Below, piece after piece: positions 1-64,000 of a DNA stretch of 64,000 nt (its first letter is position 1; every line of letters starts with the position of its first letter). The notes beneath the pieces are model-generated. The model had not been told where the DNA came from, made no database searches, and was given only the letters and a program-made list of their open reading frames with translations. The stretch is from Sulfurospirillum sp. Lineage in GTDB: Bacteria > Campylobacterota > Campylobacteria > Campylobacterales > Arcobacteraceae. The translations under genes were made by a program, and so were the position numbers. The stretch spans positions 124,001-188,000 of the forward strand of contig JAKZMJ010000001.1 in assembly GCA_030491005.1 (NCBI GenBank), read 5' to 3'.

Positions 1-805
1 TCTTGGATTTACAGTTATCTATAACTCGAGTAAAATTATAAACTTCTCTCAAGGGGAGTTTGTAATGATAGGTGGAATGGCAGCAGTATTTTTGTCATAC
101 TTAAAATTTCCATTTATTTTAGCATTTCCGATGGCAGTAATGTTAGCTTCTTTATTAGGTTATGTACTCTTTAAATTAGTTTCGATGTCAAGTAATTCAT
201 CAGTAACTTCTTTAATTATTTTAACTTTAGGATATTCTATCTTTATAAGAGGTGCAGCACAAGTTGGATTTGATAAACAAATGCACACATTGCCAAGTTT
301 TATAAGTGATACACCTATTTCTATTTTTGGTGCAACAATAACACCTCAAGCAGTATTAGTAATTGTTGTTTCACTTTGTATTGTTTTTGCATTATATTAT
401 ATGTTTAACAAAACAAAAATAGGCAAAGCAATGCTAGCAACTGCTGATAATCAAGATGCAGCTAAATTAGTAGGAATATCAGTTAAAAAAATATTAATTA
501 TGAATTTTATGATAGCAGCTGCAATTGCAGCAATAGGAGGAATAGTATTAACACCAATAATATCTATGAATTATGAAATTGGTGTTATGCTTGGTTTAAA
601 AGGATTTTGTGCCGCAATTATTGGGGGTATTGGTAATCCATTTGGTGCAGTATTTGGAGGAGTGGTACTTGGTATCTTAGAATCTTTTGTTGCTGGTTAT
701 GTAAGTAGCGAATATAAAGATGCTGTTGCATTTGTAGTATTATTATTAATTTTATTCTTTTTTCCAGGTGGTATGTTTGGTGCAAAGAAATCTTCAAGAG
801 TATAG
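1..805 (+). CDS. livH: Branched-chain amino acid-type ABC transporter permease LivH (5' end outside window)
   Basis: Inner-membrane permease of a LivHMGF-type importer. The open frame is already running at base 2 and continues to TAG at 803-805, so the first ATG seen (65) is internal: upstream codons encode the family motif NFSQGEFVMIGGM. About 267 codons are present of a usual 290-300. Several hydrophobic helices are visible, as is the EAA-like loop around GLKGFCAAIIGGIGNPFGA. It is followed after 8 bases by livM. In aromatic degraders such importers often carry aromatic acids rather than leucine. Given paa-type genes downstream, that is my inference here; no substrate-binding protein gene is in view. 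Confidence 0.9.
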   Translation, partial: LGFTVIYNSSKIINFSQGEFVMIGGMAAVFLSYLKFPFILAFPMAVMLASLLGYVLFKLVSMSSNSSVTSLIILTLGYSIFIRGAAQVGFDKQMHTLPSFISDTPISIFGATITPQAVLVIVVSLCIVFALYYMFNKTKIGKAMLATADNQDAAKLVGISVKKILIMNFMIAAAIAAIGGIVLTPIISMNYEIGVMLGLKGFCAAIIGGIGNPFGAVFGGVVLGILESFVAGYVSSEYKDAVAFVVLLLILFFFPGGMFGAKKSSRV

Positions 806-813
806 GTTGATAT

Positions 814-1779
814 ATGGAAAATAAAGGTATATTTTTAGATAGAGGTATTGTAGCAACGATTGTAATCTTGACTGTGATACCATTTTTATTACAAAATAGT
901 TTTCATTATGAAATAGCAATTATGTGTATGTTAAATGCAGTTATCTGTATTGGGCTTAATATGCTAGTTGGCTATACTGGGCAAATTTCATTAGGTCATG
1001 GAGCTTTTGCTGGTCTTGGTGCTTATGTAGCAGTGATTTTATCAACTACATTTGAATTTGACCCAGTTTTAAGTATTTTAATTGCAACTGTTGTATTAGC
1101 AACAATTGCGTATTTCATATCTAAACCAATTTTAAAACTAGAAGGTCATTACCTTGCGATGGGAACATTAGCAGTTGGTATTATTATCTCAATTGTATTA
1201 AATAATGAAGATCAATTAACAGGTGGACCTGATGGTATGGGTATTGGAAAATTTCATATTTTAGGATATGTATTTGAAAATGATATTCAATGGTATATTT
1301 TATCAGCAATGATTTTAGTATTTTCAATTTGGGCATTACAAAATGTAATTAACTCTCCATTTGGAAGAATTTTAAGATGTATTAGAGATTCTGAAACTGC
1401 TGCAAAAGCAATTGGTGCTGATGTTGCGTATTATAAAACATATGTATTTGTAATCTCAGTTGTCATTGCTACAGTTGCAGGAAGTCTTTACTCATACTAT
1501 ACAGGTTATATCTCACCAGAAGAATCAGGATTTATGAGAAGTATTGAGCTTATTGTTATGATTGTATTTGGGGGACTTGGTAGAATTTATGGAGCTGTAA
1601 TCGGAGCTATTGTTATTACTGCACTTCCTCAATTTCTTACATTCTTACATGATTATGAACATATGGTATTTGGAGCGATTATTATTTTTGTAATGATTTT
1701 TATGCCAAAAGGAATTGTTTCAATTTTTGATGGACTTAAGAAAAAAAAGAAAAAAGAGATTGTAAAGGATAATTCATGA
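814..1779 (+). CDS. livM: Branched-chain amino acid-type ABC transporter permease LivM
   Basis: Second inner-membrane permease of the importer, 321 residues, the normal size. It is strongly hydrophobic with about 9-10 predicted helices and carries the family motifs GLNMLVGYTGQISLGHGAF and, near the C-terminus, FGGLGRIYGAVIGA. The end is a lysine-rich cytoplasmic tail (KKKKKKE). Its stop overlaps the livG start by 4 bases, indicating translational coupling within the livHMGF operon. The substrate is not shown by the sequence; an aromatic acid is plausible from context. Confidence 0.92.
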   Translation: MENKGIFLDRGIVATIVILTVIPFLLQNSFHYEIAIMCMLNAVICIGLNMLVGYTGQISLGHGAFAGLGAYVAVILSTTFEFDPVLSILIATVVLATIAYFISKPILKLEGHYLAMGTLAVGIIISIVLNNEDQLTGGPDGMGIGKFHILGYVFENDIQWYILSAMILVFSIWALQNVINSPFGRILRCIRDSETAAKAIGADVAYYKTYVFVISVVIATVAGSLYSYYTGYISPEESGFMRSIELIVMIVFGGLGRIYGAVIGAIVITALPQFLTFLHDYEHMVFGAIIIFVMIFMPKGIVSIFDGLKKKKKKEIVKDNS

Positions 1780-2546
1780 GTTTATTAAAAATTGATGGAA
1801 TTAGTAAAAGCTTTGGTGGATTAAAAGCTGTTGATAATATCTCTTTTGAAGTAGAAGAAGGAACCATTCATGCGTTAATTGGTCCAAATGGAGCTGGTAA
1901 AACAACTTTAGTAAATATGATTTCAGGAATTTACTCAGTAGATAAAGGTGATATCTATTTTGCAGATGAAAAGATTACAGATGTACCAACACATAAACTT
2001 GTAAATAAACATATAATGAGAACATTTCAAAATCTTGAAATTTGTAAAAATATGACAGTAATGGAAAATGTTCTTTTAGGCTTCAATATCAATATGAATA
2101 AATCACTTTTAAAATGCTCTTTTAGATTTGAATCAATTATGGATGATGAAGAAAAATTTAGACATATAGCACTTTCACATCTTAAAAGAGTTGGTTTAGA
2201 AAAATATGCTGAAATTTTATGTTCAGAGTTATCTTATGGTATTTTAAAAAAAGTTGAAATTGTACGAGCTTTAGCAATTAATCCAAAACTTTTACTTTTA
2301 GATGAACCAGTTGCTGGTCTTAATGGAACTGAAACAGCAGAAATAGCTGAAATTATTAAAGAAATAGCAGCCCAAGGGGTTACTGTACTTTTAATAGAAC
2401 ATGATATGAAAATGATTATGAATATCTCAGATTACATTACGGTTGTAAACTTTGGAGTTAAATTAGCAGAAGGAACTCCTAGTGAAATTTCTACAAATCC
2501 TGTTGTTATCCATGCATATTTAGGGGGAGGAACATTACATGAATAA
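1776..2546 (+). CDS. livG: ABC transporter ATP-binding protein LivG
   Basis: One of two ATPases powering the LivHM permease, 256 residues. Walker A GPNGAGKTT lies at residues 36-44, the Walker B LLLLDEP at about 172-178, followed by the switch histidine in LLIEHDM. The signature is LSYG (about 152-155) instead of LSGG, which is usual for LivG proteins. The C-terminal LivG tail (TNPVVIHAYLGG) is present. It overlaps both livM (4 bases) and livF (8 bases). Confidence 0.92.
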   Translation: MSLLKIDGISKSFGGLKAVDNISFEVEEGTIHALIGPNGAGKTTLVNMISGIYSVDKGDIYFADEKITDVPTHKLVNKHIMRTFQNLEICKNMTVMENVLLGFNINMNKSLLKCSFRFESIMDDEEKFRHIALSHLKRVGLEKYAEILCSELSYGILKKVEIVRALAINPKLLLLDEPVAGLNGTETAEIAEIIKEIAAQGVTVLLIEHDMKMIMNISDYITVVNFGVKLAEGTPSEISTNPVVIHAYLGGGTLHE

Positions 2547-3264
2547 AGAAAATTTAGTATTAGAGATTAAAAATCTTGATTGTCACTATGGAAATATTCA
2601 TGTACTACAAGATATTAATATTAATGTAAAAAAAGGTGAAATAGTTGCTTTAATTGGGGCTAATGGTGCAGGTAAAACTACATTAATGCGAACAATTTCT
2701 GGACTTAAAGAACAAAACAAAGGTGAAATAATATTTAAAGAAAATATTAATATCACCAAGACAGCCCCTGAAAAAAGAGTAAAACTAGGAATTGCACAAG
2801 TTCCAGAAGGAAGAGAACTTTTTAAATCTCTTACAGTTGAAGATAATCTTATGCTAGGAGCATATACAAGAAATGACAAAGCTGAAATAGCAAAAGATTT
2901 ACGATTTGTATATGATAAATTCCCAATTTTAGAAGAAAAAAAAGATTTAATATCTGGAAACTTATCAGGTGGACAGCAACAAATGCTAGCAATCGGACGA
3001 GCTTTAATGAGTAAACCTGCTTTACTTTTAATGGATGAACCCTCAATGGGATTAGCTCCTGTAATTGTTGAAGAGATATTTGCTTTTATTGAAGAGCTTA
3101 AAAAACTTCATATGACAGTATTTTTAGTTGAACAAAATTCTTACTTTGCATTAACGATTTCAGATCGAGCGTATGTATTAGAAAATGGAGAAATTGTTTT
3201 AAGTGGTAATTCGAGTGATTTAGTAAAAGATCCTCGAGTTAAAGAAGCATATTTAGGAATGTAA
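2539..3264 (+). CDS. livF: ABC transporter ATP-binding protein LivF
   Basis: Second ATPase of the importer, 241 residues. Walker A GANGAGKTT is at residues 40-48, the signature LSGGQQQ at 142-148 and Walker B LLLMDEP at 162-168; the LivF motif VPEGRELF is at about 88-95. The C-terminal DPRVKEAYLGM is typical of LivF. The stop directly abuts the ATG of the enoyl-CoA hydratase gene (no intervening base), so importer and CoA-thioester metabolism are made from one message. Confidence 0.92.
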   Translation: MNKENLVLEIKNLDCHYGNIHVLQDININVKKGEIVALIGANGAGKTTLMRTISGLKEQNKGEIIFKENINITKTAPEKRVKLGIAQVPEGRELFKSLTVEDNLMLGAYTRNDKAEIAKDLRFVYDKFPILEEKKDLISGNLSGGQQQMLAIGRALMSKPALLLMDEPSMGLAPVIVEEIFAFIEELKKLHMTVFLVEQNSYFALTISDRAYVLENGEIVLSGNSSDLVKDPRVKEAYLGM

Positions 3265-4044
3265 ATGGATAATAAATATATTATAGTTGAAAAATTAGAA
3301 AATGGTGTTGGTGTTATTACACTTAATCGTCCTGAAGTATACAATGCTTTATGTACTGCACTTTTAGATGAAGTTTCAAAAGCTATTAATGACTTTGATT
3401 CTGATGAGTTAATTGGTGCTGTTGTTTTAACTGGTGGAAATAAAGTATTTGCAGCAGGTGCTGATATTAAAGAGTTAGCCAAACTTGATTTTGCAAGCGC
3501 ATACACAAGCGAATTTGTAAAAAAAGAATGGCTAACTTTAGAAAAACATACCAAACCAATTATAGCAGCAGTTGCTGGATTTGCACTAGGAGGGGGCTGT
3601 GAAATGTCTTTATTATGTGATATTACAATTTGTGACACCACTGCAAAATTTGGACAACCTGAAATAAAAATAGGAACAATGCCAGGAGCTGGTGGAACAC
3701 AAAGACTCACACGCGCAATTGGAAAATCAAAATCTATGCATTTATGTTTAACTGGTGATATGATTGATGCAAATGAAGCTAAATCTTTTGGTTTAGTTTC
3801 TTTCGTATATGAAGAAGGTACAGTAATAGATGAAGCTATAAAAATAGCTTCTAAAATTGCTTCAATGTCACAGCCTGTTGTGAGGCTTATTAAAGAATCA
3901 ATAAATAACGCTTACGAATCATCACTTCAAGCAGGACTAGAAAGTGAAAGAAAGTCTTTTTATACTACTTTAGCATTAGAAGATAGAATTGAAGGGGTGA
4001 ATGCTTTTGTAGAAAAAAGAAAAGCAAGCTTTTTAAATAAATAA
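3265..4044 (+). CDS. paaF: Enoyl-CoA hydratase, PaaF-like
   Basis: Cytoplasmic crotonase-fold enzyme, 259 residues, hydrating a 2,3-enoyl-CoA. Both glutamates needed for hydratase activity are visible: E113 in GGGCE and E133 in GQPE. The oxyanion-hole segment AAGADIKEL is at about 63-71, and TMPGAGGTQRL and the C-terminal EGVNAFVEKRKASF are typical. In the phenylacetate pathway PaaF hydrates 2,3-dehydroadipyl-CoA. That role is inferred from paaG, paaH and paaX nearby; a general short-chain hydratase cannot be excluded. It is the last gene of the liv operon and is followed by a terminator-like hairpin. Confidence 0.75.
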   Translation: MDNKYIIVEKLENGVGVITLNRPEVYNALCTALLDEVSKAINDFDSDELIGAVVLTGGNKVFAAGADIKELAKLDFASAYTSEFVKKEWLTLEKHTKPIIAAVAGFALGGGCEMSLLCDITICDTTAKFGQPEIKIGTMPGAGGTQRLTRAIGKSKSMHLCLTGDMIDANEAKSFGLVSFVYEEGTVIDEAIKIASKIASMSQPVVRLIKESINNAYESSLQAGLESERKSFYTTLALEDRIEGVNAFVEKRKASFLNK

Positions 4045-4079
4045 ACCTTTTTATACTACAAAATAGTATGGACTTATTA

Positions 4080-4116
4080 AAAAATAGCTCTATAAATAAT
4101 CTGTAAAGCTATTTTT
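4080..4116 (+). terminator. Putative terminator after the liv-paaF operon
   Basis: Perfect 10-base inverted repeat AAAAATAGCT (4080-4089) / AGCTATTTTT (4107-4116) with a 17-base loop, ending in a T run. It sits 36 bases after the stop of the enoyl-CoA hydratase gene. The stem is AT-rich and the loop long, so efficiency is uncertain. Confidence 0.5.
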
Positions 4117-4147
4117 AATTTTAATCAAATAAAAAATATACAAAATA

Positions 4148-4249
4148 TTACATAATGTAACAATAATACTAATAAAGCCTTTGTATAAGTACATTAATTT
4201 AAAATTATAGTATTACACAATATTCACCGTTTTTACTATTTATGTAATA
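4148..4249. promoter_or_regulatory. Inverted repeats of ATTACA/TGTAAT type upstream of the diiron operon
   Basis: The 330-base gap before the diiron gene carries the palindrome TTACATAATGTAA at 4148-4160, and a split inverted repeat TATTACA (4211-4217) / TGTAATA (4243-4249). The same half-site recurs as an inverted pair before paaG (11457-11493). I infer binding sites for a shared regulator, with PaaX (encoded at 8078-9007) the obvious candidate. The site does not resemble the known E. coli PaaX operator, and in AT-rich DNA chance matches are possible. Confidence 0.4.
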
Positions 4250-4318
4250 TATCTATATACTTTAAGGAGTAATTAAAATTTGTATGATACAATTTATTTG
4301 AATTTATATAAAAAAGTG

Positions 4319-4344
4319 AAGTATATAATGAAGTACATATACTT
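4319..4344. promoter_or_regulatory. 8-bp perfect inverted repeat overlapping a possible -10 box, diiron operon
   Basis: AAGTATAT (4319-4326) and ATATACTT (4337-4344) are exact reverse complements separated by 10 bases, 31-56 bases before the diiron gene start. TATAAT at 4323-4328 lies in the left arm, so a protein bound here would cover the -10 region. This looks like an operator, but the binding factor is unknown. Confidence 0.4.
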
Positions 4345-4374
4345 GAATATAAAACTTAAAAAAAGGAATTATTT

Positions 4375-5403
4375 ATGGCAGTGAACAAAGAAAAATTAGC
4401 TGGAAAAATGGAATTTCCACCAGCAACTCCTCAACCAAATGTATATCCATTATCTTGGGTAAATAATACTACAAAATTACAAGAAATATGGGAAGCATCT
4501 CAAAGAGAATATTGGGATCCTGAAAAATTACCATGGGATACTTTTGATGTAAATAAATATACTTGGGAACAAAGAGAGTCAATTGCTTATTGGTGGACAC
4601 TACTTTCAGTATTTGATGCCTCTGCTCCTCCTGTTTTTGCAGCTTCATTAATTAAAACATATGAGGTACATGAAGAAGATGTTGTAAGAAGATGTTTTTT
4701 TTCTGTTACAAGAGATGAACAAAATCATGAGCAAATGTGTGGAATAGTAATTACTAAAATGTTAGATCATTCAGATCCTTTAACATATACACCAAAAACT
4801 GAACTTGGTAAAAAACTACAAAAAAATGCAAAATGGCTATACTATAATGGTGGTAGATATTGGGATGGATTTAAAAATGCAGTTCCTAACTATTCTTTAG
4901 CAGTATTATTCTCATCATTTCTTATGGGAGAAATGGCAGCGGCTACTATTTTTCATCAATTAGCAAAAGGCTGTGATGAGCTAGTATTTAAAGAAGGTTT
5001 CTCAAAAATTGGTAAAGATGAAGGTCGACATATGGCTATTATTCTTACTTTAATGGAAAGAGATTATCCTACATTATCTGAAGAAGATAAAGAAACTATT
5101 ACGAAACAGATTAGAGCTGGTTATTTATTCCTATCTGCTGTGTTATATGAGCCACCTGCTGATTTCTGGGATTTACCTGATGATTTTGTTACTACTCAAA
5201 GAGAAAGTGAAGTGCATGCAAGAGAAGCTGGTTTTGCTATTCCACAATTAGATGTAAAAAAAGAAAACTGGACAAAAGCAATGCTTAATGTTAAAGCTGT
5301 GCTTGATAATTATAGTATTCCTTTCCCAGCTATTCCAGAATGTGGAATTTCAGGTAAAGAAGTTACTGATGTTGATTTAGACGATATTATCCCAGTATTT
5401 TAG
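4375..5403 (+). CDS. R2-like (ferritin-fold) diiron oxygenase of unknown substrate
   Basis: 342-residue soluble protein that looks like a carboxylate-bridged diiron enzyme. Two DExxH sets are visible, D114-E115-x-x-H118 and D215-E216-x-x-H219, with E186 between them and D81 upstream in VFDASAPP. The order and spacing resemble the ribonucleotide reductase R2 ligand set (D84, E115, H118, E204, E238, H241 in E. coli). It is not PaaA and not BoxB as I know those sequences, and lacks the partner subunits of multicomponent monooxygenases. A good ribosome site (AAGGA) precedes the ATG. The next gene encodes a matching reductase, so a two-component oxygenase is inferred. Its substrate is unknown; an aromatic amide or amine is suggested by the amidase and paa genes. 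Confidence 0.7.
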   Translation: MAVNKEKLAGKMEFPPATPQPNVYPLSWVNNTTKLQEIWEASQREYWDPEKLPWDTFDVNKYTWEQRESIAYWWTLLSVFDASAPPVFAASLIKTYEVHEEDVVRRCFFSVTRDEQNHEQMCGIVITKMLDHSDPLTYTPKTELGKKLQKNAKWLYYNGGRYWDGFKNAVPNYSLAVLFSSFLMGEMAAATIFHQLAKGCDELVFKEGFSKIGKDEGRHMAIILTLMERDYPTLSEEDKETITKQIRAGYLFLSAVLYEPPADFWDLPDDFVTTQRESEVHAREAGFAIPQLDVKKENWTKAMLNVKAVLDNYSIPFPAIPECGISGKEVTDVDLDDIIPVF

Positions 5404-5444
5404 TCAAAAATAAATAAATAAAAATATATAATCAGGAATTTGAT

Positions 5445-6461
5445 ATGAAGAAAATTATTATGCAACCATCAGGAAAAGAAATAGATTGTCCAGCAGGAGA
5501 AACTGTTCTTTTTGTTTTAGAAAAGCAAGGGTATGCTTTACCCAACAATTGTAGAGCAGGAGCCTGTGGTGAGTGTAAAATAAAAGTTTTAAGTGGTAAA
5601 TTTGATCAAGGTTTTATTATGGACATGGCTTTATCTCAAGAAGATAGGAAAAAAGGTTATGGACTTATGTGTATGGCGAAACCAGTTTCTGATGTTTTAG
5701 AAATTGAGTTTGGGACAGAAGATGCACAACCTAAATTATTCCCACCTGTTGAAGATTCTTGGCATATAGTAACTGATAAAATTCATAGAACAGATAAAAT
5801 TCTGGATCTTAAACTATCTCCATTAGGAAAGCCGATTAAATTTTGGCCTGGTCAATACGCTATGATTGGTGATGATGATTCAAATCATCCATTGCGTCCT
5901 TATTCTATAGCTAATGCTCCTAAAGGTAATGGAGAATTGTCTTTTATTATTACACACGAAGAAGGTGGTAAAACAAGCCCTTGGATTCATAATGAGGTAA
6001 ATGTTGGTGATCATATCAAAATCAATGCTCCTTATGGTACTTTTTTAGGTGATCCTAATGTTGATACTCCGATCCTTTGTCTAGCTTCAGGTTCTGGATT
6101 GGCTCCGATTTTATCACTTCTTAATGCTTATTTAAGTAGAGGTCATAAAAATCCTGTAACATTATTATTTTCAGCTAAAACACACAATGATTTACTTCAT
6201 TTTGGTGAAATCAAATATTTAGAATCTAAATATATAAATTTTAAGTATAAATATACTCTTACACAAGAGAGTAATAAAAGTGGTGCATTAGAAGGTCGAA
6301 TAGATAAGGTATTACCAAATTTATTCTCAGATTTAAGTAATCACTCAATATATATTGCAGGAGGTATCCTTTTTGTTAAATCATGTAAACAAATAGTAAA
6401 CTCCTTAGGTGCAAAAGAAGAGTTACTTCATATGGAAGAATACTTCGCTCAGCAAATTTAG
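5445..6461 (+). CDS. NAD(P)H:acceptor reductase with 2Fe-2S and FAD domains (oxygenase reductase)
   Basis: 338-residue electron-transfer flavoprotein like the reductases of bacterial oxygenases. The N-terminal plant-type 2Fe-2S domain has C36, C41, C44 and C75. An FAD-binding barrel follows with RPYSIAN at 150-156, then a nucleotide-binding domain with ASGSGLAP at about 213-220. The C-terminus HMEEYF matches the family. It begins 41 bases after the diiron gene with an AGGA ribosome site. It probably passes electrons from NAD(P)H to the diiron protein. Confidence 0.85.
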   Translation: MKKIIMQPSGKEIDCPAGETVLFVLEKQGYALPNNCRAGACGECKIKVLSGKFDQGFIMDMALSQEDRKKGYGLMCMAKPVSDVLEIEFGTEDAQPKLFPPVEDSWHIVTDKIHRTDKILDLKLSPLGKPIKFWPGQYAMIGDDDSNHPLRPYSIANAPKGNGELSFIITHEEGGKTSPWIHNEVNVGDHIKINAPYGTFLGDPNVDTPILCLASGSGLAPILSLLNAYLSRGHKNPVTLLFSAKTHNDLLHFGEIKYLESKYINFKYKYTLTQESNKSGALEGRIDKVLPNLFSDLSNHSIYIAGGILFVKSCKQIVNSLGAKEELLHMEEYFAQQI

Positions 6462-6541
6462 ATTATTCATAAGTAAAGTTTGATTTATTTAAATTGAACC
6501 CTTATACTGTATTAATATTAGACAAATCAAGGATAAGTTAA

Positions 6542-7942
6542 ATGAAAGTCAATACAAATGAAAAAGTAATATCCATCAATCCACAAGAGAATGAAATTAA
6601 CAATACATCAGGATTAATAATTACGCATAGAGATTTAGTAAAAACTAATATTTTATCTATCTATGATAGTATAAATTCAGAACAAAATATATCTTTAAAT
6701 TTATTTACGTCTAATCCAGAAAAATTTAAAGAACAGGTACTAAAGTCAATAGATAAAATTGATTTATATACAGATTTATTTGGGCTAGCTATTGTTGTAA
6801 AAGATAATATTAATACACATGATTTTCCAACAACTGCGGGTACTATAGCATTAAAAAACTTTTTTCCTAAAGAAGATGCTCCTATTATAAAAAAGCTAAG
6901 AGATGCAGGAGCTATTATTGTAGGGAAAACAAACATGCATGAACTTGCATTTGGTGTTACTTCTAATAATTCTTGCTTTGGTGCAGTAAAAAATCCACTA
7001 AACCCACTTTATTTTGCGGGAGGAAGTAGTGGTGGAACTGCAGCTGCTATAAAAGCAGGTATTGTTAATATTGGTTTGGGTACAGATACTGGTGGGTCTT
7101 GTAGAATTCCAGCTGCCTTATGTGGAGTTTTTGGCTTTCGACCAACATCTGGTTTGTATAGTTCTAAAGGTGTTGTACCATTATCAAGTACACGAGACAC
7201 TCCTGGTTTATTAGCAAATTCAATTGAAAGTATTATACTATTAGATGATGTAATTACTTCTAAAAAGAATACAGAAACAATAGATTTAAAAACAATAAGA
7301 ATTGGTGTTCCTCGAGAATATTTTTATGATAACCTATCTGAGGGAGTAAAAAAAATAAGTGATGAAACTATAAATAAATTAAAAAAGAATGGAATCAAAC
7401 TTATTGAAGTAAATATTGATGGAATTCCAAATTTATTAACACAAAGCATTAATATGGTTTTACATGAAGCGTATGTTTCTCTAAACAAATATTTAAAAAT
7501 ATATAGTGAAAAGATTACCTATAATGAAGTTGTGCAAGAAATCTCTTCTCCTGATGTAAAAGGTTTATTTGAATCTGGTGCAATATCAGAAAATCCAAAT
7601 TATACCTTGGCTCTTGAAGAAAGAAAAAAAATACAAGAAGCGTATAAAAATTATTTTTCTAAGAACAATTTAGATGTTATTTTATACCCTACAACACCAA
7701 TAGAAGCTATGCCTATTATCGATAGTTATGAAACTATTACTTTAAATGGAAAACAAGAACCAACATTTCCAACTTATATAAGAAATATGAATCCAGGAAG
7801 TTATGCTGGTATACCAGGTATAAGTATTCCTGCTGGAATTACAAAAGAAGGTCTTCCTGTTGGCATGCATTTAGAAGGAGCTTATCAAAAAGATAAAGCA
7901 CTCCTGCAAATAGCATTAGCTATTAATAAATTAATTTATTAA
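6542..7942 (+). CDS. Amidase signature family hydrolase
   Basis: 466-residue Ser-cisSer-Lys amidase. The triad is visible as K87 (VVKDN), S162 in GGSSGG and S186 in TDTGGSCRIP. Family members hydrolyse amides of aryl-acetic acids (indoleacetamide, mandelamide, phenylacetamide) or act in tRNA amidation. This one stands apart from any gatB/C genes and sits in a catabolic operon, so hydrolysis of a small amide is likely. An AAGGA ribosome site lies 8 bases before the ATG. The 80-base gap after the reductase gene could hold its own promoter. The exact substrate is not deducible. Confidence 0.8.
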   Translation: MKVNTNEKVISINPQENEINNTSGLIITHRDLVKTNILSIYDSINSEQNISLNLFTSNPEKFKEQVLKSIDKIDLYTDLFGLAIVVKDNINTHDFPTTAGTIALKNFFPKEDAPIIKKLRDAGAIIVGKTNMHELAFGVTSNNSCFGAVKNPLNPLYFAGGSSGGTAAAIKAGIVNIGLGTDTGGSCRIPAALCGVFGFRPTSGLYSSKGVVPLSSTRDTPGLLANSIESIILLDDVITSKKNTETIDLKTIRIGVPREYFYDNLSEGVKKISDETINKLKKNGIKLIEVNIDGIPNLLTQSINMVLHEAYVSLNKYLKIYSEKITYNEVVQEISSPDVKGLFESGAISENPNYTLALEERKKIQEAYKNYFSKNNLDVILYPTTPIEAMPIIDSYETITLNGKQEPTFPTYIRNMNPGSYAGIPGISIPAGITKEGLPVGMHLEGAYQKDKALLQIALAINKLIY

Positions 7943-8077
7943 TAGTAAAATTATTTTCTAATTCTATATCCATTCGTGCTTATATTATTTAAATGAACTC
8001 CTCTGATACGAGTATACGGGGTGTCATTTTCAATTCTAATCTACAAATCTAATTGTAACTGTCATAAGTATACCTTA

Positions 8078-9007
8078 TTACTTAATCCCTGAAAATCTAT
8101 TAAAATAAAATTTATCTAATTTTGGTGTATTTCCACCAACAGTCAATAAATTATGTTCTACAAAGTCATTGGCTTTATGATGGATATCGGCATAAATTGA
8201 TTCTACTAATGAAGAAGAAGCTTTACCCAACCAATCTGTAGATAACATATCATCTCCTAATTTTGGGTCAAATAATAATGCTCGTCTATATTCATGAATT
8301 AATAAGATTCTTAATACAAAACATTGTTTTTGTGTAAATTGTGATATTGATGTATTTAGACTAAATACTTTTCTAAATTTAATAATAAATTCTTGATATC
8401 TATCTTCTATATCTTTTAAATCCCAATATTCATATGCCATCTCTTTTACTATTTCTTTTGTCATAGGCATTTGTAAGGGTCCTTTTATTAAAAGAACTTC
8501 ATTTTGTAATGTGTGTTTTATTAGTATATCCTGAATGTAATCCATTTTGTAATTAGGATGTAAATAAAGATACTTTGAAGGGTTTGCAAATCCTTCTTTT
8601 TTCAGTATTTTTGATAATTCTGTTTCTTTTATTTGGTTTACTGCATTTGTGAGTAACACTATCCAATCTTGATTATTTTCTTGTTCATCATAGGCATATA
8701 CACTATAATGTGCTTTTATAAATCTATCAATAGCAACATCACTTAAAGAATAGTAACTTTCACGTCCAAGTTTCTTAGAACTCAACCATCCATCTTTTGT
8801 AAGTCTAAATATTGATGTTCGTGTTAATTTTTCACTTATTCCAAATTCTTCCATAAATTTTATAAGAGAACCTAGCCATATAGTTCCTCCATATGGAAAA
8901 ACAGTATCTCCAAAAAAAGTTATTATTAATGATTTTGCTTTTGGAGATATCTCTTCTAAAAGTGACTCTAAGTATTCATCTACTTCATTTTCTTCTTTTT
9001 TTTCCAA
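8078..9007 (-). CDS. paaX: PaaX-family transcriptional repressor
   Basis: 309-residue regulator. The N-terminal part (SLIITFFGDTVFPYGGTIWLG, about residues 27-47) is the PaaX signature preceding a winged helix with RTSIFRLTKDGWL; the C-terminal PaaX domain includes FVLRILLIHEYRR. PaaX proteins repress phenylacetate genes and are released by phenylacetyl-CoA. The gene is last in paaG-paaH-paaX, 105 bases after paaH, so it is probably autoregulated with them, and it converges on the amidase gene. Its ligand here could be phenylacetyl-CoA or another aryl-CoA. Confidence 0.85.
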   Translation of the reverse strand: MEKKEENEVDEYLESLLEEISPKAKSLIITFFGDTVFPYGGTIWLGSLIKFMEEFGISEKLTRTSIFRLTKDGWLSSKKLGRESYYSLSDVAIDRFIKAHYSVYAYDEQENNQDWIVLLTNAVNQIKETELSKILKKEGFANPSKYLYLHPNYKMDYIQDILIKHTLQNEVLLIKGPLQMPMTKEIVKEMAYEYWDLKDIEDRYQEFIIKFRKVFSLNTSISQFTQKQCFVLRILLIHEYRRALLFDPKLGDDMLSTDWLGKASSSLVESIYADIHHKANDFVEHNLLTVGGNTPKLDKFYFNRFSGIK

Positions 9008-9112
9008 TGCAATCTACCTTAAATTTTTTTGAATTATTATAACTAAATTTTAACAATTGTTTCTCCTAAATCAGCTAAAACAAATTTGAAGATACAATTG
9101 ATTGATGATTAT

Positions 9113-10636
9113 CTAGTTAAACCTATCAATAATATTTTTTTCCAATAATCCTCTATCAGCTCTATATCTTGTATCTTTATAAAATACTTCTAAATTATCT
9201 AAAATTGTAATAATAGAACCTACTCCTAGTTTATTTAGCCATTTAAATGGTCCTATTGGATAATTTACTCCATTTTCCATAGCTATATCTACACTATTTT
9301 CATCACATACGCTGTTTGTTACAGTTGAACTTGCTTCATTTACTAGCATTGCTATTGTTCTAGCTGTAATTAAAGCAGGAGAATCTTTTACTTCTAATGT
9401 CTTTTTCCCAATTTTTTCAAACAATGCTGCTACATTTTCTGACACATGTTCTTGGGCTAAAAGTGATGTTGCTATTGTAATAGATGATGTTAATTCATAA
9501 TCTATATTTATATCAAATTGTACAATATTCTTTTCATGTAATTCTTGTGATATTTCACTTGCCATTTTTCCATTTGTTAAAAATAGTTTTATATCATTAA
9601 ATTCAATATATCCTGAACCATCATTTTGTATTACTTTTACACCTGCTTTTTTAAATAAAGGTATAAGTTCATCTGCAACACCCAATGATCCATATACATA
9701 AATTACAGATATTTTATGATTTGATGCTTTTACTACATTTGTATCATCTCGTCCTAATTGATCTCGTTCTTCATAAGTATAAAATCCTTTTCCAGATTTT
9801 CTACCTAAGAGACCTGCTTGATAAAACTCTTGTTGTGTTAATGATGGTTTAAATCGTGGGTCTTGATAATATGAATCAAATGTTGATTGTGTAACAGAAT
9901 AATTTGTATCATTTCCTATTAAATCCATTAATTCAAATGGACCCATTCTAAACTTACCACTTGTTCGTATACTTTCATCAATAGTAGCAAAGTTGCTTAC
10001 TCCTTCTTCATAAATTCGCAAAGCTTCTGCATAAAATGGTCGAGCTATTCTATTTACTATAAATCCAGGTGATGATTTTACATATACTGCTTTTTTACCC
10101 CAAGAAGAGATAAGATTATATACATCATCTATAATTTTTCTATCACTTTGTAATCCATAAATGATTTCTACAAGTTTCATAATTGGTGCTGGATTAAAAA
10201 AATGTATTCCTATTATATTTTCTGGTTTTTTAAGACCATTAGCTAAAGCTGAAATAGAAATAGATGATGTATTTGATGCAATTACTACATTTTCACATAT
10301 ATCTTCTAGTTGTTTAAAAATATCTTGTTTTATCTCTTTGTTTTCAATAATAGCTTCAATAATTAAATCACAAGGTGCTAAATCATTTATTTGCATTGTT
10401 GGTTTCATTAAAGAGATAGTTTTATCTTTATTTTCTTGTGTTATTTTTCCTTTTTCTACAAGTCGTGACAACTCTTTTTCATTTATTTTCATAGCATTAC
10501 CAACAGCACCATCCCAATTATCATATAGTATAACTTGATGCCCTGCTTTAGCTGCAACTTGGGCAATTCCCCTTCCCATAATACCAGCTCCTACAATACC
10601 AACTATTGAATTTGAATCAATCTTAAGAGATGCCAT
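9113..10636 (-). CDS. paaH: 3-hydroxyacyl-CoA dehydrogenase PaaH
   Basis: 507-residue NAD-dependent dehydrogenase; in the phenylacetate pathway PaaH oxidises 3-hydroxyadipyl-CoA. The Rossmann motif GAGIMGRG is at residues 16-23. The motif HFFNPAPIMKLVEI and the segment GFIVNRIARPFYAEALR match E. coli PaaH closely, as does the duplicated C-terminal domain (NEASSTV...GVNYPIGPFKW). It is slightly longer than E. coli PaaH (475). It starts one base after the paaG stop. Confidence 0.88.
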   Translation of the reverse strand: MASLKIDSNSIVGIVGAGIMGRGIAQVAAKAGHQVILYDNWDGAVGNAMKINEKELSRLVEKGKITQENKDKTISLMKPTMQINDLAPCDLIIEAIIENKEIKQDIFKQLEDICENVVIASNTSSISISALANGLKKPENIIGIHFFNPAPIMKLVEIIYGLQSDRKIIDDVYNLISSWGKKAVYVKSSPGFIVNRIARPFYAEALRIYEEGVSNFATIDESIRTSGKFRMGPFELMDLIGNDTNYSVTQSTFDSYYQDPRFKPSLTQQEFYQAGLLGRKSGKGFYTYEERDQLGRDDTNVVKASNHKISVIYVYGSLGVADELIPLFKKAGVKVIQNDGSGYIEFNDIKLFLTNGKMASEISQELHEKNIVQFDINIDYELTSSITIATSLLAQEHVSENVAALFEKIGKKTLEVKDSPALITARTIAMLVNEASSTVTNSVCDENSVDIAMENGVNYPIGPFKWLNKLGVGSIITILDNLEVFYKDTRYRADRGLLEKNIIDRFN

Positions 10637-10637
10637 A

Positions 10638-11432
10638 TTAGTTTCCTTGAAAATTTGGTGTTCTTTTAGCTAAAAATGCTGATACACCTTCTTTATAATC
10701 ATTTGATTGTCCTGCTGTTCTTTGCAGATTTTTTTCTAATTCTAATTGTTCATTTAGTGTATTGTCATTTGATTCATTTAAAGCTTTTTTAATTAAACTT
10801 AATCCATAAGTTGGTGCTTTTGAGAAATGTATTGCTAATTTTTGTACTTCTTCATCTATTGTATTTATTGGATATACTCTTGAAATCATTCCATATTCTA
10901 AAGCAGTTTGAGCAGGAAGTTTATCACCTAGCATAGATAATTCCTTTGCTCGTGCCATACCTACTAATTTTGGTAAAAAGTAAGAGTTTCCAGAATCAAG
11001 AACAAGTCCTATTTTACAAAATGCTTGGATAAAGGATACTTTTTCATGTGCTATTATAAAATCACACGCTAAAGCAATACCAACACCAGCACCAGCAGCT
11101 ACTCCATTTACTTTACAAATCACAGGTATCTCTAAATTATAAATTGATTTAATCAATGGATTGTATTTCTTTTCAATTGATTCACCTAAATCAAGCTTTT
11201 TATCATCACTGTTATTTACTGATCTATCATTTAAATCTTGCCCAGCACAAAATGCTCTTCCTTCTCCTGTTATAATTAATACTCGTAATGTTTTATCTTT
11301 TTTAATAGTAATCATTACAGTTTTTAATTCTTTATGCATAACTTCATTGAGAGAATTAAACACTTCTGGTCTATTTAATGTTAATGTTGCTATACCTTCT
11401 TTTACATCATATTTTATTGTCTCATATTTCAC
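10638..11432 (-). CDS. paaG: Ring-1,2-epoxyphenylacetyl-CoA isomerase PaaG
   Basis: 264-residue crotonase-fold isomerase that turns the epoxide of phenylacetyl-CoA into the oxepin. It matches E. coli PaaG along its length: FCAGQDLNDR at 61-70, NGVAAGAG at 109-116, D146 at the position of the essential PaaG aspartate (AFCKIGLVLDSG), and the C-terminal EGVSAFLAKRTPNF. Hydratase-type glutamates are missing, as expected for PaaG. The start is GTG, with AAGGA 5-6 bases upstream. First gene of the paaGHX operon; the epoxidase genes that make its substrate are not in the window. Confidence 0.88.
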   Translation of the reverse strand: MKYETIKYDVKEGIATLTLNRPEVFNSLNEVMHKELKTVMITIKKDKTLRVLIITGEGRAFCAGQDLNDRSVNNSDDKKLDLGESIEKKYNPLIKSIYNLEIPVICKVNGVAAGAGVGIALACDFIIAHEKVSFIQAFCKIGLVLDSGNSYFLPKLVGMARAKELSMLGDKLPAQTALEYGMISRVYPINTIDEEVQKLAIHFSKAPTYGLSLIKKALNESNDNTLNEQLELEKNLQRTAGQSNDYKEGVSAFLAKRTPNFQGN

Positions 11433-11448
11433 TTTATTCCTTTAATTT

Positions 11449-11493
11449 TTAATTGTATTACATTAAATCTAAAAAAATTCTAACTAATGTAAT
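11449..11493 (-). promoter_or_regulatory. paaG promoter region with 9-bp inverted repeat
   Basis: ATTACATTA (11457-11465) and TAATGTAAT (11485-11493) are perfect inverted copies, 17-61 bases upstream of the paaG GTG. A TACAAT -10 candidate on the minus strand lies at 11452-11457, touching the inner arm. A repressor binding both arms would block polymerase. The same half-site occurs before the diiron operon (4148-4249). Confidence 0.45.
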
Positions 11494-11772
11494 GTTTATT
11501 TGAGCTTAAAATATGTGCTATATTTTCTATATTTATTAAAAATATGCCATTTAAAGACTATATATACCTATCTTTAATATCATACTAAAAATAAAAAAAT
11601 ATATATTTTAATAAATATACTACACAAAGGATAAAAATTAGTCTTTTAAAGAAATATATTAAAGATTAAATATAGCCTTAGAAAAAATTAAAAATACAAG
11701 GTATTAGTCTCCTTATTTTGAGATACCTAGTTCGAAAGTTTATGTAGAAAAAAATAATGTATAACTTAACAT
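11494..11772. other. Non-coding AT-rich gap before the first IS4-like remnant
   Basis: No reading frame of note. A ribosome-site-like AAAGGATAAAAA near 11625 has no open frame after it, so it may be the stranded leader of a gene removed by the adjacent insertion sequence. A bulged hairpin with arms GGTATTAGTCTC / GAGATACC lies around 11700-11728. Confidence 0.3.
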
Positions 11773-12221
11773 CTTAACTTTCGCACCTAAAACAATCAAT
11801 AAAACATCAAATAACAAGCATATTATCAATACTTAATCCAAGATTTTCATGTCTATTGACAATATTATTTTAAGTGTAAATAATTAAAATAATATTCTAA
11901 AAATAAACTATAAAATAGTATCAAAGAAGCTTTTATACAGTGCTTATTAGCTATAATATGGATATTAAAAAAGAGGTTTATTGATGAATATTCAGGAGAA
12001 AATAACTAATATTATAAATGACAAGCTAAAAAATCCAATTTTCAAGACAATGCAAGTACTAAATATAAAAACAATTTTATCTCAAAGTAAATTCACTAAG
12101 AAAGATGGTGTTAGTGTTTATATGGTAGTTATTCATTTTGTCTATATGTTAGTTATGAATAAAAAGATATCAACATTTTCAAATCAAAGTGATGATAGTT
12201 TAAAGAAAGATGTTTACTATA
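11773..12221 (+). mobile_element. IS4-like element, left-end remnant (copy 1)
   Basis: Starts with the terminal inverted repeat CTTAACTTTCGCACC, also at 13703 and 50726 and inverted at 15232. About 450 bases are nearly identical to the longer copy at 50726, including the leader and the first 80 codons of the transposase. Identity stops after TGTTTACTATA at 12221, so the rest has been lost. Confidence 0.8.
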
Positions 12222-12322
12222 TTTTACATCTAAATAAAGTAAAATCTATTAAAAATCAACTACTTGAAAATAGATGGGATTTAGATACTACTTTGTCGCT
12301 TTTATTAGGAATTAGTTTTTAG
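11981..12322 (+). pseudogene. Truncated IS4-like transposase fused to a foreign tail
   Basis: The first 80 residues are the N-terminus of the transposase seen in full context at 50934. From about base 12222 the frame continues into 33 unrelated codons and stops. The tail (ending LLENRWDLDTTLSLLLGISF) looks like the last helix-turn-helix (Fis/HTH_8 type) of NtrC-class regulators, where an LGIS motif is usual. That would make it the stump of a regulator destroyed by the insertion. This is a resemblance by eye only. The catalytic residues of the transposase are missing. Confidence 0.65.
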
Positions 12323-12507
12323 TGGATTAAACTACACAAACAAATAACCCATAGAATTTTTAAGCCTCAAGAAGCTAAACTGTAGTAGTTGTAAACAAAA
12401 ATCATCGAACATTTTGAGGGTCATTGTTCCTCAAGTCGATCGTTATATTAAAATTTTATGTATGCAAAATGTTGCTTAACTAAGAGTTAGTCTACGAAAG
12501 GATAAAA

Positions 12508-13634
12508 ATGACAAGAAGAAGTTTTATACATTCAACAGCAATGTTATTTGGAGGTATTTTAATGTGGCGTACTTCAACTAGTGCCACTAATAAAATAGAT
12601 TTATATCAAATATATCCATCAATCATGAAAGAAGAGAATGAAGAACATAAAAAAACTTGGATGTCTTTTGTAGCAAATGATTATATTTGGGAAGCAAAAC
12701 AAATACCAGAAGTAAAAAGAAATTTAGCTCTCTTAGCCAAAACAATTGCCAAATATGAACCTGTATCAATATTGGTTCATGCAGATGATAAAGATGAGGC
12801 AATATCACTTTTAGACGGACTAAATACCCATAACTTTCCAATAGTACTAATAGAATTTAGTATTATGATTTATGGCTTAGAGATACTGCACCAACTTTTG
12901 TAACAAATGAACTTGGAAAAAAAGCAGGAATAAATTTTAATTTTAATGGTTGGGGAGAAAAGCAAGAACATACAGAGGACAGTAAAGTAGCAGATTTTAT
13001 TATAGAAAAATCTGGAGTAAAAAGAATTAATTCCAATTTAGTCTTAGAGGGTGGAAGTTTTGAGATAGATGGTGAGGGAACAGCTATTTTAACTGAAAGT
13101 TCAGTATTGAATGACAATCGTAATCCTAGTTTTACTAAAGAAACATTTGAAAAAGAGTTAAAATTACTTTTAGGGATTAAAAAGATTATTTGGTTAAAAG
13201 GAATTAAGGGCAATGATATTACTGATGCTCATGTTGATTTTTATGCTAGATTTACTAAAATTGGAACTGTATTGGTGAGTCGTGAAAACTATACCAAAAG
13301 TTATGACTATGCTATTACAAGAGAAAATATAGAGATTTTACAAAACTCCACAGATGCAAAGGGTAATCCTTTAGAAGTGATAATTATAGACAATCCAGAA
13401 ACATTTAATAAATCGTTTGGAGATAAAGATTTTGCTGCTGGTTATATTGGATATTATGTTTGTAACGATGCCGTTATTATGCAGAAATTTGGAGATACAC
13501 AAGCAGATCAAAATGCTTTTAATATAATTCAAAATCAATTTCCAAATAGAACAATAGAACAAATTGCAACAGATGGTATAGCTTCAGGTGGTGGAAGCAT
13601 ACATTGTAGTACACAACAAGAGCCAAAAGACTAG
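12508..13634 (+). pseudogene. Agmatine deiminase-like protein with Tat-type signal, frameshifted
   Basis: Together two frames encode a peptidyl-arginine/agmatine deiminase (guanidino-group hydrolase). Frame 1 (12508-12903) starts with a twin-arginine-like leader (TRRSFIHSTAMLFGG). Frame 3 resumes with LWLRDTAPTFV from about 12868 and runs to TAG at 13632-13634. It keeps the family blocks LEGGSFEIDGEG, DAHVDFYARF (catalytic His) and SIHCSTQQEP (catalytic Cys). A single missing base near 12855-12868 explains the break. An AAGGA ribosome site precedes the ATG. IS remnants flank both sides, so it is probably a decaying gene, though a sequencing error would give the same picture. Confidence 0.8.
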
Positions 13635-13702
13635 CAAATCATCATTATAATAAACCATAGCAAATTAGCTATCATAAATAACAGAGTAAGTTAATATAAC
13701 AT

Positions 13703-13759
13703 CTTAACTTTCGCACCTAAAACAATCAATAAAATATCAAATAACAAGCATATTATCAA
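13703..13759 (+). mobile_element. IS4-like element, left end (copy 2), interrupted by an IS5-type element
   Basis: Begins with CTTAACTTTCGCACC and matches the first 57 bases of the other IS4-like copies, then is cut at 13760 by the IS5-type element. Its right end reappears at 15105-15232; the body of the transposase in between is missing. Confidence 0.75.
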
Positions 13760-15104
13760 GGGAACCTCTAAAAATAAATTCTAAAAATAAGATATCTATA
13801 CTTTTTTAAAATTTAATTTACAATAAGCTAAATCACTAAAAATTATAAAAAATATATCCATATATTTACAATTATAAACTATAAAATAGCTATAAATTCA
13901 ATTGTTTTATATCTATTTTAACTTTTCATTATTGGTATCTTTTTTAATCTAACTAACTGTTCATATCTTAGAAAGTTATATGTTAGATTTATAAGTCCTG
14001 TAATAGATTTAATTCTATCTAATCCAATTGCTTTTAAATTTAGAGCAGAGTTCATAGATGTTTTGAAAGTTCCAAATATATGTTCAACTCTTACTCTTGT
14101 TTTTGAGTATTTATAATTTTCTTTATCTTGTTTATTTGTAAGTGGTGTATTTCTATATGCTCTTTGTATAACTTTACTTTTTACATTAGTATCTTTTAGG
14201 TATGTTTCTATTTTATTAGATTTATATGCAGAATCTGCATATAAAATATTATCATTTTTATCTATTAAATCTTTTATAGCTTGAGAGTCATGAGTTGATG
14301 ATGGTGTTACTGTATAGTTTATAATTACTTTAGTCTTTTGATCTACTGAAATATGATCTTTATATCCAAACTCTCTAGTTTTATATTTTGTTACCCATCT
14401 TGCATTACAATCTTTTTGAGATAAGATATTTTTATTCTTAGCAAATTCTAAAGGAATGGCACCTTTTTTAATATCTGCATTATCACTTCTTTTATTTCTT
14501 TGTTTTGGTACTCTTATAAATGAAGCATCAACAAGTGTACCTTCTTTAGCTACTACACCACTAGTTGTTAAATTTTTTGTAAATATATCAAATAACTTTT
14601 TAGATAAATCTTTCTCTTTCAAGCTTTCTTTAAATAAGCATATAGTCTTTTCATCAGGTACATTATCACCTATTTGAAGTCCTAAAAAGTCTAAAAATGA
14701 CAATCTATCTTTTATTTGAAATTCTGTTTGTTCATCTGATAAGTTATAATATCTTTGAAGAATTATTATTTTAAAGATTAATAGTTTATCATATGGTTTT
14801 CTACCAGCATTACTTTTTCTATCATACTTTATTAAAGCTTCTTCAATAGGTTGTCGAAATAGTTCCCAGTCAATAATTTTATTTAACTTTTGTAAAGGTG
14901 GTTGATGCTTTTTAATCTTATCTAGTTGAAATTCATAGTCAAATAATCCAGCCATAATATACTCTCTTTTTATAGTAATTTATACTGATATTATAGCTAA
15001 TTAATGATTTCAGAAACCTTAAATATAAGATTTTAAATTATTTAATTTAGATCTTATTGTTAAGTCTTAAGTAGTGATTTTATTGTCTATTTTTAGAGAT
15101 ACCC
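13760..15104 (-). mobile_element. IS5-family insertion sequence (copy A)
   Basis: 1,345-base element with imperfect terminal inverted repeats GGGAACCTCTAAAAATA (left) and TATTTTTAGAGATACCC (right), enclosing one intact transposase gene. The flanks (TCAA left, TATA right) show no target duplication. With the surrounding IS4 deletion, this suggests rearrangement after insertion. It differs in sequence from copies B, C and D, which are near-identical to one another, so A is an older or separate arrival. Confidence 0.85.
13918..14955 (-). CDS. IS5-family transposase (copy A)
   Basis: 345-residue DDE transposase, full length. Family blocks are visible: the N-terminal MAGLFDYEFQLDKIKKHQPP, the first catalytic Asp in EGTLVDASFI, the second in LYADSAYKS, and the C-terminal KTRVRVEHIFGTF with the catalytic Glu. 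It is clearly homologous to copy B at 25630 but with many substitutions. There is no frameshift, so it may still be active. Confidence 0.92.
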   Translation of the reverse strand: MAGLFDYEFQLDKIKKHQPPLQKLNKIIDWELFRQPIEEALIKYDRKSNAGRKPYDKLLIFKIIILQRYYNLSDEQTEFQIKDRLSFLDFLGLQIGDNVPDEKTICLFKESLKEKDLSKKLFDIFTKNLTTSGVVAKEGTLVDASFIRVPKQRNKRSDNADIKKGAIPLEFAKNKNILSQKDCNARWVTKYKTREFGYKDHISVDQKTKVIINYTVTPSSTHDSQAIKDLIDKNDNILYADSAYKSNKIETYLKDTNVKSKVIQRAYRNTPLTNKQDKENYKYSKTRVRVEHIFGTFKTSMNSALNLKAIGLDRIKSITGLINLTYNFLRYEQLVRLKKIPIMKS

Positions 15105-15232
15105 TATATTAATACTTGATGAAATAGCACAAATAGAAGAGATTGTAAATAGAAATGATGATTTCTCTACTATTATTGATATATTAAAGGATGTGACACA
15201 GAAGTTGCTTGGTTTTAGGTGCGAAAGTTAAG
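15105..15232 (+). mobile_element. IS4-like element, right end with transposase C-terminus (copy 2)
   Basis: Codes in frame for the last part of a transposase (LDEIAQIEEIVNR ... QKLLGFRCES, stop at 15229-15231). It ends in GGTGCGAAAGTTAAG, the reverse complement of the left repeat CTTAACTTTCGCACC. This is the only right end of the IS4-like element in the window, and shows that the stop codon lies inside the terminal repeat. Confidence 0.75.
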
Positions 15233-15280
15233 GTAATTATTATAAAAAGTTATAATTTAGACACCCATTTTTTTCATTAA

Positions 15281-15451
15281 GTCACAAATCAAAAGAATTT
15301 TAAAAAGAAACTAGACAAATGGTATATAAAATACAAAAAATTTCTTAATCCTGAAACAAAAAAAGAAAGCTTTATTCATCCAAGAGTTAGATTAGCATAT
15401 AGAAGTTTACTAACAAATTATATCTACTTTGTACTTAGTTTGAAATATTAG
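15281..15451 (+). pseudogene. C-terminal remnant of another transposase (IS1249/IS256-like)
   Basis: 56 open codons ending KESFIHPRVRLAYRSLLTN plus YIYFVLSLKY. A run of this kind (helix with HxRxRxAYRSL then a hydrophobic end) is typical of the C-terminus of some zinc-ribbon DDE transposases. No start or catalytic region remains. Just upstream, 15262-15283 is an inverted near-match (one-base indel) to 48666-48686, which lies beside a zinc-ribbon transposase start. The two stumps may come from the same IS type. Confidence 0.5.
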
Positions 15452-15461
15452 GCTAATTCTA

Positions 15462-16154
15462 CTAAGAAATATTATTCATAAATATATAACCTAAATAAGA
15501 AGTATAAAGACCAAATGCAATGACTAAATACGAAGCTAGTTTAATAAAGATATTTCTTAAACCTGATTGTTTAAATAAACCAATAAAAAATCCTAAGGAA
15601 AAAACAGCAGGTATAGTACATAATCCAAAGATAAACATTACAAAAGCACCCCAAACTACACTTCTAGTACTAGAAGCACTTATCGCAAATACATACACTA
15701 ATCCACAAGGAAGTAAACCATTTAAAACACCCAAGAAGTAAAAACTAGATAATGAATGTTTTTTAATTAAAATTCTAAACATATTTTGATATAAAGGCAA
15801 CTTTGAACACGAGTGTTCTAAGAATGTAAGGAATTTTATTTTTCCTAAAAGAGATAATCCTACTAAAAACATTAATAAACCAGTAATAATTAACACAAGA
15901 CCACTTGAAAATCGACTAAAAGCAATAACACTACCAAGACCACCAAAGAAGGCACCCATAATAGTATAAGTGGTAATTCTTCCAAAAGAGTATAGTAAAT
16001 GAGCAAATGCTTGTATTTTTTTAGACCAAGATGATTTTATTTTGGTACTAGAATATGCAAGCACAATTCCACCACACATTCCAACACAATGTCCCAATGA
16101 ACCTAAAAGTGCAATTGAAATAATGCTTATAATACTAATGTTTTCCATAATCAA
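15462..16154 (-). CDS. Sulfite exporter TauE/SafE-like membrane protein (UreH-type domain)
   Basis: 230-residue inner-membrane protein with about six hydrophobic helices. It carries the paired motifs GHCVGMCGG near the N-terminus and NGLLPCGLVYVF in the middle, marking the UreH/DsbD-like transmembrane family. Relatives are implicated in metal (often copper) handling and cytochrome oxidase maturation; its own cargo cannot be told from sequence. It is the last gene in a 10-kb minus-strand run, 53 bases after the histidine phosphatase gene. Confidence 0.8.
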   Translation of the reverse strand: MIMENISIISIISIALLGSLGHCVGMCGGIVLAYSSTKIKSSWSKKIQAFAHLLYSFGRITTYTIMGAFFGGLGSVIAFSRFSSGLVLIITGLLMFLVGLSLLGKIKFLTFLEHSCSKLPLYQNMFRILIKKHSLSSFYFLGVLNGLLPCGLVYVFAISASSTRSVVWGAFVMFIFGLCTIPAVFSLGFFIGLFKQSGLRNIFIKLASYLVIAFGLYTSYLGYIFMNNIS

Positions 16155-16207
16155 ACCTATATAATTATTTCTAAATGTTACTCTAGTATTTTAGTGTTAA
16201 TTAAGTG

Positions 16208-16798
16208 TTAAAATAATTCATAGTCTAAGTCAAAAATTCCATAATCCCAATTTTTACTATTGCTTTTTTTCACTTCTTTCCAACGAAGAAAAAGTAATTC
16301 TTTTTTTATCAATTTATTAAAAACACCATGTCCTATTAAAATAATAGGTACATTTTTGTCTTTTGAAAGTTTTATTAGTTTTTGGGTGGCTTTCTTGGCT
16401 CTTTTTCTTGTTTCTTGTATAGTTTCACAGTTTTTAGAATAAGAAAATAACCATAATATTCGCAAAAACACTAGCCACATCTTAGAATTTAATTTTAAAA
16501 AATTCCAAGATAGATAGGGAAGTGGGGCTTCATTGAAAATTTCATCACATAAATAAGCTTTCTTATTAAAAACTTCAATAGATTGCAATGACCTTTTAAG
16601 CTTACTACAAACTAAGATATTTGTGATATCAAAGAGTTTTTTAATTTCATCTTTTGATGAAAAATTTTCTTTTATATTTGCATCATCATAATCAATCATC
16701 CATTTTGCAAACTTTTGTGCTGATATTTTTTTATCTCTTCTTAAATCAACTTCTCCATGTCGCAATAATATAATTTGTTGTACATCTACCTTGTTCAT
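16208..16798 (-). CDS. Histidine phosphatase family protein
   Basis: 196 residues, cytoplasmic. The phosphoglycerate-mutase-like motif LLRHGE is at 11-16 (H14 would be the phospho-acceptor), a conserved arginine is in SKLKRSLQS, and the second histidine is in GHG near residue 155. Length and motifs fit small branch-1 phosphatases such as SixA or CobC types, but no specific substrate is indicated. It follows dmpH after 45 bases; I see no reason to assign it to the catechol pathway. Confidence 0.8.
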   Translation of the reverse strand: MNKVDVQQIILLRHGEVDLRRDKKISAQKFAKWMIDYDDANIKENFSSKDEIKKLFDITNILVCSKLKRSLQSIEVFNKKAYLCDEIFNEAPLPYLSWNFLKLNSKMWLVFLRILWLFSYSKNCETIQETRKRAKKATQKLIKLSKDKNVPIILIGHGVFNKLIKKELLFLRWKEVKKSNSKNWDYGIFDLDYELF

Positions 16799-16843
16799 AG
16801 CTTATTCTTTTAGATAAATTTTAAGCTAATATTATCATATCTT

Positions 16844-17632
16844 TTATACAAATTTCATATTTAAAGAACCTAAATCTTGAAAAGCAACACTTACATTATC
16901 ACCTTTTTTTACACTAACAGCAGCTGTAATTGCCCCTGATAATATAAATGTACCAGCTTTTAGTACTTCTCCTCTTGTTGCTAGCATATTTGCTAACATA
17001 GCAATAGAAGTTGCAGGATTACCTAAAACAGCAGCAGCTGCTCCTAGTTGTACTATTTCACCATTTATTCTCATAACAACACCTAAGGTTTTTAAATCTA
17101 CATCTTGTATTTTTTTCATTCTTCCACCACTTACATATCGTGAAGATGAAGAATTATCAGCAATTACAGATTTTAAATCAAATTTAAAATCTTTATATCT
17201 TGAATCTATTATCTCAACAGCAGGAAGTATAAAATCAGTAGCTGATAAAACATCTCCAATATGACAACCAGGACCTTTTAAATCATGCTTTAATACAAAA
17301 GCTATTTCTGCTTCAACTTTAGGATGTATTAATTCATCTATTTTGATATTCGCCCCATCTTCTATGCTAAAATAATCAGCTAAATACCCATAACAAGGAT
17401 TATCAACACCCATTTGTTTCATCTTAGCTTGTGAAGTAAGACCCATTTTCATACCTACTATTTTTGTACCTCTTGCTTCCTTATTGGCTCTTGCTTTCCA
17501 TTGAATATCATAAGCATCTTCATATGTCATATCTGGATAATCATCAGTAATTTTAGTGATTTCATAAGCATTTATTTCAGCATCTTCACAATACTTTGCT
17601 AATTTTTCTATTGTTTTTTTATCTAATGCCAT
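16844..17632 (-). CDS. dmpH: 4-oxalocrotonate (2-oxo-3-hexenedioate) decarboxylase
   Basis: 262-residue FAA-hydrolase-fold enzyme, Mg-dependent, which decarboxylates 2-oxo-3-hexenedioate to 2-hydroxypenta-2,4-dienoate in the meta-cleavage pathway. Features include KMGLTSQAKMKQMGV, HPKVEAEIAFVLKHDLKGPG (metal ligands) and the C-terminal GDNVSVAFQDLGSL. It is paralogous to dmpE at 19608; I assign H and E from typical order (E-F-G-H) and KMGLTSQ versus KIGVTSK motifs. It shares one base with dmpG. Confidence 0.83.
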   Translation of the reverse strand: MALDKKTIEKLAKYCEDAEINAYEITKITDDYPDMTYEDAYDIQWKARANKEARGTKIVGMKMGLTSQAKMKQMGVDNPCYGYLADYFSIEDGANIKIDELIHPKVEAEIAFVLKHDLKGPGCHIGDVLSATDFILPAVEIIDSRYKDFKFDLKSVIADNSSSSRYVSGGRMKKIQDVDLKTLGVVMRINGEIVQLGAAAAVLGNPATSIAMLANMLATRGEVLKAGTFILSGAITAAVSVKKGDNVSVAFQDLGSLNMKFV

Positions 17633-18660
17633 TATATTAGTCCTCTTTTTTTTGCCATATCTAAAGCTAAATCTTCTATCATATCTTCTTGTCCACCAAC
17701 AGTTTTTCGACGTCCTAATTCTTCTAAAATAGTTCTTGTATCAATGCCATATTTAAGCTCAGCTCTTCTTGCAAAAAGTAAAAATGATGAATAAACACCT
17801 GCATAACCTAAAGTTAAAGAATCTCTTGAAATTCTTGTAGGTTTTCCCATAATAGGAAGTGCAATATCTTCTGCTACATCTTCGATTTTATTTAAATTAA
17901 TCCCTGTTTGTACACCCATTCTATTTAAAACAGCTACTAAAACTTCTAAAGGAGTATTTCCTGCACCTGCTCCAAATCCTGCTAAAGATGCATCTATTCG
18001 TGTAGCTCCTGCCTCAATAGCTGATAAAGAGTTTGCAACTCCCATTGCCATATTATGATGTCCATGAAAACCTAGTTCAATATCATTTCCAAATTCTTTT
18101 TTTAAAGCATTAATTCTTAAACTTACCATATCAGGCAACATATAACCAGCTGAATCAGTTATGTAAATACAATTTGCACCATAAGAAACCATCTTTTTAG
18201 CTTCTTGTACAAGTCTTTTTTCATCTGCCATATGTGCCATCATCAAAAAACCAACTGTATCTAAACCCATTTCTTTAGCTTTATTTATGTGTTGAGCTGA
18301 ACAATCAGCTTCTGTACAATGAGTAGCAACTCTAACTGTTGTAATACCATGCTCTTTAGCACTTATCAAGTCTTCAACTATTCCAATACCAGGAAGTAGT
18401 AAAGCTGATATTTTTGCTTGTTTCATATTTGGTACAACGGCATCTAACCATTCTTCATTACTATGTAAACCAAAACCATAATTAAGTGAACTTCCACCTA
18501 AACCATCTCCATGTGTAACTTCAATCATAGGTACACCAGCTTCATCCATTGCTACTGACATTTCTTTCATTTGCTCACAAGTGAATTGATGTCCAATTGA
18601 GTGCATACCATCTCTTAATGACATATCATGAATAGTAACTTTTTTACCTTTTAAATCCAT
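17632..18660 (-). CDS. dmpG: 4-hydroxy-2-oxovalerate aldolase
   Basis: 342-residue HMGL-like TIM barrel that cleaves 4-hydroxy-2-oxovalerate to pyruvate and acetaldehyde. The start [16 protein letters not shown] carries the catalytic Arg-Asp, and [11 protein letters not shown] holds the metal-binding histidines. DmpG channels acetaldehyde to DmpF, encoded just upstream on the same strand (2-base gap). The length is normal for the family (about 340-345). Confidence 0.93.
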
Positions 18661-18662
18661 AA

Positions 18663-19559
18663 TTATGCTCCTTTATTCTGTTGATTAATTAATTTTTCAG
18701 CCATTTGTTCTGCTATATTTGTAGCAGCTGCTGTAATGATGTCAAGATTACCTGCATATTTAGGTAAATAATCTCCTAAGCCTTCAACTTCTAGCCAAAT
18801 TGATATTTTATTTCCATCAAAAACTGGACCATTTTTAAGTGTATATCCTGGTACAAATTTTTGTACTTCTTTTATCATTTCATTTACAGATTTTATGATA
18901 GCTTCTTTATTTGGTTCATCAGAAGTTAAACAATGAATAGTATCTCTCATCATCAAAGGGGGCTCTGCAGGATTTAGAATAATAATTGCTTTCCCTTTTT
19001 TTGCCCCACCAATTTGCTCAATTCCAAGTTTTGTAGTTTGAGTAAACTCATCAATATTAGCTCTCGTTCCAGGACCTGCTGACTTTGAAGCAGCTGTTGC
19101 AATAATTTCTGCATATTTCACTTCTTGCACAGATGATACAGCTGCAATCATAGGAATAGTAGCTTGTCCACCACAAGTAACCATATTTACATTTTGAACA
19201 TCATTTTTAAGTAATTCTTTCATATTAACAGAAGGTACACAAAAAGGACCAATGGCAGCAGGTGTTAAGTCAATCACCATTACACCTAACTTCTTTAATT
19301 TTCTATTATTCTCACCATGAACATATGCAGATGTAGCATCAAAAGCTATAAGTATCTCATCTTTTTTTATATGTTCTAATAGTCCATCAACACCTTTAGA
19401 AGTAGTTTTCATACCATCTTTTGCAGCTCTTATTAATCCATCAGATTGGGGGTCTATTCCTACCATCCATAAAGGATTTAAAATCTTGCTTCTTTTAAGT
19501 TTATACATCAAATCTGTTCCAATATTTCCAGACCCAATTAATGCACAATTAATTTTCAT
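18663..19559 (-). CDS. dmpF: Acetaldehyde dehydrogenase (acylating)
   Basis: 298-residue NAD- and CoA-dependent enzyme converting acetaldehyde to acetyl-CoA. The N-terminal nucleotide loop is GSGNIGTDL (9-17); the catalytic cysteine is in [11 protein letters not shown] (about residue 133). The length is slightly under the usual 305-315. It is encoded next to dmpG, matching the known DmpFG complex with its internal aldehyde channel. Confidence 0.93.
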
Positions 19560-19607
19560 ATTTCTTCCTTAAAAATAGTCCCTATTTGGAAAGAACCTTT
19601 TATTGTT

Positions 19608-20402
19608 TTATACAAATCTAACACTAGTAGAACCAATTCCACCTATATTAATAGTCATATTATCACCTGATTTAATAGTAACCATAGCACATAAAGCACC
19701 TGATAAAATAACCTCACCAGCTTTTAAACCAACTCCTAGCTTTCCTAAAGTATTTGCTAACCATACTACAGCATTTACAGGGCTTCCAAGAGCAGCTGCT
19801 CCTGCTCCTGTATGTAATAATTCTCCATTACACTCTAAAGTTAAGCCACATGTTGTTAAATCAACATCATAAGGACTTACTCCTTGTCCACCAAATACAA
19901 TATATCCACAAGAGGCATTATCAGCAACTGTATCTTGCACTTTGATTTTCCAATCTTTAATCCTTGAATCAACAATTTCAAAACAAGGCATTACAAATTT
20001 AGTAGCTTTTAATACATCAGCACTAGTAATTCCAGGTCCCATTAAATCTTCTTTTAAAACAAAAGCAATTTCACCCTCAGCTTTTGGTTGAATCATCTTA
20101 CTTGTAACATCAATTTCATCACCATCAGAATAAATCATATCAGACAAAAGATACCCAAAATCTGGCTGATGAACACCTAACATATCCATAACTACTTTTG
20201 AAGTTACTCCTATCTTTTTACCGATAATTTTTACACCATCTTCTTTTATTCTTCTTTGAATAAATACATCTTGAATTGCATATGCATCTTCAATCGTAAT
20301 ATCTTTTTCTCTTGAAGTAATGGGTTCAATTGTTCTATTTGCTTTTAAAGCTTCATATAACTCATTTCCATATTGTATTATTTTTTCATTAGCCATTTCC
20401 AT
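19608..20402 (-). CDS. dmpE: 2-keto-4-pentenoate hydratase
   Basis: 264-residue FAA-hydrolase-fold hydratase converting 2-hydroxypenta-2,4-dienoate to 4-hydroxy-2-oxovalerate. Typical blocks are IGKKIGVTSKVVMDMLGV, QPKAEGEIAFVLKEDL and GAAALGSPVNAVVWLANTLG. A second in-frame ATG two codons in (MANEK) is an equally good start. It is encoded between dmpC and dmpF, the usual position. Confidence 0.87.
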   Translation of the reverse strand: MEMANEKIIQYGNELYEALKANRTIEPITSREKDITIEDAYAIQDVFIQRRIKEDGVKIIGKKIGVTSKVVMDMLGVHQPDFGYLLSDMIYSDGDEIDVTSKMIQPKAEGEIAFVLKEDLMGPGITSADVLKATKFVMPCFEIVDSRIKDWKIKVQDTVADNASCGYIVFGGQGVSPYDVDLTTCGLTLECNGELLHTGAGAAALGSPVNAVVWLANTLGKLGVGLKAGEVILSGALCAMVTIKSGDNMTINIGGIGSTSVRFV

Positions 20403-20416
20403 AAATCAATCCAACC

Positions 20417-21877
20417 TTACATTTTTATACATATATTTTTTAATTCAGTATAAAACTCTAAAGAATGATGACCACCTTCTCGTCCTATACCTGAACCTTT
20501 CATACCACCAAATGGAGTTCTTAAATCTCTTAAAAACCAAGAATTTACCCATACAATTCCTGAGTCTATTTTAGATGCAACTCTATGAGCTTTATCTAAG
20601 TTTTCCGTAAATATGGTAGAGGCTAATCCATAAGGTGAATTATTTGCCATTTCTATAACTTCTTCTTCTGTATCAAAAGGTGCAATATGACAACAAGGTC
20701 CAAATACTTCTTCTTTTACTACAGTTGCATTTTCATTAAGTCCAGTCCAAATAGTAGGTTCCACCCAATACCCATCTTTTAATTTACCAGTCATGGTAGG
20801 TACTCCACCACCTATAATAAGCTTAGCACCCTCATCAAGAGCTTTTTTATAATAAGATAAAACTTTATCTCTATGTGCAGAACTTACAAGTGGACCCATA
20901 TCTGAGCTTTCATCATGTTGTATACCTAAAACCAATTTACTAGCCTTGTCTTTTAATTTTGAAACAAACTCATCAAAAATGGCTCTTTGTACATAAACTC
21001 TTTCAGTTCCTAAGCATACTTGTCCTGAGTTTGCAAAAACAGATCTTGTTGTTTCATTAATAGCTTTGTCCATATCACAATCATCAAAAATAATAGCAGG
21101 GTTTTTTCCACCTAATTCTAAAGATACATCTCTTACACCTAAAGCACAAGCTTTCATAATTAGCTCACCTGTACTAGTTTCACCTGTAAAAGTAATAGCA
21201 TTCACACCTTGATGGGCACTTAAAATATTACCTGTAATTGAACCTTTTCCTTGTACAACATTATAAACGCCTTTAGGAACTCCTACTTTACTCATCACTT
21301 CACCTAAAAGTGATGTTGTTGTAGGTGTAACTTGTGATGGTTTTACAATTACTGTATTTCCACAAGCTAAGGCAGGTCCTACTTTCCAAGTCATAAGTAA
21401 AAGTGGTAAATTCCAAGGAGATATTACAGCTATAACACCTTTTGCTTGTCGCATTGAATAGTTCATAGCTATTTTACCATCAGGAGTATCCATTCTATAT
21501 GCTTCATCAGCTGCACTTTTCATAGTATCAGCAAAAACTTTGAAGTTTGCAGCTCCTCTTGGAATATCAATATGTCGTGCTATTGAATAAGGTTTTCCCG
21601 TATCAAGTGTTTCAGCTTCTAAAAAATCATCAAATCTTCTATCCATTTCACTTGCAATTTCATACATTAAAGCAATTCTATCGTTTAATTTCATAGAACC
21701 CCATTCACCTTTTAAAGCATCTTGTGCTGCTTTTACTGCTGCATTTACTTCAAATTCACGCCCAAGTGCTACTTTTGATATAAGTTCATTTGTAGCAGGG
21801 TTATAATTGTCAAAAAATTCACCACATTGTGAATTTATAAATTGTCCGTTTATGTAGTGTTGTACTGTTTTTATCAT
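20417..21877 (-). CDS. dmpC: 2-hydroxymuconic semialdehyde dehydrogenase
   Basis: 486-residue aldehyde dehydrogenase that oxidises the ring-cleavage product 2-hydroxymuconate semialdehyde with NAD. The catalytic glutamate is in SLELGGKNP and the cysteine in NSGQVCLGTERV; FGGMKGSGIGREGG at the C-terminus is typical of this subgroup. It provides the oxidative (4-oxalocrotonate) branch of meta cleavage. It lies 14 bases from dmpE and 20 from the GlcG-like gene. Confidence 0.92.
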   Translation of the reverse strand: MIKTVQHYINGQFINSQCGEFFDNYNPATNELISKVALGREFEVNAAVKAAQDALKGEWGSMKLNDRIALMYEIASEMDRRFDDFLEAETLDTGKPYSIARHIDIPRGAANFKVFADTMKSAADEAYRMDTPDGKIAMNYSMRQAKGVIAVISPWNLPLLLMTWKVGPALACGNTVIVKPSQVTPTTTSLLGEVMSKVGVPKGVYNVVQGKGSITGNILSAHQGVNAITFTGETSTGELIMKACALGVRDVSLELGGKNPAIIFDDCDMDKAINETTRSVFANSGQVCLGTERVYVQRAIFDEFVSKLKDKASKLVLGIQHDESSDMGPLVSSAHRDKVLSYYKKALDEGAKLIIGGGVPTMTGKLKDGYWVEPTIWTGLNENATVVKEEVFGPCCHIAPFDTEEEVIEMANNSPYGLASTIFTENLDKAHRVASKIDSGIVWVNSWFLRDLRTPFGGMKGSGIGREGGHHSLEFYTELKNICIKM

Positions 21878-21897
21878 TATGTTTTCCTAATTAATAC

Positions 21898-22323
21898 TTA
21901 ATTTAGATTTAATTTATCAATGCCTGCTTTTGCACAAAGAATATCTTCTTCTTCACTTCCACCTGAAACTCCAATAGCTCCAATGGTTTCTTTATTTATA
22001 AAAATAGGAAGACCACCACCAAAAGGTATTAGTCTATGTCTATTTGAGAATCCTTGTTCTAAATGTTTGTTATTTTTAAAAATATCTATCCAAGTGCCTG
22101 AACTAAATTTAAAACTAGCACTTGTATATGCTTTATCTTTTGCTATATCAATAGAGTGAATATAAGAACCATTCATTCTTAAAAAGGCTAGTTCTAATCC
22201 AGCATTATCACAAACACTAACTGCAATTTGTATATTTAGCTCATAAGCTTTTTTAATAGCTTCATTACAGGCTAATAAAGCAGCTTGTAATGAAAGATTT
22301 GTACTATTTATTGTCATACTCAT
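21898..22323 (-). CDS. GlcG/HbpS-family heme-binding-like protein
   Basis: 141 residues, no signal peptide. It has the GlcG fold pattern: ACNEAIKKAYELNIQIAVSVCD, then RHRLIPFGGGLPIFI and IGAIGVSGGSEEEDILCAKAG. Family members bind heme or corrinoids, or act as accessory proteins, and are found inside several aromatic meta-cleavage clusters, where their function is unsettled. The position between dmpB and dmpC, with short gaps, suggests a job in the pathway, perhaps protecting or sensing oxidised intermediates. Confidence 0.8.
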   Translation of the reverse strand: MSMTINSTNLSLQAALLACNEAIKKAYELNIQIAVSVCDNAGLELAFLRMNGSYIHSIDIAKDKAYTSASFKFSSGTWIDIFKNNKHLEQGFSNRHRLIPFGGGLPIFINKETIGAIGVSGGSEEEDILCAKAGIDKLNLN

Positions 22324-22332
22324 TTTAAAATC

Positions 22333-23277
22333 TTAGGTGTAAACAGTTGTAAAAGATTCAACGGGTTGTCCTGTATGATAAAAAATACCTTTCCATAATT
22401 TATCTTCTGTCCATGTAATAACAGGCATATCAGGATAAACTGCATATCCAAGTCCTGCAAAAGTTTCATTTCTATTTCCTGAAGGATCAAAGAAATAAAT
22501 AGTATTTCCTCTTGTAATTCCATGTCTTTGAGGAGTAACATCAATTTTTACATCATTTTTAGATAAAACATCAGCAGCTTTTAAAATATCTGCCCAATCA
22601 TCTAAGAAAAATGCAAAATGATGAAGACCCATCTCAGGACCACCTACAAAAGCTATATCATGTGGAGTATTTCCAGCACTTAGCCAAGTAGCAAGTTGGA
22701 CATCGCCATTTGGTCCTACCATTACTTGTTCAGTTAATGTCATATCAAATACTTCTTGAAATAATTTTGTATTTTCTGCTACTTTATTTATTCCATTTTC
22801 AGGATCTAATTCACACATAAGTAAAGCGTGATCTAACCAATGAGACCCAACTCCTGTTAAACCATCAGGCCAAGGATCAGGATTAGTAGTTCCTACATCT
22901 TTACCTATAAATTCTTTTTGTGCATATAAAATCATCTCATGACCAGAAGGAAGATTAAAATGAATGCTTCTTCCACAGAACAAAACTTCACCCTCTTTTT
23001 TCTCAACTACACTTATCCCATAAGCTTCTAATTTTGCTTTTAAATCATCTAAATCACAGTCTTTTTCAACTTTATAAGCTATATCATTCATACCAGCTTT
23101 ATCATTTGGAGTTAAAACTACTGAGTATTTATCCCACTCATCCCAACACTTTAAATATACTTTACCATTTGTATCTTCATGAGTAATTCTCATATCCATT
23201 ACTTTTGTATAATATTTCTTTGAAACTTCCATATCAATTACATTGATATCAATATGTCCTATTCTCATAATTCCCAT
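22333..23277 (-). CDS. dmpB: Catechol 2,3-dioxygenase
   Basis: 314-residue extradiol dioxygenase (XylE/DmpB type) that opens catechol next to the hydroxyls to 2-hydroxymuconate semialdehyde. Two vicinal-oxygen-chelate domains are visible. The Fe(II) ligands fit H150 (WLDHAL), H219/H220 (GLHHFAF) and E271 (GNRNETF); [10 protein letters not shown] and the C-terminal [16 protein letters not shown] match XylE. It is about 7 residues longer than XylE, with a small insertion between the first two ligands. It is needed for growth on catechol-yielding aromatics, but no catechol-forming enzyme is adjacent. Confidence 0.95.
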
Positions 23278-23303
23278 AACAAATTCCTTTTTATTTTATT
23301 GTT

Positions 23304-23630
23304 TTATACAAAGCCGTATTTTTTTTCTTTATTTGTTTTACATTTGATTTTTCCAATAAACTCAAATTCTATATTTGATTTTGGAAAAACTCTACATGCA
23401 AGAACAAAACCAGCATCTTCTTCTTCTTTACTTATATATTTTCTACTCATGGATAATTTTTTAAACTCTCCACTTGAAATCTTTATTTTACAAACACCAC
23501 AACCACCTCCATAACAACCATTTGGTGCTTTATTAATAGAGTTTAAATTCATAGAGTCTAAAATATGTTTAGATTCATCTGCTAAAAAAACTTTTTCATA
23601 ATCTTTCATGGTTAAATTAAAATTTTTCAT
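23304..23630 (-). CDS. dmpQ: Plant-type 2Fe-2S ferredoxin of the meta-cleavage cluster
   Basis: About 108 residues, cytoplasmic. It binds a 2Fe-2S cluster through the CxxxxCxxC set in NGCYGGGCGVC and a later cysteine in FVLACRVF. XylT/DmpQ ferredoxins re-reduce catechol 2,3-dioxygenase whose iron was oxidised by poor substrates. I choose the ATG of MKNFNL at 23630 over a TTG four codons upstream (23642); neither has a clear ribosome site. First gene of the dmp cluster, 64 bases after the AEC carrier gene, so it may be read from there or from a promoter in the gap. Confidence 0.88.
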   Translation of the reverse strand: MKNFNLTMKDYEKVFLADESKHILDSMNLNSINKAPNGCYGGGCGVCKIKISSGEFKKLSMSRKYISKEEEDAGFVLACRVFPKSNIEFEFIGKIKCKTNKEKKYGFV

Positions 23631-23706
23631 GTGTAAGTCCAAGTGATATATATGTAAACAAAAATAATCTTAGTAAAAATTATTCGCTAATTAATCGCAA
23701 TATATT

Positions 23707-24606
23707 TTATTGTAAAAGCTTAAATAAAATTCCAGTAGTAAAAAAGGCTAATAATATTCCATAAGCAACTATTGATGAAGTTAATCGTGGAGCTAAACCT
23801 GCCATTGAAGCTACTACACCTGCTGTTATCATAGGACCCATTCCTGCTTCAATAATAGATATTTCTACAACTTGTGATTTTGTAAAAAATAAATAGCAAA
23901 AAGTAAAAGCTAGAAGTGGAGATATTATAAGCTTCACACCAAGAGCTGTACTAAAAGGTAAAAGTTCTTTTTTTGGAAGTTTTAATTGAAGTTGTAAGCC
24001 AACTGCAAATAAGGCAATAGGGACTATTGTTTGTCCTAAAGAATTAAGTACATCATTGATAATTGAATGATATCCAATATTTATTAAGAATAAAGCTAAG
24101 ATTAGAGATATAAAAGGAGGGAAAGTAAATATTTTAAATAGAATTTTTTTAAATGATATTTGACTCTTACTTGAGTAATATGAAGCAATAAATGTTCCAA
24201 AAGTAGCTAAAGCTAAAAAAGAACCTAATTGATCATATACAATTACATAAGGTAAAGCACTTTGCCCATAATAAGCATTGATTATAGGAATTCCTAAAAA
24301 AGAGGTATTCCCCATAATTCCAACAAGAAGAAGAGAACCCGTTATTTCTTTTGAAAAAGTAAAAACTTTTGACAAAATCAATATAACAATAGCACTTAAA
24401 CTCATAACAGTCCATGCTACAATAATAGGAATGATTAAGTCAAAAGATACTGTAATTTTAGGTATTTGATACAAAATCATAGCAGGAAGAGAAATATATA
24501 TTACAAATTTATTTAAAGTATCAGGAGCATTTGTAGGAAAAACTTTTAATTTATTTAAGAAATAACCTAAAAAAATAGCTAATACGATTAGTACAAAGTT
24601 TTCCAT
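23707..24606 (-). CDS. AEC (auxin efflux carrier) family transporter
   Basis: 299 residues with about ten hydrophobic helices. The N-terminal FLGYFLNKLKVFPTNAPDTLNKFVIYISLPAMILY and the mid GNTSFLGIPI are typical of AEC permeases, some of which export or import carboxylates such as malate. It shares one base with the exonuclease gene and lies just upstream of dmpQ on the same strand. Transport of an aromatic or of a pathway carboxylate is possible but not shown. Confidence 0.85.
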   Translation of the reverse strand: MENFVLIVLAIFLGYFLNKLKVFPTNAPDTLNKFVIYISLPAMILYQIPKITVSFDLIIPIIVAWTVMSLSAIVILILSKVFTFSKEITGSLLLVGIMGNTSFLGIPIINAYYGQSALPYVIVYDQLGSFLALATFGTFIASYYSSKSQISFKKILFKIFTFPPFISLILALFLINIGYHSIINDVLNSLGQTIVPIALFAVGLQLQLKLPKKELLPFSTALGVKLIISPLLAFTFCYLFFTKSQVVEISIIEAGMGPMITAGVVASMAGLAPRLTSSIVAYGILLAFFTTGILFKLLQ

Positions 24607-25346
24607 TAAGTATTTAAAACTTTATCTAAAGTGTATTTTAAATCTTCATCTAAATCCATATTTGATTTCATCCAGTTTAAATATCCTTTATCACTAGATG
24701 CAATATCTTGAATATTCTCACCTTTATATTTACCAAATTTAAATGTCGTAATAAATACAGGTGTTTTTGTTAAATCTACTAATTTTTCCATGGGATTGTA
24801 ATCTGGATAAATTTCTCTACATTTAAGTACAAGTTGTGATAAAAATAGTTTCATAACCAAGACATCACCTAGTGCATCATGTGCTTTTATTTCAATATTA
24901 TATTTTTTTGCTTCACTTTTTTCATCTTTATATAAATCAAGTGCATATCTTAGATATTGTAATCTATGAAAGGGTAAATCAGGGTATAAATGTTTTGCAC
25001 AACGCAAGGTATCAATTAATTGTAAGTTATTTTTGAAACCTTCTTTTTTTATCATATCTAAGTCAAAATTAATATTGTGTGCTATTAAATAATTTGATTG
25101 ATTGTTTAATTCTGCAAGTCTTGTATAGAACTTTGTATCAACGGCTAAAGGTTTATCATTTAACATATTAGGTGTAATATTATGTACTTCCATAGCTTCT
25201 ATTTTAATATCCACATCACAAGAACATAATTCATCATAAACCTCAATTTGTACTTTAGCATCAACAATCATAGCTCCAAATTGTATGATTTTATCTTCTT
25301 TTGTATTTCCTGTTGTTTCTGTATCAAATAATATATATTTTGGCAT
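24606..25346 (-). CDS. DnaQ-fold 3'-5' exonuclease, ExoX-like
   Basis: 246 residues. DEDDh exonuclease residues are visible: D8 and E10 in FDTETTG, an Asp in AHNINFDLD, and the HDALGDV motif. The C-terminal module FKFGKYKGENIQDIASSDKGYLNWM is the small domain seen in exodeoxyribonuclease X and related proteins. It probably acts in DNA repair or end processing; it has no link to the catabolic genes downstream apart from strand. Confidence 0.85.
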   Translation of the reverse strand: MPKYILFDTETTGNTKEDKIIQFGAMIVDAKVQIEVYDELCSCDVDIKIEAMEVHNITPNMLNDKPLAVDTKFYTRLAELNNQSNYLIAHNINFDLDMIKKEGFKNNLQLIDTLRCAKHLYPDLPFHRLQYLRYALDLYKDEKSEAKKYNIEIKAHDALGDVLVMKLFLSQLVLKCREIYPDYNPMEKLVDLTKTPVFITTFKFGKYKGENIQDIASSDKGYLNWMKSNMDLDEDLKYTLDKVLNT

Positions 25347-25445
25347 TGTTTATCCTATGTTTTATTTTCTCAAAATTTAAGTATTCTAAAAATTTATTAT
25401 ACTTTTTTTATAATTTAATTTCAAGTACAATTTTAAAAATATAGA

Positions 25446-26828
25446 GGGCACCTCTAAAAATAGACAAAAAATCACATAATTTTCAAATACTTAGAAAATC
25501 ATAAAATAAGTCTTTTATTTAATCCAAATAAATTTACAAATAACTCTCTATAAAGCTATTATTTAAAGCATTTGATACCACTATTTAGCTATAATTACAA
25601 CATAAATTATTATAAAAAGTGAGTATATTATGGCAGGATTATTTGATTATGAGTTTCAGCTAGAAAAGATTAAAAAGCATCAACCACCTTTACAAAAGTT
25701 AAATGAAATTATTGATTGGGAATTATTTAGACAACCTATTGAAGAATCATTAATGAAAGAAGATAAAAAAAGTAATGCTGGTAGGAAACCATATGATAAA
25801 CTCTTAATGTTCAAAATAATTATACTTCAAAGATACTACAATTTATCGGATGAACAAACAGAGTTTCAAATCAAAGATAGATTATCTTTTATGAATTTTC
25901 TAGGTCTCCAAATAGGTGATAATGTACCTGATAGAAATACAATTTGGCTATTTAAAGAAGAACTAAAAGAGAAAGATTTATCAAAAAAACTATTTGATAT
26001 TTTTACTGCTAAACTTTTATCTAATGGTGTTATTGCTAAAGAGGGAACACTTGTAGACGCTAGCTTCATCAAAGTACCTAAACAAAGAAATAAAAGGCAA
26101 GATAATGCTGATATTAAAAAAGGTGCTATTCCTTTAGAGTTTGGAAAGAATAAAAATAAATTAGCTCAAAAAGATATAGATGCCAGATGGGTTACCAAGT
26201 ATAAAACTAGAGAATTTGGATATAAAAATCATATATCAGTTGATCAAAAAACTAAAGTAATATCTACTTATACTGTAACACCCTCATCAACTCATGATTC
26301 ACAAGTAATTAAAGAACTTATCAATGAAGATGATACTACATTGTATGCTGATTCAGCATACAAATCAAAAGAGATAGAAGACTATCTTCAAAAAAATAAT
26401 GTAAACTCAAAAGTTATCAATCGAGCATATAGAAATAAACCACTTACTAATGCTCAACACAAACTCAATCATAAATATTCAAAAACTAGAGTAAGAGTAG
26501 AACATATATTTGGAACATTCACAACCTCTATGAATAAAGCTCTATCTTTAAAAGCTATTGGCATTGATAGGATTAAATCCCTAACAGGACTTTTAAATCT
26601 TACTTATAACTTTATACGATATGAACAATTAGTAAGGTTAAAAAATATACCAATTATGAAAAGTTGATAATATATCAACAAAATAGTGAATATTATCACT
26701 ATTTCAAGAGTAAATTATAGATAATTTATAGTTGAAATTGTCATATTTTCTCAAATAAAATTTATATTCTGATATTTTTTAATAAATATTTGGAAAGTGG
26801 TTTTTAAATGCTATTTTTAGAGGTTCCC
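25446..26828 (+). mobile_element. IS5-family insertion sequence (copy B), intact, with target duplication
   Basis: 1,383 bases bounded by GGGCACCTCTAAAAATAG and CTATTTTTAGAGGTTCCC. TAGA is present immediately outside both ends (25442-25445 and 26829-26832), a 4-bp target duplication in keeping with IS5 elements, so this copy moved as a unit. The left 500 bases are identical by eye to copy C at 49815, and the right portion matches copy D at 51739, indicating recent activity in this genome. Confidence 0.93.
25630..26667 (+). CDS. IS5-family transposase (copy B)
   Basis: 345-residue DDE transposase, intact. Visible blocks are EGTLVDASFIKVPK (first Asp), TLYADSAYKSKEIEDYL (second Asp) and KTRVRVEHIFGTF (Glu). 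A TATAAT-like box in TTTAGCTATAATTAC lies about 45 bases upstream. A run of seven A's (in the codons for SKKLFD, about 25983-25989) is the spot where copy D has gained one A and lost its frame. Confidence 0.94.
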   Translation: MAGLFDYEFQLEKIKKHQPPLQKLNEIIDWELFRQPIEESLMKEDKKSNAGRKPYDKLLMFKIIILQRYYNLSDEQTEFQIKDRLSFMNFLGLQIGDNVPDRNTIWLFKEELKEKDLSKKLFDIFTAKLLSNGVIAKEGTLVDASFIKVPKQRNKRQDNADIKKGAIPLEFGKNKNKLAQKDIDARWVTKYKTREFGYKNHISVDQKTKVISTYTVTPSSTHDSQVIKELINEDDTTLYADSAYKSKEIEDYLQKNNVNSKVINRAYRNKPLTNAQHKLNHKYSKTRVRVEHIFGTFTTSMNKALSLKAIGIDRIKSLTGLLNLTYNFIRYEQLVRLKNIPIMKS

Positions 26829-26851
26829 TAGATTTATTTTTTTAAGTTTGT

Positions 26852-26857
26852 TATAAT
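26852..26857 (+). promoter_or_regulatory. Putative -10 box of the EamA gene at the edge of IS5 copy B
   Basis: TATAAT preceded by the T-rich tract typical of Campylobacterota sigma-70 promoters (TTTATTTTTTTAAGTTTGT). The expected -35 position (about 26829-26834) falls on the TAGA target duplication, so the element inserted right at the upstream edge of this promoter. Confidence 0.55.
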
Positions 26858-26918
26858 CTCCTTTAAGAATGGCATAAGTTCTTTTGTATATAAAATATAT
26901 TTAGTTTTTAGGATAGAA

Positions 26919-27803
26919 ATGGAAACACAAGTTATTAAAGGTGTAAAATATATGATTTTTGCATCATTATTATTTGCTTTTATGGGTGCAATTGCAAAAG
27001 AGTTAAGCTCTTCAATGAATTCAGTTGAAATAGTATTTTTTAGAAATGTATTTGGAGTACTGTTTATTTTAGCATCAATTTATAAAAAACCTTTAAATCA
27101 AAAAGGTGGTAAATTATATTTATTATTATTTAGAGGAACTATAGGTTTTCTTGCATTATTGTTTTTTTTCTATAATATTTCACAAATTCCTCTAGCTGAA
27201 GCTATGACTTTTTCTAAAACTTCTACAATATTTACAGCTGTTTTCGCATATATATTTTTAAAAGAACATTTAGATTATAAGGCTTGGATAGGTGTTTTTA
27301 TAGGTTTTATTGGAATACTTTTTATTACACAATTTGATGGAACTGCTTTAAGTAAAACAGACTGGTTAGGTATTCTTTGTGGTGTTGGGGCTGGTTTGGC
27401 TTATACATCTATTAGGGAATTGCGAAAATATTATGAAAGTAGAAGTATTGTTTTGTCTTTTATGCTAATTGGAACAATAGTACCAATTATTTTAATGATA
27501 ATTGCAAATTTTTATACACATCCTAGTTTAGATTTTATTTTAGGTGAGTTTACTGCTCCAAAAATATCTGATTATTTTCTTATTATTTTATTAGGAATAT
27601 TTTCAACATTAGCACAAATTTATATGACAAAGGCTTATTCTGTGGCAAAAGCTGGAATAATTGCTACTGTATCATATACAAATATTATCTTTTCTATTAT
27701 TTTAGGTTTATTTTTAGGAGATAGTTTTCCAAATATCGTGATTATTTCAGGTATACTTTTAGTTATTATAAGTGGTTTATTAGTATCATTTAAAAAAGGT
27801 TAA
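26919..27803 (+). CDS. EamA (DMT superfamily) transporter
   Basis: 294 residues with ten predicted helices in two EamA repeats (first ends near KEHLDYKAWIGV, second near LGLFLGDSFPN). Members export amino acids or other metabolites; the cargo is unknown. It lies 4 bases upstream of the glutamate-synthase-like gene, suggesting co-transcription. Its promoter adjoins IS5 copy B. Confidence 0.85.
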   Translation: METQVIKGVKYMIFASLLFAFMGAIAKELSSSMNSVEIVFFRNVFGVLFILASIYKKPLNQKGGKLYLLLFRGTIGFLALLFFFYNISQIPLAEAMTFSKTSTIFTAVFAYIFLKEHLDYKAWIGVFIGFIGILFITQFDGTALSKTDWLGILCGVGAGLAYTSIRELRKYYESRSIVLSFMLIGTIVPIILMIIANFYTHPSLDFILGEFTAPKISDYFLIILLGIFSTLAQIYMTKAYSVAKAGIIATVSYTNIIFSIILGLFLGDSFPNIVIISGILLVIISGLLVSFKKG

Positions 27804-27806
27804 TTT

Positions 27807-29537
27807 ATGGAAATTTCAAGTATATTTTGGTGGTTTATTTTTATTGTTTTGTTTGTGTGGTTTATTCATGATAAATTTGTACAAAGAAAACATCAGTTGT
27901 TGGTTAATTATCCAATCATAGGAAGACTTAGATATCTTTTAGAAGAGCTTCGTGAACCTTTTAGGCAATATTTTGGTGATGAAAAGTTTTATGAATCAAA
28001 AGATAAGCTTGACTGGGTATATAAGGCAGCTAGAGATTTACCAAATTATGCTTCTTTTTCACCTGCTCAACCTCTACCAAAACCAAAATTTATGCTAAGA
28101 CATGCAACAATTGTTTTAAATGATGATGAGGTTGAACAAGATTTTGAAGTTGTATTTGGAAAAAAACGAAAATATCCTTTCGCAACTAAGACAATTATAG
28201 GTCGAGGTGCTATGAGTGATGGCTCTATTTCTCCTGAAGGAACAAGAGCTTTTGTTCTTGGTGCTTTTATGGGTAACTTTCCTGTTAATACAGGTGAGGG
28301 TGGACTTACTTCTAACTTCTTTGTAACACATAGTAATTATGAAAATAAGTGTATGACATTAGTTTATGGAAATGAATACCACAAAAAAATTAAAAATATT
28401 ATAATGAAGTTATTTAATGGTGCAATGGCTGCTAATGTTTATAGAAAATTAGTTTTGAAAAATGACCCTGAAGCTGAAACTTATATCTTTGATATGAAAA
28501 CAAAAATTTTTCATAGACCAAACTGGGAAGCAGATTTTGAGCATTTTCCAAAAGAAGTACCAGAAGATATGCCAGATATTATTTTTCAAATGAGTTCAGG
28601 TTTATATTCTGTTAGAGATAAAGAAGGTAACTTTGATGAGAATAGATATAAAAAAGTTATGAGTTTTTGTAAAATGACAGAAATTAAAATGGCACAAGGA
28701 GCTAAACAAACAGGTGGAAAACTTGTAGCAGACAAAGTAAGTCCCGCTATTGCTTATTATAGAAATGTTGAAGCACATAAAGATTTGTTTTCTCCAAATA
28801 GATTTCCTTATGCAAATAGTATTGAAGAATTATTTGATTTTATAGGTCGTTTACAAAAACTATCCAATAAACCAGTTGGTATTAAAATAGTAATTTCTGA
28901 TTATGAAAATATAGAACCATATGCACAAGAGATTAAAAAAAGAATTGATGAAGGCAATGATGCTTATCCTGATTTTCTTTCTATTGATGGAGGAAGCGGA
29001 GGAAGTGCAACTGCTCCTATTGAAATGATGGAGCGAATAGGTCTGAATGCTAGAGATGCTGTTTATTTGGTTAATAAAATTTTAGAAGAATATAAAATAC
29101 GAGAAGAAGTAAAAATCGTAGCAAGTGGAAAAATATTAACTCCTGATGATGTAGTTATTATTATGGCATTAGGTGCTGATTTTGTACAAATTGCACGAGG
29201 TTTTATGATGAGTGCTGGATGTATTCGTGCAAGATATTGTTCAGGAAGTACAGGAAAAGATTGCCCCGTTGGCTTAGCTACACAAGATGTATCAAAGAGA
29301 AAAAAATACTTTGTACACAAACATGCTAAATATGTAAGAGACTATCACAAAAATTTATTAAAAAGTGTTAAAGGTTTATTAGCTGTTATGGGTTTAAAAT
29401 CTATAAAAAATTTAGATAAACATAGACTTATGTTTTTAGATAGAAATTCAAAAGTACATGATAATATTGATAAATTATTTGATAGAAGATTAGATATTGG
29501 TAAAGATAAAGAAGATGAATACCATACTATTAAATAG
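27807..29537 (+). CDS. FMN-binding glutamate synthase family protein
   Basis: 576 residues. After an N-terminal membrane helix (SSIFWWFIFIVLFVWFIH) comes the FMN/Fe-S domain of glutamate synthase: GRGAMSDGSISPEG, the catalytic-domain lysines around KVSPAIAYYRNVEAHKDLFSPNR, SIDGGSGGSATAPI, and the cysteines in ARYCSGSTGKDCP. The amidotransferase domain of GltB is missing, as in the archaeal-type stand-alone family. The physiological reaction of this membrane-anchored type is not established. Confidence 0.85.
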   Translation: MEISSIFWWFIFIVLFVWFIHDKFVQRKHQLLVNYPIIGRLRYLLEELREPFRQYFGDEKFYESKDKLDWVYKAARDLPNYASFSPAQPLPKPKFMLRHATIVLNDDEVEQDFEVVFGKKRKYPFATKTIIGRGAMSDGSISPEGTRAFVLGAFMGNFPVNTGEGGLTSNFFVTHSNYENKCMTLVYGNEYHKKIKNIIMKLFNGAMAANVYRKLVLKNDPEAETYIFDMKTKIFHRPNWEADFEHFPKEVPEDMPDIIFQMSSGLYSVRDKEGNFDENRYKKVMSFCKMTEIKMAQGAKQTGGKLVADKVSPAIAYYRNVEAHKDLFSPNRFPYANSIEELFDFIGRLQKLSNKPVGIKIVISDYENIEPYAQEIKKRIDEGNDAYPDFLSIDGGSGGSATAPIEMMERIGLNARDAVYLVNKILEEYKIREEVKIVASGKILTPDDVVIIMALGADFVQIARGFMMSAGCIRARYCSGSTGKDCPVGLATQDVSKRKKYFVHKHAKYVRDYHKNLLKSVKGLLAVMGLKSIKNLDKHRLMFLDRNSKVHDNIDKLFDRRLDIGKDKEDEYHTIK

Positions 29538-29567
29538 GCTCTAAAAAACTTTAAAGGAATTATGTAA

Positions 29568-30368
29568 ATGATCATAATAGCGGGACCATGTGTATTAGAA
29601 GATAAAGATACAGTATTTAAGATAGCAGAAAAATTAATGCCCTTAAGCGAAGATAAAAGAATAGACTTTTATTTTAAAGCATCATTTGATAAAGCAAATA
29701 GAACAAGCCTTAATTCGTATAGGGGTCCTGGACTTGAAGAAGGTATAAAGCTATTTGAAAAAATAAAAAAAGAATTTGGATATAAAATTGTAACAGATAT
29801 CCATGAAAGCTATCAAGTAAAACCTCTTGCTAATATAGTAGATGTTCTACAAATTCCTGCATTTTTATGTAGACAAACTGATTTATTAGTAGAAGCTGCA
29901 AAAACAAATCTTAAAATTAATATAAAAAAAGGTCAATTTTTAGCAGCAAATTCTATGAAGTTTCCTGTGGAAAAAGTACTACAAACAAGAAATATAAATA
30001 CAGTTTCATATGAAAACTCTAAAAAAAACAATGTATGGCTTTGTGAAAGAGGCAATACTTTTGGTTATGATTCACTAATAGTTGATATGAAAAATTTAAT
30101 TCTTATGAAAGAGTTTGCACCTGTAATTTTTGATGCTACACATAGTGTTCAGATACCAAGCTCAGGAAAAACTACAGGAGGAAATAGTTCTTTTGTTCCA
30201 ATTATGGCACGAGCAGCTGCTGCCGTTGGAGTTGATGGATTCTTTTTTGAAACACATATTAATCCCAAAATAGCAAAGAGTGATGGAGCTAATATGCTAA
30301 AAATAGATGACTTGTATAAAACTATAAATGAAATCTTTGCTATACAAGATGCACTTAAAATTAATTAA
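29568..30368 (+). CDS. kdsA: 3-deoxy-8-phosphooctulonate synthase (KDO-8-P synthase)
   Basis: 266 residues, cytoplasmic. It condenses phosphoenolpyruvate with arabinose-5-phosphate for the lipopolysaccharide core. Blocks typical of KdsA are [30 protein letters not shown] and [10 protein letters not shown]. It is the first gene of a kdsA-ribH-nusB-pyrF run common in this lineage. Confidence 0.95.
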
Positions 30369-30376
30369 ATATTTGA

Positions 30377-30382
30377 TATAAT
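30377..30382 (+). promoter_or_regulatory. Putative -10 box of ribH
   Basis: TATAAT with an upstream TTGA (extended -10 pattern), 32-37 bases before the ribH ATG. A second TATAAT at 30390-30395 is less well placed. A GAAGAGG ribosome site follows. Confidence 0.5.
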
Positions 30383-30413
30383 CTACGATTATAATATATT
30401 GAAGAGGTAAAAA

Positions 30414-30881
30414 ATGAAAATACTTGAAGGTAAATTAAATCTTAAAGGTGATGAAAAAGTTGCTATTATTAATAGTAGATTTAATCATATCATTACAGAT
30501 AGGCTTGTTGAAGGTGCAAAAGATTGTTTTATTAGAAATGGTGGAGATGTAAAAAATCTTGACTTAATATTAGTTCCTGGTGCATTTGAAATTCCATTTG
30601 CTTTAGATAAAGTACTAGCTTCAAATAAATATGATGCAGTATGTTGTGTTGGAGCAGTTATTAGAGGTGATACTCCTCATTTTGATTATATATCGGCTGA
30701 AGCCACAAAAGGAATAGCTACTGTTGCTTTAAAATATGCTAAGCCTGTGTCAAATGGTCTTTTAACAACTAATACAATTGAGCAAGCAATTGAGAGAGCT
30801 GGCTCAAAAGCTGGAAATAAAGGTGCTGAAGCAATGTTAAGCATTATTGAAATGTTAAACTTATATAAAGAAATAGGATAA
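30414..30881 (+). CDS. ribH: 6,7-dimethyl-8-ribityllumazine synthase
   Basis: 155 residues, normal for the icosahedral lumazine synthase of riboflavin synthesis. Motifs are [46 protein letters not shown] (with the catalytic His) and [16 protein letters not shown]. It is followed after 4 bases by nusB. Confidence 0.95.
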
Positions 30882-30885
30882 AAAT

Positions 30886-31281
30886 TTGGCTACAAGAACA
30901 CAAGCAAGAGAGAGTGTCATTGGTTTACTATATGCTGTTGATTTAGGTAATGATGGCATAGTTAAATTTATTGATGATATTTTAGAAGAAAAAAAAATAA
31001 GAAATAAACAAAAAACATTTGCATTAAAATTGTTTAATGGTGTAATTGATAATTTAGAAGATATTAATGAACATATAATAGCACATTTAAAGCAAGGTAC
31101 GATAAAAGATACAAGTAGTATTGATAAAGCCATATTGCGACTTGCAATTTATGAAATATTATTTGAAGATTTAGATAGGGCTATTATTATAAATGAAGCA
31201 ATTGAACTTGCAAAAAAACTAGCAAGCGATACTGCTCCTAAATTTATAAATGCCATTTTAGATAAAGTAACTAAGGCTTAG
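30886..31281 (+). CDS. nusB: Transcription antitermination factor NusB
   Basis: 131 residues, all-helical RNA-binding partner of NusE in rRNA antitermination. ATRTQARESVIGLLYAVDLGN is the typical start and SSIDKAILRLAIYEIL the conserved centre. The start codon is TTG, chosen because the family N-terminus begins right there and the ribosome site of the preceding bases (AGGATAAAAA) is well spaced. pyrF begins one base later. Confidence 0.93.
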   Translation: MATRTQARESVIGLLYAVDLGNDGIVKFIDDILEEKKIRNKQKTFALKLFNGVIDNLEDINEHIIAHLKQGTIKDTSSIDKAILRLAIYEILFEDLDRAIIINEAIELAKKLASDTAPKFINAILDKVTKA

Positions 31282-31282
31282 A

Positions 31283-31972
31283 ATGAAACTTTGTATCTCT
31301 TTAGATTTGCCAAGTGCCAAAGAAAACTTAAGTCTTGTAAACAAAGTTAAAAAGCATGATTTATGGTTAAAAGTAGGTTTACGATCATATATAAGAGATG
31401 GTCAAAGTTTTTTAAAAGATTTAAAAGATATTAATCCAAATTTTAAAATATTTTTAGATTTAAAGCTTTATGATATTCCAAATACTATGGCAGATACATC
31501 GGAGGAAATAGCACAATTTTCTTTAGTTGATATGTTTAATGTTCATGCAAGTTCTGGTGTAACTGCCATGACCACAGTAATGCAAAGAATAAAAGATATT
31601 CCTAATAAACCTTTAGTTTTAGGGGTGACTGCTTTAACATCTTTTGATGAAGAAAGTTTTGGAAAAATTTATAATGCAAGTATAAGAGATAAAGTTTTAC
31701 AGTTTTCACAAGATACAAAAACAAGTGGACTTAATGGTGTGGTTTGTTCAGCTTATGAAAGTATGGATATTAAAAAAAGTATAGCAAAAGATTTTATAAC
31801 TTTATGTCCTGGTATTAGACCTTTTGGTGAGGATACAAAAGATCAGCAAAGAGTTGCTACTATTGAATTTGCACAAGATAATGATATAGATTTTATTGTT
31901 ATTGGTCGTCCTATTTATCAAGCAAAAGATCAAAACTATATAGTAAATAAAATCTTAGAAAAAATACAATAA
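31283..31972 (+). CDS. pyrF: Orotidine 5'-phosphate decarboxylase
   Basis: 229 residues, TIM-barrel enzyme of the last step of UMP synthesis. The catalytic motif FLDLKLYDIPNTM (Asp-Lys-Asp) is visible, as are VHASSGV and the phosphate loop FIVIGRPI. Tightly packed between nusB and the LOG-family gene. Confidence 0.95.
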   Translation: MKLCISLDLPSAKENLSLVNKVKKHDLWLKVGLRSYIRDGQSFLKDLKDINPNFKIFLDLKLYDIPNTMADTSEEIAQFSLVDMFNVHASSGVTAMTTVMQRIKDIPNKPLVLGVTALTSFDEESFGKIYNASIRDKVLQFSQDTKTSGLNGVVCSAYESMDIKKSIAKDFITLCPGIRPFGEDTKDQQRVATIEFAQDNDIDFIVIGRPIYQAKDQNYIVNKILEKIQ

Positions 31973-31977
31973 AAGAG

Positions 31978-32616
31978 TTGATTATTAAAAAGAAAACTGA
32001 AAAAATTTATAAAACAAAAGTAGCAGATGATTTTAATAAGGCTTATGAATTACTTCATGGGTTAAACCCTTGTGTTACTATTTTTGGTAGTGCTAGAACA
32101 AAAGAAGATAATGAATATTTTCTTTTAGCTAAAAAACTTACTTTTAATCTAGCTAAAAATGATATCAATATTATAACAGGTGGTGGTGAGGGTATTATGC
32201 TAGCTTCAAATAAAGGTGCTTATGAAGCTAAAAACTCTGAATCTATTGGTTTAAATATTTCTATTCCAAATGAACAACAAATAAATTCTTACACTACAAA
32301 AGATATGATGTTTAATTATTTTTTCTCAAGAAAATATATGCTTGTTAAATATTCTTATGCTTGTGTAATTTTCCCAGGTGGGTTTGGAACACTTGATGAG
32401 TTGTTTGAAGTCTTAACTCTTACACAAACTGGAAAATTAAATAAACTTGGATGTAAAGTGTTTTTAGTTGGTTGTGATTATTGGAAGGATTTATTAAAGT
32501 TTTTTGAAACCTCTTTATATAAAGAAGGCATGATTAATAAAGCAGATTTAGACTTAATTACTTTAAGTGATGATATTGGTTTTATAGGACAAGAACTTAT
32601 CAAAATAAAGAAATAA
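31978..32616 (+). CDS. LOG-family protein (TIGR00730; possible cytokinin riboside 5'-monophosphate phosphoribohydrolase)
   Basis: 212 residues, Rossmann-like. It has the family motifs FGSARTKEDN, ITGGGEGIM and FPGGFGTLDELFE. LOG proteins cleave nucleoside monophosphates such as AMP at the N-glycosidic bond; many bacterial members were once annotated as lysine decarboxylase. The start is TTG, 5 bases after pyrF. Last gene of the run before a convergent unit. Confidence 0.88.
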   Translation: MIIKKKTEKIYKTKVADDFNKAYELLHGLNPCVTIFGSARTKEDNEYFLLAKKLTFNLAKNDINIITGGGEGIMLASNKGAYEAKNSESIGLNISIPNEQQINSYTTKDMMFNYFFSRKYMLVKYSYACVIFPGGFGTLDELFEVLTLTQTGKLNKLGCKVFLVGCDYWKDLLKFFETSLYKEGMINKADLDLITLSDDIGFIGQELIKIKK

Positions 32617-32819
32617 GACTATTTCTTTTTTGTAAAGACTATAAGGGAATAAGTCACTATAAATAAAGTACGCAAATTTACACTTAAAGTGTACAAAACT
32701 ATCTAACCTAAGCCATTAAATTATGATACTATTTTTCTTAAATACTTTAATAATTTTATTGGTTTTTAGTCGTTAATTCAACTTTAGAAAAAATTGTTTG
32801 TTTTTCTTGTGAATATATA

Positions 32820-33374
32820 TTATATATTCGCTACAAAATATCCTGCACCAAAAGATAATAGCAAAGGCATAAATATTGATTGATTGGTTTCTTTTTGTAC
32901 AAACTCAATAATGTCTATCTCTTCTTTTACATCAATTTTAAAAACCACTTTTTTATTATACAGTCCTAAAACAGAACTTTCTAATTTAACTAGAAAATTT
33001 ATATAATCATTTAAAATATCTTGAATGATTAGAATAGTTATATGATGTTGAAATATCTTACTATTTGAAATTTTATCTTTCTTGAAATTTTTATATTGCA
33101 TTGTTATTTTATCCATATATGGGTTTATTTCTTTAAAAAAATCTTTAAATAAATTTAACAACTCATCTTCATTCTTCGCTATTTTTGTAAAGTACTTTGA
33201 CTTTTTTTCTATTTGTTTGATTAATTCTTTTGTATCATTATCAGCTTGTGAAAGCTCATCTTCATAGTTTAAATATTGATTATTTTGAGGATAGTCATCT
33301 TCTAAAATATCCATAATTTTTAATTGTTCTTTTTTTATAATTATTATTATATTTAACTTTAGTTTATCATCCAT
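32820..33374 (-). CDS. Hypothetical protein with C-terminal hydrophobic helix, third gene of the restriction operon
   Basis: 184 residues, not recognised. It is mostly charged and helical (acidic and lysine-rich, about residues 30-120), and ends in a hydrophobic stretch FMPLLLSFGAGYFVANI that could anchor it in the membrane. It overlaps the gene before it by 8 bases, so it is probably translated together with the type IIG-like enzyme. The 203-base gap to the LOG gene contains the palindrome TACACTTAAAGTGTA (32679-32693). Confidence 0.6.
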   Translation of the reverse strand: MDDKLKLNIIIIIKKEQLKIMDILEDDYPQNNQYLNYEDELSQADNDTKELIKQIEKKSKYFTKIAKNEDELLNLFKDFFKEINPYMDKITMQYKNFKKDKISNSKIFQHHITILIIQDILNDYINFLVKLESSVLGLYNKKVVFKIDVKEEIDIIEFVQKETNQSIFMPLLLSFGAGYFVANI

Positions 33375-33753
33375 ATTGTAATCTTTTTAATAATATAGCT
33401 TCATCAACTTCCATATCTTCAAGTTCTATTAGCTTAAACCAATTAACTGTACTAAGTGTTCCCAAGGCTACTTTTTTATATAAATTTTGTTTTTCTTTTT
33501 CAATATTTACATTTGATTTATCAAGTGCAAAATACATTAAATTTTTAAAGTCCCATAACGAATGTGCAAAAAAAGATATTTCATTCATATATTTATATAA
33601 AAAATCTTCATATTTATAACTTCCCTCATTGCAGTATAATGTACTCCATATATCTTGACTTATTTCATAAAATAATTTTACTCTATTATCATAGCCTACT
33701 GTTTTATCTGCCATATAAATATCGTAGTTATCTTCTACTGATTTCTTATTCAT
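33367..33753 (-). CDS. Hypothetical protein, second gene of the restriction operon
   Basis: 128 residues, not recognised. It is rich in aromatic residues (NEGSYKYEDFLYKYMNEISFFAHSLWDF), without a signal or membrane helix. Eight-base overlaps with both the restriction-methylation gene upstream and the next hypothetical gene downstream indicate coupled translation. A regulatory or accessory role in the restriction system is a guess from position only. Confidence 0.6.
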   Translation of the reverse strand: MNKKSVEDNYDIYMADKTVGYDNRVKLFYEISQDIWSTLYCNEGSYKYEDFLYKYMNEISFFAHSLWDFKNLMYFALDKSNVNIEKEKQNLYKKVALGTLSTVNWFKLIELEDMEVDEAILLKRLQYG

Positions 33754-36583
33754 TTACACTCTCCACAATCTTAATTTCATCATCACTCAATCCATAAAGC
33801 TTATAAACTAAACTATCAATCTCATCAACACTTTTCTTTACTAAACTCTCACACTTTTCAATCTCTTCTTTTATGTCAATCTTATCAATAACATTTAAAC
33901 TTTCAAAGTGTTTGTTATATTTTGCTATTTTTTCTTTTGAATCTATGATTATATTTGTCAGCTTTATAAATGCTTCTTGTTCTTCTTTTGGGATATTTGG
34001 AATTGGTAGTTTTTCCATAAATACTTTTTTAAGTCTTAAAGAAGCATTACCTAATGATGAAGTAATAAAACCAAGATAATACCAAATAACTTTAGAATTT
34101 AAACAAGCCAATAAAAATTTATTTCCCTTATCTATAAACCAACTAGTATCAAGTAAATATGAATTATTGGTATCAAGAGAAAATAAAGAAGATGAACTAA
34201 ACTCTGGATATAAAATCTTTTCATTTGAAAAGCTATTTAAATATGCACAGCTTCTTAAATTGTAAGGTGTAGTTCCTTTATCTCCTCTTTTTTCTAATTT
34301 TTCATAATAATTATCTAAATGTTCTTTTATTGCAAAATATTTTTCTATGTCAATAGGTGGATTATTATGGCTTACTATTAAAAATTCATTAGATTCTGAT
34401 GATAAATATTGCTGTAAATTTCTACCTCGTAGAAGTGGTTTTATAATTTCTATAGACTTAGAATCTTGTTTTATAAGTTTATTTTTTGTAATCTCATCTA
34501 TAATAAATGCTTCATTAAAACCTGTTAGTAATCCTCTATTTATTTTAATATCCCACTCCTTAAGTGGTGTACCAATTCTTTCTATCTTTTTTTTAATAAC
34601 TAACTCATCAGGAGAAACAAAACTAAAACTATCTATTGATAAATCACTTTGTTTCATACTAAAAAAATTATCATAGTTATTTAAAGATATTTGAAAACTA
34701 TTCTTTTCTTTGTATCCCTTTTGTAAAATAGTTATCGTACTATCAACTGTAGCATCTTCAAAGACTTTCACACTATTAAAATCTACAATACTTTTTATAG
34801 TTGTTGTAGTCAAAATCATCTCTCTTAGATTTTGTCCATATTTTGCACGAAAGAATTTATTTGAACATATAAATCCATTCATACCATCTGTTTTTAAAAT
34901 ATTTTGAGCTAATTCATAAAAATATACAAATAAATCAGCAGTTCCTGTAAATACTGTATAAATCCCTTTTAGTTCAGGTTTGAGTTCTTTTATACTTTCT
35001 TGTCTTACATACGGAGGATTTCCAATAACACAATCAAACCCACCATTTGCCATAATCTCAGGAAATAACTCATTCCAATTACTTGTTAAAGAATTTGCAC
35101 CTTTAATATTGTTCATCAGATTTGAAAGTGGTCTATCTCTTTTTGCTGTTTGTAACCATAGAGAAAGTTTCGCTATTCCTACACTTACATTATTTATATC
35201 TACACCAAAAAGATTTTTTTCTATGATTTGTTTATCTATATCGTGATAATCAAAAAGTCCAGCTTCATACTTAAAAAGCTCTTTTTGTATCCACTTGTGT
35301 TCATCTAATAGGTATCTAAAACTAGCCGTTAAAAATGCACCTGAACCACAAGCTGGATCTACTATCTTTAAATCTTCTAAAAATTCCCTATAAGTATGCA
35401 AAGCATCTCTTCTTATCTGCTTTAATTTCTTGGTATCTTTTATAGCAATAAAAAGTTTTAAAGATTTTTTTTTATCATCACAAAGTTTTGCTACAGTATT
35501 ATTGATAATATATTGGGTTATGAACTTAGGGGTATAAAATACACCATCTTTTTTTCTAGTATTTACTATCTTATGTTCAACAAAGAGTGACTCTTTTATC
35601 TTTTCTAAGTCATTTAATGATTGTTCAAAAATATGTCCTAAAACTTCTACATCTACATCATCACTAAAATCATAAGCACTAAGATGAGACAAATCATCTT
35701 TTATGATATGGTCATCTATGATTAAGTTTTCTAAAGATTCATCTATCTTAAACAAGTTTCCATTATATTTAGGAATATTTACTTTAGCATTTCCTATATC
35801 TATAAAATAAAAATATTTTTTATAGTAGTTGTAAAGTGCAGTATCATCTCCCCACTCGTGATTGTTCTCATATTGTCTTATAACTGTATCTATACTATTT
35901 GCTGGGATAAGCCCTCTATCTTCTGCAAATAGTATAAACATAAATCTATCTAATAGCTTATTTGCACATTCAAAGATATTTACTTTTGGAACTTCTTTAT
36001 TGTTTTCTATAAGATTATTTAATAATTTTAGTCTAAAACTACTATATTCTTTATAAACTTCTTTTGTTATCTCATCTTGTGATTTTGAAAGTTTTTTTAA
36101 TCTTGCTATTTCATTTGTTTCTAGTGAAGATTGACAAAGTAGAGCATACAAAGTAGTAAAGCTTTCACTTTTTGTCAAAGATAGAGAAAAGCATACATCA
36201 CTACTATTGCTATAAATATCAAGTTGTTTAAAGTTTGAAACTATCACATACTTACAAGTAGGCTTTTCATTTTTATATCTAAATGCCTGAGCAATTATAT
36301 CTCTATTTGATATTTTTTTATCACTTGATTTTAGTTCTATTATTGCTATTGGGTCATTGTTCTTATCATACACTACCCCATCTGCTTTTTTCATATCAGT
36401 ATCGTTTTTCACTTCTCTAATACATTTAGTCCAATGTAACATTTTTGATAAAAGACCTATAAACTCAGCACCATTTGCATCTTCTGCTATAAATGTATTT
36501 TTTGTAGTTAGTTTGATGATATCTTCATAATTTGGAGTATTAAAAGATTTAATAAAATTTTTAAGTAATGATTTTTGAAACAT
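33746..36583 (-). CDS. Type IIG-like restriction enzyme / N6-adenine methyltransferase (Eco57I class)
   Basis: About 945 residues, combining cleavage and methylation in one chain. Numbered from the chosen start, a PD-(D/E)xK-like nuclease set is visible (D68 in ADGVVYD, E83 and K85 in IELKSS). Methyltransferase motif I DPACGSGAF is at about 410-418 and NPPYVRQE (motif IV) at about 523-530; the C-terminal third should hold target recognition. The frame is open to an ATG at 36616, but I prefer the one at 36583, which has AGAGG about 8 bases upstream. It heads a three-gene unit with two small coupled genes. It splits two housekeeping operons, consistent with acquisition. Confidence 0.85.
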   Translation of the reverse strand: MFQKSLLKNFIKSFNTPNYEDIIKLTTKNTFIAEDANGAEFIGLLSKMLHWTKCIREVKNDTDMKKADGVVYDKNNDPIAIIELKSSDKKISNRDIIAQAFRYKNEKPTCKYVIVSNFKQLDIYSNSSDVCFSLSLTKSESFTTLYALLCQSSLETNEIARLKKLSKSQDEITKEVYKEYSSFRLKLLNNLIENNKEVPKVNIFECANKLLDRFMFILFAEDRGLIPANSIDTVIRQYENNHEWGDDTALYNYYKKYFYFIDIGNAKVNIPKYNGNLFKIDESLENLIIDDHIIKDDLSHLSAYDFSDDVDVEVLGHIFEQSLNDLEKIKESLFVEHKIVNTRKKDGVFYTPKFITQYIINNTVAKLCDDKKKSLKLFIAIKDTKKLKQIRRDALHTYREFLEDLKIVDPACGSGAFLTASFRYLLDEHKWIQKELFKYEAGLFDYHDIDKQIIEKNLFGVDINNVSVGIAKLSLWLQTAKRDRPLSNLMNNIKGANSLTSNWNELFPEIMANGGFDCVIGNPPYVRQESIKELKPELKGIYTVFTGTADLFVYFYELAQNILKTDGMNGFICSNKFFRAKYGQNLREMILTTTTIKSIVDFNSVKVFEDATVDSTITILQKGYKEKNSFQISLNNYDNFFSMKQSDLSIDSFSFVSPDELVIKKKIERIGTPLKEWDIKINRGLLTGFNEAFIIDEITKNKLIKQDSKSIEIIKPLLRGRNLQQYLSSESNEFLIVSHNNPPIDIEKYFAIKEHLDNYYEKLEKRGDKGTTPYNLRSCAYLNSFSNEKILYPEFSSSSLFSLDTNNSYLLDTSWFIDKGNKFLLACLNSKVIWYYLGFITSSLGNASLRLKKVFMEKLPIPNIPKEEQEAFIKLTNIIIDSKEKIAKYNKHFESLNVIDKIDIKEEIEKCESLVKKSVDEIDSLVYKLYGLSDDEIKIVESVNE

Positions 36584-36758
36584 TAGATAGCCTCTGATTG
36601 TTTGATTGTTTATCAATATTATTTTATCTAAAATTAGTTGTAAAGTTTATTTGTAAGTATAAGTAATGCAAAGTATTGTCTTGTTTTTAAAGCTAAAGAT
36701 ATAAGACACTAAGTTTAAAAAGATTTATTAAATCAGCATTTTTTTACTTATTTTTAGC

Positions 36759-36764
36759 TATAAT
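36759..36764 (+). promoter_or_regulatory. Putative -10 box of aroB
   Basis: TATAAT in the context TTATTTTTAGCTATAATCGC, 31-36 bases before the aroB ATG. The T-rich run upstream fits Campylobacterota sigma-70 promoters. The rest of the 36584-36794 gap shows no gene. Confidence 0.6.
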
Positions 36765-36794
36765 CGCTTTATTTCTTAGCTTGGATACACTACA

Positions 36795-37832
36795 ATGATT
36801 GTACATATAAAACTACCCAATGATATCTCTTATGATGTTATTATTGATAAATTAAATCTTATAAATTTTGATAAAAAAGCTGTGCTTGTTACAAACTGCA
36901 CTATTAATTCTTTACATTTAGATTATATAAAAAAATATTTAAAAATAAAAGATTTAAGTATCCTCACACTTCTTGATGGAGAAGAATATAAAAGTATGCA
37001 AACTATTGAAACAATATTAAATCACTGTTTTGAACATAAGTTAAATAGAAGCTCACTTCTTATAGCTTTTGGTGGTGGAGTTATAGGTGATATGACTGGT
37101 TTTGCGGCTTCTATTTATCAAAGAGGAATAGATTTTATACAAATTCCTACTACATTATTAGCACAAGTAGATGCAAGTGTTGGAGGTAAAACTGGTGTAA
37201 ATAATAAATATGGTAAGAATTTAATAGGTGCTTTTCATCAACCTCTTGCTGTATACATTGATACATTTTTTTTAAGTACTTTACCTAAGAGAGAATTTAG
37301 TTCTGGTGTTTCTGAGATTATTAAAATGGCAGTTACCTTTGATAAAGATTTTTTTATTTGGTTAGAAAATAATACCTTAGATAATGAAGAAAATATTAAA
37401 TATGCCATCTCAAAATCAGTTCAAATTAAAGCTAGTGTAGTAAATGCTGATGAAAAAGAAAAAGGTATAAGAGCTGTTTTAAATTATGGTCATACCTTTG
37501 CCCATGTTATTGAAAATGAAACAAATTATAAGACTTATTTACACGGTGAAGCTGTTGGTATTGGAATGCTAATTGCAAATGAAGTATCTATTAAAATAGG
37601 GCTTATGAATAAACAAGAAGCATTAAGAGTAAAAAAACTATTAGTTAGCTATAAAATACCTACATCTTATCTTATAAAAGATAGCGAAGATTTTTATGAA
37701 CATTTTTTCTTAGATAAAAAAAGTTTAGATAATAATATAAAATTTATTTTAGCTAAAGGTTTAGGAAATTATACAATTAGTAATAAGATAAAAAAAGAAG
37801 ATATAATTTCAGTATTAAAGGATTTTTCTTGA
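36795..37832 (+). CDS. aroB: 3-dehydroquinate synthase
   Basis: 345 residues. Second enzyme of the shikimate pathway, NAD- and Zn-dependent. Visible are GGGVIGDMTGFAA, PTTLLAQVDASVGGKTGVN, the zinc ligands in NYGHTFAHVIE and HGEAVGIG. Its TGA overlaps the TTG start of the MscS-like gene by 4 bases. Confidence 0.95.
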   Translation: MIVHIKLPNDISYDVIIDKLNLINFDKKAVLVTNCTINSLHLDYIKKYLKIKDLSILTLLDGEEYKSMQTIETILNHCFEHKLNRSSLLIAFGGGVIGDMTGFAASIYQRGIDFIQIPTTLLAQVDASVGGKTGVNNKYGKNLIGAFHQPLAVYIDTFFLSTLPKREFSSGVSEIIKMAVTFDKDFFIWLENNTLDNEENIKYAISKSVQIKASVVNADEKEKGIRAVLNYGHTFAHVIENETNYKTYLHGEAVGIGMLIANEVSIKIGLMNKQEALRVKKLLVSYKIPTSYLIKDSEDFYEHFFLDKKSLDNNIKFILAKGLGNYTISNKIKKEDIISVLKDFS

Positions 37833-39655
37833 ATAAACTACTAGGTACTATTGTATTTCTTTCCTTATTTGTTTTTTCACATACATATGCAAATAATAAG
37901 CTTGAAGAAAATAAATCAGTGTATAATATTATGAGTATGGAAGAAAAAGAAGTACTTAGAATAAAAAAAATAGAAGAATTAAAAGATCAACTTGAAGAAG
38001 AAGAACGACGAAAATTAGAAAATGAAAATAAAAGAATAGCCAAAGAAAAATTTAAAAAAATAGAAGAAAAAAATCAAAGAATTGCTAAAGAAAAATTAAA
38101 AGAATTAGAAGAAGAAAATCAAAGATTAGCCCAAGAAAAATTAAAAGAAATAAAACTACAAGAAGATATAAAAAAAATAAAAGAAGAAATCAGTCTAATC
38201 AATCAAAAAACAAACAATAATATCTTATTAAAAAGATATAGTAATTATATAGCTTATAGAAAAATTTCTAAAGAATTATCTTTAATTAAAAAAGATTTAA
38301 AAATAAATAAAAATAAATCAGAAGATGAACTTTATAATATAAACAATACCATTAGAATTAAACAAAATGAGTTAGAATTAATTAATGAATATAAAGGTTC
38401 TCCTATTGGAGCATTGATTGACCCTCCTGAAATAGAAGAATATGAAGAAATCACTAATCCTTTTGGAATTATTAATGCCTTATCTTTTATAAAAAAACTT
38501 CAAAATAATAAACAACAATATATTTCCGTTGGAAAGAATATATTGACATTAAGTGAACTTATTGATAAAAAATTATTTTTGTATTTGGATTTATATACTT
38601 TAGAAGAAAATATTGTTCATCAAAAAGAAATTAGCTTATTAGATAATAAACAAAAAGATTTTCATATGGTTTTAGAAATTGTATCTACAACAGAAGAAGT
38701 ATATACACGAAAAATTGAACAAGTCATTTTGGAAACAAAGTCAAAGATATCTGATCAAATTGAAAAAATATTTTATATTTTATTTATTATTTTTATTTTA
38801 TTTGTTATTAATTTTTTAATTAAAATGACTTTAAAAAGGTATTTTTCACAAACTGAAAGCTATTATATGACAAATAAAGTTTTAAACTTTTTGTTTGTTT
38901 TTCTTACGATTATGATTTTGCTTTTTTCATATATTGATAATGTGTCATATATAGTAACTATCTTGGGATTTGCATCTGCTGGTATTGCTATTGCATTAAA
39001 AGATTGGTTTATGTCTATTTTTGGTTGGATGGTTATTGTCACATCTGGATCTATTCAGGTGGGTGATAGAATAAAAGTCACAAGAGGTGGTGTTGAGGCT
39101 GTTGGAGATGTTCTTGATATATCTTTATTTAAAATAACTATTAGAGAAGATATCACTTACACTTCATATGTAACAAATAGACGAACGGGAAGAATATTTT
39201 TTATTCCAAATAATTATATTTTTTCAGAAATGATAGCAAATTATACACATGCAGGTTTAAGAACTGTTTGGGATGGTATAGATATAGCCATTACTTTTGA
39301 TTCAAATTATAGAAAAGCACAAGAAATTTCAAGAAAAATTTTAAAACATTATTCAAAAGGTTATACAGATATCACAAGAAAACAATTATCTAAAATGAGA
39401 AGTAAATATCAATTAAGAGTTACGGGTGTGGAGCCTAGAGTTTATACCTTTGTTGAACCTCATGCTATTATAATATCATCATGGTATTTAACAAACTCTT
39501 ATGCTGCACTTGTATTAAGAAGTACTATTAGTCCAGAGATTTTAGAAGCTTTTATGAAAGAAGATGATATCCATATTGCTTATCCTACTCAAAGTATTAA
39601 TTTTACTCATAAAAGAGAAAAACCAGTAGATTTACCAGATGTAGATGAAAAATAA
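37829..39655 (+). CDS. MscS-family mechanosensitive ion channel with long N-terminal coiled coil
   Basis: 608 residues. A signal peptide (LLGTIVFLSLFVFSHTYA) leads into a periplasmic stretch, residues about 40-150, of repeated Glu/Lys heptads (the near-repeats EENQRLAQEKLKE and EKNQRIAKEKLKE), a strong coiled coil. Membrane helices follow at about 310-390 with the pore-like GFASAGIAIALKDWFMSIFGW, then the MscS beta domain (IQVGDRIKV ... IFFIPNNYIFSEMIANYT). It releases osmolytes under tension; the coiled coil may sense or tether to the wall (inference). TTG start overlapping aroB. Confidence 0.88.
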   Translation: MNKLLGTIVFLSLFVFSHTYANNKLEENKSVYNIMSMEEKEVLRIKKIEELKDQLEEEERRKLENENKRIAKEKFKKIEEKNQRIAKEKLKELEEENQRLAQEKLKEIKLQEDIKKIKEEISLINQKTNNNILLKRYSNYIAYRKISKELSLIKKDLKINKNKSEDELYNINNTIRIKQNELELINEYKGSPIGALIDPPEIEEYEEITNPFGIINALSFIKKLQNNKQQYISVGKNILTLSELIDKKLFLYLDLYTLEENIVHQKEISLLDNKQKDFHMVLEIVSTTEEVYTRKIEQVILETKSKISDQIEKIFYILFIIFILFVINFLIKMTLKRYFSQTESYYMTNKVLNFLFVFLTIMILLFSYIDNVSYIVTILGFASAGIAIALKDWFMSIFGWMVIVTSGSIQVGDRIKVTRGGVEAVGDVLDISLFKITIREDITYTSYVTNRRTGRIFFIPNNYIFSEMIANYTHAGLRTVWDGIDIAITFDSNYRKAQEISRKILKHYSKGYTDITRKQLSKMRSKYQLRVTGVEPRVYTFVEPHAIIISSWYLTNSYAALVLRSTISPEILEAFMKEDDIHIAYPTQSINFTHKREKPVDLPDVDEK

Positions 39656-40940
39656 ATATATGACTTTTTCTAGTAGTTATTCTAAATCTAATCAAAAAGT
39701 ATTTTTTAAAACTTTTGGTTGTAGAACAAATGTTTTTGATACACAAGTAATGATGAGTAATTTAAAAGATTTTACTATTACTTTAGATGAAAAAGAAGCA
39801 AATATTGTTGTTATAAATTCTTGTACTGTTACAAATTCTGCTGATTCAACAGCAAGGTCATATATAAATTCTATACATAAGCTTCCAAATAGCCCAAGAG
39901 TTATATTTACAGGTTGTGGAGTGTGGACAAAAGGTGAAAAACTTTTTAAAGATAATAAAATAGATTCACTTTTTGGACACTCCGAAAAAGAAAAAATAAA
40001 TGATTTATTATTAAAAAAAGAAAGATTTTTTGACGCAGGAGATTTAGAACATCTTGATAATACAATAGTTAAAGAATTTGTAGGAAAAAGTAGAGCTTTT
40101 ATAAAGATACAAGAAGGTTGTGATTTTCGATGTTCTTACTGCATAATTCCGTATGTACGAGGAGATGCCAGATCTTATAGTGAAGATAAAATATTAGAAC
40201 AGATTAAAACATTAGCAAATAATGGCTTTGGTGAATTTATATTAACGGGTACTAATATAGGGTCTTATGGTAAAAAGAAACACACAAATTTAGCAAAACT
40301 TTTAAAAAAAATATCTTTATTAAAAGGTGTTAGACGAATTCGTTTAGGAAGTATAGAGCCTGTGCAAATTGATGATGAATTTAAAGAAATAATAAATGAA
40401 CCTTTTATGTCAAAACATCTTCATATTGCTTTACAACATACAAGTAAAGATATGCTAAAAATTATGAATAGAAGAAATAAAGTATTAGATGATTTAGAAC
40501 TTTTTGAATTTTTAAGCTCAAATGATTATGCTTTAGGAACTGATTTTATAGTAGGACATCCAAAAGAAAGTGAAATATTATGGAAAGAAGCTATGATTAA
40601 TATTAAAAAATTTCCTTTAACTCATATTCATGCTTTTACTTATTCAAAAAGAGATGGAACTCCAAGTGCTACTATGAAAGAACAAGTCAGAGGAGATACC
40701 TCAAAAATAAGATATAATGAATTAGTAAATATAATAAAAGAAAAAAATTATGATTTTAGATTAAACAATAAAAAAACTTTAGAAATTTTAATTCAAGAAT
40801 ATAAAAATGGTGTATATACTGGTTTAGATCAACACTTTAATAAAATTGAAGTACAAAGTGAAGTTGATTTAATAGGAAATTGGATATTTATAGATGATTA
40901 TGAAGTAAAGGCTAGTATTAATGTCGCAAAATTTAAATAA
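39645..40940 (+). CDS. mtaB: tRNA (N6-threonylcarbamoyladenosine-37-C2)-methylthiotransferase
   Basis: 431-residue radical-SAM enzyme that puts the methylthio group on t6A37. The N-terminal UPF0004 domain has FKTFGCRTN, NSCTVTNSAD and FTGCGV cysteines; the radical SAM cluster is in EGCDFRCSYCIIPYVRG. The first ATG overlaps the MscS gene by 11 bases; an ATG five codons later (39660) is an alternative. It is followed by the FtsH-like gene with a 20-base overlap. Confidence 0.9.
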   Translation: MKNKYMTFSSSYSKSNQKVFFKTFGCRTNVFDTQVMMSNLKDFTITLDEKEANIVVINSCTVTNSADSTARSYINSIHKLPNSPRVIFTGCGVWTKGEKLFKDNKIDSLFGHSEKEKINDLLLKKERFFDAGDLEHLDNTIVKEFVGKSRAFIKIQEGCDFRCSYCIIPYVRGDARSYSEDKILEQIKTLANNGFGEFILTGTNIGSYGKKKHTNLAKLLKKISLLKGVRRIRLGSIEPVQIDDEFKEIINEPFMSKHLHIALQHTSKDMLKIMNRRNKVLDDLELFEFLSSNDYALGTDFIVGHPKESEILWKEAMINIKKFPLTHIHAFTYSKRDGTPSATMKEQVRGDTSKIRYNELVNIIKEKNYDFRLNNKKTLEILIQEYKNGVYTGLDQHFNKIEVQSEVDLIGNWIFIDDYEVKASINVAKFK

Positions 40941-42381
40941 AAAGAATTTAGATAAGAATGTAAAACTTATGGCTATTTCTGCTATTGTTCTATTTGTCTT
41001 GTTTATATATACTTTATTTAAAAGCAAAGATTTTATTCAAAGTCCTTCATATAACTTTGGTATAGGTTTTTTGCTAATTTTATTTGTTATTGCTATTGTT
41101 ATAAAAGTAAAAGAAAAAAAATTAAAAACTTTGTTTAACAAAAATAATGAAAGCTCTTTTGAAAAAGAATTAAATACACAAACTAAAACAAATGATCAAA
41201 ATCTTGAAACAAATATCAAGGCAGCTCACTCAGATATAACATTTAAAGATATCGCAGGTATTAATGAAGTTAAAAATGAATTAGAAGAAATAGTAAACTT
41301 TCTAAATGAACCAAAGAAATTTTTAAAATATGGTGTTAAATTGCCAAAAGGCGTTTTACTTGTAGGACCCCCAGGTGTAGGCAAAACATTAATTGCAAGA
41401 GCAGTTGCAGGTGAAGCTAAGGTACCTTTTTATTATCAAAGTGGAGCTTCTTTTGTTCAGATATATGTAGGAATGGGTGCAAAAAGGGTTCGTGAATTAT
41501 TTTCACAAGCAAAAGCAAACTCTCCTTCAATAATTTTTATAGATGAAATTGATGCAGTTGGTAAAGCAAGAAATGGAAGATCAAATGATGAAAGAGAAGC
41601 TACTTTAAATGAACTATTAGTACAAATGGATGGTTTTGATGGAAATAGCACAGTTATAGTAATAGCAGCTACAAATAAAATTGAAGTTTTAGATGAAGCA
41701 CTTTTAAGAGCTGGTAGATTTGATAGAAGAGTATTTATAAATTTGCCAAATTTAGAAGATAGAAAAAAGATTTTGAGTTTATACTTAAAAAATAAAAAAT
41801 TTAACTTTGATATTGGAAAACTATCTTTTGATACTTCAGGATTTAGTTCTGCCTCTTTAGCTACTTTAATTAATGAAGCTTTGTTAAATATGATTAAAAG
41901 AAAAGCTAGTTTATTAGAAGATGAAGATATAGAACTAGCAAAACACAAATTAGAATTTGGTAAAAAAGAAAAAATACTATTAAGACCAGATGAAAAAGAA
42001 ATCTTAGCAATATATCAAGCAAGTAAAGCATTTATTTCAAAAGAAAAAATCTCATTATTTGATGAGGGCATAGGTAAAATACACTCTACTTATCCTTCAT
42101 ATAAAGATTTATTAGAACAATTAAGACAATATCTATCTGGTAGTACTGGTGTTGAAATTATGAAAAAAGAAAAATATGCTATTAATTGTGATGATTTAAA
42201 ACAAGCAGATAATTTAGCTTTAAAAATCGTAGAAGAATATAAGATGTCAAATAATGCCCAAGTATTAGTAAATAATATTGCAAATGAATTAAGATCTGAA
42301 CTTTCACATAATGCAAATGAAATTAATAGATTAAAACTTATAATGTTAGAAAAAGAAGTAATCTTAAAAAATGAAATTTAA
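40921..42381 (+). CDS. FtsH-like membrane AAA ATPase lacking the protease active site
   Basis: 486 residues (FtsH is about 640). Two membrane helices (about 17-34 and 47-63) precede an AAA domain with Walker A GPPGVGKT (149-156), Walker B IIFIDEID (204-211) and the arginine-finger region [10 protein letters not shown] (261-270). Where FtsH has the zinc-protease motif HEAGH, this protein reads YQASK (365-369): both histidines and the glutamate are gone, and the C-terminal domain is short and divergent. It is therefore an unfoldase or chaperone rather than a protease, unless it pairs with a proteolytic FtsH. It overlaps mtaB and bioV. Confidence 0.88.
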
Positions 42382-42904
42382 GTTTTTTTCTGGTTTTTCT
42401 TTAGAAAATGAAGAAGAATTATTTAAAGAATATATTATAAAAAATGATTTTACTATTTGTGGATTTTCCTATGGAGCTATAAAAGCTTTTAAATATGTAC
42501 TTAATTTACAAACAAGAATAGATTTAATACAGCTTTTCTCACCTGCTTTTTTTCAAAATAAAGAAATGAAGTTCAAAAGAATGCAGTTGATGTTTATTAA
42601 AAAAGATAAGCTTTCTTATTGTAAAAATTTTTTACAAAATATATCTTATCCAAGTTCTTTAAAGTTAAATAAATATTTTAAAGAAGGAAGTTTTAAAGAA
42701 CTAGAAGAATTATTGTTTTATGAGTGGAAAAAAGAAGATTTACAAACATTAATCAATAATAAAATAAAAATTGAAGTATATTTAGGTTTTGAAGATAAGA
42801 TAATCAATTCAAATGAAACTTGTGAGTTTTTTAAAGAATTTGCAGATGTATATTATATTAAAAATGTTGGTCATATATTACAAAAGGAAAATACAAATGA
42901 GTGA
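42371..42904 (+). CDS. bioV: Pimeloyl-ACP methyl ester esterase, BioV type
   Basis: 177 residues, small alpha/beta hydrolase of biotin precursor synthesis found in Helicobacter and relatives. The nucleophile elbow GFSYG is at 31-35 (S33), and a late Asp (GFEDK) and His (VGHIL) complete a plausible triad. It overlaps the FtsH-like gene by 11 bases and mog by 8. The assignment rests on size, the GFSYG motif and lineage; other short esterases are possible. Confidence 0.75.
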   Translation: MKFKFFSGFSLENEEELFKEYIIKNDFTICGFSYGAIKAFKYVLNLQTRIDLIQLFSPAFFQNKEMKFKRMQLMFIKKDKLSYCKNFLQNISYPSSLKLNKYFKEGSFKELEELLFYEWKKEDLQTLINNKIKIEVYLGFEDKIINSNETCEFFKEFADVYYIKNVGHILQKENTNE

Positions 42905-43436
42905 AAAAATTGCAAAAATAGGCATTATAACTGCTAGTGATAGAGCTAGTAAAGGTATATACGAAGATTTATCTGGAAAAGCTATTATTGATACTTTGAA
43001 CTCTTATATTAAATCTTCTTGGGAACCAGTATATAAATGTGTGCAAGATAATCAAAAAACTATTGAAAACACTATGATTGACTTAATTGATAAGCAAGAC
43101 TGTTGTTTAGTTATTACAACAGGAGGAACAGGACCAGCACTAAGAGATGTGACACCAGAAGCAACCGAAGCTGTATGTGATAGAATGATGCCAGGATTTG
43201 GGGAGCTTATGCGAGCAGTTTCTTTAAAATATGTTCCAACTGCTATACTATCAAGGCAAACAGCAGGTTTAAGAGGAAATTCTTTAGTTCTTAATCTTCC
43301 AGGAAAACCAAAATCAATAAAAGAGTGTTTAGATGCAGTTTTTCCAGCTATTCCTTATTGTCTTGATTTAATGGAACAAGCATATTTAAAGTGTGACGAA
43401 AAAGAAATTAAAGTTTTTAGACCAAAGGTTAAATAA
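42897..43436 (+). CDS. mog: Molybdopterin adenylyltransferase
   Basis: 179 residues from the ATG at 42897 (MSEKIAKIGI), which has AAGGA a few bases upstream; the frame is open further left, but only across bioV. The family motifs GIITASDRAS, TTGGTGPALRDVTPEA and LPGKPKSIKECLDAVFPAIPYCLDL are clear. It adenylates molybdopterin before molybdenum insertion. mutS2 begins 5 bases later. Confidence 0.93.
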   Translation: MSEKIAKIGIITASDRASKGIYEDLSGKAIIDTLNSYIKSSWEPVYKCVQDNQKTIENTMIDLIDKQDCCLVITTGGTGPALRDVTPEATEAVCDRMMPGFGELMRAVSLKYVPTAILSRQTAGLRGNSLVLNLPGKPKSIKECLDAVFPAIPYCLDLMEQAYLKCDEKEIKVFRPKVK

Positions 43437-43441
43437 GCTAA

Positions 43442-45643
43442 ATGCAAGAAATATTTAAAAAACTAGATTTAGAAGATTATATATTACATTTTCAACAACT
43501 TTTTGCTAGACCTAAAGATATAGTACTTGAAGGTGATATAAATTTACATTATAAATTAATAAATGAATTAGATAAATATACATTCAAACAAGCTCCAAAA
43601 CTAGAAAATCTTGATACTGCTTTAAGGCATATACAAAAACAAGGTATTTTAAAACTTGATGATATTTTTGAATTTGTTAAAATCATAGAATACTTTTCAT
43701 ACTTAAAAAAATTTAATTTTGAATTGGCATTAGAACAGTGGTTTTTGAAAATCATTATACCAGATGAAATACAAAATATAATTGATTTTTTTGATGAAAA
43801 AGGAAATCTTAAAGATGGAGTTAATCAAGATTATGATTATATAAAAGAAGCTATTTATAACAATAAAGCGTCAATTAAACAATCTTTGTACAAGCAAATG
43901 AATAGCTCAAAACTTAAGGCATATTTAGTTGATATGCAAGTTCATCTAATAAATGGTGAAGAAACTTTACTTGTACGATCTGGTTTTAATCATATAATAA
44001 AAGCTAGTGTTATAAATCGTTCTAATTCTGGTTTTTTTTATATCTTACCTCATAGTATTAGCACTTTAAAACAAAAACAAAATGATTTAAGAAATCAACA
44101 AGAAGAAATTATATTAAAATTATGTAAGACTATTTCATCTGTATTTGAAAAAAATCTATTATTTTTAAAATTTATAAATAAAGAATTTGATAGATTTGAT
44201 CATTATCAAGCAAGATTGTTTTTTGCCAAACAAGGTGATAAAAATTTTATTATTCCTTCTAAAAATGCTAAAAATACTTTAATTGATTTTGTTCATCCAG
44301 CACTAAGCAATGCAAAAGCAGTTAGTATTGATTTTTCAAAAGAAGTTATTATAATCACAGGAGTAAATGCAGGTGGTAAAACTATGTTATTAAAGTCAGT
44401 TTTATCTTGTGTTTTATTATCTAAGTATTTAATACCTTATAAAGCTAGTAAAAATTCTTCTATTTCTCATTTTAAAAATATTGTAGCAGTTTTAGATGAC
44501 CCTCAAAGTGTTAAAAATGACATTTCAACTTTTGCAGGGCGTATGTTAGAATTTTCAAAACTCTTTACAAAAAGAAATGTAATAGTAGGAGTTGATGAAA
44601 TAGAACTTGGAACTGACTCAGATGAAGCTGCATCTTTATTTAAAGTTATCATTGAAGAATTAATTAAAAGAGATATAAAAGTTATTATTACCACTCATCA
44701 TAAAAGATTAGCTGCACTTATGGCTTCAAATAACAAAGTTGAATTAATAGCAGCTTTATATGATGAGGCGAATAGAAAACCAAAATATGAATTTATAAGA
44801 GGAACTATTGGAAAATCTTATGCTTTTGAAACAGCTTCAAGGTATGGAATACCACACAATGTAATAAAACTAGCAAACGAAGTTTATGGAGAAGATAAAG
44901 ATAAATTAAATGAATTAATTGAGAGATCAAGTTCTTTAGAGCAAGAATATAAAACTAAAATAACATCCTTAGATGAAGAAATAAAAAAACATAAAACATT
45001 AAATATGACGTTAGAGGAACAAAAACATACTTTAGATTCAAAAATATATCAAGAACAATCAAAGCTACATAAAGAATATAAAGATGCGACAAGTGAAGCA
45101 AAAAAAGCTATAAAAACACAAATAATAAAACAATCCCATCAACACTTAAATATAGCACATGGTAAAGTAAAAAATATAAAAGTTGAGAAAATTCAAGAAA
45201 AAGTTGAGTTTAAAGTAGGAGATAGAGTCAAGTATCAAAACTCAAAAGGTGAAATAATATCAATAAAAAGCAAAAAAGCTTTTATTCAAACAAATGTTGG
45301 TATGAGATTACAAGTTTTATTAACAGATTTAAAAAGAAGTGGCAATGAAGTAAAAATAAAAACAATAAAAAAAGTGCAAATAAGTGTTCAAAAACCAAGT
45401 TCAAGACATGTAAGTTTAGATTTACATGGACAAAGAAGTGAAGAAGCTTGTGATAACCTTGATAAATTTTTATCAGATGCTTTAATTGCAGGATTTGATG
45501 AAGTATTGGTTTATCACGGAATTGGTACAGGTAAACTTGCCTATGCAGTAAGAGTTTTTTTAGATAACTATCCTAAAATCAAATCTTATTCAGATGCTCC
45601 TGCAAACCAGGGTGGTTTTGGTGCAAAAATAATTAAATTATAA
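43442..45643 (+). CDS. mutS2: Endonuclease MutS2
   Basis: 733 residues. MutS-type ATPase core with Walker A GVNAGGKTMLLK (about residues 304-315) and GVDEIELGTD, a helical arm rich in Lys/Glu (about 490-570), and a C-terminal Smr nuclease domain starting at SLDLHGQRSEEA with YHGIGTGKL. It is thought to act in limiting recombination or in rescue of collided ribosomes, and it lacks the mismatch-binding domain of MutS1. Confidence 0.93.
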   Translation: MQEIFKKLDLEDYILHFQQLFARPKDIVLEGDINLHYKLINELDKYTFKQAPKLENLDTALRHIQKQGILKLDDIFEFVKIIEYFSYLKKFNFELALEQWFLKIIIPDEIQNIIDFFDEKGNLKDGVNQDYDYIKEAIYNNKASIKQSLYKQMNSSKLKAYLVDMQVHLINGEETLLVRSGFNHIIKASVINRSNSGFFYILPHSISTLKQKQNDLRNQQEEIILKLCKTISSVFEKNLLFLKFINKEFDRFDHYQARLFFAKQGDKNFIIPSKNAKNTLIDFVHPALSNAKAVSIDFSKEVIIITGVNAGGKTMLLKSVLSCVLLSKYLIPYKASKNSSISHFKNIVAVLDDPQSVKNDISTFAGRMLEFSKLFTKRNVIVGVDEIELGTDSDEAASLFKVIIEELIKRDIKVIITTHHKRLAALMASNNKVELIAALYDEANRKPKYEFIRGTIGKSYAFETASRYGIPHNVIKLANEVYGEDKDKLNELIERSSSLEQEYKTKITSLDEEIKKHKTLNMTLEEQKHTLDSKIYQEQSKLHKEYKDATSEAKKAIKTQIIKQSHQHLNIAHGKVKNIKVEKIQEKVEFKVGDRVKYQNSKGEIISIKSKKAFIQTNVGMRLQVLLTDLKRSGNEVKIKTIKKVQISVQKPSSRHVSLDLHGQRSEEACDNLDKFLSDALIAGFDEVLVYHGIGTGKLAYAVRVFLDNYPKIKSYSDAPANQGGFGAKIIKL

Positions 45644-45656
45644 AAATAGGAAAATA

Positions 45657-48470
45657 ATGACAAATACAATTAAAATAATTAATGCAAAAGAAAATAACTT
45701 AAAAAGTATAAATTTAGAAATACCAAAAAACAAACTTATTGTTTTTACTGGAATTAGTGGTAGTGGTAAATCTACTTTAGCTTTTGATACACTTTATGCA
45801 GAAGGTCAGCGAAGATATATAGAATCATTATCTTCTTATGCAAGACAATTTTTAGATAAAGTTGGTAAGCCTGATGTTGAAAGAATAGAAGGTCTAACCC
45901 CAGCTATTGCAATTGACCAAAAAACAACATCAAAAAATCCACGCTCAACAGTAGGAACTATTACTGAAGTATACGATTATTTTAGGTTATTATATGCAAG
46001 AATTGGTAAACAACATTGTAACAAATGTAATCAAGCTATATCTCAAATGAGTTCATCTGATGTTATTGCACAAGTATTACAATTAAAAAATAATTCAAAG
46101 ATTATTATTTTAGCTCCTTTAATTAATAGAAAAAAAGGTACTTTTGTTGATTTGTTTGAAAGTCTTAGAAGTAAAGGTTATGTAAGAGCTATGATTGATG
46201 GTGTGATGGTAAGACTTGATGAAGAAATAGAACTTGCTAAAACAAAAATGCACACAATTAAAGTGGTAATTGATAGAGTTATTATAAAAGATGAAAATAG
46301 AGATAGAATAGCCCAAGATGTAGAAAAAGGTTTGAAAGAAAGTTTTGGAGAGCTTGAAATTGAAGTTTTAAATCATGAAGAAATGGGTATTGAAAAGCAT
46401 ATTCATTATTCTGAACATATGGCATGTTTTACTTGTAAAGTTTCATTTGAACCTTTAGAACCTTTAAGTTTTTCTTTTAATTCGCCAAAAGGTGCTTGTC
46501 CTTCTTGTGATGGTTTAGGTATTAGATATACTTTAGATTTAAAAAAAGTAATTAATCAAGAGCTATCAATAGAAAAAGGAGCTGTAAAAGTAATATATGG
46601 TTTTAATAAAGGCTATTATTTTAAAATGCTTTTAGCTTTTTGTAATGCTGCTAATATTGATACAAACATAGCTTTTAATAAATTAGAAGACTATCAACAA
46701 AAAGCTATACTTCATGGTGGAGTTGAAGAAGCTAAGTTTACATGGAAGAGGCATAAATTAACTAGAAAATGGGAAGGTATAGTTCAAATAGCTTTTAATA
46801 TGATTAAAGATGAAAAAGAAATGTCTGAATATATGACTGAAAAATCTTGTTCATCTTGTGAGGGAAATAGATTAAGACCATCATCAGCACATGTATATTT
46901 AGCTAAAAAAACTATTTCACAGCTTATCAACCTTCCAATTGAAGAATCTCATAAGTTTTTTCAAGATGAAACAAATTTTAAATATTTAAATGAACAAGAA
47001 CAATTAATAGCAACACCTATATTAAAAGAGATAAAAGAAAGAATATATTTTTTAAATGATGTTGGTTTAGGCTATATTACACTTGGTCGTGATGCTAGAA
47101 CTATTTCAGGAGGAGAGGCTCAAAGAATAAGAGTAGCTTCTCAAATTGGTTCAGGATTAACAGGAGTTATGTATGTCTTAGATGAGCCATCAATTGGTTT
47201 ACATGAAAGAGATACTAATAAATTAATCAAAACTCTAAAGGCATTAAGAGACAAAGGAAATACAGTAATCGTAGTTGAGCATGATAAGGAAACTATCAAT
47301 ACAGCTGATTATATAGTGGATATTGGTCCAAAAGCTGGTAAATATGGTGGTGAGATAGTTTTTAATGGAACATTAAAACAAATGAAAAAAACAAAAACTC
47401 TAACAGCTCAATATTTATCAGGTGCTAAAAAAATACAATATAGACACGACAGACCACAAGAGGATTTTATAGAAATAAAAAATGTAACTATTAATAATAT
47501 TAAAAACCTAGATGTAAAATTGCCTTTAAGAAACTTATGTGCAATTACAGGAGTTAGTGGTAGTGGAAAGTCTTCTTTGATTTTACAAACTTTATTACCA
47601 GTAGCAAAAGAGCTTTTAAATCATGCAAGAAAAGTTAAAAAAGTAGATGGTGTTAGTATTGAAGGTTTAGATAAACTAGATAAAGTCATATACTTAGACC
47701 AAAGTCCAATAGGAAGAACACCAAGGTCAAATCCTGCTACATATACAGGACTTATGGATGAATTGAGATTATTATTTTCAAAAACTAAAGAATCACAAAT
47801 TAGAGGTTATAAAATCGGAAGATTTTCCTTTAATGTAAAAGGTGGAAGATGTGAAAAATGTCAAGGTGAAGGTGAGATAAAAATAGAAATGCACTTTTTG
47901 CCTGATATTATGGTTAAATGTGATACTTGTCATGGAAAAAGATATAACTCACAAACATTAGAAATATTGTACAAAAGCAAAAGTATAGCTGATATTTTAG
48001 CTATGAGTGTTGATGAGGCTTTAATCTTTTTTATCAAAATTCCCAAAATAAATGCAAAACTACAAACTCTAAGTGATGTAGGACTTGGATATATTACTTT
48101 AGGACAAAATGCTATTACCTTAAGTGGAGGAGAGGCACAAAGAATTAAATTATCAAAAGAATTAAGTAAAAAAGATACAGGTCAAACTTTGTATATATTA
48201 GATGAACCTACAACTGGCTTACACTTTGCTGATGTTGATAGACTTACAAAAGTATTGCATCACTTAGTTGATCTTGGTAATTCTGTTTTAGTTATTGAAC
48301 ATAACCTAGATATTATTAAAAATTCTGATTGGGTTATTGATATGGGTCCTGAAGGTGGATATAAAGGTGGGCAAATTGTAGATGAAGGAACACCTGAGTA
48401 TATAGCTTTAAATCATAAAAAATCTAAATCATATACAGGATATTACTTAGAAAAAGAATTAGAATTATAA
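45657..48470 (+). CDS. uvrA: Excinuclease ABC subunit UvrA
   Basis: 937 residues, full length. Two ABC modules are visible with Walker A GISGSGKSTL (about residues 33-42) and GVSGSGKSSL, and signature loops ISGGEAQRIR and LSGGEAQRIK. Zinc-finger cysteines are seen in the CNKC pair, in FTCKVSFEPL/CPSCDG and in CEKCQGEGEI/VKCDTCHG. Damage-recognition subunit of nucleotide excision repair. It starts 13 bases after mutS2 and is followed by a clear terminator. Confidence 0.96.
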   Translation: MTNTIKIINAKENNLKSINLEIPKNKLIVFTGISGSGKSTLAFDTLYAEGQRRYIESLSSYARQFLDKVGKPDVERIEGLTPAIAIDQKTTSKNPRSTVGTITEVYDYFRLLYARIGKQHCNKCNQAISQMSSSDVIAQVLQLKNNSKIIILAPLINRKKGTFVDLFESLRSKGYVRAMIDGVMVRLDEEIELAKTKMHTIKVVIDRVIIKDENRDRIAQDVEKGLKESFGELEIEVLNHEEMGIEKHIHYSEHMACFTCKVSFEPLEPLSFSFNSPKGACPSCDGLGIRYTLDLKKVINQELSIEKGAVKVIYGFNKGYYFKMLLAFCNAANIDTNIAFNKLEDYQQKAILHGGVEEAKFTWKRHKLTRKWEGIVQIAFNMIKDEKEMSEYMTEKSCSSCEGNRLRPSSAHVYLAKKTISQLINLPIEESHKFFQDETNFKYLNEQEQLIATPILKEIKERIYFLNDVGLGYITLGRDARTISGGEAQRIRVASQIGSGLTGVMYVLDEPSIGLHERDTNKLIKTLKALRDKGNTVIVVEHDKETINTADYIVDIGPKAGKYGGEIVFNGTLKQMKKTKTLTAQYLSGAKKIQYRHDRPQEDFIEIKNVTINNIKNLDVKLPLRNLCAITGVSGSGKSSLILQTLLPVAKELLNHARKVKKVDGVSIEGLDKLDKVIYLDQSPIGRTPRSNPATYTGLMDELRLLFSKTKESQIRGYKIGRFSFNVKGGRCEKCQGEGEIKIEMHFLPDIMVKCDTCHGKRYNSQTLEILYKSKSIADILAMSVDEALIFFIKIPKINAKLQTLSDVGLGYITLGQNAITLSGGEAQRIKLSKELSKKDTGQTLYILDEPTTGLHFADVDRLTKVLHHLVDLGNSVLVIEHNLDIIKNSDWVIDMGPEGGYKGGQIVDEGTPEYIALNHKKSKSYTGYYLEKELEL

Positions 48471-48576
48471 AATATCTTTTTAATACTTAAGTTCGACTCT
48501 GAGTATCTCCTCCATACTTTTATAATCAAAACCCTTTATTTATCGTATATATATAGTCAGTCCTGAAAAAACAAAC

Positions 48577-48597
48577 AAACCCTTATTTTAAGGGTTT
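48577..48597 (+). terminator. Intrinsic terminator-like hairpin downstream of uvrA
   Basis: AAACCCTT / AAGGGTTT with a 5-base loop, the strongest hairpin in the gap. It lies about 105 bases after the uvrA stop, at the border of the second IS-rich region. Just after it, 48604-48632 resembles the promoter stretch of the IS5-type elements (TTTAGCTATAATTACAACAT). Confidence 0.55.
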
Positions 48598-48740
48598 AAA
48601 CACTACTTTTTAGCTATAATTACAACATATAAAATATATACAAACTACGATAAAATCGTAAAATCGACTTAATGAAAAAATGGGTGCGTAAAAAGTTAAG
48701 TAGATATGATAATATAGGAACTAAAAAAGGTTTGTTTACA

Positions 48741-48817
48741 ATGAGTTTTAAAAAAGTAATAAAAAGTGCCCAAATTGTTTAAATAATAACACTCAAAAGT
48801 ATAATGTCCCCAGATAA
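48741..48817 (+). pseudogene. N-terminal remnant of a zinc-ribbon transposase
   Basis: ATG AGT TTT... then, after one lost base near 48762, a frame reading KCPNCLNNNTQKYNVPR and a stop. A CxxC start of this type introduces the zinc ribbon of IS1/IS1595/IS1249-like transposases. The rest is missing, cut by the IS200-type element. Its upstream sequence 48666-48686 matches 15262-15283 in inverse orientation. Confidence 0.5.
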
Positions 48818-48826
48818 AACAACCGA

Positions 48827-48858
48827 TTAATCTAAAAAAGGGTTAATCTAAAAAAGGG
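48827..48858. repeat. 16-bp direct repeat, two copies
   Basis: The unit TTAATCTAAAAAAGGG occurs at 48827-48842 and again at 48843-48858, directly before the left hairpin of the IS200-type element. It could be slippage or a trace of insertion. Confidence 0.8.
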
Positions 48859-48864
48859 TTAATT

Positions 48865-49390
48865 CCCCGTACCCTTGGGTCGTTAACAAGTTAGCTATAA
48901 TAGAGATATGAGAGATGAACATATATATAAAAGTCATAATAAGACTTTACTACTATATCATTTGGTATTTCCAGCTAAATATAGAAAAAAAGTATTTGAT
49001 AATAAAATAGATAAAAAACTTAGAGAAGTATGTATTGATATATCTCAAAGATATGAAATTGTATTTGTAGAAATTGGTAATGATGAAGATCATGTACATT
49101 TTTTAGTTCAAAGTGTACCAACAATATCTGTAACTAAACTAGTAACTACAATAAAAAGTATAACAGCAAGAGAGATATTTAAACAATTTCCTCAATTAAA
49201 AAAAGAAATGTGGGGTTCAAGTCTTTGGACAAGTGGATATTATGTAAATACAGTTGGACTCTACGCAAGTAAAGATACAATTAAAAATTATATTAAAAAT
49301 CAAGGCTCAAATGAAAAAGAATATGTCAAAATATATGATGGACAATTAAAGTTTGATTTATAGAAAAAGATACCCCGTACTCTTGGGTCG
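48865..49390 (+). mobile_element. IS200/IS605-type insertion sequence
   Basis: The ends carry matching hairpin-forming motifs, CCCCGTACCCTTGGGTCG at 48865-48882 and CCCCGTACTCTTGGGTCG at 49373-49390, around a single TnpA gene. Subterminal hairpins rather than inverted repeats are normal for this single-strand transposing family. No TnpB gene is present. Exact boundaries beyond the hairpins cannot be fixed by eye. Confidence 0.85.
48908..49363 (+). CDS. tnpA: IS200/IS605-family transposase TnpA
   Basis: 151-residue Y1 HUH transposase. The HUH motif is in EDHVHFLVQ and the catalytic tyrosine probably in SGYYVNTVG; YHLVFPAKYRKKVF is the usual N-terminal block. It is intact and of normal length, so probably functional. 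It inserts single-stranded circles, often beside short target sequences. Confidence 0.93.
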   Translation: MRDEHIYKSHNKTLLLYHLVFPAKYRKKVFDNKIDKKLREVCIDISQRYEIVFVEIGNDEDHVHFLVQSVPTISVTKLVTTIKSITAREIFKQFPQLKKEMWGSSLWTSGYYVNTVGLYASKDTIKNYIKNQGSNEKEYVKIYDGQLKFDL

Positions 49391-49460
49391 GTGGAGCATC
49401 ATTAAAATATTTTTATTCCAATAGATACAATATAAAGATAAAAAAAGAGGATATTACATT

Positions 49461-49814
49461 ATGAGTAGAAAAAGAACAACATACACAGCAAGTTTTAAAG
49501 CAAAATTAGTTTTAGAAGTTTTAGAGGGAACAAAGACATTAAATGAGATAGCAACACAATAAGAGTAAAGGACAACTTGTGATTAATATCACAAGGCAAA
49601 CTGTCGAATGTATTACCAAAGAATTTATTAAATTGGAAGAAACAGTTTTTAGATAATGCAAGTTTAGCATTTGATAAAAGTGCTTTAGTTAAAGAGTATA
49701 AAATAGAAATTGAAACACTACAAAAAGATAAAGATAATATGGCAAAGAAAGTTGGTGAATTAACTTTAGAGAAAGATTTTCTTGAGGGAAAGCTCGTAAG
49801 CTTGGTATCATTAA
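49461..49814 (+). pseudogene. IS3-family OrfA, broken by a short hairpin insertion and truncated by IS5 copy C
   Basis: A GAGG ribosome site precedes ATG at 49461. The first 33 codons (SRKRTTYTASFKAKLVLEVL ... EIATQ) are the helix-turn-helix start of an IS3 OrfA, ending in a stop at 49560-49562. The frame resumes at 49607 with NVLPKNLLNWKKQFL, then DNASLAFDKSALVKEYK and a leucine-zipper-like end (EGKL). The two halves are separated by about 45 foreign bases. IS5 copy C cuts the gene at 49815, and OrfB is absent. Confidence 0.8.
49562..49606. repeat. About 45-bp hairpin-bearing insertion inside IS3 orfA
   Basis: Interrupts the codon for the tyrosine expected after EIATQ. It contains the perfect hairpin CTTGTGAT-TAAT-ATCACAAG (49576-49595), flanked by a second pairing GACA (49571-49574) / TGTC (49602-49605). 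Small palindromic insertions of this kind resemble REP-like or IS200-derived mini elements. No second copy was noticed in the window. Confidence 0.6.
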
Positions 49815-50302
49815 GGGCACCTCTAAAAATAGACAAAAAATCACATAATTTTCAAATACTTAGAAAATCATAAAATAAGTCTTTTATTTAATCCAAATAA
49901 ATTTACAAATAACTCTCTATAAAGCTATTATTTAAAGCATTTGATACCACTATTTAGCTATAATTACAACATAAATTATTATAAAAAGTGAGTATATTAT
50001 GGCAGGATTATTTGATTATGAGTTTCAGCTAGAAAAGATTAAAAAGCATCAACCACCTTTACAAAAGTTAAATGAAATTATTGATTGGGAATTATTTAGA
50101 CAACCTATTGAAGAATCATTAATGAAAGAAGATAAAAAAAGTAATGCTGGTAGGAAACCATATGATAAACTCTTAATGTTCAAAATAATTATACTTCAAA
50201 GATACTACAATTTATCGGATGAACAAACAGAGTTTCAAATCAAAGATAGATTATCTTTTATGAATTTTCTAGGTCTCCAAATAGGTGATAATGTACCTGA
50301 TA
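49815..50302 (+). mobile_element. IS5-family element, left part (copy C), with truncated transposase
   Basis: Starts GGGCACCTCTAAAAATAG and is identical by eye to copy B for 488 bases, including the first about 101 codons of the transposase from ATG 49999. It is cut after GATA at 50302 by an IS630-type element, which targets TA. The remaining two thirds of the IS5 element are not found to the right in this orientation. Confidence 0.9.
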
Positions 50303-50725
50303 AGTACTACCAACAATTTAAAAATAACTCAATAAATACACTAAACTAACAAGTAATTAAAGATAATTATGCTATAATACAGCATGAAAAATATAATAAA
50401 CTTAACACCAAAAACAATAATAGAACTAGAAAATATCATTAAATATAATGATAAATTTAGAGCAAGAAAAAGAGCAGAAACAATACTGTTAAGCTATAAA
50501 GGTAAAACAGTAAATGAGATAGTTGAATTATTAGATTTAAAGCATCAAGCTATATGGAAATGGTTTAGAAACTTTAAAAAAGATGGTATACAAAGTTTAT
50601 ATGAAAAGTCTGGTCGTGGTAGAAAATCTCCACTTAGAGATTTAAATATTGATTATGTAAAAGCAATAGCAATTAACTGTCCATCAGTACCCATAGTTAA
50701 TGCTAAAATTAGAGATAAATATAAT
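50303..50725 (+). mobile_element. IS630-family element, left part, with truncated transposase
   Basis: Begins AGTACTACCAAC directly after a TA, the target dinucleotide of IS630/Tc1 elements. The reading frame from ATG 50384 encodes about 114 residues of an IS630-type N-terminus: two helix-turn-helix parts (RARKRAETILLSYKGKTVNE; HQAIWKWFRNFKKDGIQSL) and YEKSGRGRKSPL. It ends at the IS4-like terminal repeat at 50726. The DDE catalytic half is missing. Confidence 0.85.
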
Positions 50726-51738
50726 CTTAACTTTCGCACCTAAAACAATCAATAAAACATCAAATAACAAGCAGATTATCAATACTTAATCCAAGATTTT
50801 CATGTCTATTGACAATATTATTTTAAGTGTAAATAATTAAAATAATATTCTAAAAATAAGCTATAAAATAGTATCAAAGAAGCTTTTATACAGTGCTTAT
50901 TAGCTATAATATGGATATTAAAAAAGAGGTTTATTGATGAATATTCAAGAGAAAATAACTAATATTATAAATGGCAAGCTAAAAAATCCAATTTTCAAGA
51001 CAATGCAAGTACTAAATATAAAAACAATTTTATCTCAAAGTAAATTCACTAAGAAAGATGGTGTTAGTGTTTATATGGTAGTTATTCATTTTGTCTATAT
51101 GTTGGTTATGAATAAAAAGATATCAACATTTTCAAATCAAAGTGATGATAGTTTAAAGAAAGATGTTTACTATAGATTACTTAGCAATAGTAACTACAAC
51201 TGGAGAAAACTACTATCTTTATCAACATTAAAGATACTAAAATTACTTCATAAAGTACAAGATAAAAAAGCTGTAAGAGTTTTAATTATTGATGATACAG
51301 TTGAGGGAAAAGTTGGTAAAGATATAGAGGGTAGTAGTGACTACTTATGGAGTAATAAAGAGAAACGAACTATTAGAGGTATCAATGTTGTATCTTTAAA
51401 TTATAGTGATGGTTTCTCTAACTTGATGTTAGACTTTGAAATTGCTACAAATAAATATGCAAGAGTAGCACTAGAAAATTTTACTAATATTGTAGATTAT
51501 AGAAGTAATGCTCACATAAGAAGACTAGAGACACTAAAAGGCAAATCACAAATAGCAATAGCTATGGTTAAAAGAGCTGTAAATAGTGGTATATATGCTG
51601 ATTATTTACTTGTTGATAGTTGGTATAGTAAACCTTCATTCATTAAAGAGATGAATGAACTAGGATTAAAAGTTATTACAAGAGTAGCAAATAATAATAA
51701 AATATGGAACTTTTTAGGAGATAGAAACACTCTTAATA
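50726..51738 (+). mobile_element. IS4-like element, longest copy (copy 3), right end missing
   Basis: Starts CTTAACTTTCGCACC. The transposase frame from ATG 50934 runs about 268 codons before IS5 sequence takes over at 51739 (the frame then reads on to 51761). DDE features are visible: VRVLIIDDTVEGKVGKD (first Asp), then YADYLLVDSWYSKPSFI (second Asp); the C-terminal Glu region is lost here. The upstream 208 bases match copy 1 with few differences. The family is judged IS4-like from these motifs. Confidence 0.8.
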
Positions 51739-52934
51739 GAACCTCTAAAAATAGCATTTAAAAACCACTTTCCAAATATTTATTAAAAAATATCAGAATA
51801 TAAATTTTATTTGAGAAAATATGACAATTTCAACTATAAATTATCTATAATTTACTCTTGAAATAGTGATAATATTCACTATTTTGTTGATATATTATCA
51901 ACTTTTCATAATTGGTATATTTTTTAACCTTACTAATTGTTCATATCGTATAAAGTTATAAGTAAGATTTAAAAGTCCTGTTAGGGATTTAATCCTATCA
52001 ATGCCAATAGCTTTTAAAGATAGAGCTTTATTCATAGAGGTTGTGAATGTTCCAAATATATGTTCTACTCTTACTCTAGTTTTTGAATATTTATGATTGA
52101 GTTTGTGTTGAGCATTAGTAAGTGGTTTATTTCTATATGCTCGATTGATAACTTTTGAGTTTACATTATTTTTTTGAAGATAGTCTTCTATCTCTTTTGA
52201 TTTGTATGCTGAATCAGCATACAATGTAGTATCATCTTCATTGATAAGTTCTTTAATTACTTGTGAATCATGAGTTGATGAGGGTGTTACAGTATAAGTA
52301 GATATTACTTTAGTTTTTTGATCAACTGATATATGATTTTTATATCCAAATTCTCTAGTTTTATACTTGGTAACCCATCTGGCATCTATATCTTTTTGAG
52401 CTAATTTATTTTTATTCTTTCCAAACTCTAAAGGAATAGCACCTTTTTTAATATCAGCATTATCTTGCCTTTTATTTCTTTGTTTAGGTACTTTGATGAA
52501 GCTAGCGTCTACAAGTGTTCCCTCTTTAGCAATAACACCATTAGATAAAAGTTTAGCAGTAAAAATATCAAATAGTTTTTTTTGATAAATCTTTCTCTTT
52601 TAGTTCTTCTTTAAATAGCCAAATTGTATTTCTATCAGGTACATTATCACCTATTTGGAGACCTAGAAAATTCATAAAAGATAATCTATCTTTGATTTGA
52701 AACTCTGTTTGTTCATCCGATAAATTGTAGTATCTTTGAAGTATAATTATTTTGAACATTAAGAGTTTATCATATGGTTTCCTACCAGCATTACTTTTTT
52801 TATCTTCTTTCATTAATGATTCTTCAATAGGTTGTCTAAATAATTCCCAATCAATAATTTCATTTAACTTTTGTAAAGGTGGTTGATGCTTTTTAATCTT
52901 TTCTAGCTGAAACTCATAATCAAATAATCCTGCT
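51739..52934 (-). mobile_element. IS5-family element, truncated and frameshifted (copy D)
   Basis: Inverted relative to copy C and near-identical to copy B. The end inside the IS4 copy lacks the outer GG of the terminal repeat; the other end stops in the third codon of the transposase gene (GCAGG), where it joins sequence like 54146-54207. The transposase (51898-52934, minus) is broken at about 52572: the A7 run of copy B is A8 here, so it ends early after SKK. It is clearly inactive. Confidence 0.88.
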
Positions 52935-53034
52935 TTTCATATTTCACAATTATTCCACAATTAAGTAGTATAATTTCTTGCTTTAATGAAATTAAAACAT
53001 TAAAATGTTAATATTTAATAAAAGGATAAGAAAA

Positions 53035-53538
53035 ATGAAAAAGAATATGACAAACGTAAAAAAGAAACAAAGTATCTTCAATCTTGTAAGTAAACTGTGT
53101 TTTATGGCTCTAGCTCTTAGTTTCACTTTTAACCAAACTTTAAGTGCTCGTGGTTTTGATAGTCCTGAAGAAGTAGCAAAGGCGTATATAGAGATAGCTA
53201 AGAATTCTACAAATGAAGGTGATTTTGATGAGCTTAGTAAAAAAAAGATAAAAGCTATATTATATAATCCTAAACAAAGAGGAAGAGTAAGCTCTGCTCT
53301 TTCTACAATGAGAGGTTATATAAGTGTTAATTTAAGAGATAATATAGATTTAGATGGAAAAGCAATAGGCGATATAACTCCTATGTTTAAGTCTTTTATA
53401 TTTAAAAGAAAGAAGAACTCTGTAAGAATGGCGTATATATTGTATACTTTTCAGGATGAGGATTTTCAACAAAAGTCTAAAGTTAATAATTTTAAGTATA
53501 GAATTATAAATGGTAAAAAGAAGTGGTTTTTAAAATAG
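53035..53538 (+). CDS. Small secreted protein of unknown function
   Basis: 167 residues from the ATG at 53035, which has AGGA about 6 bases upstream; an ATG at 53005 in the same frame lacks this. The N-terminus has lysines, then a hydrophobic core (LCFMALALSFTFNQTLSA), a signal peptide likely cut after SA. The mature part is basic with FDSPEEVAKAYIEIAKN and a C-terminus NGKKKWFLK. I do not recognise the family. The end of a related gene lies at 54204-54266, so this was once a tandem pair. Confidence 0.7.
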   Translation: MKKNMTNVKKKQSIFNLVSKLCFMALALSFTFNQTLSARGFDSPEEVAKAYIEIAKNSTNEGDFDELSKKKIKAILYNPKQRGRVSSALSTMRGYISVNLRDNIDLDGKAIGDITPMFKSFIFKRKKNSVRMAYILYTFQDEDFQQKSKVNNFKYRIINGKKKWFLK

Positions 53539-53545
53539 AAGAAGA

Positions 53546-53650
53546 ATTAGAGATTAGAGATTAGAGTTTAGAGATTAGATTTTTAGTTTAGATTTTTAGT
53601 TTAGTTTAGTTTAGATTTAGATTAGAGATTTAGACATTTAGATTAAAATT
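53546..53650. repeat. TTTAG/ATTAGAG-rich low-complexity repeats
   Basis: A run of short irregular repeats such as TTTAGTTTAGTTTAG and GATTAGAGATTAGAG directly after the small secreted protein gene. A similar stretch (54264-54300) follows the duplicated gene end at 54266, so gene end and repeat were duplicated together. Confidence 0.75.
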
Positions 53651-54044
53651 CTTAAGAAGAATTACAAAAAGAATTAGAGATAAGAATTTAAGGATATATT
53701 ATATGAGTATTTCATCTGTTGTTTTTTCATCAGGATTGTTTTTTAAAAATGTGTATTCTTATCTTTTTATTAGGAATAAATGAGGATAAGGTAAACATAG
53801 AAGTATAGAACTTAAGTTAGCATATTTTGATACAAGTACTGGTATCAAGTGTAATTTATTTAAAAACTATTTAAGTGTTTTATGATACAATATTTATAGA
53901 TGTAGCCCATCTATAATACTGTGAGTATAATATTCTGACATTAGTACTTTCATATGGTTAAAAAGGTTAGTGTTTTTTGCACTAGCCTTTTTTTTGGATT
54001 GATGGTTGAGATTTGTAGGGATAGACTATAAGCAAGGTAAATCC
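53651..54044. other. Non-coding gap with hairpins, possible small RNA
   Basis: No convincing gene. A 26-codon frame at 53703-53783 has an AGGA site but no recognisable product. From about 53880 a TATGATACAAT promoter-like stretch precedes hairpins ATAGATG/CATCTAT (about 53896-53913) and a strong terminator at 53961-53991, as expected for a transcript of roughly 90-100 bases. No known RNA family was recognised. Confidence 0.35.
53961..53991 (+). terminator. Strong intrinsic terminator, unassigned transcript
   Basis: AAAAGGTTAGTG / CACTAGCCTTTT (one G-U pair) with a 7-base T-rich loop, followed by TTTT. It is also preceded by A's, so it could work in both directions. No gene ends close upstream, which suggests it terminates a small RNA. 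Confidence 0.65.
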
Positions 54045-54122
54045 ATGCACGAACTGGATATACACAGTATAGGTTATTTAATCATAGGACTTATTTATTT
54101 AAGTTTCTATTTCTTTGATTAA
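54045..54122 (+). CDS. 25-residue hydrophobic peptide, candidate type I toxin
   Basis: ATG with AAGG 8-10 bases upstream, a short charged start (MHELDIHS) and then about 15 hydrophobic residues (IGYLIIGLIYLSFYFF) before Asp and stop. Size, single helix and close following hairpin terminator are like the membrane toxins of type I toxin-antitoxin loci. The antisense RNA is not proven: a minus-strand promoter could lie near 54170-54200. No homologue is recognised. It could also be a chance frame. Confidence 0.4.
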   Translation: MHELDIHSIGYLIIGLIYLSFYFFD

Positions 54123-54127
54123 TCGGT

Positions 54128-54155
54128 GAAAAGCAGGGATAGGCTCCTGCTTTTC
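54128..54155 (+). terminator. 10-bp perfect hairpin after the small peptide
   Basis: GAAAAGCAGG / CCTGCTTTTC with an 8-base loop, starting 5 bases after the peptide stop. The T's of the right arm can serve as the terminator tract. The CCTGCTTTTCATATTT part recurs at the break of IS5 copy D (52930-52945). Confidence 0.65.
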
Positions 54156-54203
54156 ATATTTTAAGATACTTTGTAATCATATTTCACAATTATTCCAGTA
54201 AAT

Positions 54204-54266
54204 TCTACAAAAGATACTTTTAAGTATAGAGCTATAAATGGTAAGAAGAAGTGGTTTTTAGATTAG
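54204..54266 (+). pseudogene. C-terminal remnant of a paralogue of the small secreted protein
   Basis: 21 codons reading STKDTFKYRAINGKKKWFLD, parallel to KSKVNNFKYRIINGKKKWFLK at the end of the 53035 gene. No start remains; the sequence before it belongs to the hairpin/peptide segment. It is followed by the same TTTAGA-rich repeats. The remainder up to 54333 has no gene. Confidence 0.75.
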
Positions 54267-54333
54267 ATTTAGATTAGTTTAGAGTTTTAAATTAGAAATT
54301 AGAACTCTTAAGTAGAACTAGAATATCTATTTA

Positions 54334-55395
54334 CTAATCTAAAATAAAAAGTGAGATTTCATCTGCTAATAAATAGTTTTTATTATAAATGCGTTTATTT
54401 TTTTCTATGACTTTATTTTCATCTATTAATATCTGTACTTTTTTAAGCTCATTTGAATTTAAAATATTTTTCACTACTCCATTTGAACATCTAAAACCTA
54501 ATAATACTTTTTCAGTTTTGATATCACTTGTACTTAAATACTCTTTTTCATACTTCAAAGGATTATTAATATATTCTTGTATGTCTTTTTTAGGATAATA
54601 TCTAACACTATTCATACAAGCAACGGCACCAGCCCCAATACCCAAGTAATCATCATATTCCCAATATCCAAAATTGTGCTTAGATTGATCTTTTTTATCT
54701 TTTGAAAAATTAGATATCTCATATTGATTAAAACCTAAAGTTTTTAAATAATCAAATATTTCATAAGATAAATCTTCGTCATCTATTTTGATTTTTTTCT
54801 TATTAAAGAACTTTGTACCTTCTTCTATTATTAAAGAATAAGCACTTAGATGATTAATCTCCAAGCTTTGTATGATATCAAAGTCTTTTTTTAAAGATGC
54901 GAATGTGTCGTTATGTACCCCATAAATGATATCGCAATTAATAGCTTGAAAACCTATAAATTTTGCATTTTCTATAGCACTTATAGCACTTTTTGCTTTG
55001 TGTGATCTTCCTAAGAATTTTAATTTATCATCATTAAAACTTTGAACTCCAAAACTTATTCTATTTACTCCTAAATTATACATATCTTGTAGCCAAGTTT
55101 TAGAAGCTGAATTTGGATTTGCTTCACTTGTTATTTCTGCATTTTTCATTAAAAATGGTTTTAATATAGAAAAAACTTCTTCATATTCTTGGGCATCAAT
55201 GCAAGAAGGAGTTCCACCACCAATGAAAACAGTTTTTAATTTATTATTGCTACAATAATGTTCTAAATCATTTTTTACTTGTATTTTTAGTGCTTTCATA
55301 TATTCTTTTTTCAAATGGAACATATCAACATATGAGTTAAATGCACAATAAAAACATTTGCTATCGCAAAATGGTATGTGAATGTATAAAAGCAA
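54334..55395 (-). CDS. hemW: HemW-like radical SAM protein (coproporphyrinogen III oxidase-like)
   Basis: 353 residues. The radical SAM motif IPFCDSKCFYC places the cluster cysteines at C10, C14 and C17; FIGGGTPS, TSEANPNS and ISFGVQSF are typical of the HemN/HemW group. True HemN has extra N-terminal residues that are missing here, so HemW, a heme-binding chaperone-like protein, fits better. It is divergent from rppH. Confidence 0.85.
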   Translation of the reverse strand: MLLYIHIPFCDSKCFYCAFNSYVDMFHLKKEYMKALKIQVKNDLEHYCSNNKLKTVFIGGGTPSCIDAQEYEEVFSILKPFLMKNAEITSEANPNSASKTWLQDMYNLGVNRISFGVQSFNDDKLKFLGRSHKAKSAISAIENAKFIGFQAINCDIIYGVHNDTFASLKKDFDIIQSLEINHLSAYSLIIEEGTKFFNKKKIKIDDEDLSYEIFDYLKTLGFNQYEISNFSKDKKDQSKHNFGYWEYDDYLGIGAGAVACMNSVRYYPKKDIQEYINNPLKYEKEYLSTSDIKTEKVLLGFRCSNGVVKNILNSNELKKVQILIDENKVIEKNKRIYNKNYLLADEISLFILD

Positions 55396-55444
55396 TTTTT
55401 AATCCTAAATAAAATATAATATCTAAGTTATTATAAGGAAAAAA

Positions 55445-55936
55445 TTGTTTATGCTTGATAAAGAGATAAAAAAACATAAAAATTATAGACCAAATGTCGC
55501 AGCAATTGTATTATCTGCTAAATATCCAGAGAAATGTGAGATATTAATAGCTTTAAGAACTGATATACCAGATACTTGGCAATTTCCTCAAGGTGGAATA
55601 GATAAAGGAGAGAGTGCCAAAGAAGCATTGTTTAGAGAATTAGAAGAAGAAATAGGTACAAATGAGGTTGAGATTATATCTTCTTATCCAAAATTAATAT
55701 CATATGATTTTCCTCCTACAATAGCTAAAAAAATGTATCCTTATGATGGTCAAGCACAACAGTATTATTTAGTAAAGTTAAAAAAAGGTGCAAAAATAAA
55801 TATAAATACAAAAAAACCTGAATTTGGTGCTTATAAATTTGTGGCTGTAGAAAATATTTATGATTACACAACTTCGTTTAAAAGAGAAGTATACAAAGAA
55901 GTTATTACATATTTTAAAAAACAAGGTTATATTTAA
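55445..55936 (+). CDS. rppH: RNA 5' pyrophosphohydrolase (Nudix)
   Basis: 163 residues from TTG at 55445 (AAGGA 6 bases upstream); ATG at 55451 is an alternative two codons in. The RppH signature YRPNVAAIVLS, WQFPQGGI and the Nudix box (about residues 50-72: GGIDKGESAKEALFRELEEE) are clear, as are GQAQQYYLVKL and the C-terminal FKREVYKEVI. It removes pyrophosphate from triphosphorylated mRNA to start decay. lysC follows after 13 bases. Confidence 0.92.
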   Translation: MFMLDKEIKKHKNYRPNVAAIVLSAKYPEKCEILIALRTDIPDTWQFPQGGIDKGESAKEALFRELEEEIGTNEVEIISSYPKLISYDFPPTIAKKMYPYDGQAQQYYLVKLKKGAKININTKKPEFGAYKFVAVENIYDYTTSFKREVYKEVITYFKKQGYI

Positions 55937-55949
55937 AGGATAAAAATAT

Positions 55950-57161
55950 ATGTTAAAAGTATTGAAATTTGGTGGTACTAGTGTAGGTAGTTTAGAGAAG
56001 ATAAAAAATGTTTCAAAAATTATTGAACAACAAAGAGATGAGGGACATGATATCATTGCTGTTGTGTCTGCTATGAGTGGTGAAACAAATAAATTATTAG
56101 AATATGCACATACATTTTCAAAAAAACCAAAAAAAAATGAACTTGATATGTTGTTAAGTACAGGAGAGAGAATCACTTCTTCTTTATTGTCAATAGTATT
56201 AAATGAACATAATTATAAAACTATTTCAATGAGTGGACGAAGTGCTGGAATTGTTACTGATGATAAGCATACTAATGCTAGAATTAAGTCAATAGATGTT
56301 CAAAATCTAAAAAATGAAATTAAAAATGGCAATATTGTTATAGTGGCAGGTTTTCAAGGAATTACACATAATACCAATAGGGTATCCACCTTAGGTAGAG
56401 GTGGTTCTGATTTAAGTGCTGTTGCAATTGCTGGTGCAATAAAAGCAGATCTTTGTGAACTGTATACAGATGTTGATGGTATTTATACAACTGACCCTAG
56501 GATTGAACCAAAGGCAAAAAAATTAAATAAGATATCATATGATGAGATGTTAGAATTAGCTTCATCAGGTGCAAAGGTATTACAAAATAGATCAGTAGAA
56601 ATGGCAAAAAAATTAAATGTTAATTTAATATCAAGAAGTAGTTTTACTCCTGATGTTGAAGGTACATTAATAACGAAGGAAGAAAATATTATGGAAAAAC
56701 CAATAGTAAGTGGTATTGCAGTTGATAAAGATCAAGTTCGTGTAGGAATGTTTAAGGTGTGTGATAAACCAGGAATTGCTGCTTCTATTTTTACTTCACT
56801 TGCAAATGAAGATATCAATGTGGATATGATTGTTCAAACTGTTGGAGTAGATGGAAGAACAGATTTAGATTTTACCATTCCTACAAATGATTTTGAAAAA
56901 TGTAAAATAGTTATGGAAGAATTTATCAAAGATACACAAAAGATTGATTACAATGAATTTATTTGTAAAGTATCAATAGTTGGAGTTGGAATGAAATCAC
57001 ATACAGGTGTTGCCGCAAAAGCTTTTTCAACTTTAGCACAAGAAGGTATTAATATTAGGATTATATCAACTTCTGAAATTAAAATCTCTATGATTGTTGA
57101 AGAAAAATATGCAGAATTAGCAGTACGAGCTTTACATGAAGCTTATAATTTGGATAAATAA
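55950..57161 (+). CDS. lysC: Aspartate kinase
   Basis: 403 residues, the size of monofunctional lysine-sensitive kinases. The N-terminal kinase domain has KFGGTSVGS, LSTGERITSSL and TLGRGGSDLSAVA; the C-terminal half has two ACT domains (VRVGMFKVCDKPGIAASIF; VSIVGVGMKSHTGVAAKAF) for feedback inhibition. First step of the lysine, threonine and methionine family. It lies directly before hobA, as often in Campylobacterota. Confidence 0.95.
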   Translation: MLKVLKFGGTSVGSLEKIKNVSKIIEQQRDEGHDIIAVVSAMSGETNKLLEYAHTFSKKPKKNELDMLLSTGERITSSLLSIVLNEHNYKTISMSGRSAGIVTDDKHTNARIKSIDVQNLKNEIKNGNIVIVAGFQGITHNTNRVSTLGRGGSDLSAVAIAGAIKADLCELYTDVDGIYTTDPRIEPKAKKLNKISYDEMLELASSGAKVLQNRSVEMAKKLNVNLISRSSFTPDVEGTLITKEENIMEKPIVSGIAVDKDQVRVGMFKVCDKPGIAASIFTSLANEDINVDMIVQTVGVDGRTDLDFTIPTNDFEKCKIVMEEFIKDTQKIDYNEFICKVSIVGVGMKSHTGVAAKAFSTLAQEGINIRIISTSEIKISMIVEEKYAELAVRALHEAYNLDK

Positions 57162-57162
57162 T

Positions 57163-57714
57163 ATGCAAGAATTTTTAAACTGGACAATTAACACTATTAG
57201 AACAGATAGATTATTAACCCCTTGGCTGGAAGAGAAAAAATATGAATGGACTCCTTTGGTTTCCAAGTTTATTGTAAATATTTTAGATAAAAAATCATCA
57301 GTTATTATACTAACAGATAATAATAGAGAATGGTTTTTACAATATATATTAACAAAAGTTAATGAAAAAAAAGCAAATCGTCCTTTTTTGCCTTTTTATG
57401 ATTTTAAATCTTTTTATGTAAATTTAGATACAAGTACATCTGAAGTAGATATAAACCTTATAAAAGATATGTTAGATATATCTTTTCCTAATGGTTATTG
57501 TTTTTGGTATATAGGAAGAAGCCAAGATATCAGAGCTAATATTGCAAAAGTTTCTAAAAATTCATTTTTATGGTTATTTGATGAAGAAACACAAGATGCT
57601 TTTAATTTAAATAGTAAAGATGAAGCATTAGATCTTAAATTACTTCAAATGTTTAGACTATTTAATAAAACATTAAGTGCCTCATTATTTGCTCAAATCA
57701 ATGTAGAGCATTAA
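57163..57714 (+). CDS. hobA: HobA, DnaA-binding initiation regulator
   Basis: 183 residues from the ATG at 57163 (MQEFLNWTINTIRTDR); the frame is open further upstream only across lysC. HobA is specific to Campylobacterota and scaffolds DnaA oligomers at the origin (a DiaA equivalent). The conserved start (W-x-INTIRTDRLLTPWLEEKKYEW) and ILTDNNREWFLQYIL are recognisable. It begins one base after lysC. Confidence 0.9.
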   Translation: MQEFLNWTINTIRTDRLLTPWLEEKKYEWTPLVSKFIVNILDKKSSVIILTDNNREWFLQYILTKVNEKKANRPFLPFYDFKSFYVNLDTSTSEVDINLIKDMLDISFPNGYCFWYIGRSQDIRANIAKVSKNSFLWLFDEETQDAFNLNSKDEALDLKLLQMFRLFNKTLSASLFAQINVEH

Positions 57715-57720
57715 GTATAT

Positions 57721-58380
57721 ATGTTAAAATCTAAGATTGAGACATCTTCTATATTAGTAGTTAATAATATTGATGAAACAATAGACTCTATTAATACTTT
57801 TTATAAAAAAAGCTCAATTAGAATAATAAGAAATATAGAAAAAGATGACTTTTTATTGGTCCAAGCGTCTGAAGTTATTAAAGAAGCCTATATATGTTCA
57901 AGTGAAACAAAATATATATTTCTTTGTGGACAGACATTTAGAAAAGAGGCACAAAACTCTTTATTGAAGATATTAGAAGAGCCTCCTTCTAATATAGTTT
58001 TTATTTTTATTATAAAATCAAAATCATCTCTTTTGCCTACAATATTCTCAAGAATACCTTATATCAATTTAAGAAAGTTCATAGCAATAGATGAGTCAGA
58101 TTTAGATATAAAAAAATTAGACTTAAAAGAGATATATTACTTCTTAAAGACAAATCAAAGAATAAATAAAAAAGAGGCAAAGAGTATAATTGAATCAATA
58201 TTACTTAAAATAAATATACAAAAAATTTGTTTAGATGAAGAAGAATTGCATTATTTTTCAAAATCTATTAAATTGCTTGAATTAAATACAAAACCTATAA
58301 ATATATTAACAATGCTATTACTTAGTTTATTAAATTCAAAGAATATAAATCTAAAATATAAGAACTCCTATGCCAATTAA
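57721..58380 (+). CDS. holB: DNA polymerase III delta' subunit-like protein
   Basis: 219 residues, short compared with E. coli HolB (334) but normal for this lineage. It has no Walker A, as expected of delta'. The sensor-like stretch QNSLLKILEEPPSNIVFIF matches clamp-loader subunits. Clamp-loader role inferred. It overlaps folP by 11 bases; the order hobA-holB-folP is conserved in relatives. Confidence 0.85.
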   Translation: MLKSKIETSSILVVNNIDETIDSINTFYKKSSIRIIRNIEKDDFLLVQASEVIKEAYICSSETKYIFLCGQTFRKEAQNSLLKILEEPPSNIVFIFIIKSKSSLLPTIFSRIPYINLRKFIAIDESDLDIKKLDLKEIYYFLKTNQRINKKEAKSIIESILLKINIQKICLDEEELHYFSKSIKLLELNTKPINILTMLLLSLLNSKNINLKYKNSYAN

Positions 58381-59167
58381 TCAAGTAAAAATTATGGGTA
58401 TTTTAAATGCGAATGAAGATTCATTTTATAAAAAAAGCAGATTTTCTTTTTCAAGTGCTAAAAATCAAATTTTATCTATGATTGAAGATGGTGCTGATAT
58501 TGTTGATATTGGTGCAGTTTCAAGTCGCCCTAAAAGTTTAAGCGTATCAAGTACAGAAGAACTAGAACGATTAAAAGATATTCTTGATTTAATAAAAAAA
58601 GAAAAGCTATATGAAAGAAGTATATTTTCTTTAGATTCATATAATCCAATAGTAGTAAAATATGCACTTGATTGTGGATTTAAAATCATTAATGATATAA
58701 GTGCTTTGCAAAATGATGAAGTAGCTAAAATAATTGGAGAATATAAAGCAAGTGTTGTTTTAATGCACATGCAAAATACTCCTAAAAATATGCAAGATAA
58801 TCCTAAATACGAAAATGTTCTTTTTGAAGTAAACAATTTTTTTAAAAAAAGAATATTGAAAGCAAAAAAGTTTAATATTGAAAATATTATTTTAGACCCA
58901 GGAATTGGCTTTGGAAAAACTTTGGAACATAATATTACTTTAATAAAAAACCTAGATTATTTTTTACATTTTGGATATGAGATTTTATTAGGTGCTAGTA
59001 GAAAGTCTATGATTTCTTTGATAATAGAAAGTAATGTAGAGCAAAGACAAGCAGGAACTTTAGCTATACACCTTGAAGCTGTTAATAAAGGTGCTTCAAT
59101 TATTAGATGTCATGATGTAAAAGAACATTTTCAAGCTTTGAGTGTTCAAGCTTGTATTAGATTATAA
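58370..59167 (+). CDS. folP: Dihydropteroate synthase
   Basis: 265 residues, TIM-barrel folate enzyme and sulfonamide target. Motifs are MGILNANEDSF (pterin loop, variant of NVTPDSF), DIGAVSSRP, INDISAL, LDPGIGFGKT and GASRKSMI. The pterin loop departs from the usual NVTPDSFSDGG, as in other Campylobacterota. Convergent with tyrA with a 6-base overlap. Confidence 0.9.
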   Translation: MPINQVKIMGILNANEDSFYKKSRFSFSSAKNQILSMIEDGADIVDIGAVSSRPKSLSVSSTEELERLKDILDLIKKEKLYERSIFSLDSYNPIVVKYALDCGFKIINDISALQNDEVAKIIGEYKASVVLMHMQNTPKNMQDNPKYENVLFEVNNFFKKRILKAKKFNIENIILDPGIGFGKTLEHNITLIKNLDYFLHFGYEILLGASRKSMISLIIESNVEQRQAGTLAIHLEAVNKGASIIRCHDVKEHFQALSVQACIRL

Positions 59168-59992
59168 TATTTTATGTAAAGAATTTGCTTTTTTCATCCA
59201 ATCATTCATTTTATCATAGTCATCGTTTTCAAGCATTGATTTTATGTTTTGAATATGTTCTTCAAAAAGATTTAAAGAAGAAAGAAGATTGTCTTTATTT
59301 TGTCTAAAGATATCTGTCCACATTTGTGGGCTAGATTTTGCGACCCTACTCATATCTTTAAAACCACCTGCTGCTAAGGCTATGATGGATTTAGGATCCT
59401 CCTTGCTCATTACAGTGTTTGCAAGGCTAAAAGATATGAGATGAGGTAAATGAGACATATAACAAGCATGAATGTCATGTTCTTTAGAATTCATTCTTAT
59501 GATTCTCATTCCTATTTTTTGAAATATTTTGTATACTTTTTTGATATGATAATCATCATTTTGTTCTAAATCACACAAAACAATAGTTTTGCCCTCATAC
59601 AAATCATTTATTGCAGCTTTTGGTCCAAATTTTTCATTTCCTGTCATTGGGTGAGCTGCTATAAAGTTTTTTCTAATACATTTTGGTATATTCTCAACGA
59701 TAATACTTTTAGTTGAACCAAAGTCTATGATACTTGTATTTTGGCTAATATCTTTTAAGTCATTCATCATAGCTAATATTGAATCAACAGGAATAGCTAA
59801 AATAATTAAATCTGATTTTTCTTTTAACTCTTCTAGGCTTAATATTTCATCTACTAGATTTAGTTTTTTTATTTCTTTTGCAGTTGTTTGTGATCTTGTA
59901 AAACCATATATTTTTTTTGCAATATCATATTTTCTAAGTGCTTTTGCAATAGAACCACCCATTAGACCTAGTCCTATAATTCCTATATTCAC
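59162..59992 (-). CDS. tyrA: Prephenate dehydrogenase
   Basis: 276 residues. NAD-binding start IGIIGLGLMGGSIAKAL, then DFGSTKSIIVE, AAHPMTGNEKFGPKAA (substrate-binding His and neighbours) and SHLPHLISFSLAN. It converts prephenate to 4-hydroxyphenylpyruvate for tyrosine. No ACT domain is visible. Divergent from rsmH. Confidence 0.93.
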   Translation of the reverse strand: MNIGIIGLGLMGGSIAKALRKYDIAKKIYGFTRSQTTAKEIKKLNLVDEILSLEELKEKSDLIILAIPVDSILAMMNDLKDISQNTSIIDFGSTKSIIVENIPKCIRKNFIAAHPMTGNEKFGPKAAINDLYEGKTIVLCDLEQNDDYHIKKVYKIFQKIGMRIIRMNSKEHDIHACYMSHLPHLISFSLANTVMSKEDPKSIIALAAGGFKDMSRVAKSSPQMWTDIFRQNKDNLLSSLNLFEEHIQNIKSMLENDDYDKMNDWMKKANSLHKIL

Positions 59993-60023
59993 TATTTATT
60001 CCTTTTTTTAAATATATTTTAGC

Positions 60024-60029
60024 TATTAT
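60024..60029 (+). promoter_or_regulatory. Putative -10 box of rsmH
   Basis: TATTAT following the T-rich stretch TATATTTTAGC, 28-33 bases upstream of the rsmH ATG, with an AAGGA ribosome site after it. It lies in the 64-base space between divergent tyrA and rsmH. Confidence 0.45.
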
Positions 60030-60056
60030 ACGATAAATAACTTAAGGATTATGTGA

Positions 60057-60959
60057 ATGCAAATTCCACATGTACCAGTATTGTACGATGAAATATTAAA
60101 TACATTTAAAAATATAAATAACTCTTATATTATAGACTGTACAACTGGTTTTGGTGGACATAGTTTTGGTTTATTATCTCTTAATAAAACTATAAAAATG
60201 ATTTGTAATGATCAAGATAAAGAAGCATTAGAATTTTCTAAATTAAGACTTAAAGAATTTAAATCAAGAATTATTTTTAAGCAAGGTAATTTTAAAAACC
60301 TTTTAGAAGATTATAAGCAATATGATATCAAAGGTATTTTTGCAGACATAGGTGTGTCTTCATTGCAACTTGATAAAACCAAAAGAGGTTTTGGCTTTAC
60401 TGGTGAAACCTTAGATATGAGAATGAATCAAAATCAAGACCTAGATGCTAATATTGTAGTAAACACATACTCACAAAATAATTTGGAAAAAATATTTAAA
60501 AATTATGGAGAAGTTAGAGAATACAAAAAAGTAGCTTCGTTAATTGTAGCTAATAGACCTTTTACATCTAGTAAGCAATTAGCTAGTTTAATACTCAAAA
60601 ATATGTATAAAAGCAAACTTCATCCTGCTACTCTTCCATTTCAGGCTATTAGAATTGAAGTTAATGATGAGTTAGGAGTTTTGGACAAATTGTTTAAATC
60701 TATTGAAGAATTAAAACCAAAAAACTGCCTTATTGCTATTATTTCTTTTCACTCTTTAGAAGATAAAATTGTAAAGAATTATTTTAAAAAGTGGACACAA
60801 TCTTGTATTTGTCCAATAATTGTATATAAATGCGAATGTGGTAATAATAATGCTTTAGGTAAGTTAGTAACAAAAAAACCAATAATACCAACAGTAAAAG
60901 AGATAAAAACTAATATTAGAAGCAGAAGTTCAAAATTAAGGATTTTTAAATTTGATTAA
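60057..60959 (+). CDS. rsmH: 16S rRNA (cytosine1402-N4)-methyltransferase
   Basis: 300 residues. The start HVPVLYDEIL, the SAM motif DCTTGFGGHSFG, FADIGVSSLQLDKTKRGFGF and the C-terminal ISFHSLEDKIVKNYF define RsmH (MraW). It methylates C1402 in the ribosomal decoding centre. Its 3' end overlaps the FtsL-like gene by 8 bases, the same neighbour order as mraW-ftsL in the division cluster of other bacteria. Confidence 0.95.
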   Translation: MQIPHVPVLYDEILNTFKNINNSYIIDCTTGFGGHSFGLLSLNKTIKMICNDQDKEALEFSKLRLKEFKSRIIFKQGNFKNLLEDYKQYDIKGIFADIGVSSLQLDKTKRGFGFTGETLDMRMNQNQDLDANIVVNTYSQNNLEKIFKNYGEVREYKKVASLIVANRPFTSSKQLASLILKNMYKSKLHPATLPFQAIRIEVNDELGVLDKLFKSIEELKPKNCLIAIISFHSLEDKIVKNYFKKWTQSCICPIIVYKCECGNNNALGKLVTKKPIIPTVKEIKTNIRSRSSKLRIFKFD

Positions 60960-61203
60960 ACTTAATTATAATAATTCTTTAATAATAGTGTCTAGTACTT
61001 TGATCATTGTTTTGTTTTTGTTTTTTCCTAAAATTTATTTGAGAAATAATATTTATTATGTAAGTAAAGATATCAATAAGATATATTCACATTATATTTC
61101 ATTAAAAGAAGAAAATAGATTTTTAGTTCAACAATTAGAAGATACAAAATTTAAAAATTTAATATATAATCCTTTGATTATTGACTTAAAAGAGCAAAAA
61201 TGA
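60952..61203 (+). CDS. Small bitopic protein, FtsL-like
   Basis: 83 residues with a TTG start inside the rsmH end. A short cytoplasmic N-terminus, one membrane helix (about 9-28, SLIIVSSTLIIVLFLFFPKI), then a periplasmic stretch with heptad-like spacing (DINKIYSHYISLKEENRFLVQQLE). Size, topology and position after rsmH suggest the divisome protein FtsL, but sequence identity in this family is too low to be sure by eye. It overlaps the RND gene by 4 bases. Confidence 0.6.
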   Translation: MIKLNYNNSLIIVSSTLIIVLFLFFPKIYLRNNIYYVSKDINKIYSHYISLKEENRFLVQQLEDTKFKNLIYNPLIIDLKEQK

Positions 61204-64000
61204 TAAAAAGTATCATACAATTTGCCTTAAATAAACCAATTTTAAATCATTTTTTATTTGTATTTATTTGTATTTTATCTGTTTTCTCATATTTTAATAT
61301 TCCAAAAGAAATTTTTCCACCCTCAGCTATGGATGCAATTTCAATTACAGGTTCTTATGCAGGTGCTAGTTCTGATATCTTAGATAAAATTGTTGTATCT
61401 GATATTGAAGATGAGTTGTTAAGTATGAGTCAGGTTGATAAAATCTCTTCAAGTATTAAAAGTGGTTTTTTCTCAATAAAGCTTGATTTAAAAGATGGGG
61501 ATGAAATACAAAAAGTTCTTTATGATGTAAAAAATATAATGTCAAAAATAAAAAGTAATTTACCTCAAGATATGGATGAGCCAAATGTTAAAAGTATAGA
61601 ACATTCTTTTCCTTTAATTACAGTTGCTGTTTACTCAAAAGAAAATAACAAGCAAGAATCAACAGAATATTTGCTTAAAATTGCAGATGAAATAAAATCA
61701 CAAATAATGCAATTAAAAGATTTATCACAAGTTAGTGTATTTGGAAAAAGTGATAAAGAATTATTGATTATTTTTGATGATGAAAAAATAAATGCTTATG
61801 GTTTAAATAAAGCTAGTGTTATTAATGCTGTGCAGTCTTTAAGTAGTATTTTTCCTATTGGTATTATTAAAGATACGACTAAGCATTATTATTTATCTAC
61901 TTTTAATGGTGAGAAAAATATATCTAATATACAAAATACAATTTTAAGAATAAATGGTAAAAAAATATATTTAAAAGATATAGCAAATGTTCAATATGTT
62001 TTAGGAGATGTGTCAAATGTTTCACATTTTAATGCACATAAAAATGTAGCAATAGGAATTAACAAAGGTTTAGAAGGTGACTCTATTGCTTTAGTTAAAA
62101 AAATAAAAAAAATCACAAAAGATTTTGAAAAAAAATATAAAAATTTACAGTTTGATACATATACAGATACTTCTGTTTGGATTAAAAATAGATTAAATAC
62201 AGTTGTGGCAAATATTTTATTTGGTTTAATTTTATTATTTATTGCTTTATTTTTCTTTATAAATATAAGAATTGCTATTGTTATTGCTATTGGAATTCCA
62301 ACTTCTTTTATGATAGGACTTATTGCTGCTGATTTTTTAGGATATAGTTTAAATATGCTTTCATTATTAGGAGCGTTAATTGCCTTAGGAATGCTAGTTG
62401 ATGAAGCTATTGTTGTAGGGGAGAATATTTACCGTCATATGGAAATGGGCAAAAGTAAATATGATGCAGCTGTTGATGGTGCTATGGAGATGTTTCCTGC
62501 TGTTTTAACAGCAACTGCTACAACGATATTTGCATTTTTACCAATACTGCTAATGACAGGAGATACGGGACGATTTATGCAAATACTTCCTATTATGATT
62601 AGTATTTTGCTTTTATCTTCTTTGTTTGAAGCATTTTTCTTTCTACCTTTACATGCAAAAGAGATTTTAAAAGTTAATAAAAATGATAAAAAATCTCACA
62701 AAGTTTGGGATTTTAATTATAGAATTTATACTAGAATATTAAGTTTTTTATTAAGAGGGAAATATCTTAGTATTTTTCTTATGTTATTTATTATATTTAT
62801 ATCTACTTATTATATATTTAAATCACAAAAATTTAAATTTATGCCAGCATTTGATTCAACACAGATTTATATTTCAGGTTCGGTTGGAGTTGGTAAAAAA
62901 ATTAAACAAACAGAAGAAGAAGTGTTTAAATTAGAAAAGAAAATATTAAAAAATGCAAACTTTGAAACTTCTATTTCATCATTGACTTCAATTACAGGAT
63001 TAAAACTTGATGGGAAAAATCAAGCTCAATATGAAGAATTTTATTTTCAATTATTTTTAAATCTTTATGAAAGAAAAGCTAGTAATTTTTTTGAAGTTTA
63101 TATTAATCCTTATTTATCTCCAAAATATGATGATACGAATATGATTAGAATCATAGATGCAAAAGATATTGAAAAAAAATTAAAAATAATTTTACAAAAA
63201 GATATCCAATCAAAGAAATTTGATGAATTAAAAATATTTGTATTACAATCAGGAATTGTAAAAAATGATATTGAAATAGCAATATCTGGAAATAAAAATG
63301 AAGTATCTTTAGCTATTAAACAACTAAAAAATAAATTAGGACAAATAAAAGGAGTATCAAATATATTTGATGATGCACTAGTAGGAAACTATGAATTAAA
63401 ATTCAAAGTTAATTCTTATGGTCATAATTTAGGAATTAGTGAACAAAGTATCTTAAATGAATTAAGACCTGTTTATTTTAAAGCCACATATGCAAAAATG
63501 TTTGATGATAATGGTATTGTCAATATAGTTTTTAAGAGTTTATCAAAAGATATTTTAGATAGTTTGGATACTTTTGAGATTAATACTTCTTCAAATCGAA
63601 AAGTATTATTATCGCAAGTTGTAGATTTTATAAAGCTTCCTGCATATACACAGATATTTAAAGAAAATAATAAACAAATCATAAGTATAATTGCAAGTAT
63701 AAATGATATTACTTCAGCTGAAGTATATTCTATATTAGAAGATGATATAAAAGAGTTGAGACAAAAGGTAAGACTAAAAATAAAAGGTGAAGAAGAAGAA
63801 AATCAAAAAGTTCAAAAAGAAATGATGCAAGCAGGTATAATAGCTGTTATTCTTATAATGATGGCATTGGTATGGATGTTTAATTCTATTATTAAACCTT
63901 TGATTATCATTTCTACTATTCCTTTATCAGGCTTGGGTGTTTTACTTGGGCATCTTATTATGGATATAAATCTAACTATGCCTAGTATGATAGGTATGGT
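61200..64000 (+). CDS. RND-family efflux permease (3' end outside window)
   Basis: Starts ATG at 61200, overlapping the stop of the FtsL-like gene, and stays open to the right edge (about 933 codons of an expected 1,000-1,050). The start MIKSIIQFALNKPILNHFLF, the porter segment FPPSAMDAISITGSYAGAS, the TM4-like GALIALGMLVDEAIVVGENIYRHM with the proton-relay Asp, and PAVLTATATTIFAFLPILLM are typical of HAE1-type RND pumps. The last bases begin the second membrane half. No membrane-fusion or outer-membrane partner is in view upstream, so partners may follow downstream. Confidence 0.9.
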   Translation, partial: MIKSIIQFALNKPILNHFLFVFICILSVFSYFNIPKEIFPPSAMDAISITGSYAGASSDILDKIVVSDIEDELLSMSQVDKISSSIKSGFFSIKLDLKDGDEIQKVLYDVKNIMSKIKSNLPQDMDEPNVKSIEHSFPLITVAVYSKENNKQESTEYLLKIADEIKSQIMQLKDLSQVSVFGKSDKELLIIFDDEKINAYGLNKASVINAVQSLSSIFPIGIIKDTTKHYYLSTFNGEKNISNIQNTILRINGKKIYLKDIANVQYVLGDVSNVSHFNAHKNVAIGINKGLEGDSIALVKKIKKITKDFEKKYKNLQFDTYTDTSVWIKNRLNTVVANILFGLILLFIALFFFINIRIAIVIAIGIPTSFMIGLIAADFLGYSLNMLSLLGALIALGMLVDEAIVVGENIYRHMEMGKSKYDAAVDGAMEMFPAVLTATATTIFAFLPILLMTGDTGRFMQILPIMISILLLSSLFEAFFFLPLHAKEILKVNKNDKKSHKVWDFNYRIYTRILSFLLRGKYLSIFLMLFIIFISTYYIFKSQKFKFMPAFDSTQIYISGSVGVGKKIKQTEEEVFKLEKKILKNANFETSISSLTSITGLKLDGKNQAQYEEFYFQLFLNLYERKASNFFEVYINPYLSPKYDDTNMIRIIDAKDIEKKLKIILQKDIQSKKFDELKIFVLQSGIVKNDIEIAISGNKNEVSLAIKQLKNKLGQIKGVSNIFDDALVGNYELKFKVNSYGHNLGISEQSILNELRPVYFKATYAKMFDDNGIVNIVFKSLSKDILDSLDTFEINTSSNRKVLLSQVVDFIKLPAYTQIFKENNKQIISIIASINDITSAEVYSILEDDIKELRQKVRLKIKGEEEENQKVQKEMMQAGIIAVILIMMALVWMFNSIIKPLIIISTIPLSGLGVLLGHLIMDINLTMPSMIGM

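Follow-up and report, generated by a model that had tools for sequence, protein, structure and literature searches.

Genes at the locus and their paa neighbours

The window, by which we mean the whole stretch of 64,000 nucleotides analysed (C1:124001-188000 of a 2.69 Mb assembly, 97% complete), carries in its first part a set of genes typical of aerobic phenylacetate degradation. The genes of a Liv-type ABC transporter (LivH, M, G, F; 65..3264, plus strand), which were recognised by profile matches and are kept with the pair described below in many loci, are followed on the same strand by a PaaF-like enoyl-CoA hydratase (3265..4044; 288 bits with the PaaF model PRK09674, 346 bits with PRK05862). 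Next come three open reading frames in one direction, just as the original prediction had placed them: a diiron protein of 342 aa (4375..5403, plus strand), a reductase of 338 aa (5445..6461, plus strand), and an IaaH-like amidase of 466 aa (6542..7942, plus strand; PF01425, 326 bits). The assignment of the first of them is based on invariant ligands, an AF2 model, the paa context and the absence of PaaA.

On the minus strand lie the PaaX regulator (8078..9007; PF07848 and PF08223 above cut-off, TIGR02277 243 bits with a cut-off of 265), the 3-hydroxyacyl-CoA dehydrogenase PaaH (9113..10636; PRK08268 565 bits, above cut-off, and TIGR02279 555 bits, below it), and PaaG, the phenylacetyl-CoA epoxide isomerase (10638..11432; TIGR02280 337 bits, cut-off 345). 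These profile matches confirm the paa neighbourhood that had been proposed. On the same contig, PaaK, PaaJ, PaaI, PaaF, and PaaN precede the first position of the window by about 2.5 to 9 kb. The diiron-reductase pair is thus encoded with PaaK, PaaG, PaaH, PaaJ, PaaN/PaaZ, and PaaX, a complete paa context which places it among the components of the aerobic phenylacetate (paa) pathway.

None of the PaaABCDE subunits was found in the paa cluster of the host, and PaaA had no match anywhere in its genome at E 0.001. In the known pathways PaaABCE forms the epoxide and PaaG isomerises it (PMC4498308). Because PaaABCE normally supplies the epoxide for PaaG, the host cluster has one step missing and one oxygenase without a role.

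Upstream of the diiron gene we detected a conserved stretch, TATGATACAATT (4275..4300, plus strand), in an alignment of seven loci; its part TGATACAATT is invariant in all seven aligned Campylobacterota loci. A search for a PaaX operator found TATGATACAATT without clear repeats ahead of other paa genes. The stretch looks promoter-like and is at most a candidate PaaX site.

The amidase has the indoleacetamide hydrolase model as its best match (498 bits vs cut-off 532). A trio of diiron protein, reductase, and amidase had been expected, but a survey of genomes did not recover it: in 79 of 80 related loci the gene directly after that of the diiron protein is the reductase, and the remaining locus is truncated by the end of its contig, whereas the amidase occurs in none of the 80. 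In the nearest relatives its place is taken by PaaX, directly next to the pair, or by a membrane transporter gene. Judged from this gene content, the amidase is a strain-specific addition outside the conserved core, and it may feed phenylacetate from phenylacetamide in this strain alone.

Fold, ligands and relatives of the diiron protein

The six residues read originally as an R2-like ligand set (D81, E115, H118, E186, E216, H219) are invariant in the alignment of all 41 homologues with 71-85% identity. The same six are also invariant in a subfamily at 47-50% identity, and conservation across both sets is, on these alignments, far beyond chance. In the AF2 model (mean pLDDT 84) D81, E115/H118, E186, and E216/H219 are placed on four helices. 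Comparison of this model with known structures gave the R2/R2lox fold, with Z 19.6 over 262 residues and rmsd 3.4, and the top Foldseek ranks were occupied by class Ie R2 and human R2 proteins. This confirms the R2-like diiron protein that had been read from the sequence.

Can the protein be assigned to any family? Its Pfam scores were 19.7 bits for rubrerythrin, 17.0 for R2, and 15.3 for AurF, all below the cut-offs. The NCBIfam profile scan gave no model with a weighty match, and a PDB profile search with the profile of the 41 homologues gave no significant solved relative. From these searches, the diiron protein belongs to no named family, in agreement with the earlier failure to match it to one; a close match to the R2, AurF or PaaA families was also missing at the HMM level.

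The protein has the fold and the D-E-H-E-E-H ligand order of the ribonucleotide reductase R2 protein, and R2 and R2lox structures align with it at Z 18-19.6 over about 250-270 residues. In contrast, identity to them is 7-18%, and neither has such a dedicated reductase or paa context. Membership in the R2 family was rejected on the profile score (17 bits vs the PF00268 gathering cut-off of 33.6) and on Cys122, which replaces the radical tyrosine at position H118+4 and is invariant in 41 of 41 homologues. Some R2 subclasses likewise do without the radical tyrosine. R2lox is characterised by glutamate as the first ligand (E69 according to PDB titles) and by a Val/Tyr ether cross-link. The first ligand here is Asp81, not Glu, with Ser83 at +2 in all 41 homologues, and R2lox was rejected too. 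AurF shows a weak profile similarity (38/41 homologues at E <= 0.01, the best 5.5e-6), but the window protein itself reaches 15.3 bits vs the PF11583 gathering cut-off of 29.6, and the gene context of AurF is other.

The PaaABCE system would share with our pair the proposed reaction, and it has the same neighbours (PaaG, PaaN/PaaZ, PaaK, PaaX), a diiron site, and a 2Fe-2S/FAD reductase. However, the pair is without PaaB or PaaC. The diiron protein is not PaaA: hmmscan gave no TIGR02156 match, and the hhalign probability against the PaaA alignment was 0.3%. The reductase (Pfam Fer2, FAD_binding_6, NAD_binding_1) begins with the 2Fe-2S domain, followed by the FAD and NAD domains. This is an order like that of BenC/MmoC and unlike PaaE, in which the ferredoxin domain is C-terminal (PMC4498308). 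The cluster cysteines are C36, C41, C44, and C76 by alignment; the first three had been named correctly, while the fourth had been put at C75. With no partner subunits in the clusters and the domain order of the reductase reversed, the pair was rejected as a PaaABCE complex.

BoxAB resembles the pair in having one catalytic chain with a separate reductase, and in the aryl-CoA ester (here a proposed substrate) and the CoA-bound ring-opening route. The BoxB ligands are E120, E150, H153, D211, E240, and H243 (PMC5489048), an E-E-H-D-E-H order vs the invariant D-E-H-E-E-H found here, on which the identification with BoxB was rejected. BoxA carries two [4Fe-4S] clusters, and phenylacetyl-CoA is not a BoxB substrate (PMC4498308). 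BoxB was not among the matches listed in the fold comparison, which R2 and R2lox fill.

The C-terminal tail of the diiron protein, IIP(V/I)F, is nearly invariant yet modelled with low confidence, and this combination suggests a docking or lid peptide.

Occurrence with and without PaaA

How often does the diiron protein occur without PaaA in other genomes? Of 94 diiron-bearing genomes, 57 had PaaA above cut-off, 34 had no match, and three had a match below cut-off, one of these a fragment; Azospirillum soli and A. isscasi gave PaaA matches of only 68-69 bits. The PaaA-free share is about one third of the genomes tested, which is not an unbiased estimate, as the carriers were gathered by similarity to the window protein. 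In a random sample of Pseudomonadota there were just two non-centre diiron carriers, both positive for PaaN and for PaaA, so the fraction rests mainly on the similarity-picked set. Two other genomes of the random sample (G170, G370) had a weak PaaN match of about 600 bits, without PaaA and without the diiron protein; these matches may represent paralogues or yet another variant.

The PaaA-free carriers span Campylobacterota and alpha-, beta-, and gammaproteobacteria, including Sedimenticola, Chromatiales, Magnetospirillum, Telmatospirillum, and Comamonadaceae. Many assemblies in the carrier set are drafts; the PaaA-free G506 is a complete genome (100% complete, one contig), and G719, also PaaA-free, has 2.71 Mb in one contig. 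On the tree of the diiron protein the presence or absence of PaaA switches at least 11 times, eight of the switches being forced by well-supported branches. Such repeated changes indicate that the absence of PaaA is not an oddity of one lineage.

Other genes of the pathway are kept in most of these genomes. PaaG was found at E <= 1e-70 in 33 of 36 PaaA-free genomes (29 above the PaaG cut-off), and the three without it are all draft assemblies. PaaK was present in 19 of the 20 PaaA-free genomes tested, in 10 of the 20 above the curated cut-off and in Campylobacterota just below it. Of the first 50 genomes with the diiron gene, 48 had PaaN or PaaZ above the cut-off. In a set of 249 Campylobacterota genomes only two have the diiron protein, and these two are also the only ones with PaaN, a coincidence with chance odds of about 1 in 31,000 if kinship is ignored.

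At the level of gene clusters, PaaN-G-H-I-J-K with PaaX and the pair, and with no PaaABCDE, was seen in L107, L115, L138, and L139. A similar cluster in L114 has the pair and no PaaABCDE, and PaaH was not found in it; L007 and L012 carry PaaZ versions. These PaaABCDE-free clusters are spread over several classes. A search for paaBCDE in the paa clusters of L099 with the window, L107, and L138 found none. In 28 of the 80 diiron loci there was no specific paa gene within about 10 kb.

A more distant branch is represented on plasmids of Variovorax. One of them encodes a diiron homologue of 49% identity, within the 47-50% subfamily, with a reductase of its own. Its cluster also includes a PaaK-like ligase, a thiolase, a PaaG-like hydratase, and PaaN (625 bits against a cut-off of 579). 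The same cluster further encodes an indolepyruvate oxidoreductase, a Liv transporter, and a MaoC protein that matches PaaZ in its ring-hydrolase part. On a second plasmid the gene order is the same, with no PaaN annotated between thiolase and ligase; in a third, PaaN is present again. The pair is the sole oxygenase candidate seen in the Variovorax cluster, and this gene content supports a general role as arylacetyl-CoA epoxidase. The homologue from Nonomuraea (L121) has no recognisable paa neighbours.

Proposed function and alternative readings

If the PaaABCDE-free clusters work as phenylacetate pathways, then we can ask: Which protein forms the epoxide? From the pathway gap, the gene context, and the fold we infer which metal the pair binds, how electrons flow in it, and which reaction it carries out on which substrate. 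In our estimate, with a probability of about three in four, it is a stand-alone two-component epoxidase of phenylacetyl-CoA, or more broadly of arylacetyl-CoA, built on an R2-like scaffold as a non-orthologous replacement for PaaABCE. Electrons of NADH or NADPH would pass to the FAD of the reductase, then to its [2Fe-2S] cluster and on to the two irons. In its diferrous state the site would activate O2 and place one oxygen atom across the aromatic ring of the CoA ester. The epoxide would be converted by PaaG to the oxepin, whose ring the oxepin hydrolase and the PaaN (or PaaZ) aldehyde dehydrogenase would open and oxidise. The closing beta-oxidation would fall to PaaJ, F, G, and H. The original suggestion of a probably undescribed step of aryl-CoA degradation in a paa-type locus is supported in this form.

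One point against an epoxidase is that over half of the carriers (57/94) also have PaaA above cut-off. In those genomes the pair would duplicate PaaABCE or else serve as an isozyme with a different substrate or oxygen range, and it may have a second role there, at low oxygen or on another ester. Further points against it are the 28 of 80 loci with no specific paa gene nearby, the three PaaA-free draft genomes in which PaaG is missing, and the presence of PaaA in both carriers of the random Pseudomonadota sample.

The coexistence of both systems would also be accounted for if the pair epoxidised a substituted arylacetyl-CoA (hydroxyphenylacetyl-CoA, indoleacetyl-CoA or similar) as its real substrate and used the same lower pathway. 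In line with this, the Variovorax cluster has a ligase, a hydrolase, PaaN, a PaaG-like protein, and an indolepyruvate oxidoreductase of its own. We nevertheless consider it unlikely, as the PaaA-free genomes have an ordinary PaaK, an ordinary PaaG (mostly above cut-off), and the PaaX regulator.

An upstream oxygenase, giving phenylacetate or phenylacetyl-CoA from phenylalanine, phenylethylamine or phenylacetamide, would suit the adjoining Liv-type transporter and the amidase of this strain. This seems improbable: the PaaA-free genomes would be left without a ring epoxidase despite having PaaG and PaaN/PaaZ, and the amidase is not conserved. For the latter reason the route from an aromatic amide or amine proposed at first is unsupported, and the pair fits a ring-epoxidising step better than an upstream step on an amide.

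An accessory diiron protein (an oxygen or peroxide scavenger, an epoxide deoxygenase, or a radical generator like that of ribonucleotide reductase) agrees with the R2 fold and the weak rubrerythrin and R2 profile scores, but is very improbable given the dedicated reductase in 79/80 loci, the invariant cysteine at the place of the radical tyrosine, and the lack of any epoxidase that would follow in PaaA-free genomes.

Returning to the arylacetyl-CoA epoxidase, we can place it in a wider frame. BoxB and PaaAC are the only characterised aryl-CoA epoxidases named in PMC5489048, and the two are structural homologues (PMC4498308). For the wider proposal we see the odds as even: a third, evolutionarily separate route of aryl-CoA ring epoxidation, formed by a superfamily of arylacetyl-CoA epoxidases on the R2 scaffold with at least two substrate branches (phenylacetyl, and that of Variovorax/Nonomuraea) and repeatedly swapped with PaaABCE. 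It is perhaps suited to low oxygen, since many of the carriers come from microaerophilic and denitrifying groups. If a third aryl-CoA epoxidase on an R2-like scaffold is true, the epoxidation of aryl-CoA rings has more than one origin, and a two-protein system simpler to study than PaaABCE would be at hand.

We found no description of this enzyme in the open PubMed Central papers covered by a full-text search. The GapMind work on phenylacetate fills only the gaps of the oxepin hydrolase and PaaH (PMC9007349). A 2026 pathway survey takes PaaA and PaaC as genome markers, and its passages on configurations without PaaABCDE name no replacement (PMC13186573). With these markers, genomes with the proposed replacement, Campylobacterota included, would be missed.

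Parallel diiron cluster and the C-terminal tail

On a Variovorax paradoxus plasmid (locus L120, 2761-12047), a homologue 49% identical to the window's diiron protein lies with its reductase, and the further genes of the cluster code PaaN, a PaaG-like hydratase, a MaoC hydrolase, a PaaK-like ligase, a thiolase and an indolepyruvate oxidoreductase. The cluster is also present in two other Variovorax plasmid loci, L122 and L123, and it probably represents an undescribed route of arylacetyl-CoA degradation.

The C-terminal tail of the diiron protein, IIP(V/I)F (window 5386-5400), is nearly invariant and has low confidence in the predicted structure. It may serve in reductase docking or as a cover of the active site.

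Neighbors of the phenylacetate genes

The paa cluster lies near a catechol meta-cleavage block (window 16844-23277, minus strand). Here, catechol 2,3-dioxygenase, 2-hydroxymuconic semialdehyde dehydrogenase, DmpE, DmpH and 4-hydroxy-2-oxovalerate aldolase were identified, all five above NCBIfam cut-offs.

Around both the paa genes and the catechol block, the ORF list shows several transposase-like genes (window 11981-14955, 25630-26667 and 48908-51761). Among them, a pair of closely similar 345-residue ORFs, at 13918-14955 (minus) and 25630-26667 (plus), flanks the catechol genes on both sides, an arrangement which, judged from this list alone, resembles a composite element.

A conserved 195-residue protein is located close to PaaK in the Campylobacterota paa cluster (L002, 13524-14111, and relatives; in the own genome, L099, 7212-7808). 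The L002 protein matches no Pfam family.

CRISPR and restriction-modification genes

The paaK gene group directly adjoins a type II-B-like CRISPR system of the same genome (L099, 188-7210), which lies upstream of the window at a distance of 9 to 16 kb. The system includes Cas1 and Cas4, and at least 22 repeats make up the array. The Csx12/Cas9-like protein scored 81 bits, below the cut-off of 399, and with 994 residues is small for its type.

Within the window, the minus-strand gene at 33746-36616 codes an Eco57I/MmeI-like protein of 956 residues. Its N-terminus is HSDR_N-like, and the protein is probably a restriction-modification enzyme of type IIG.
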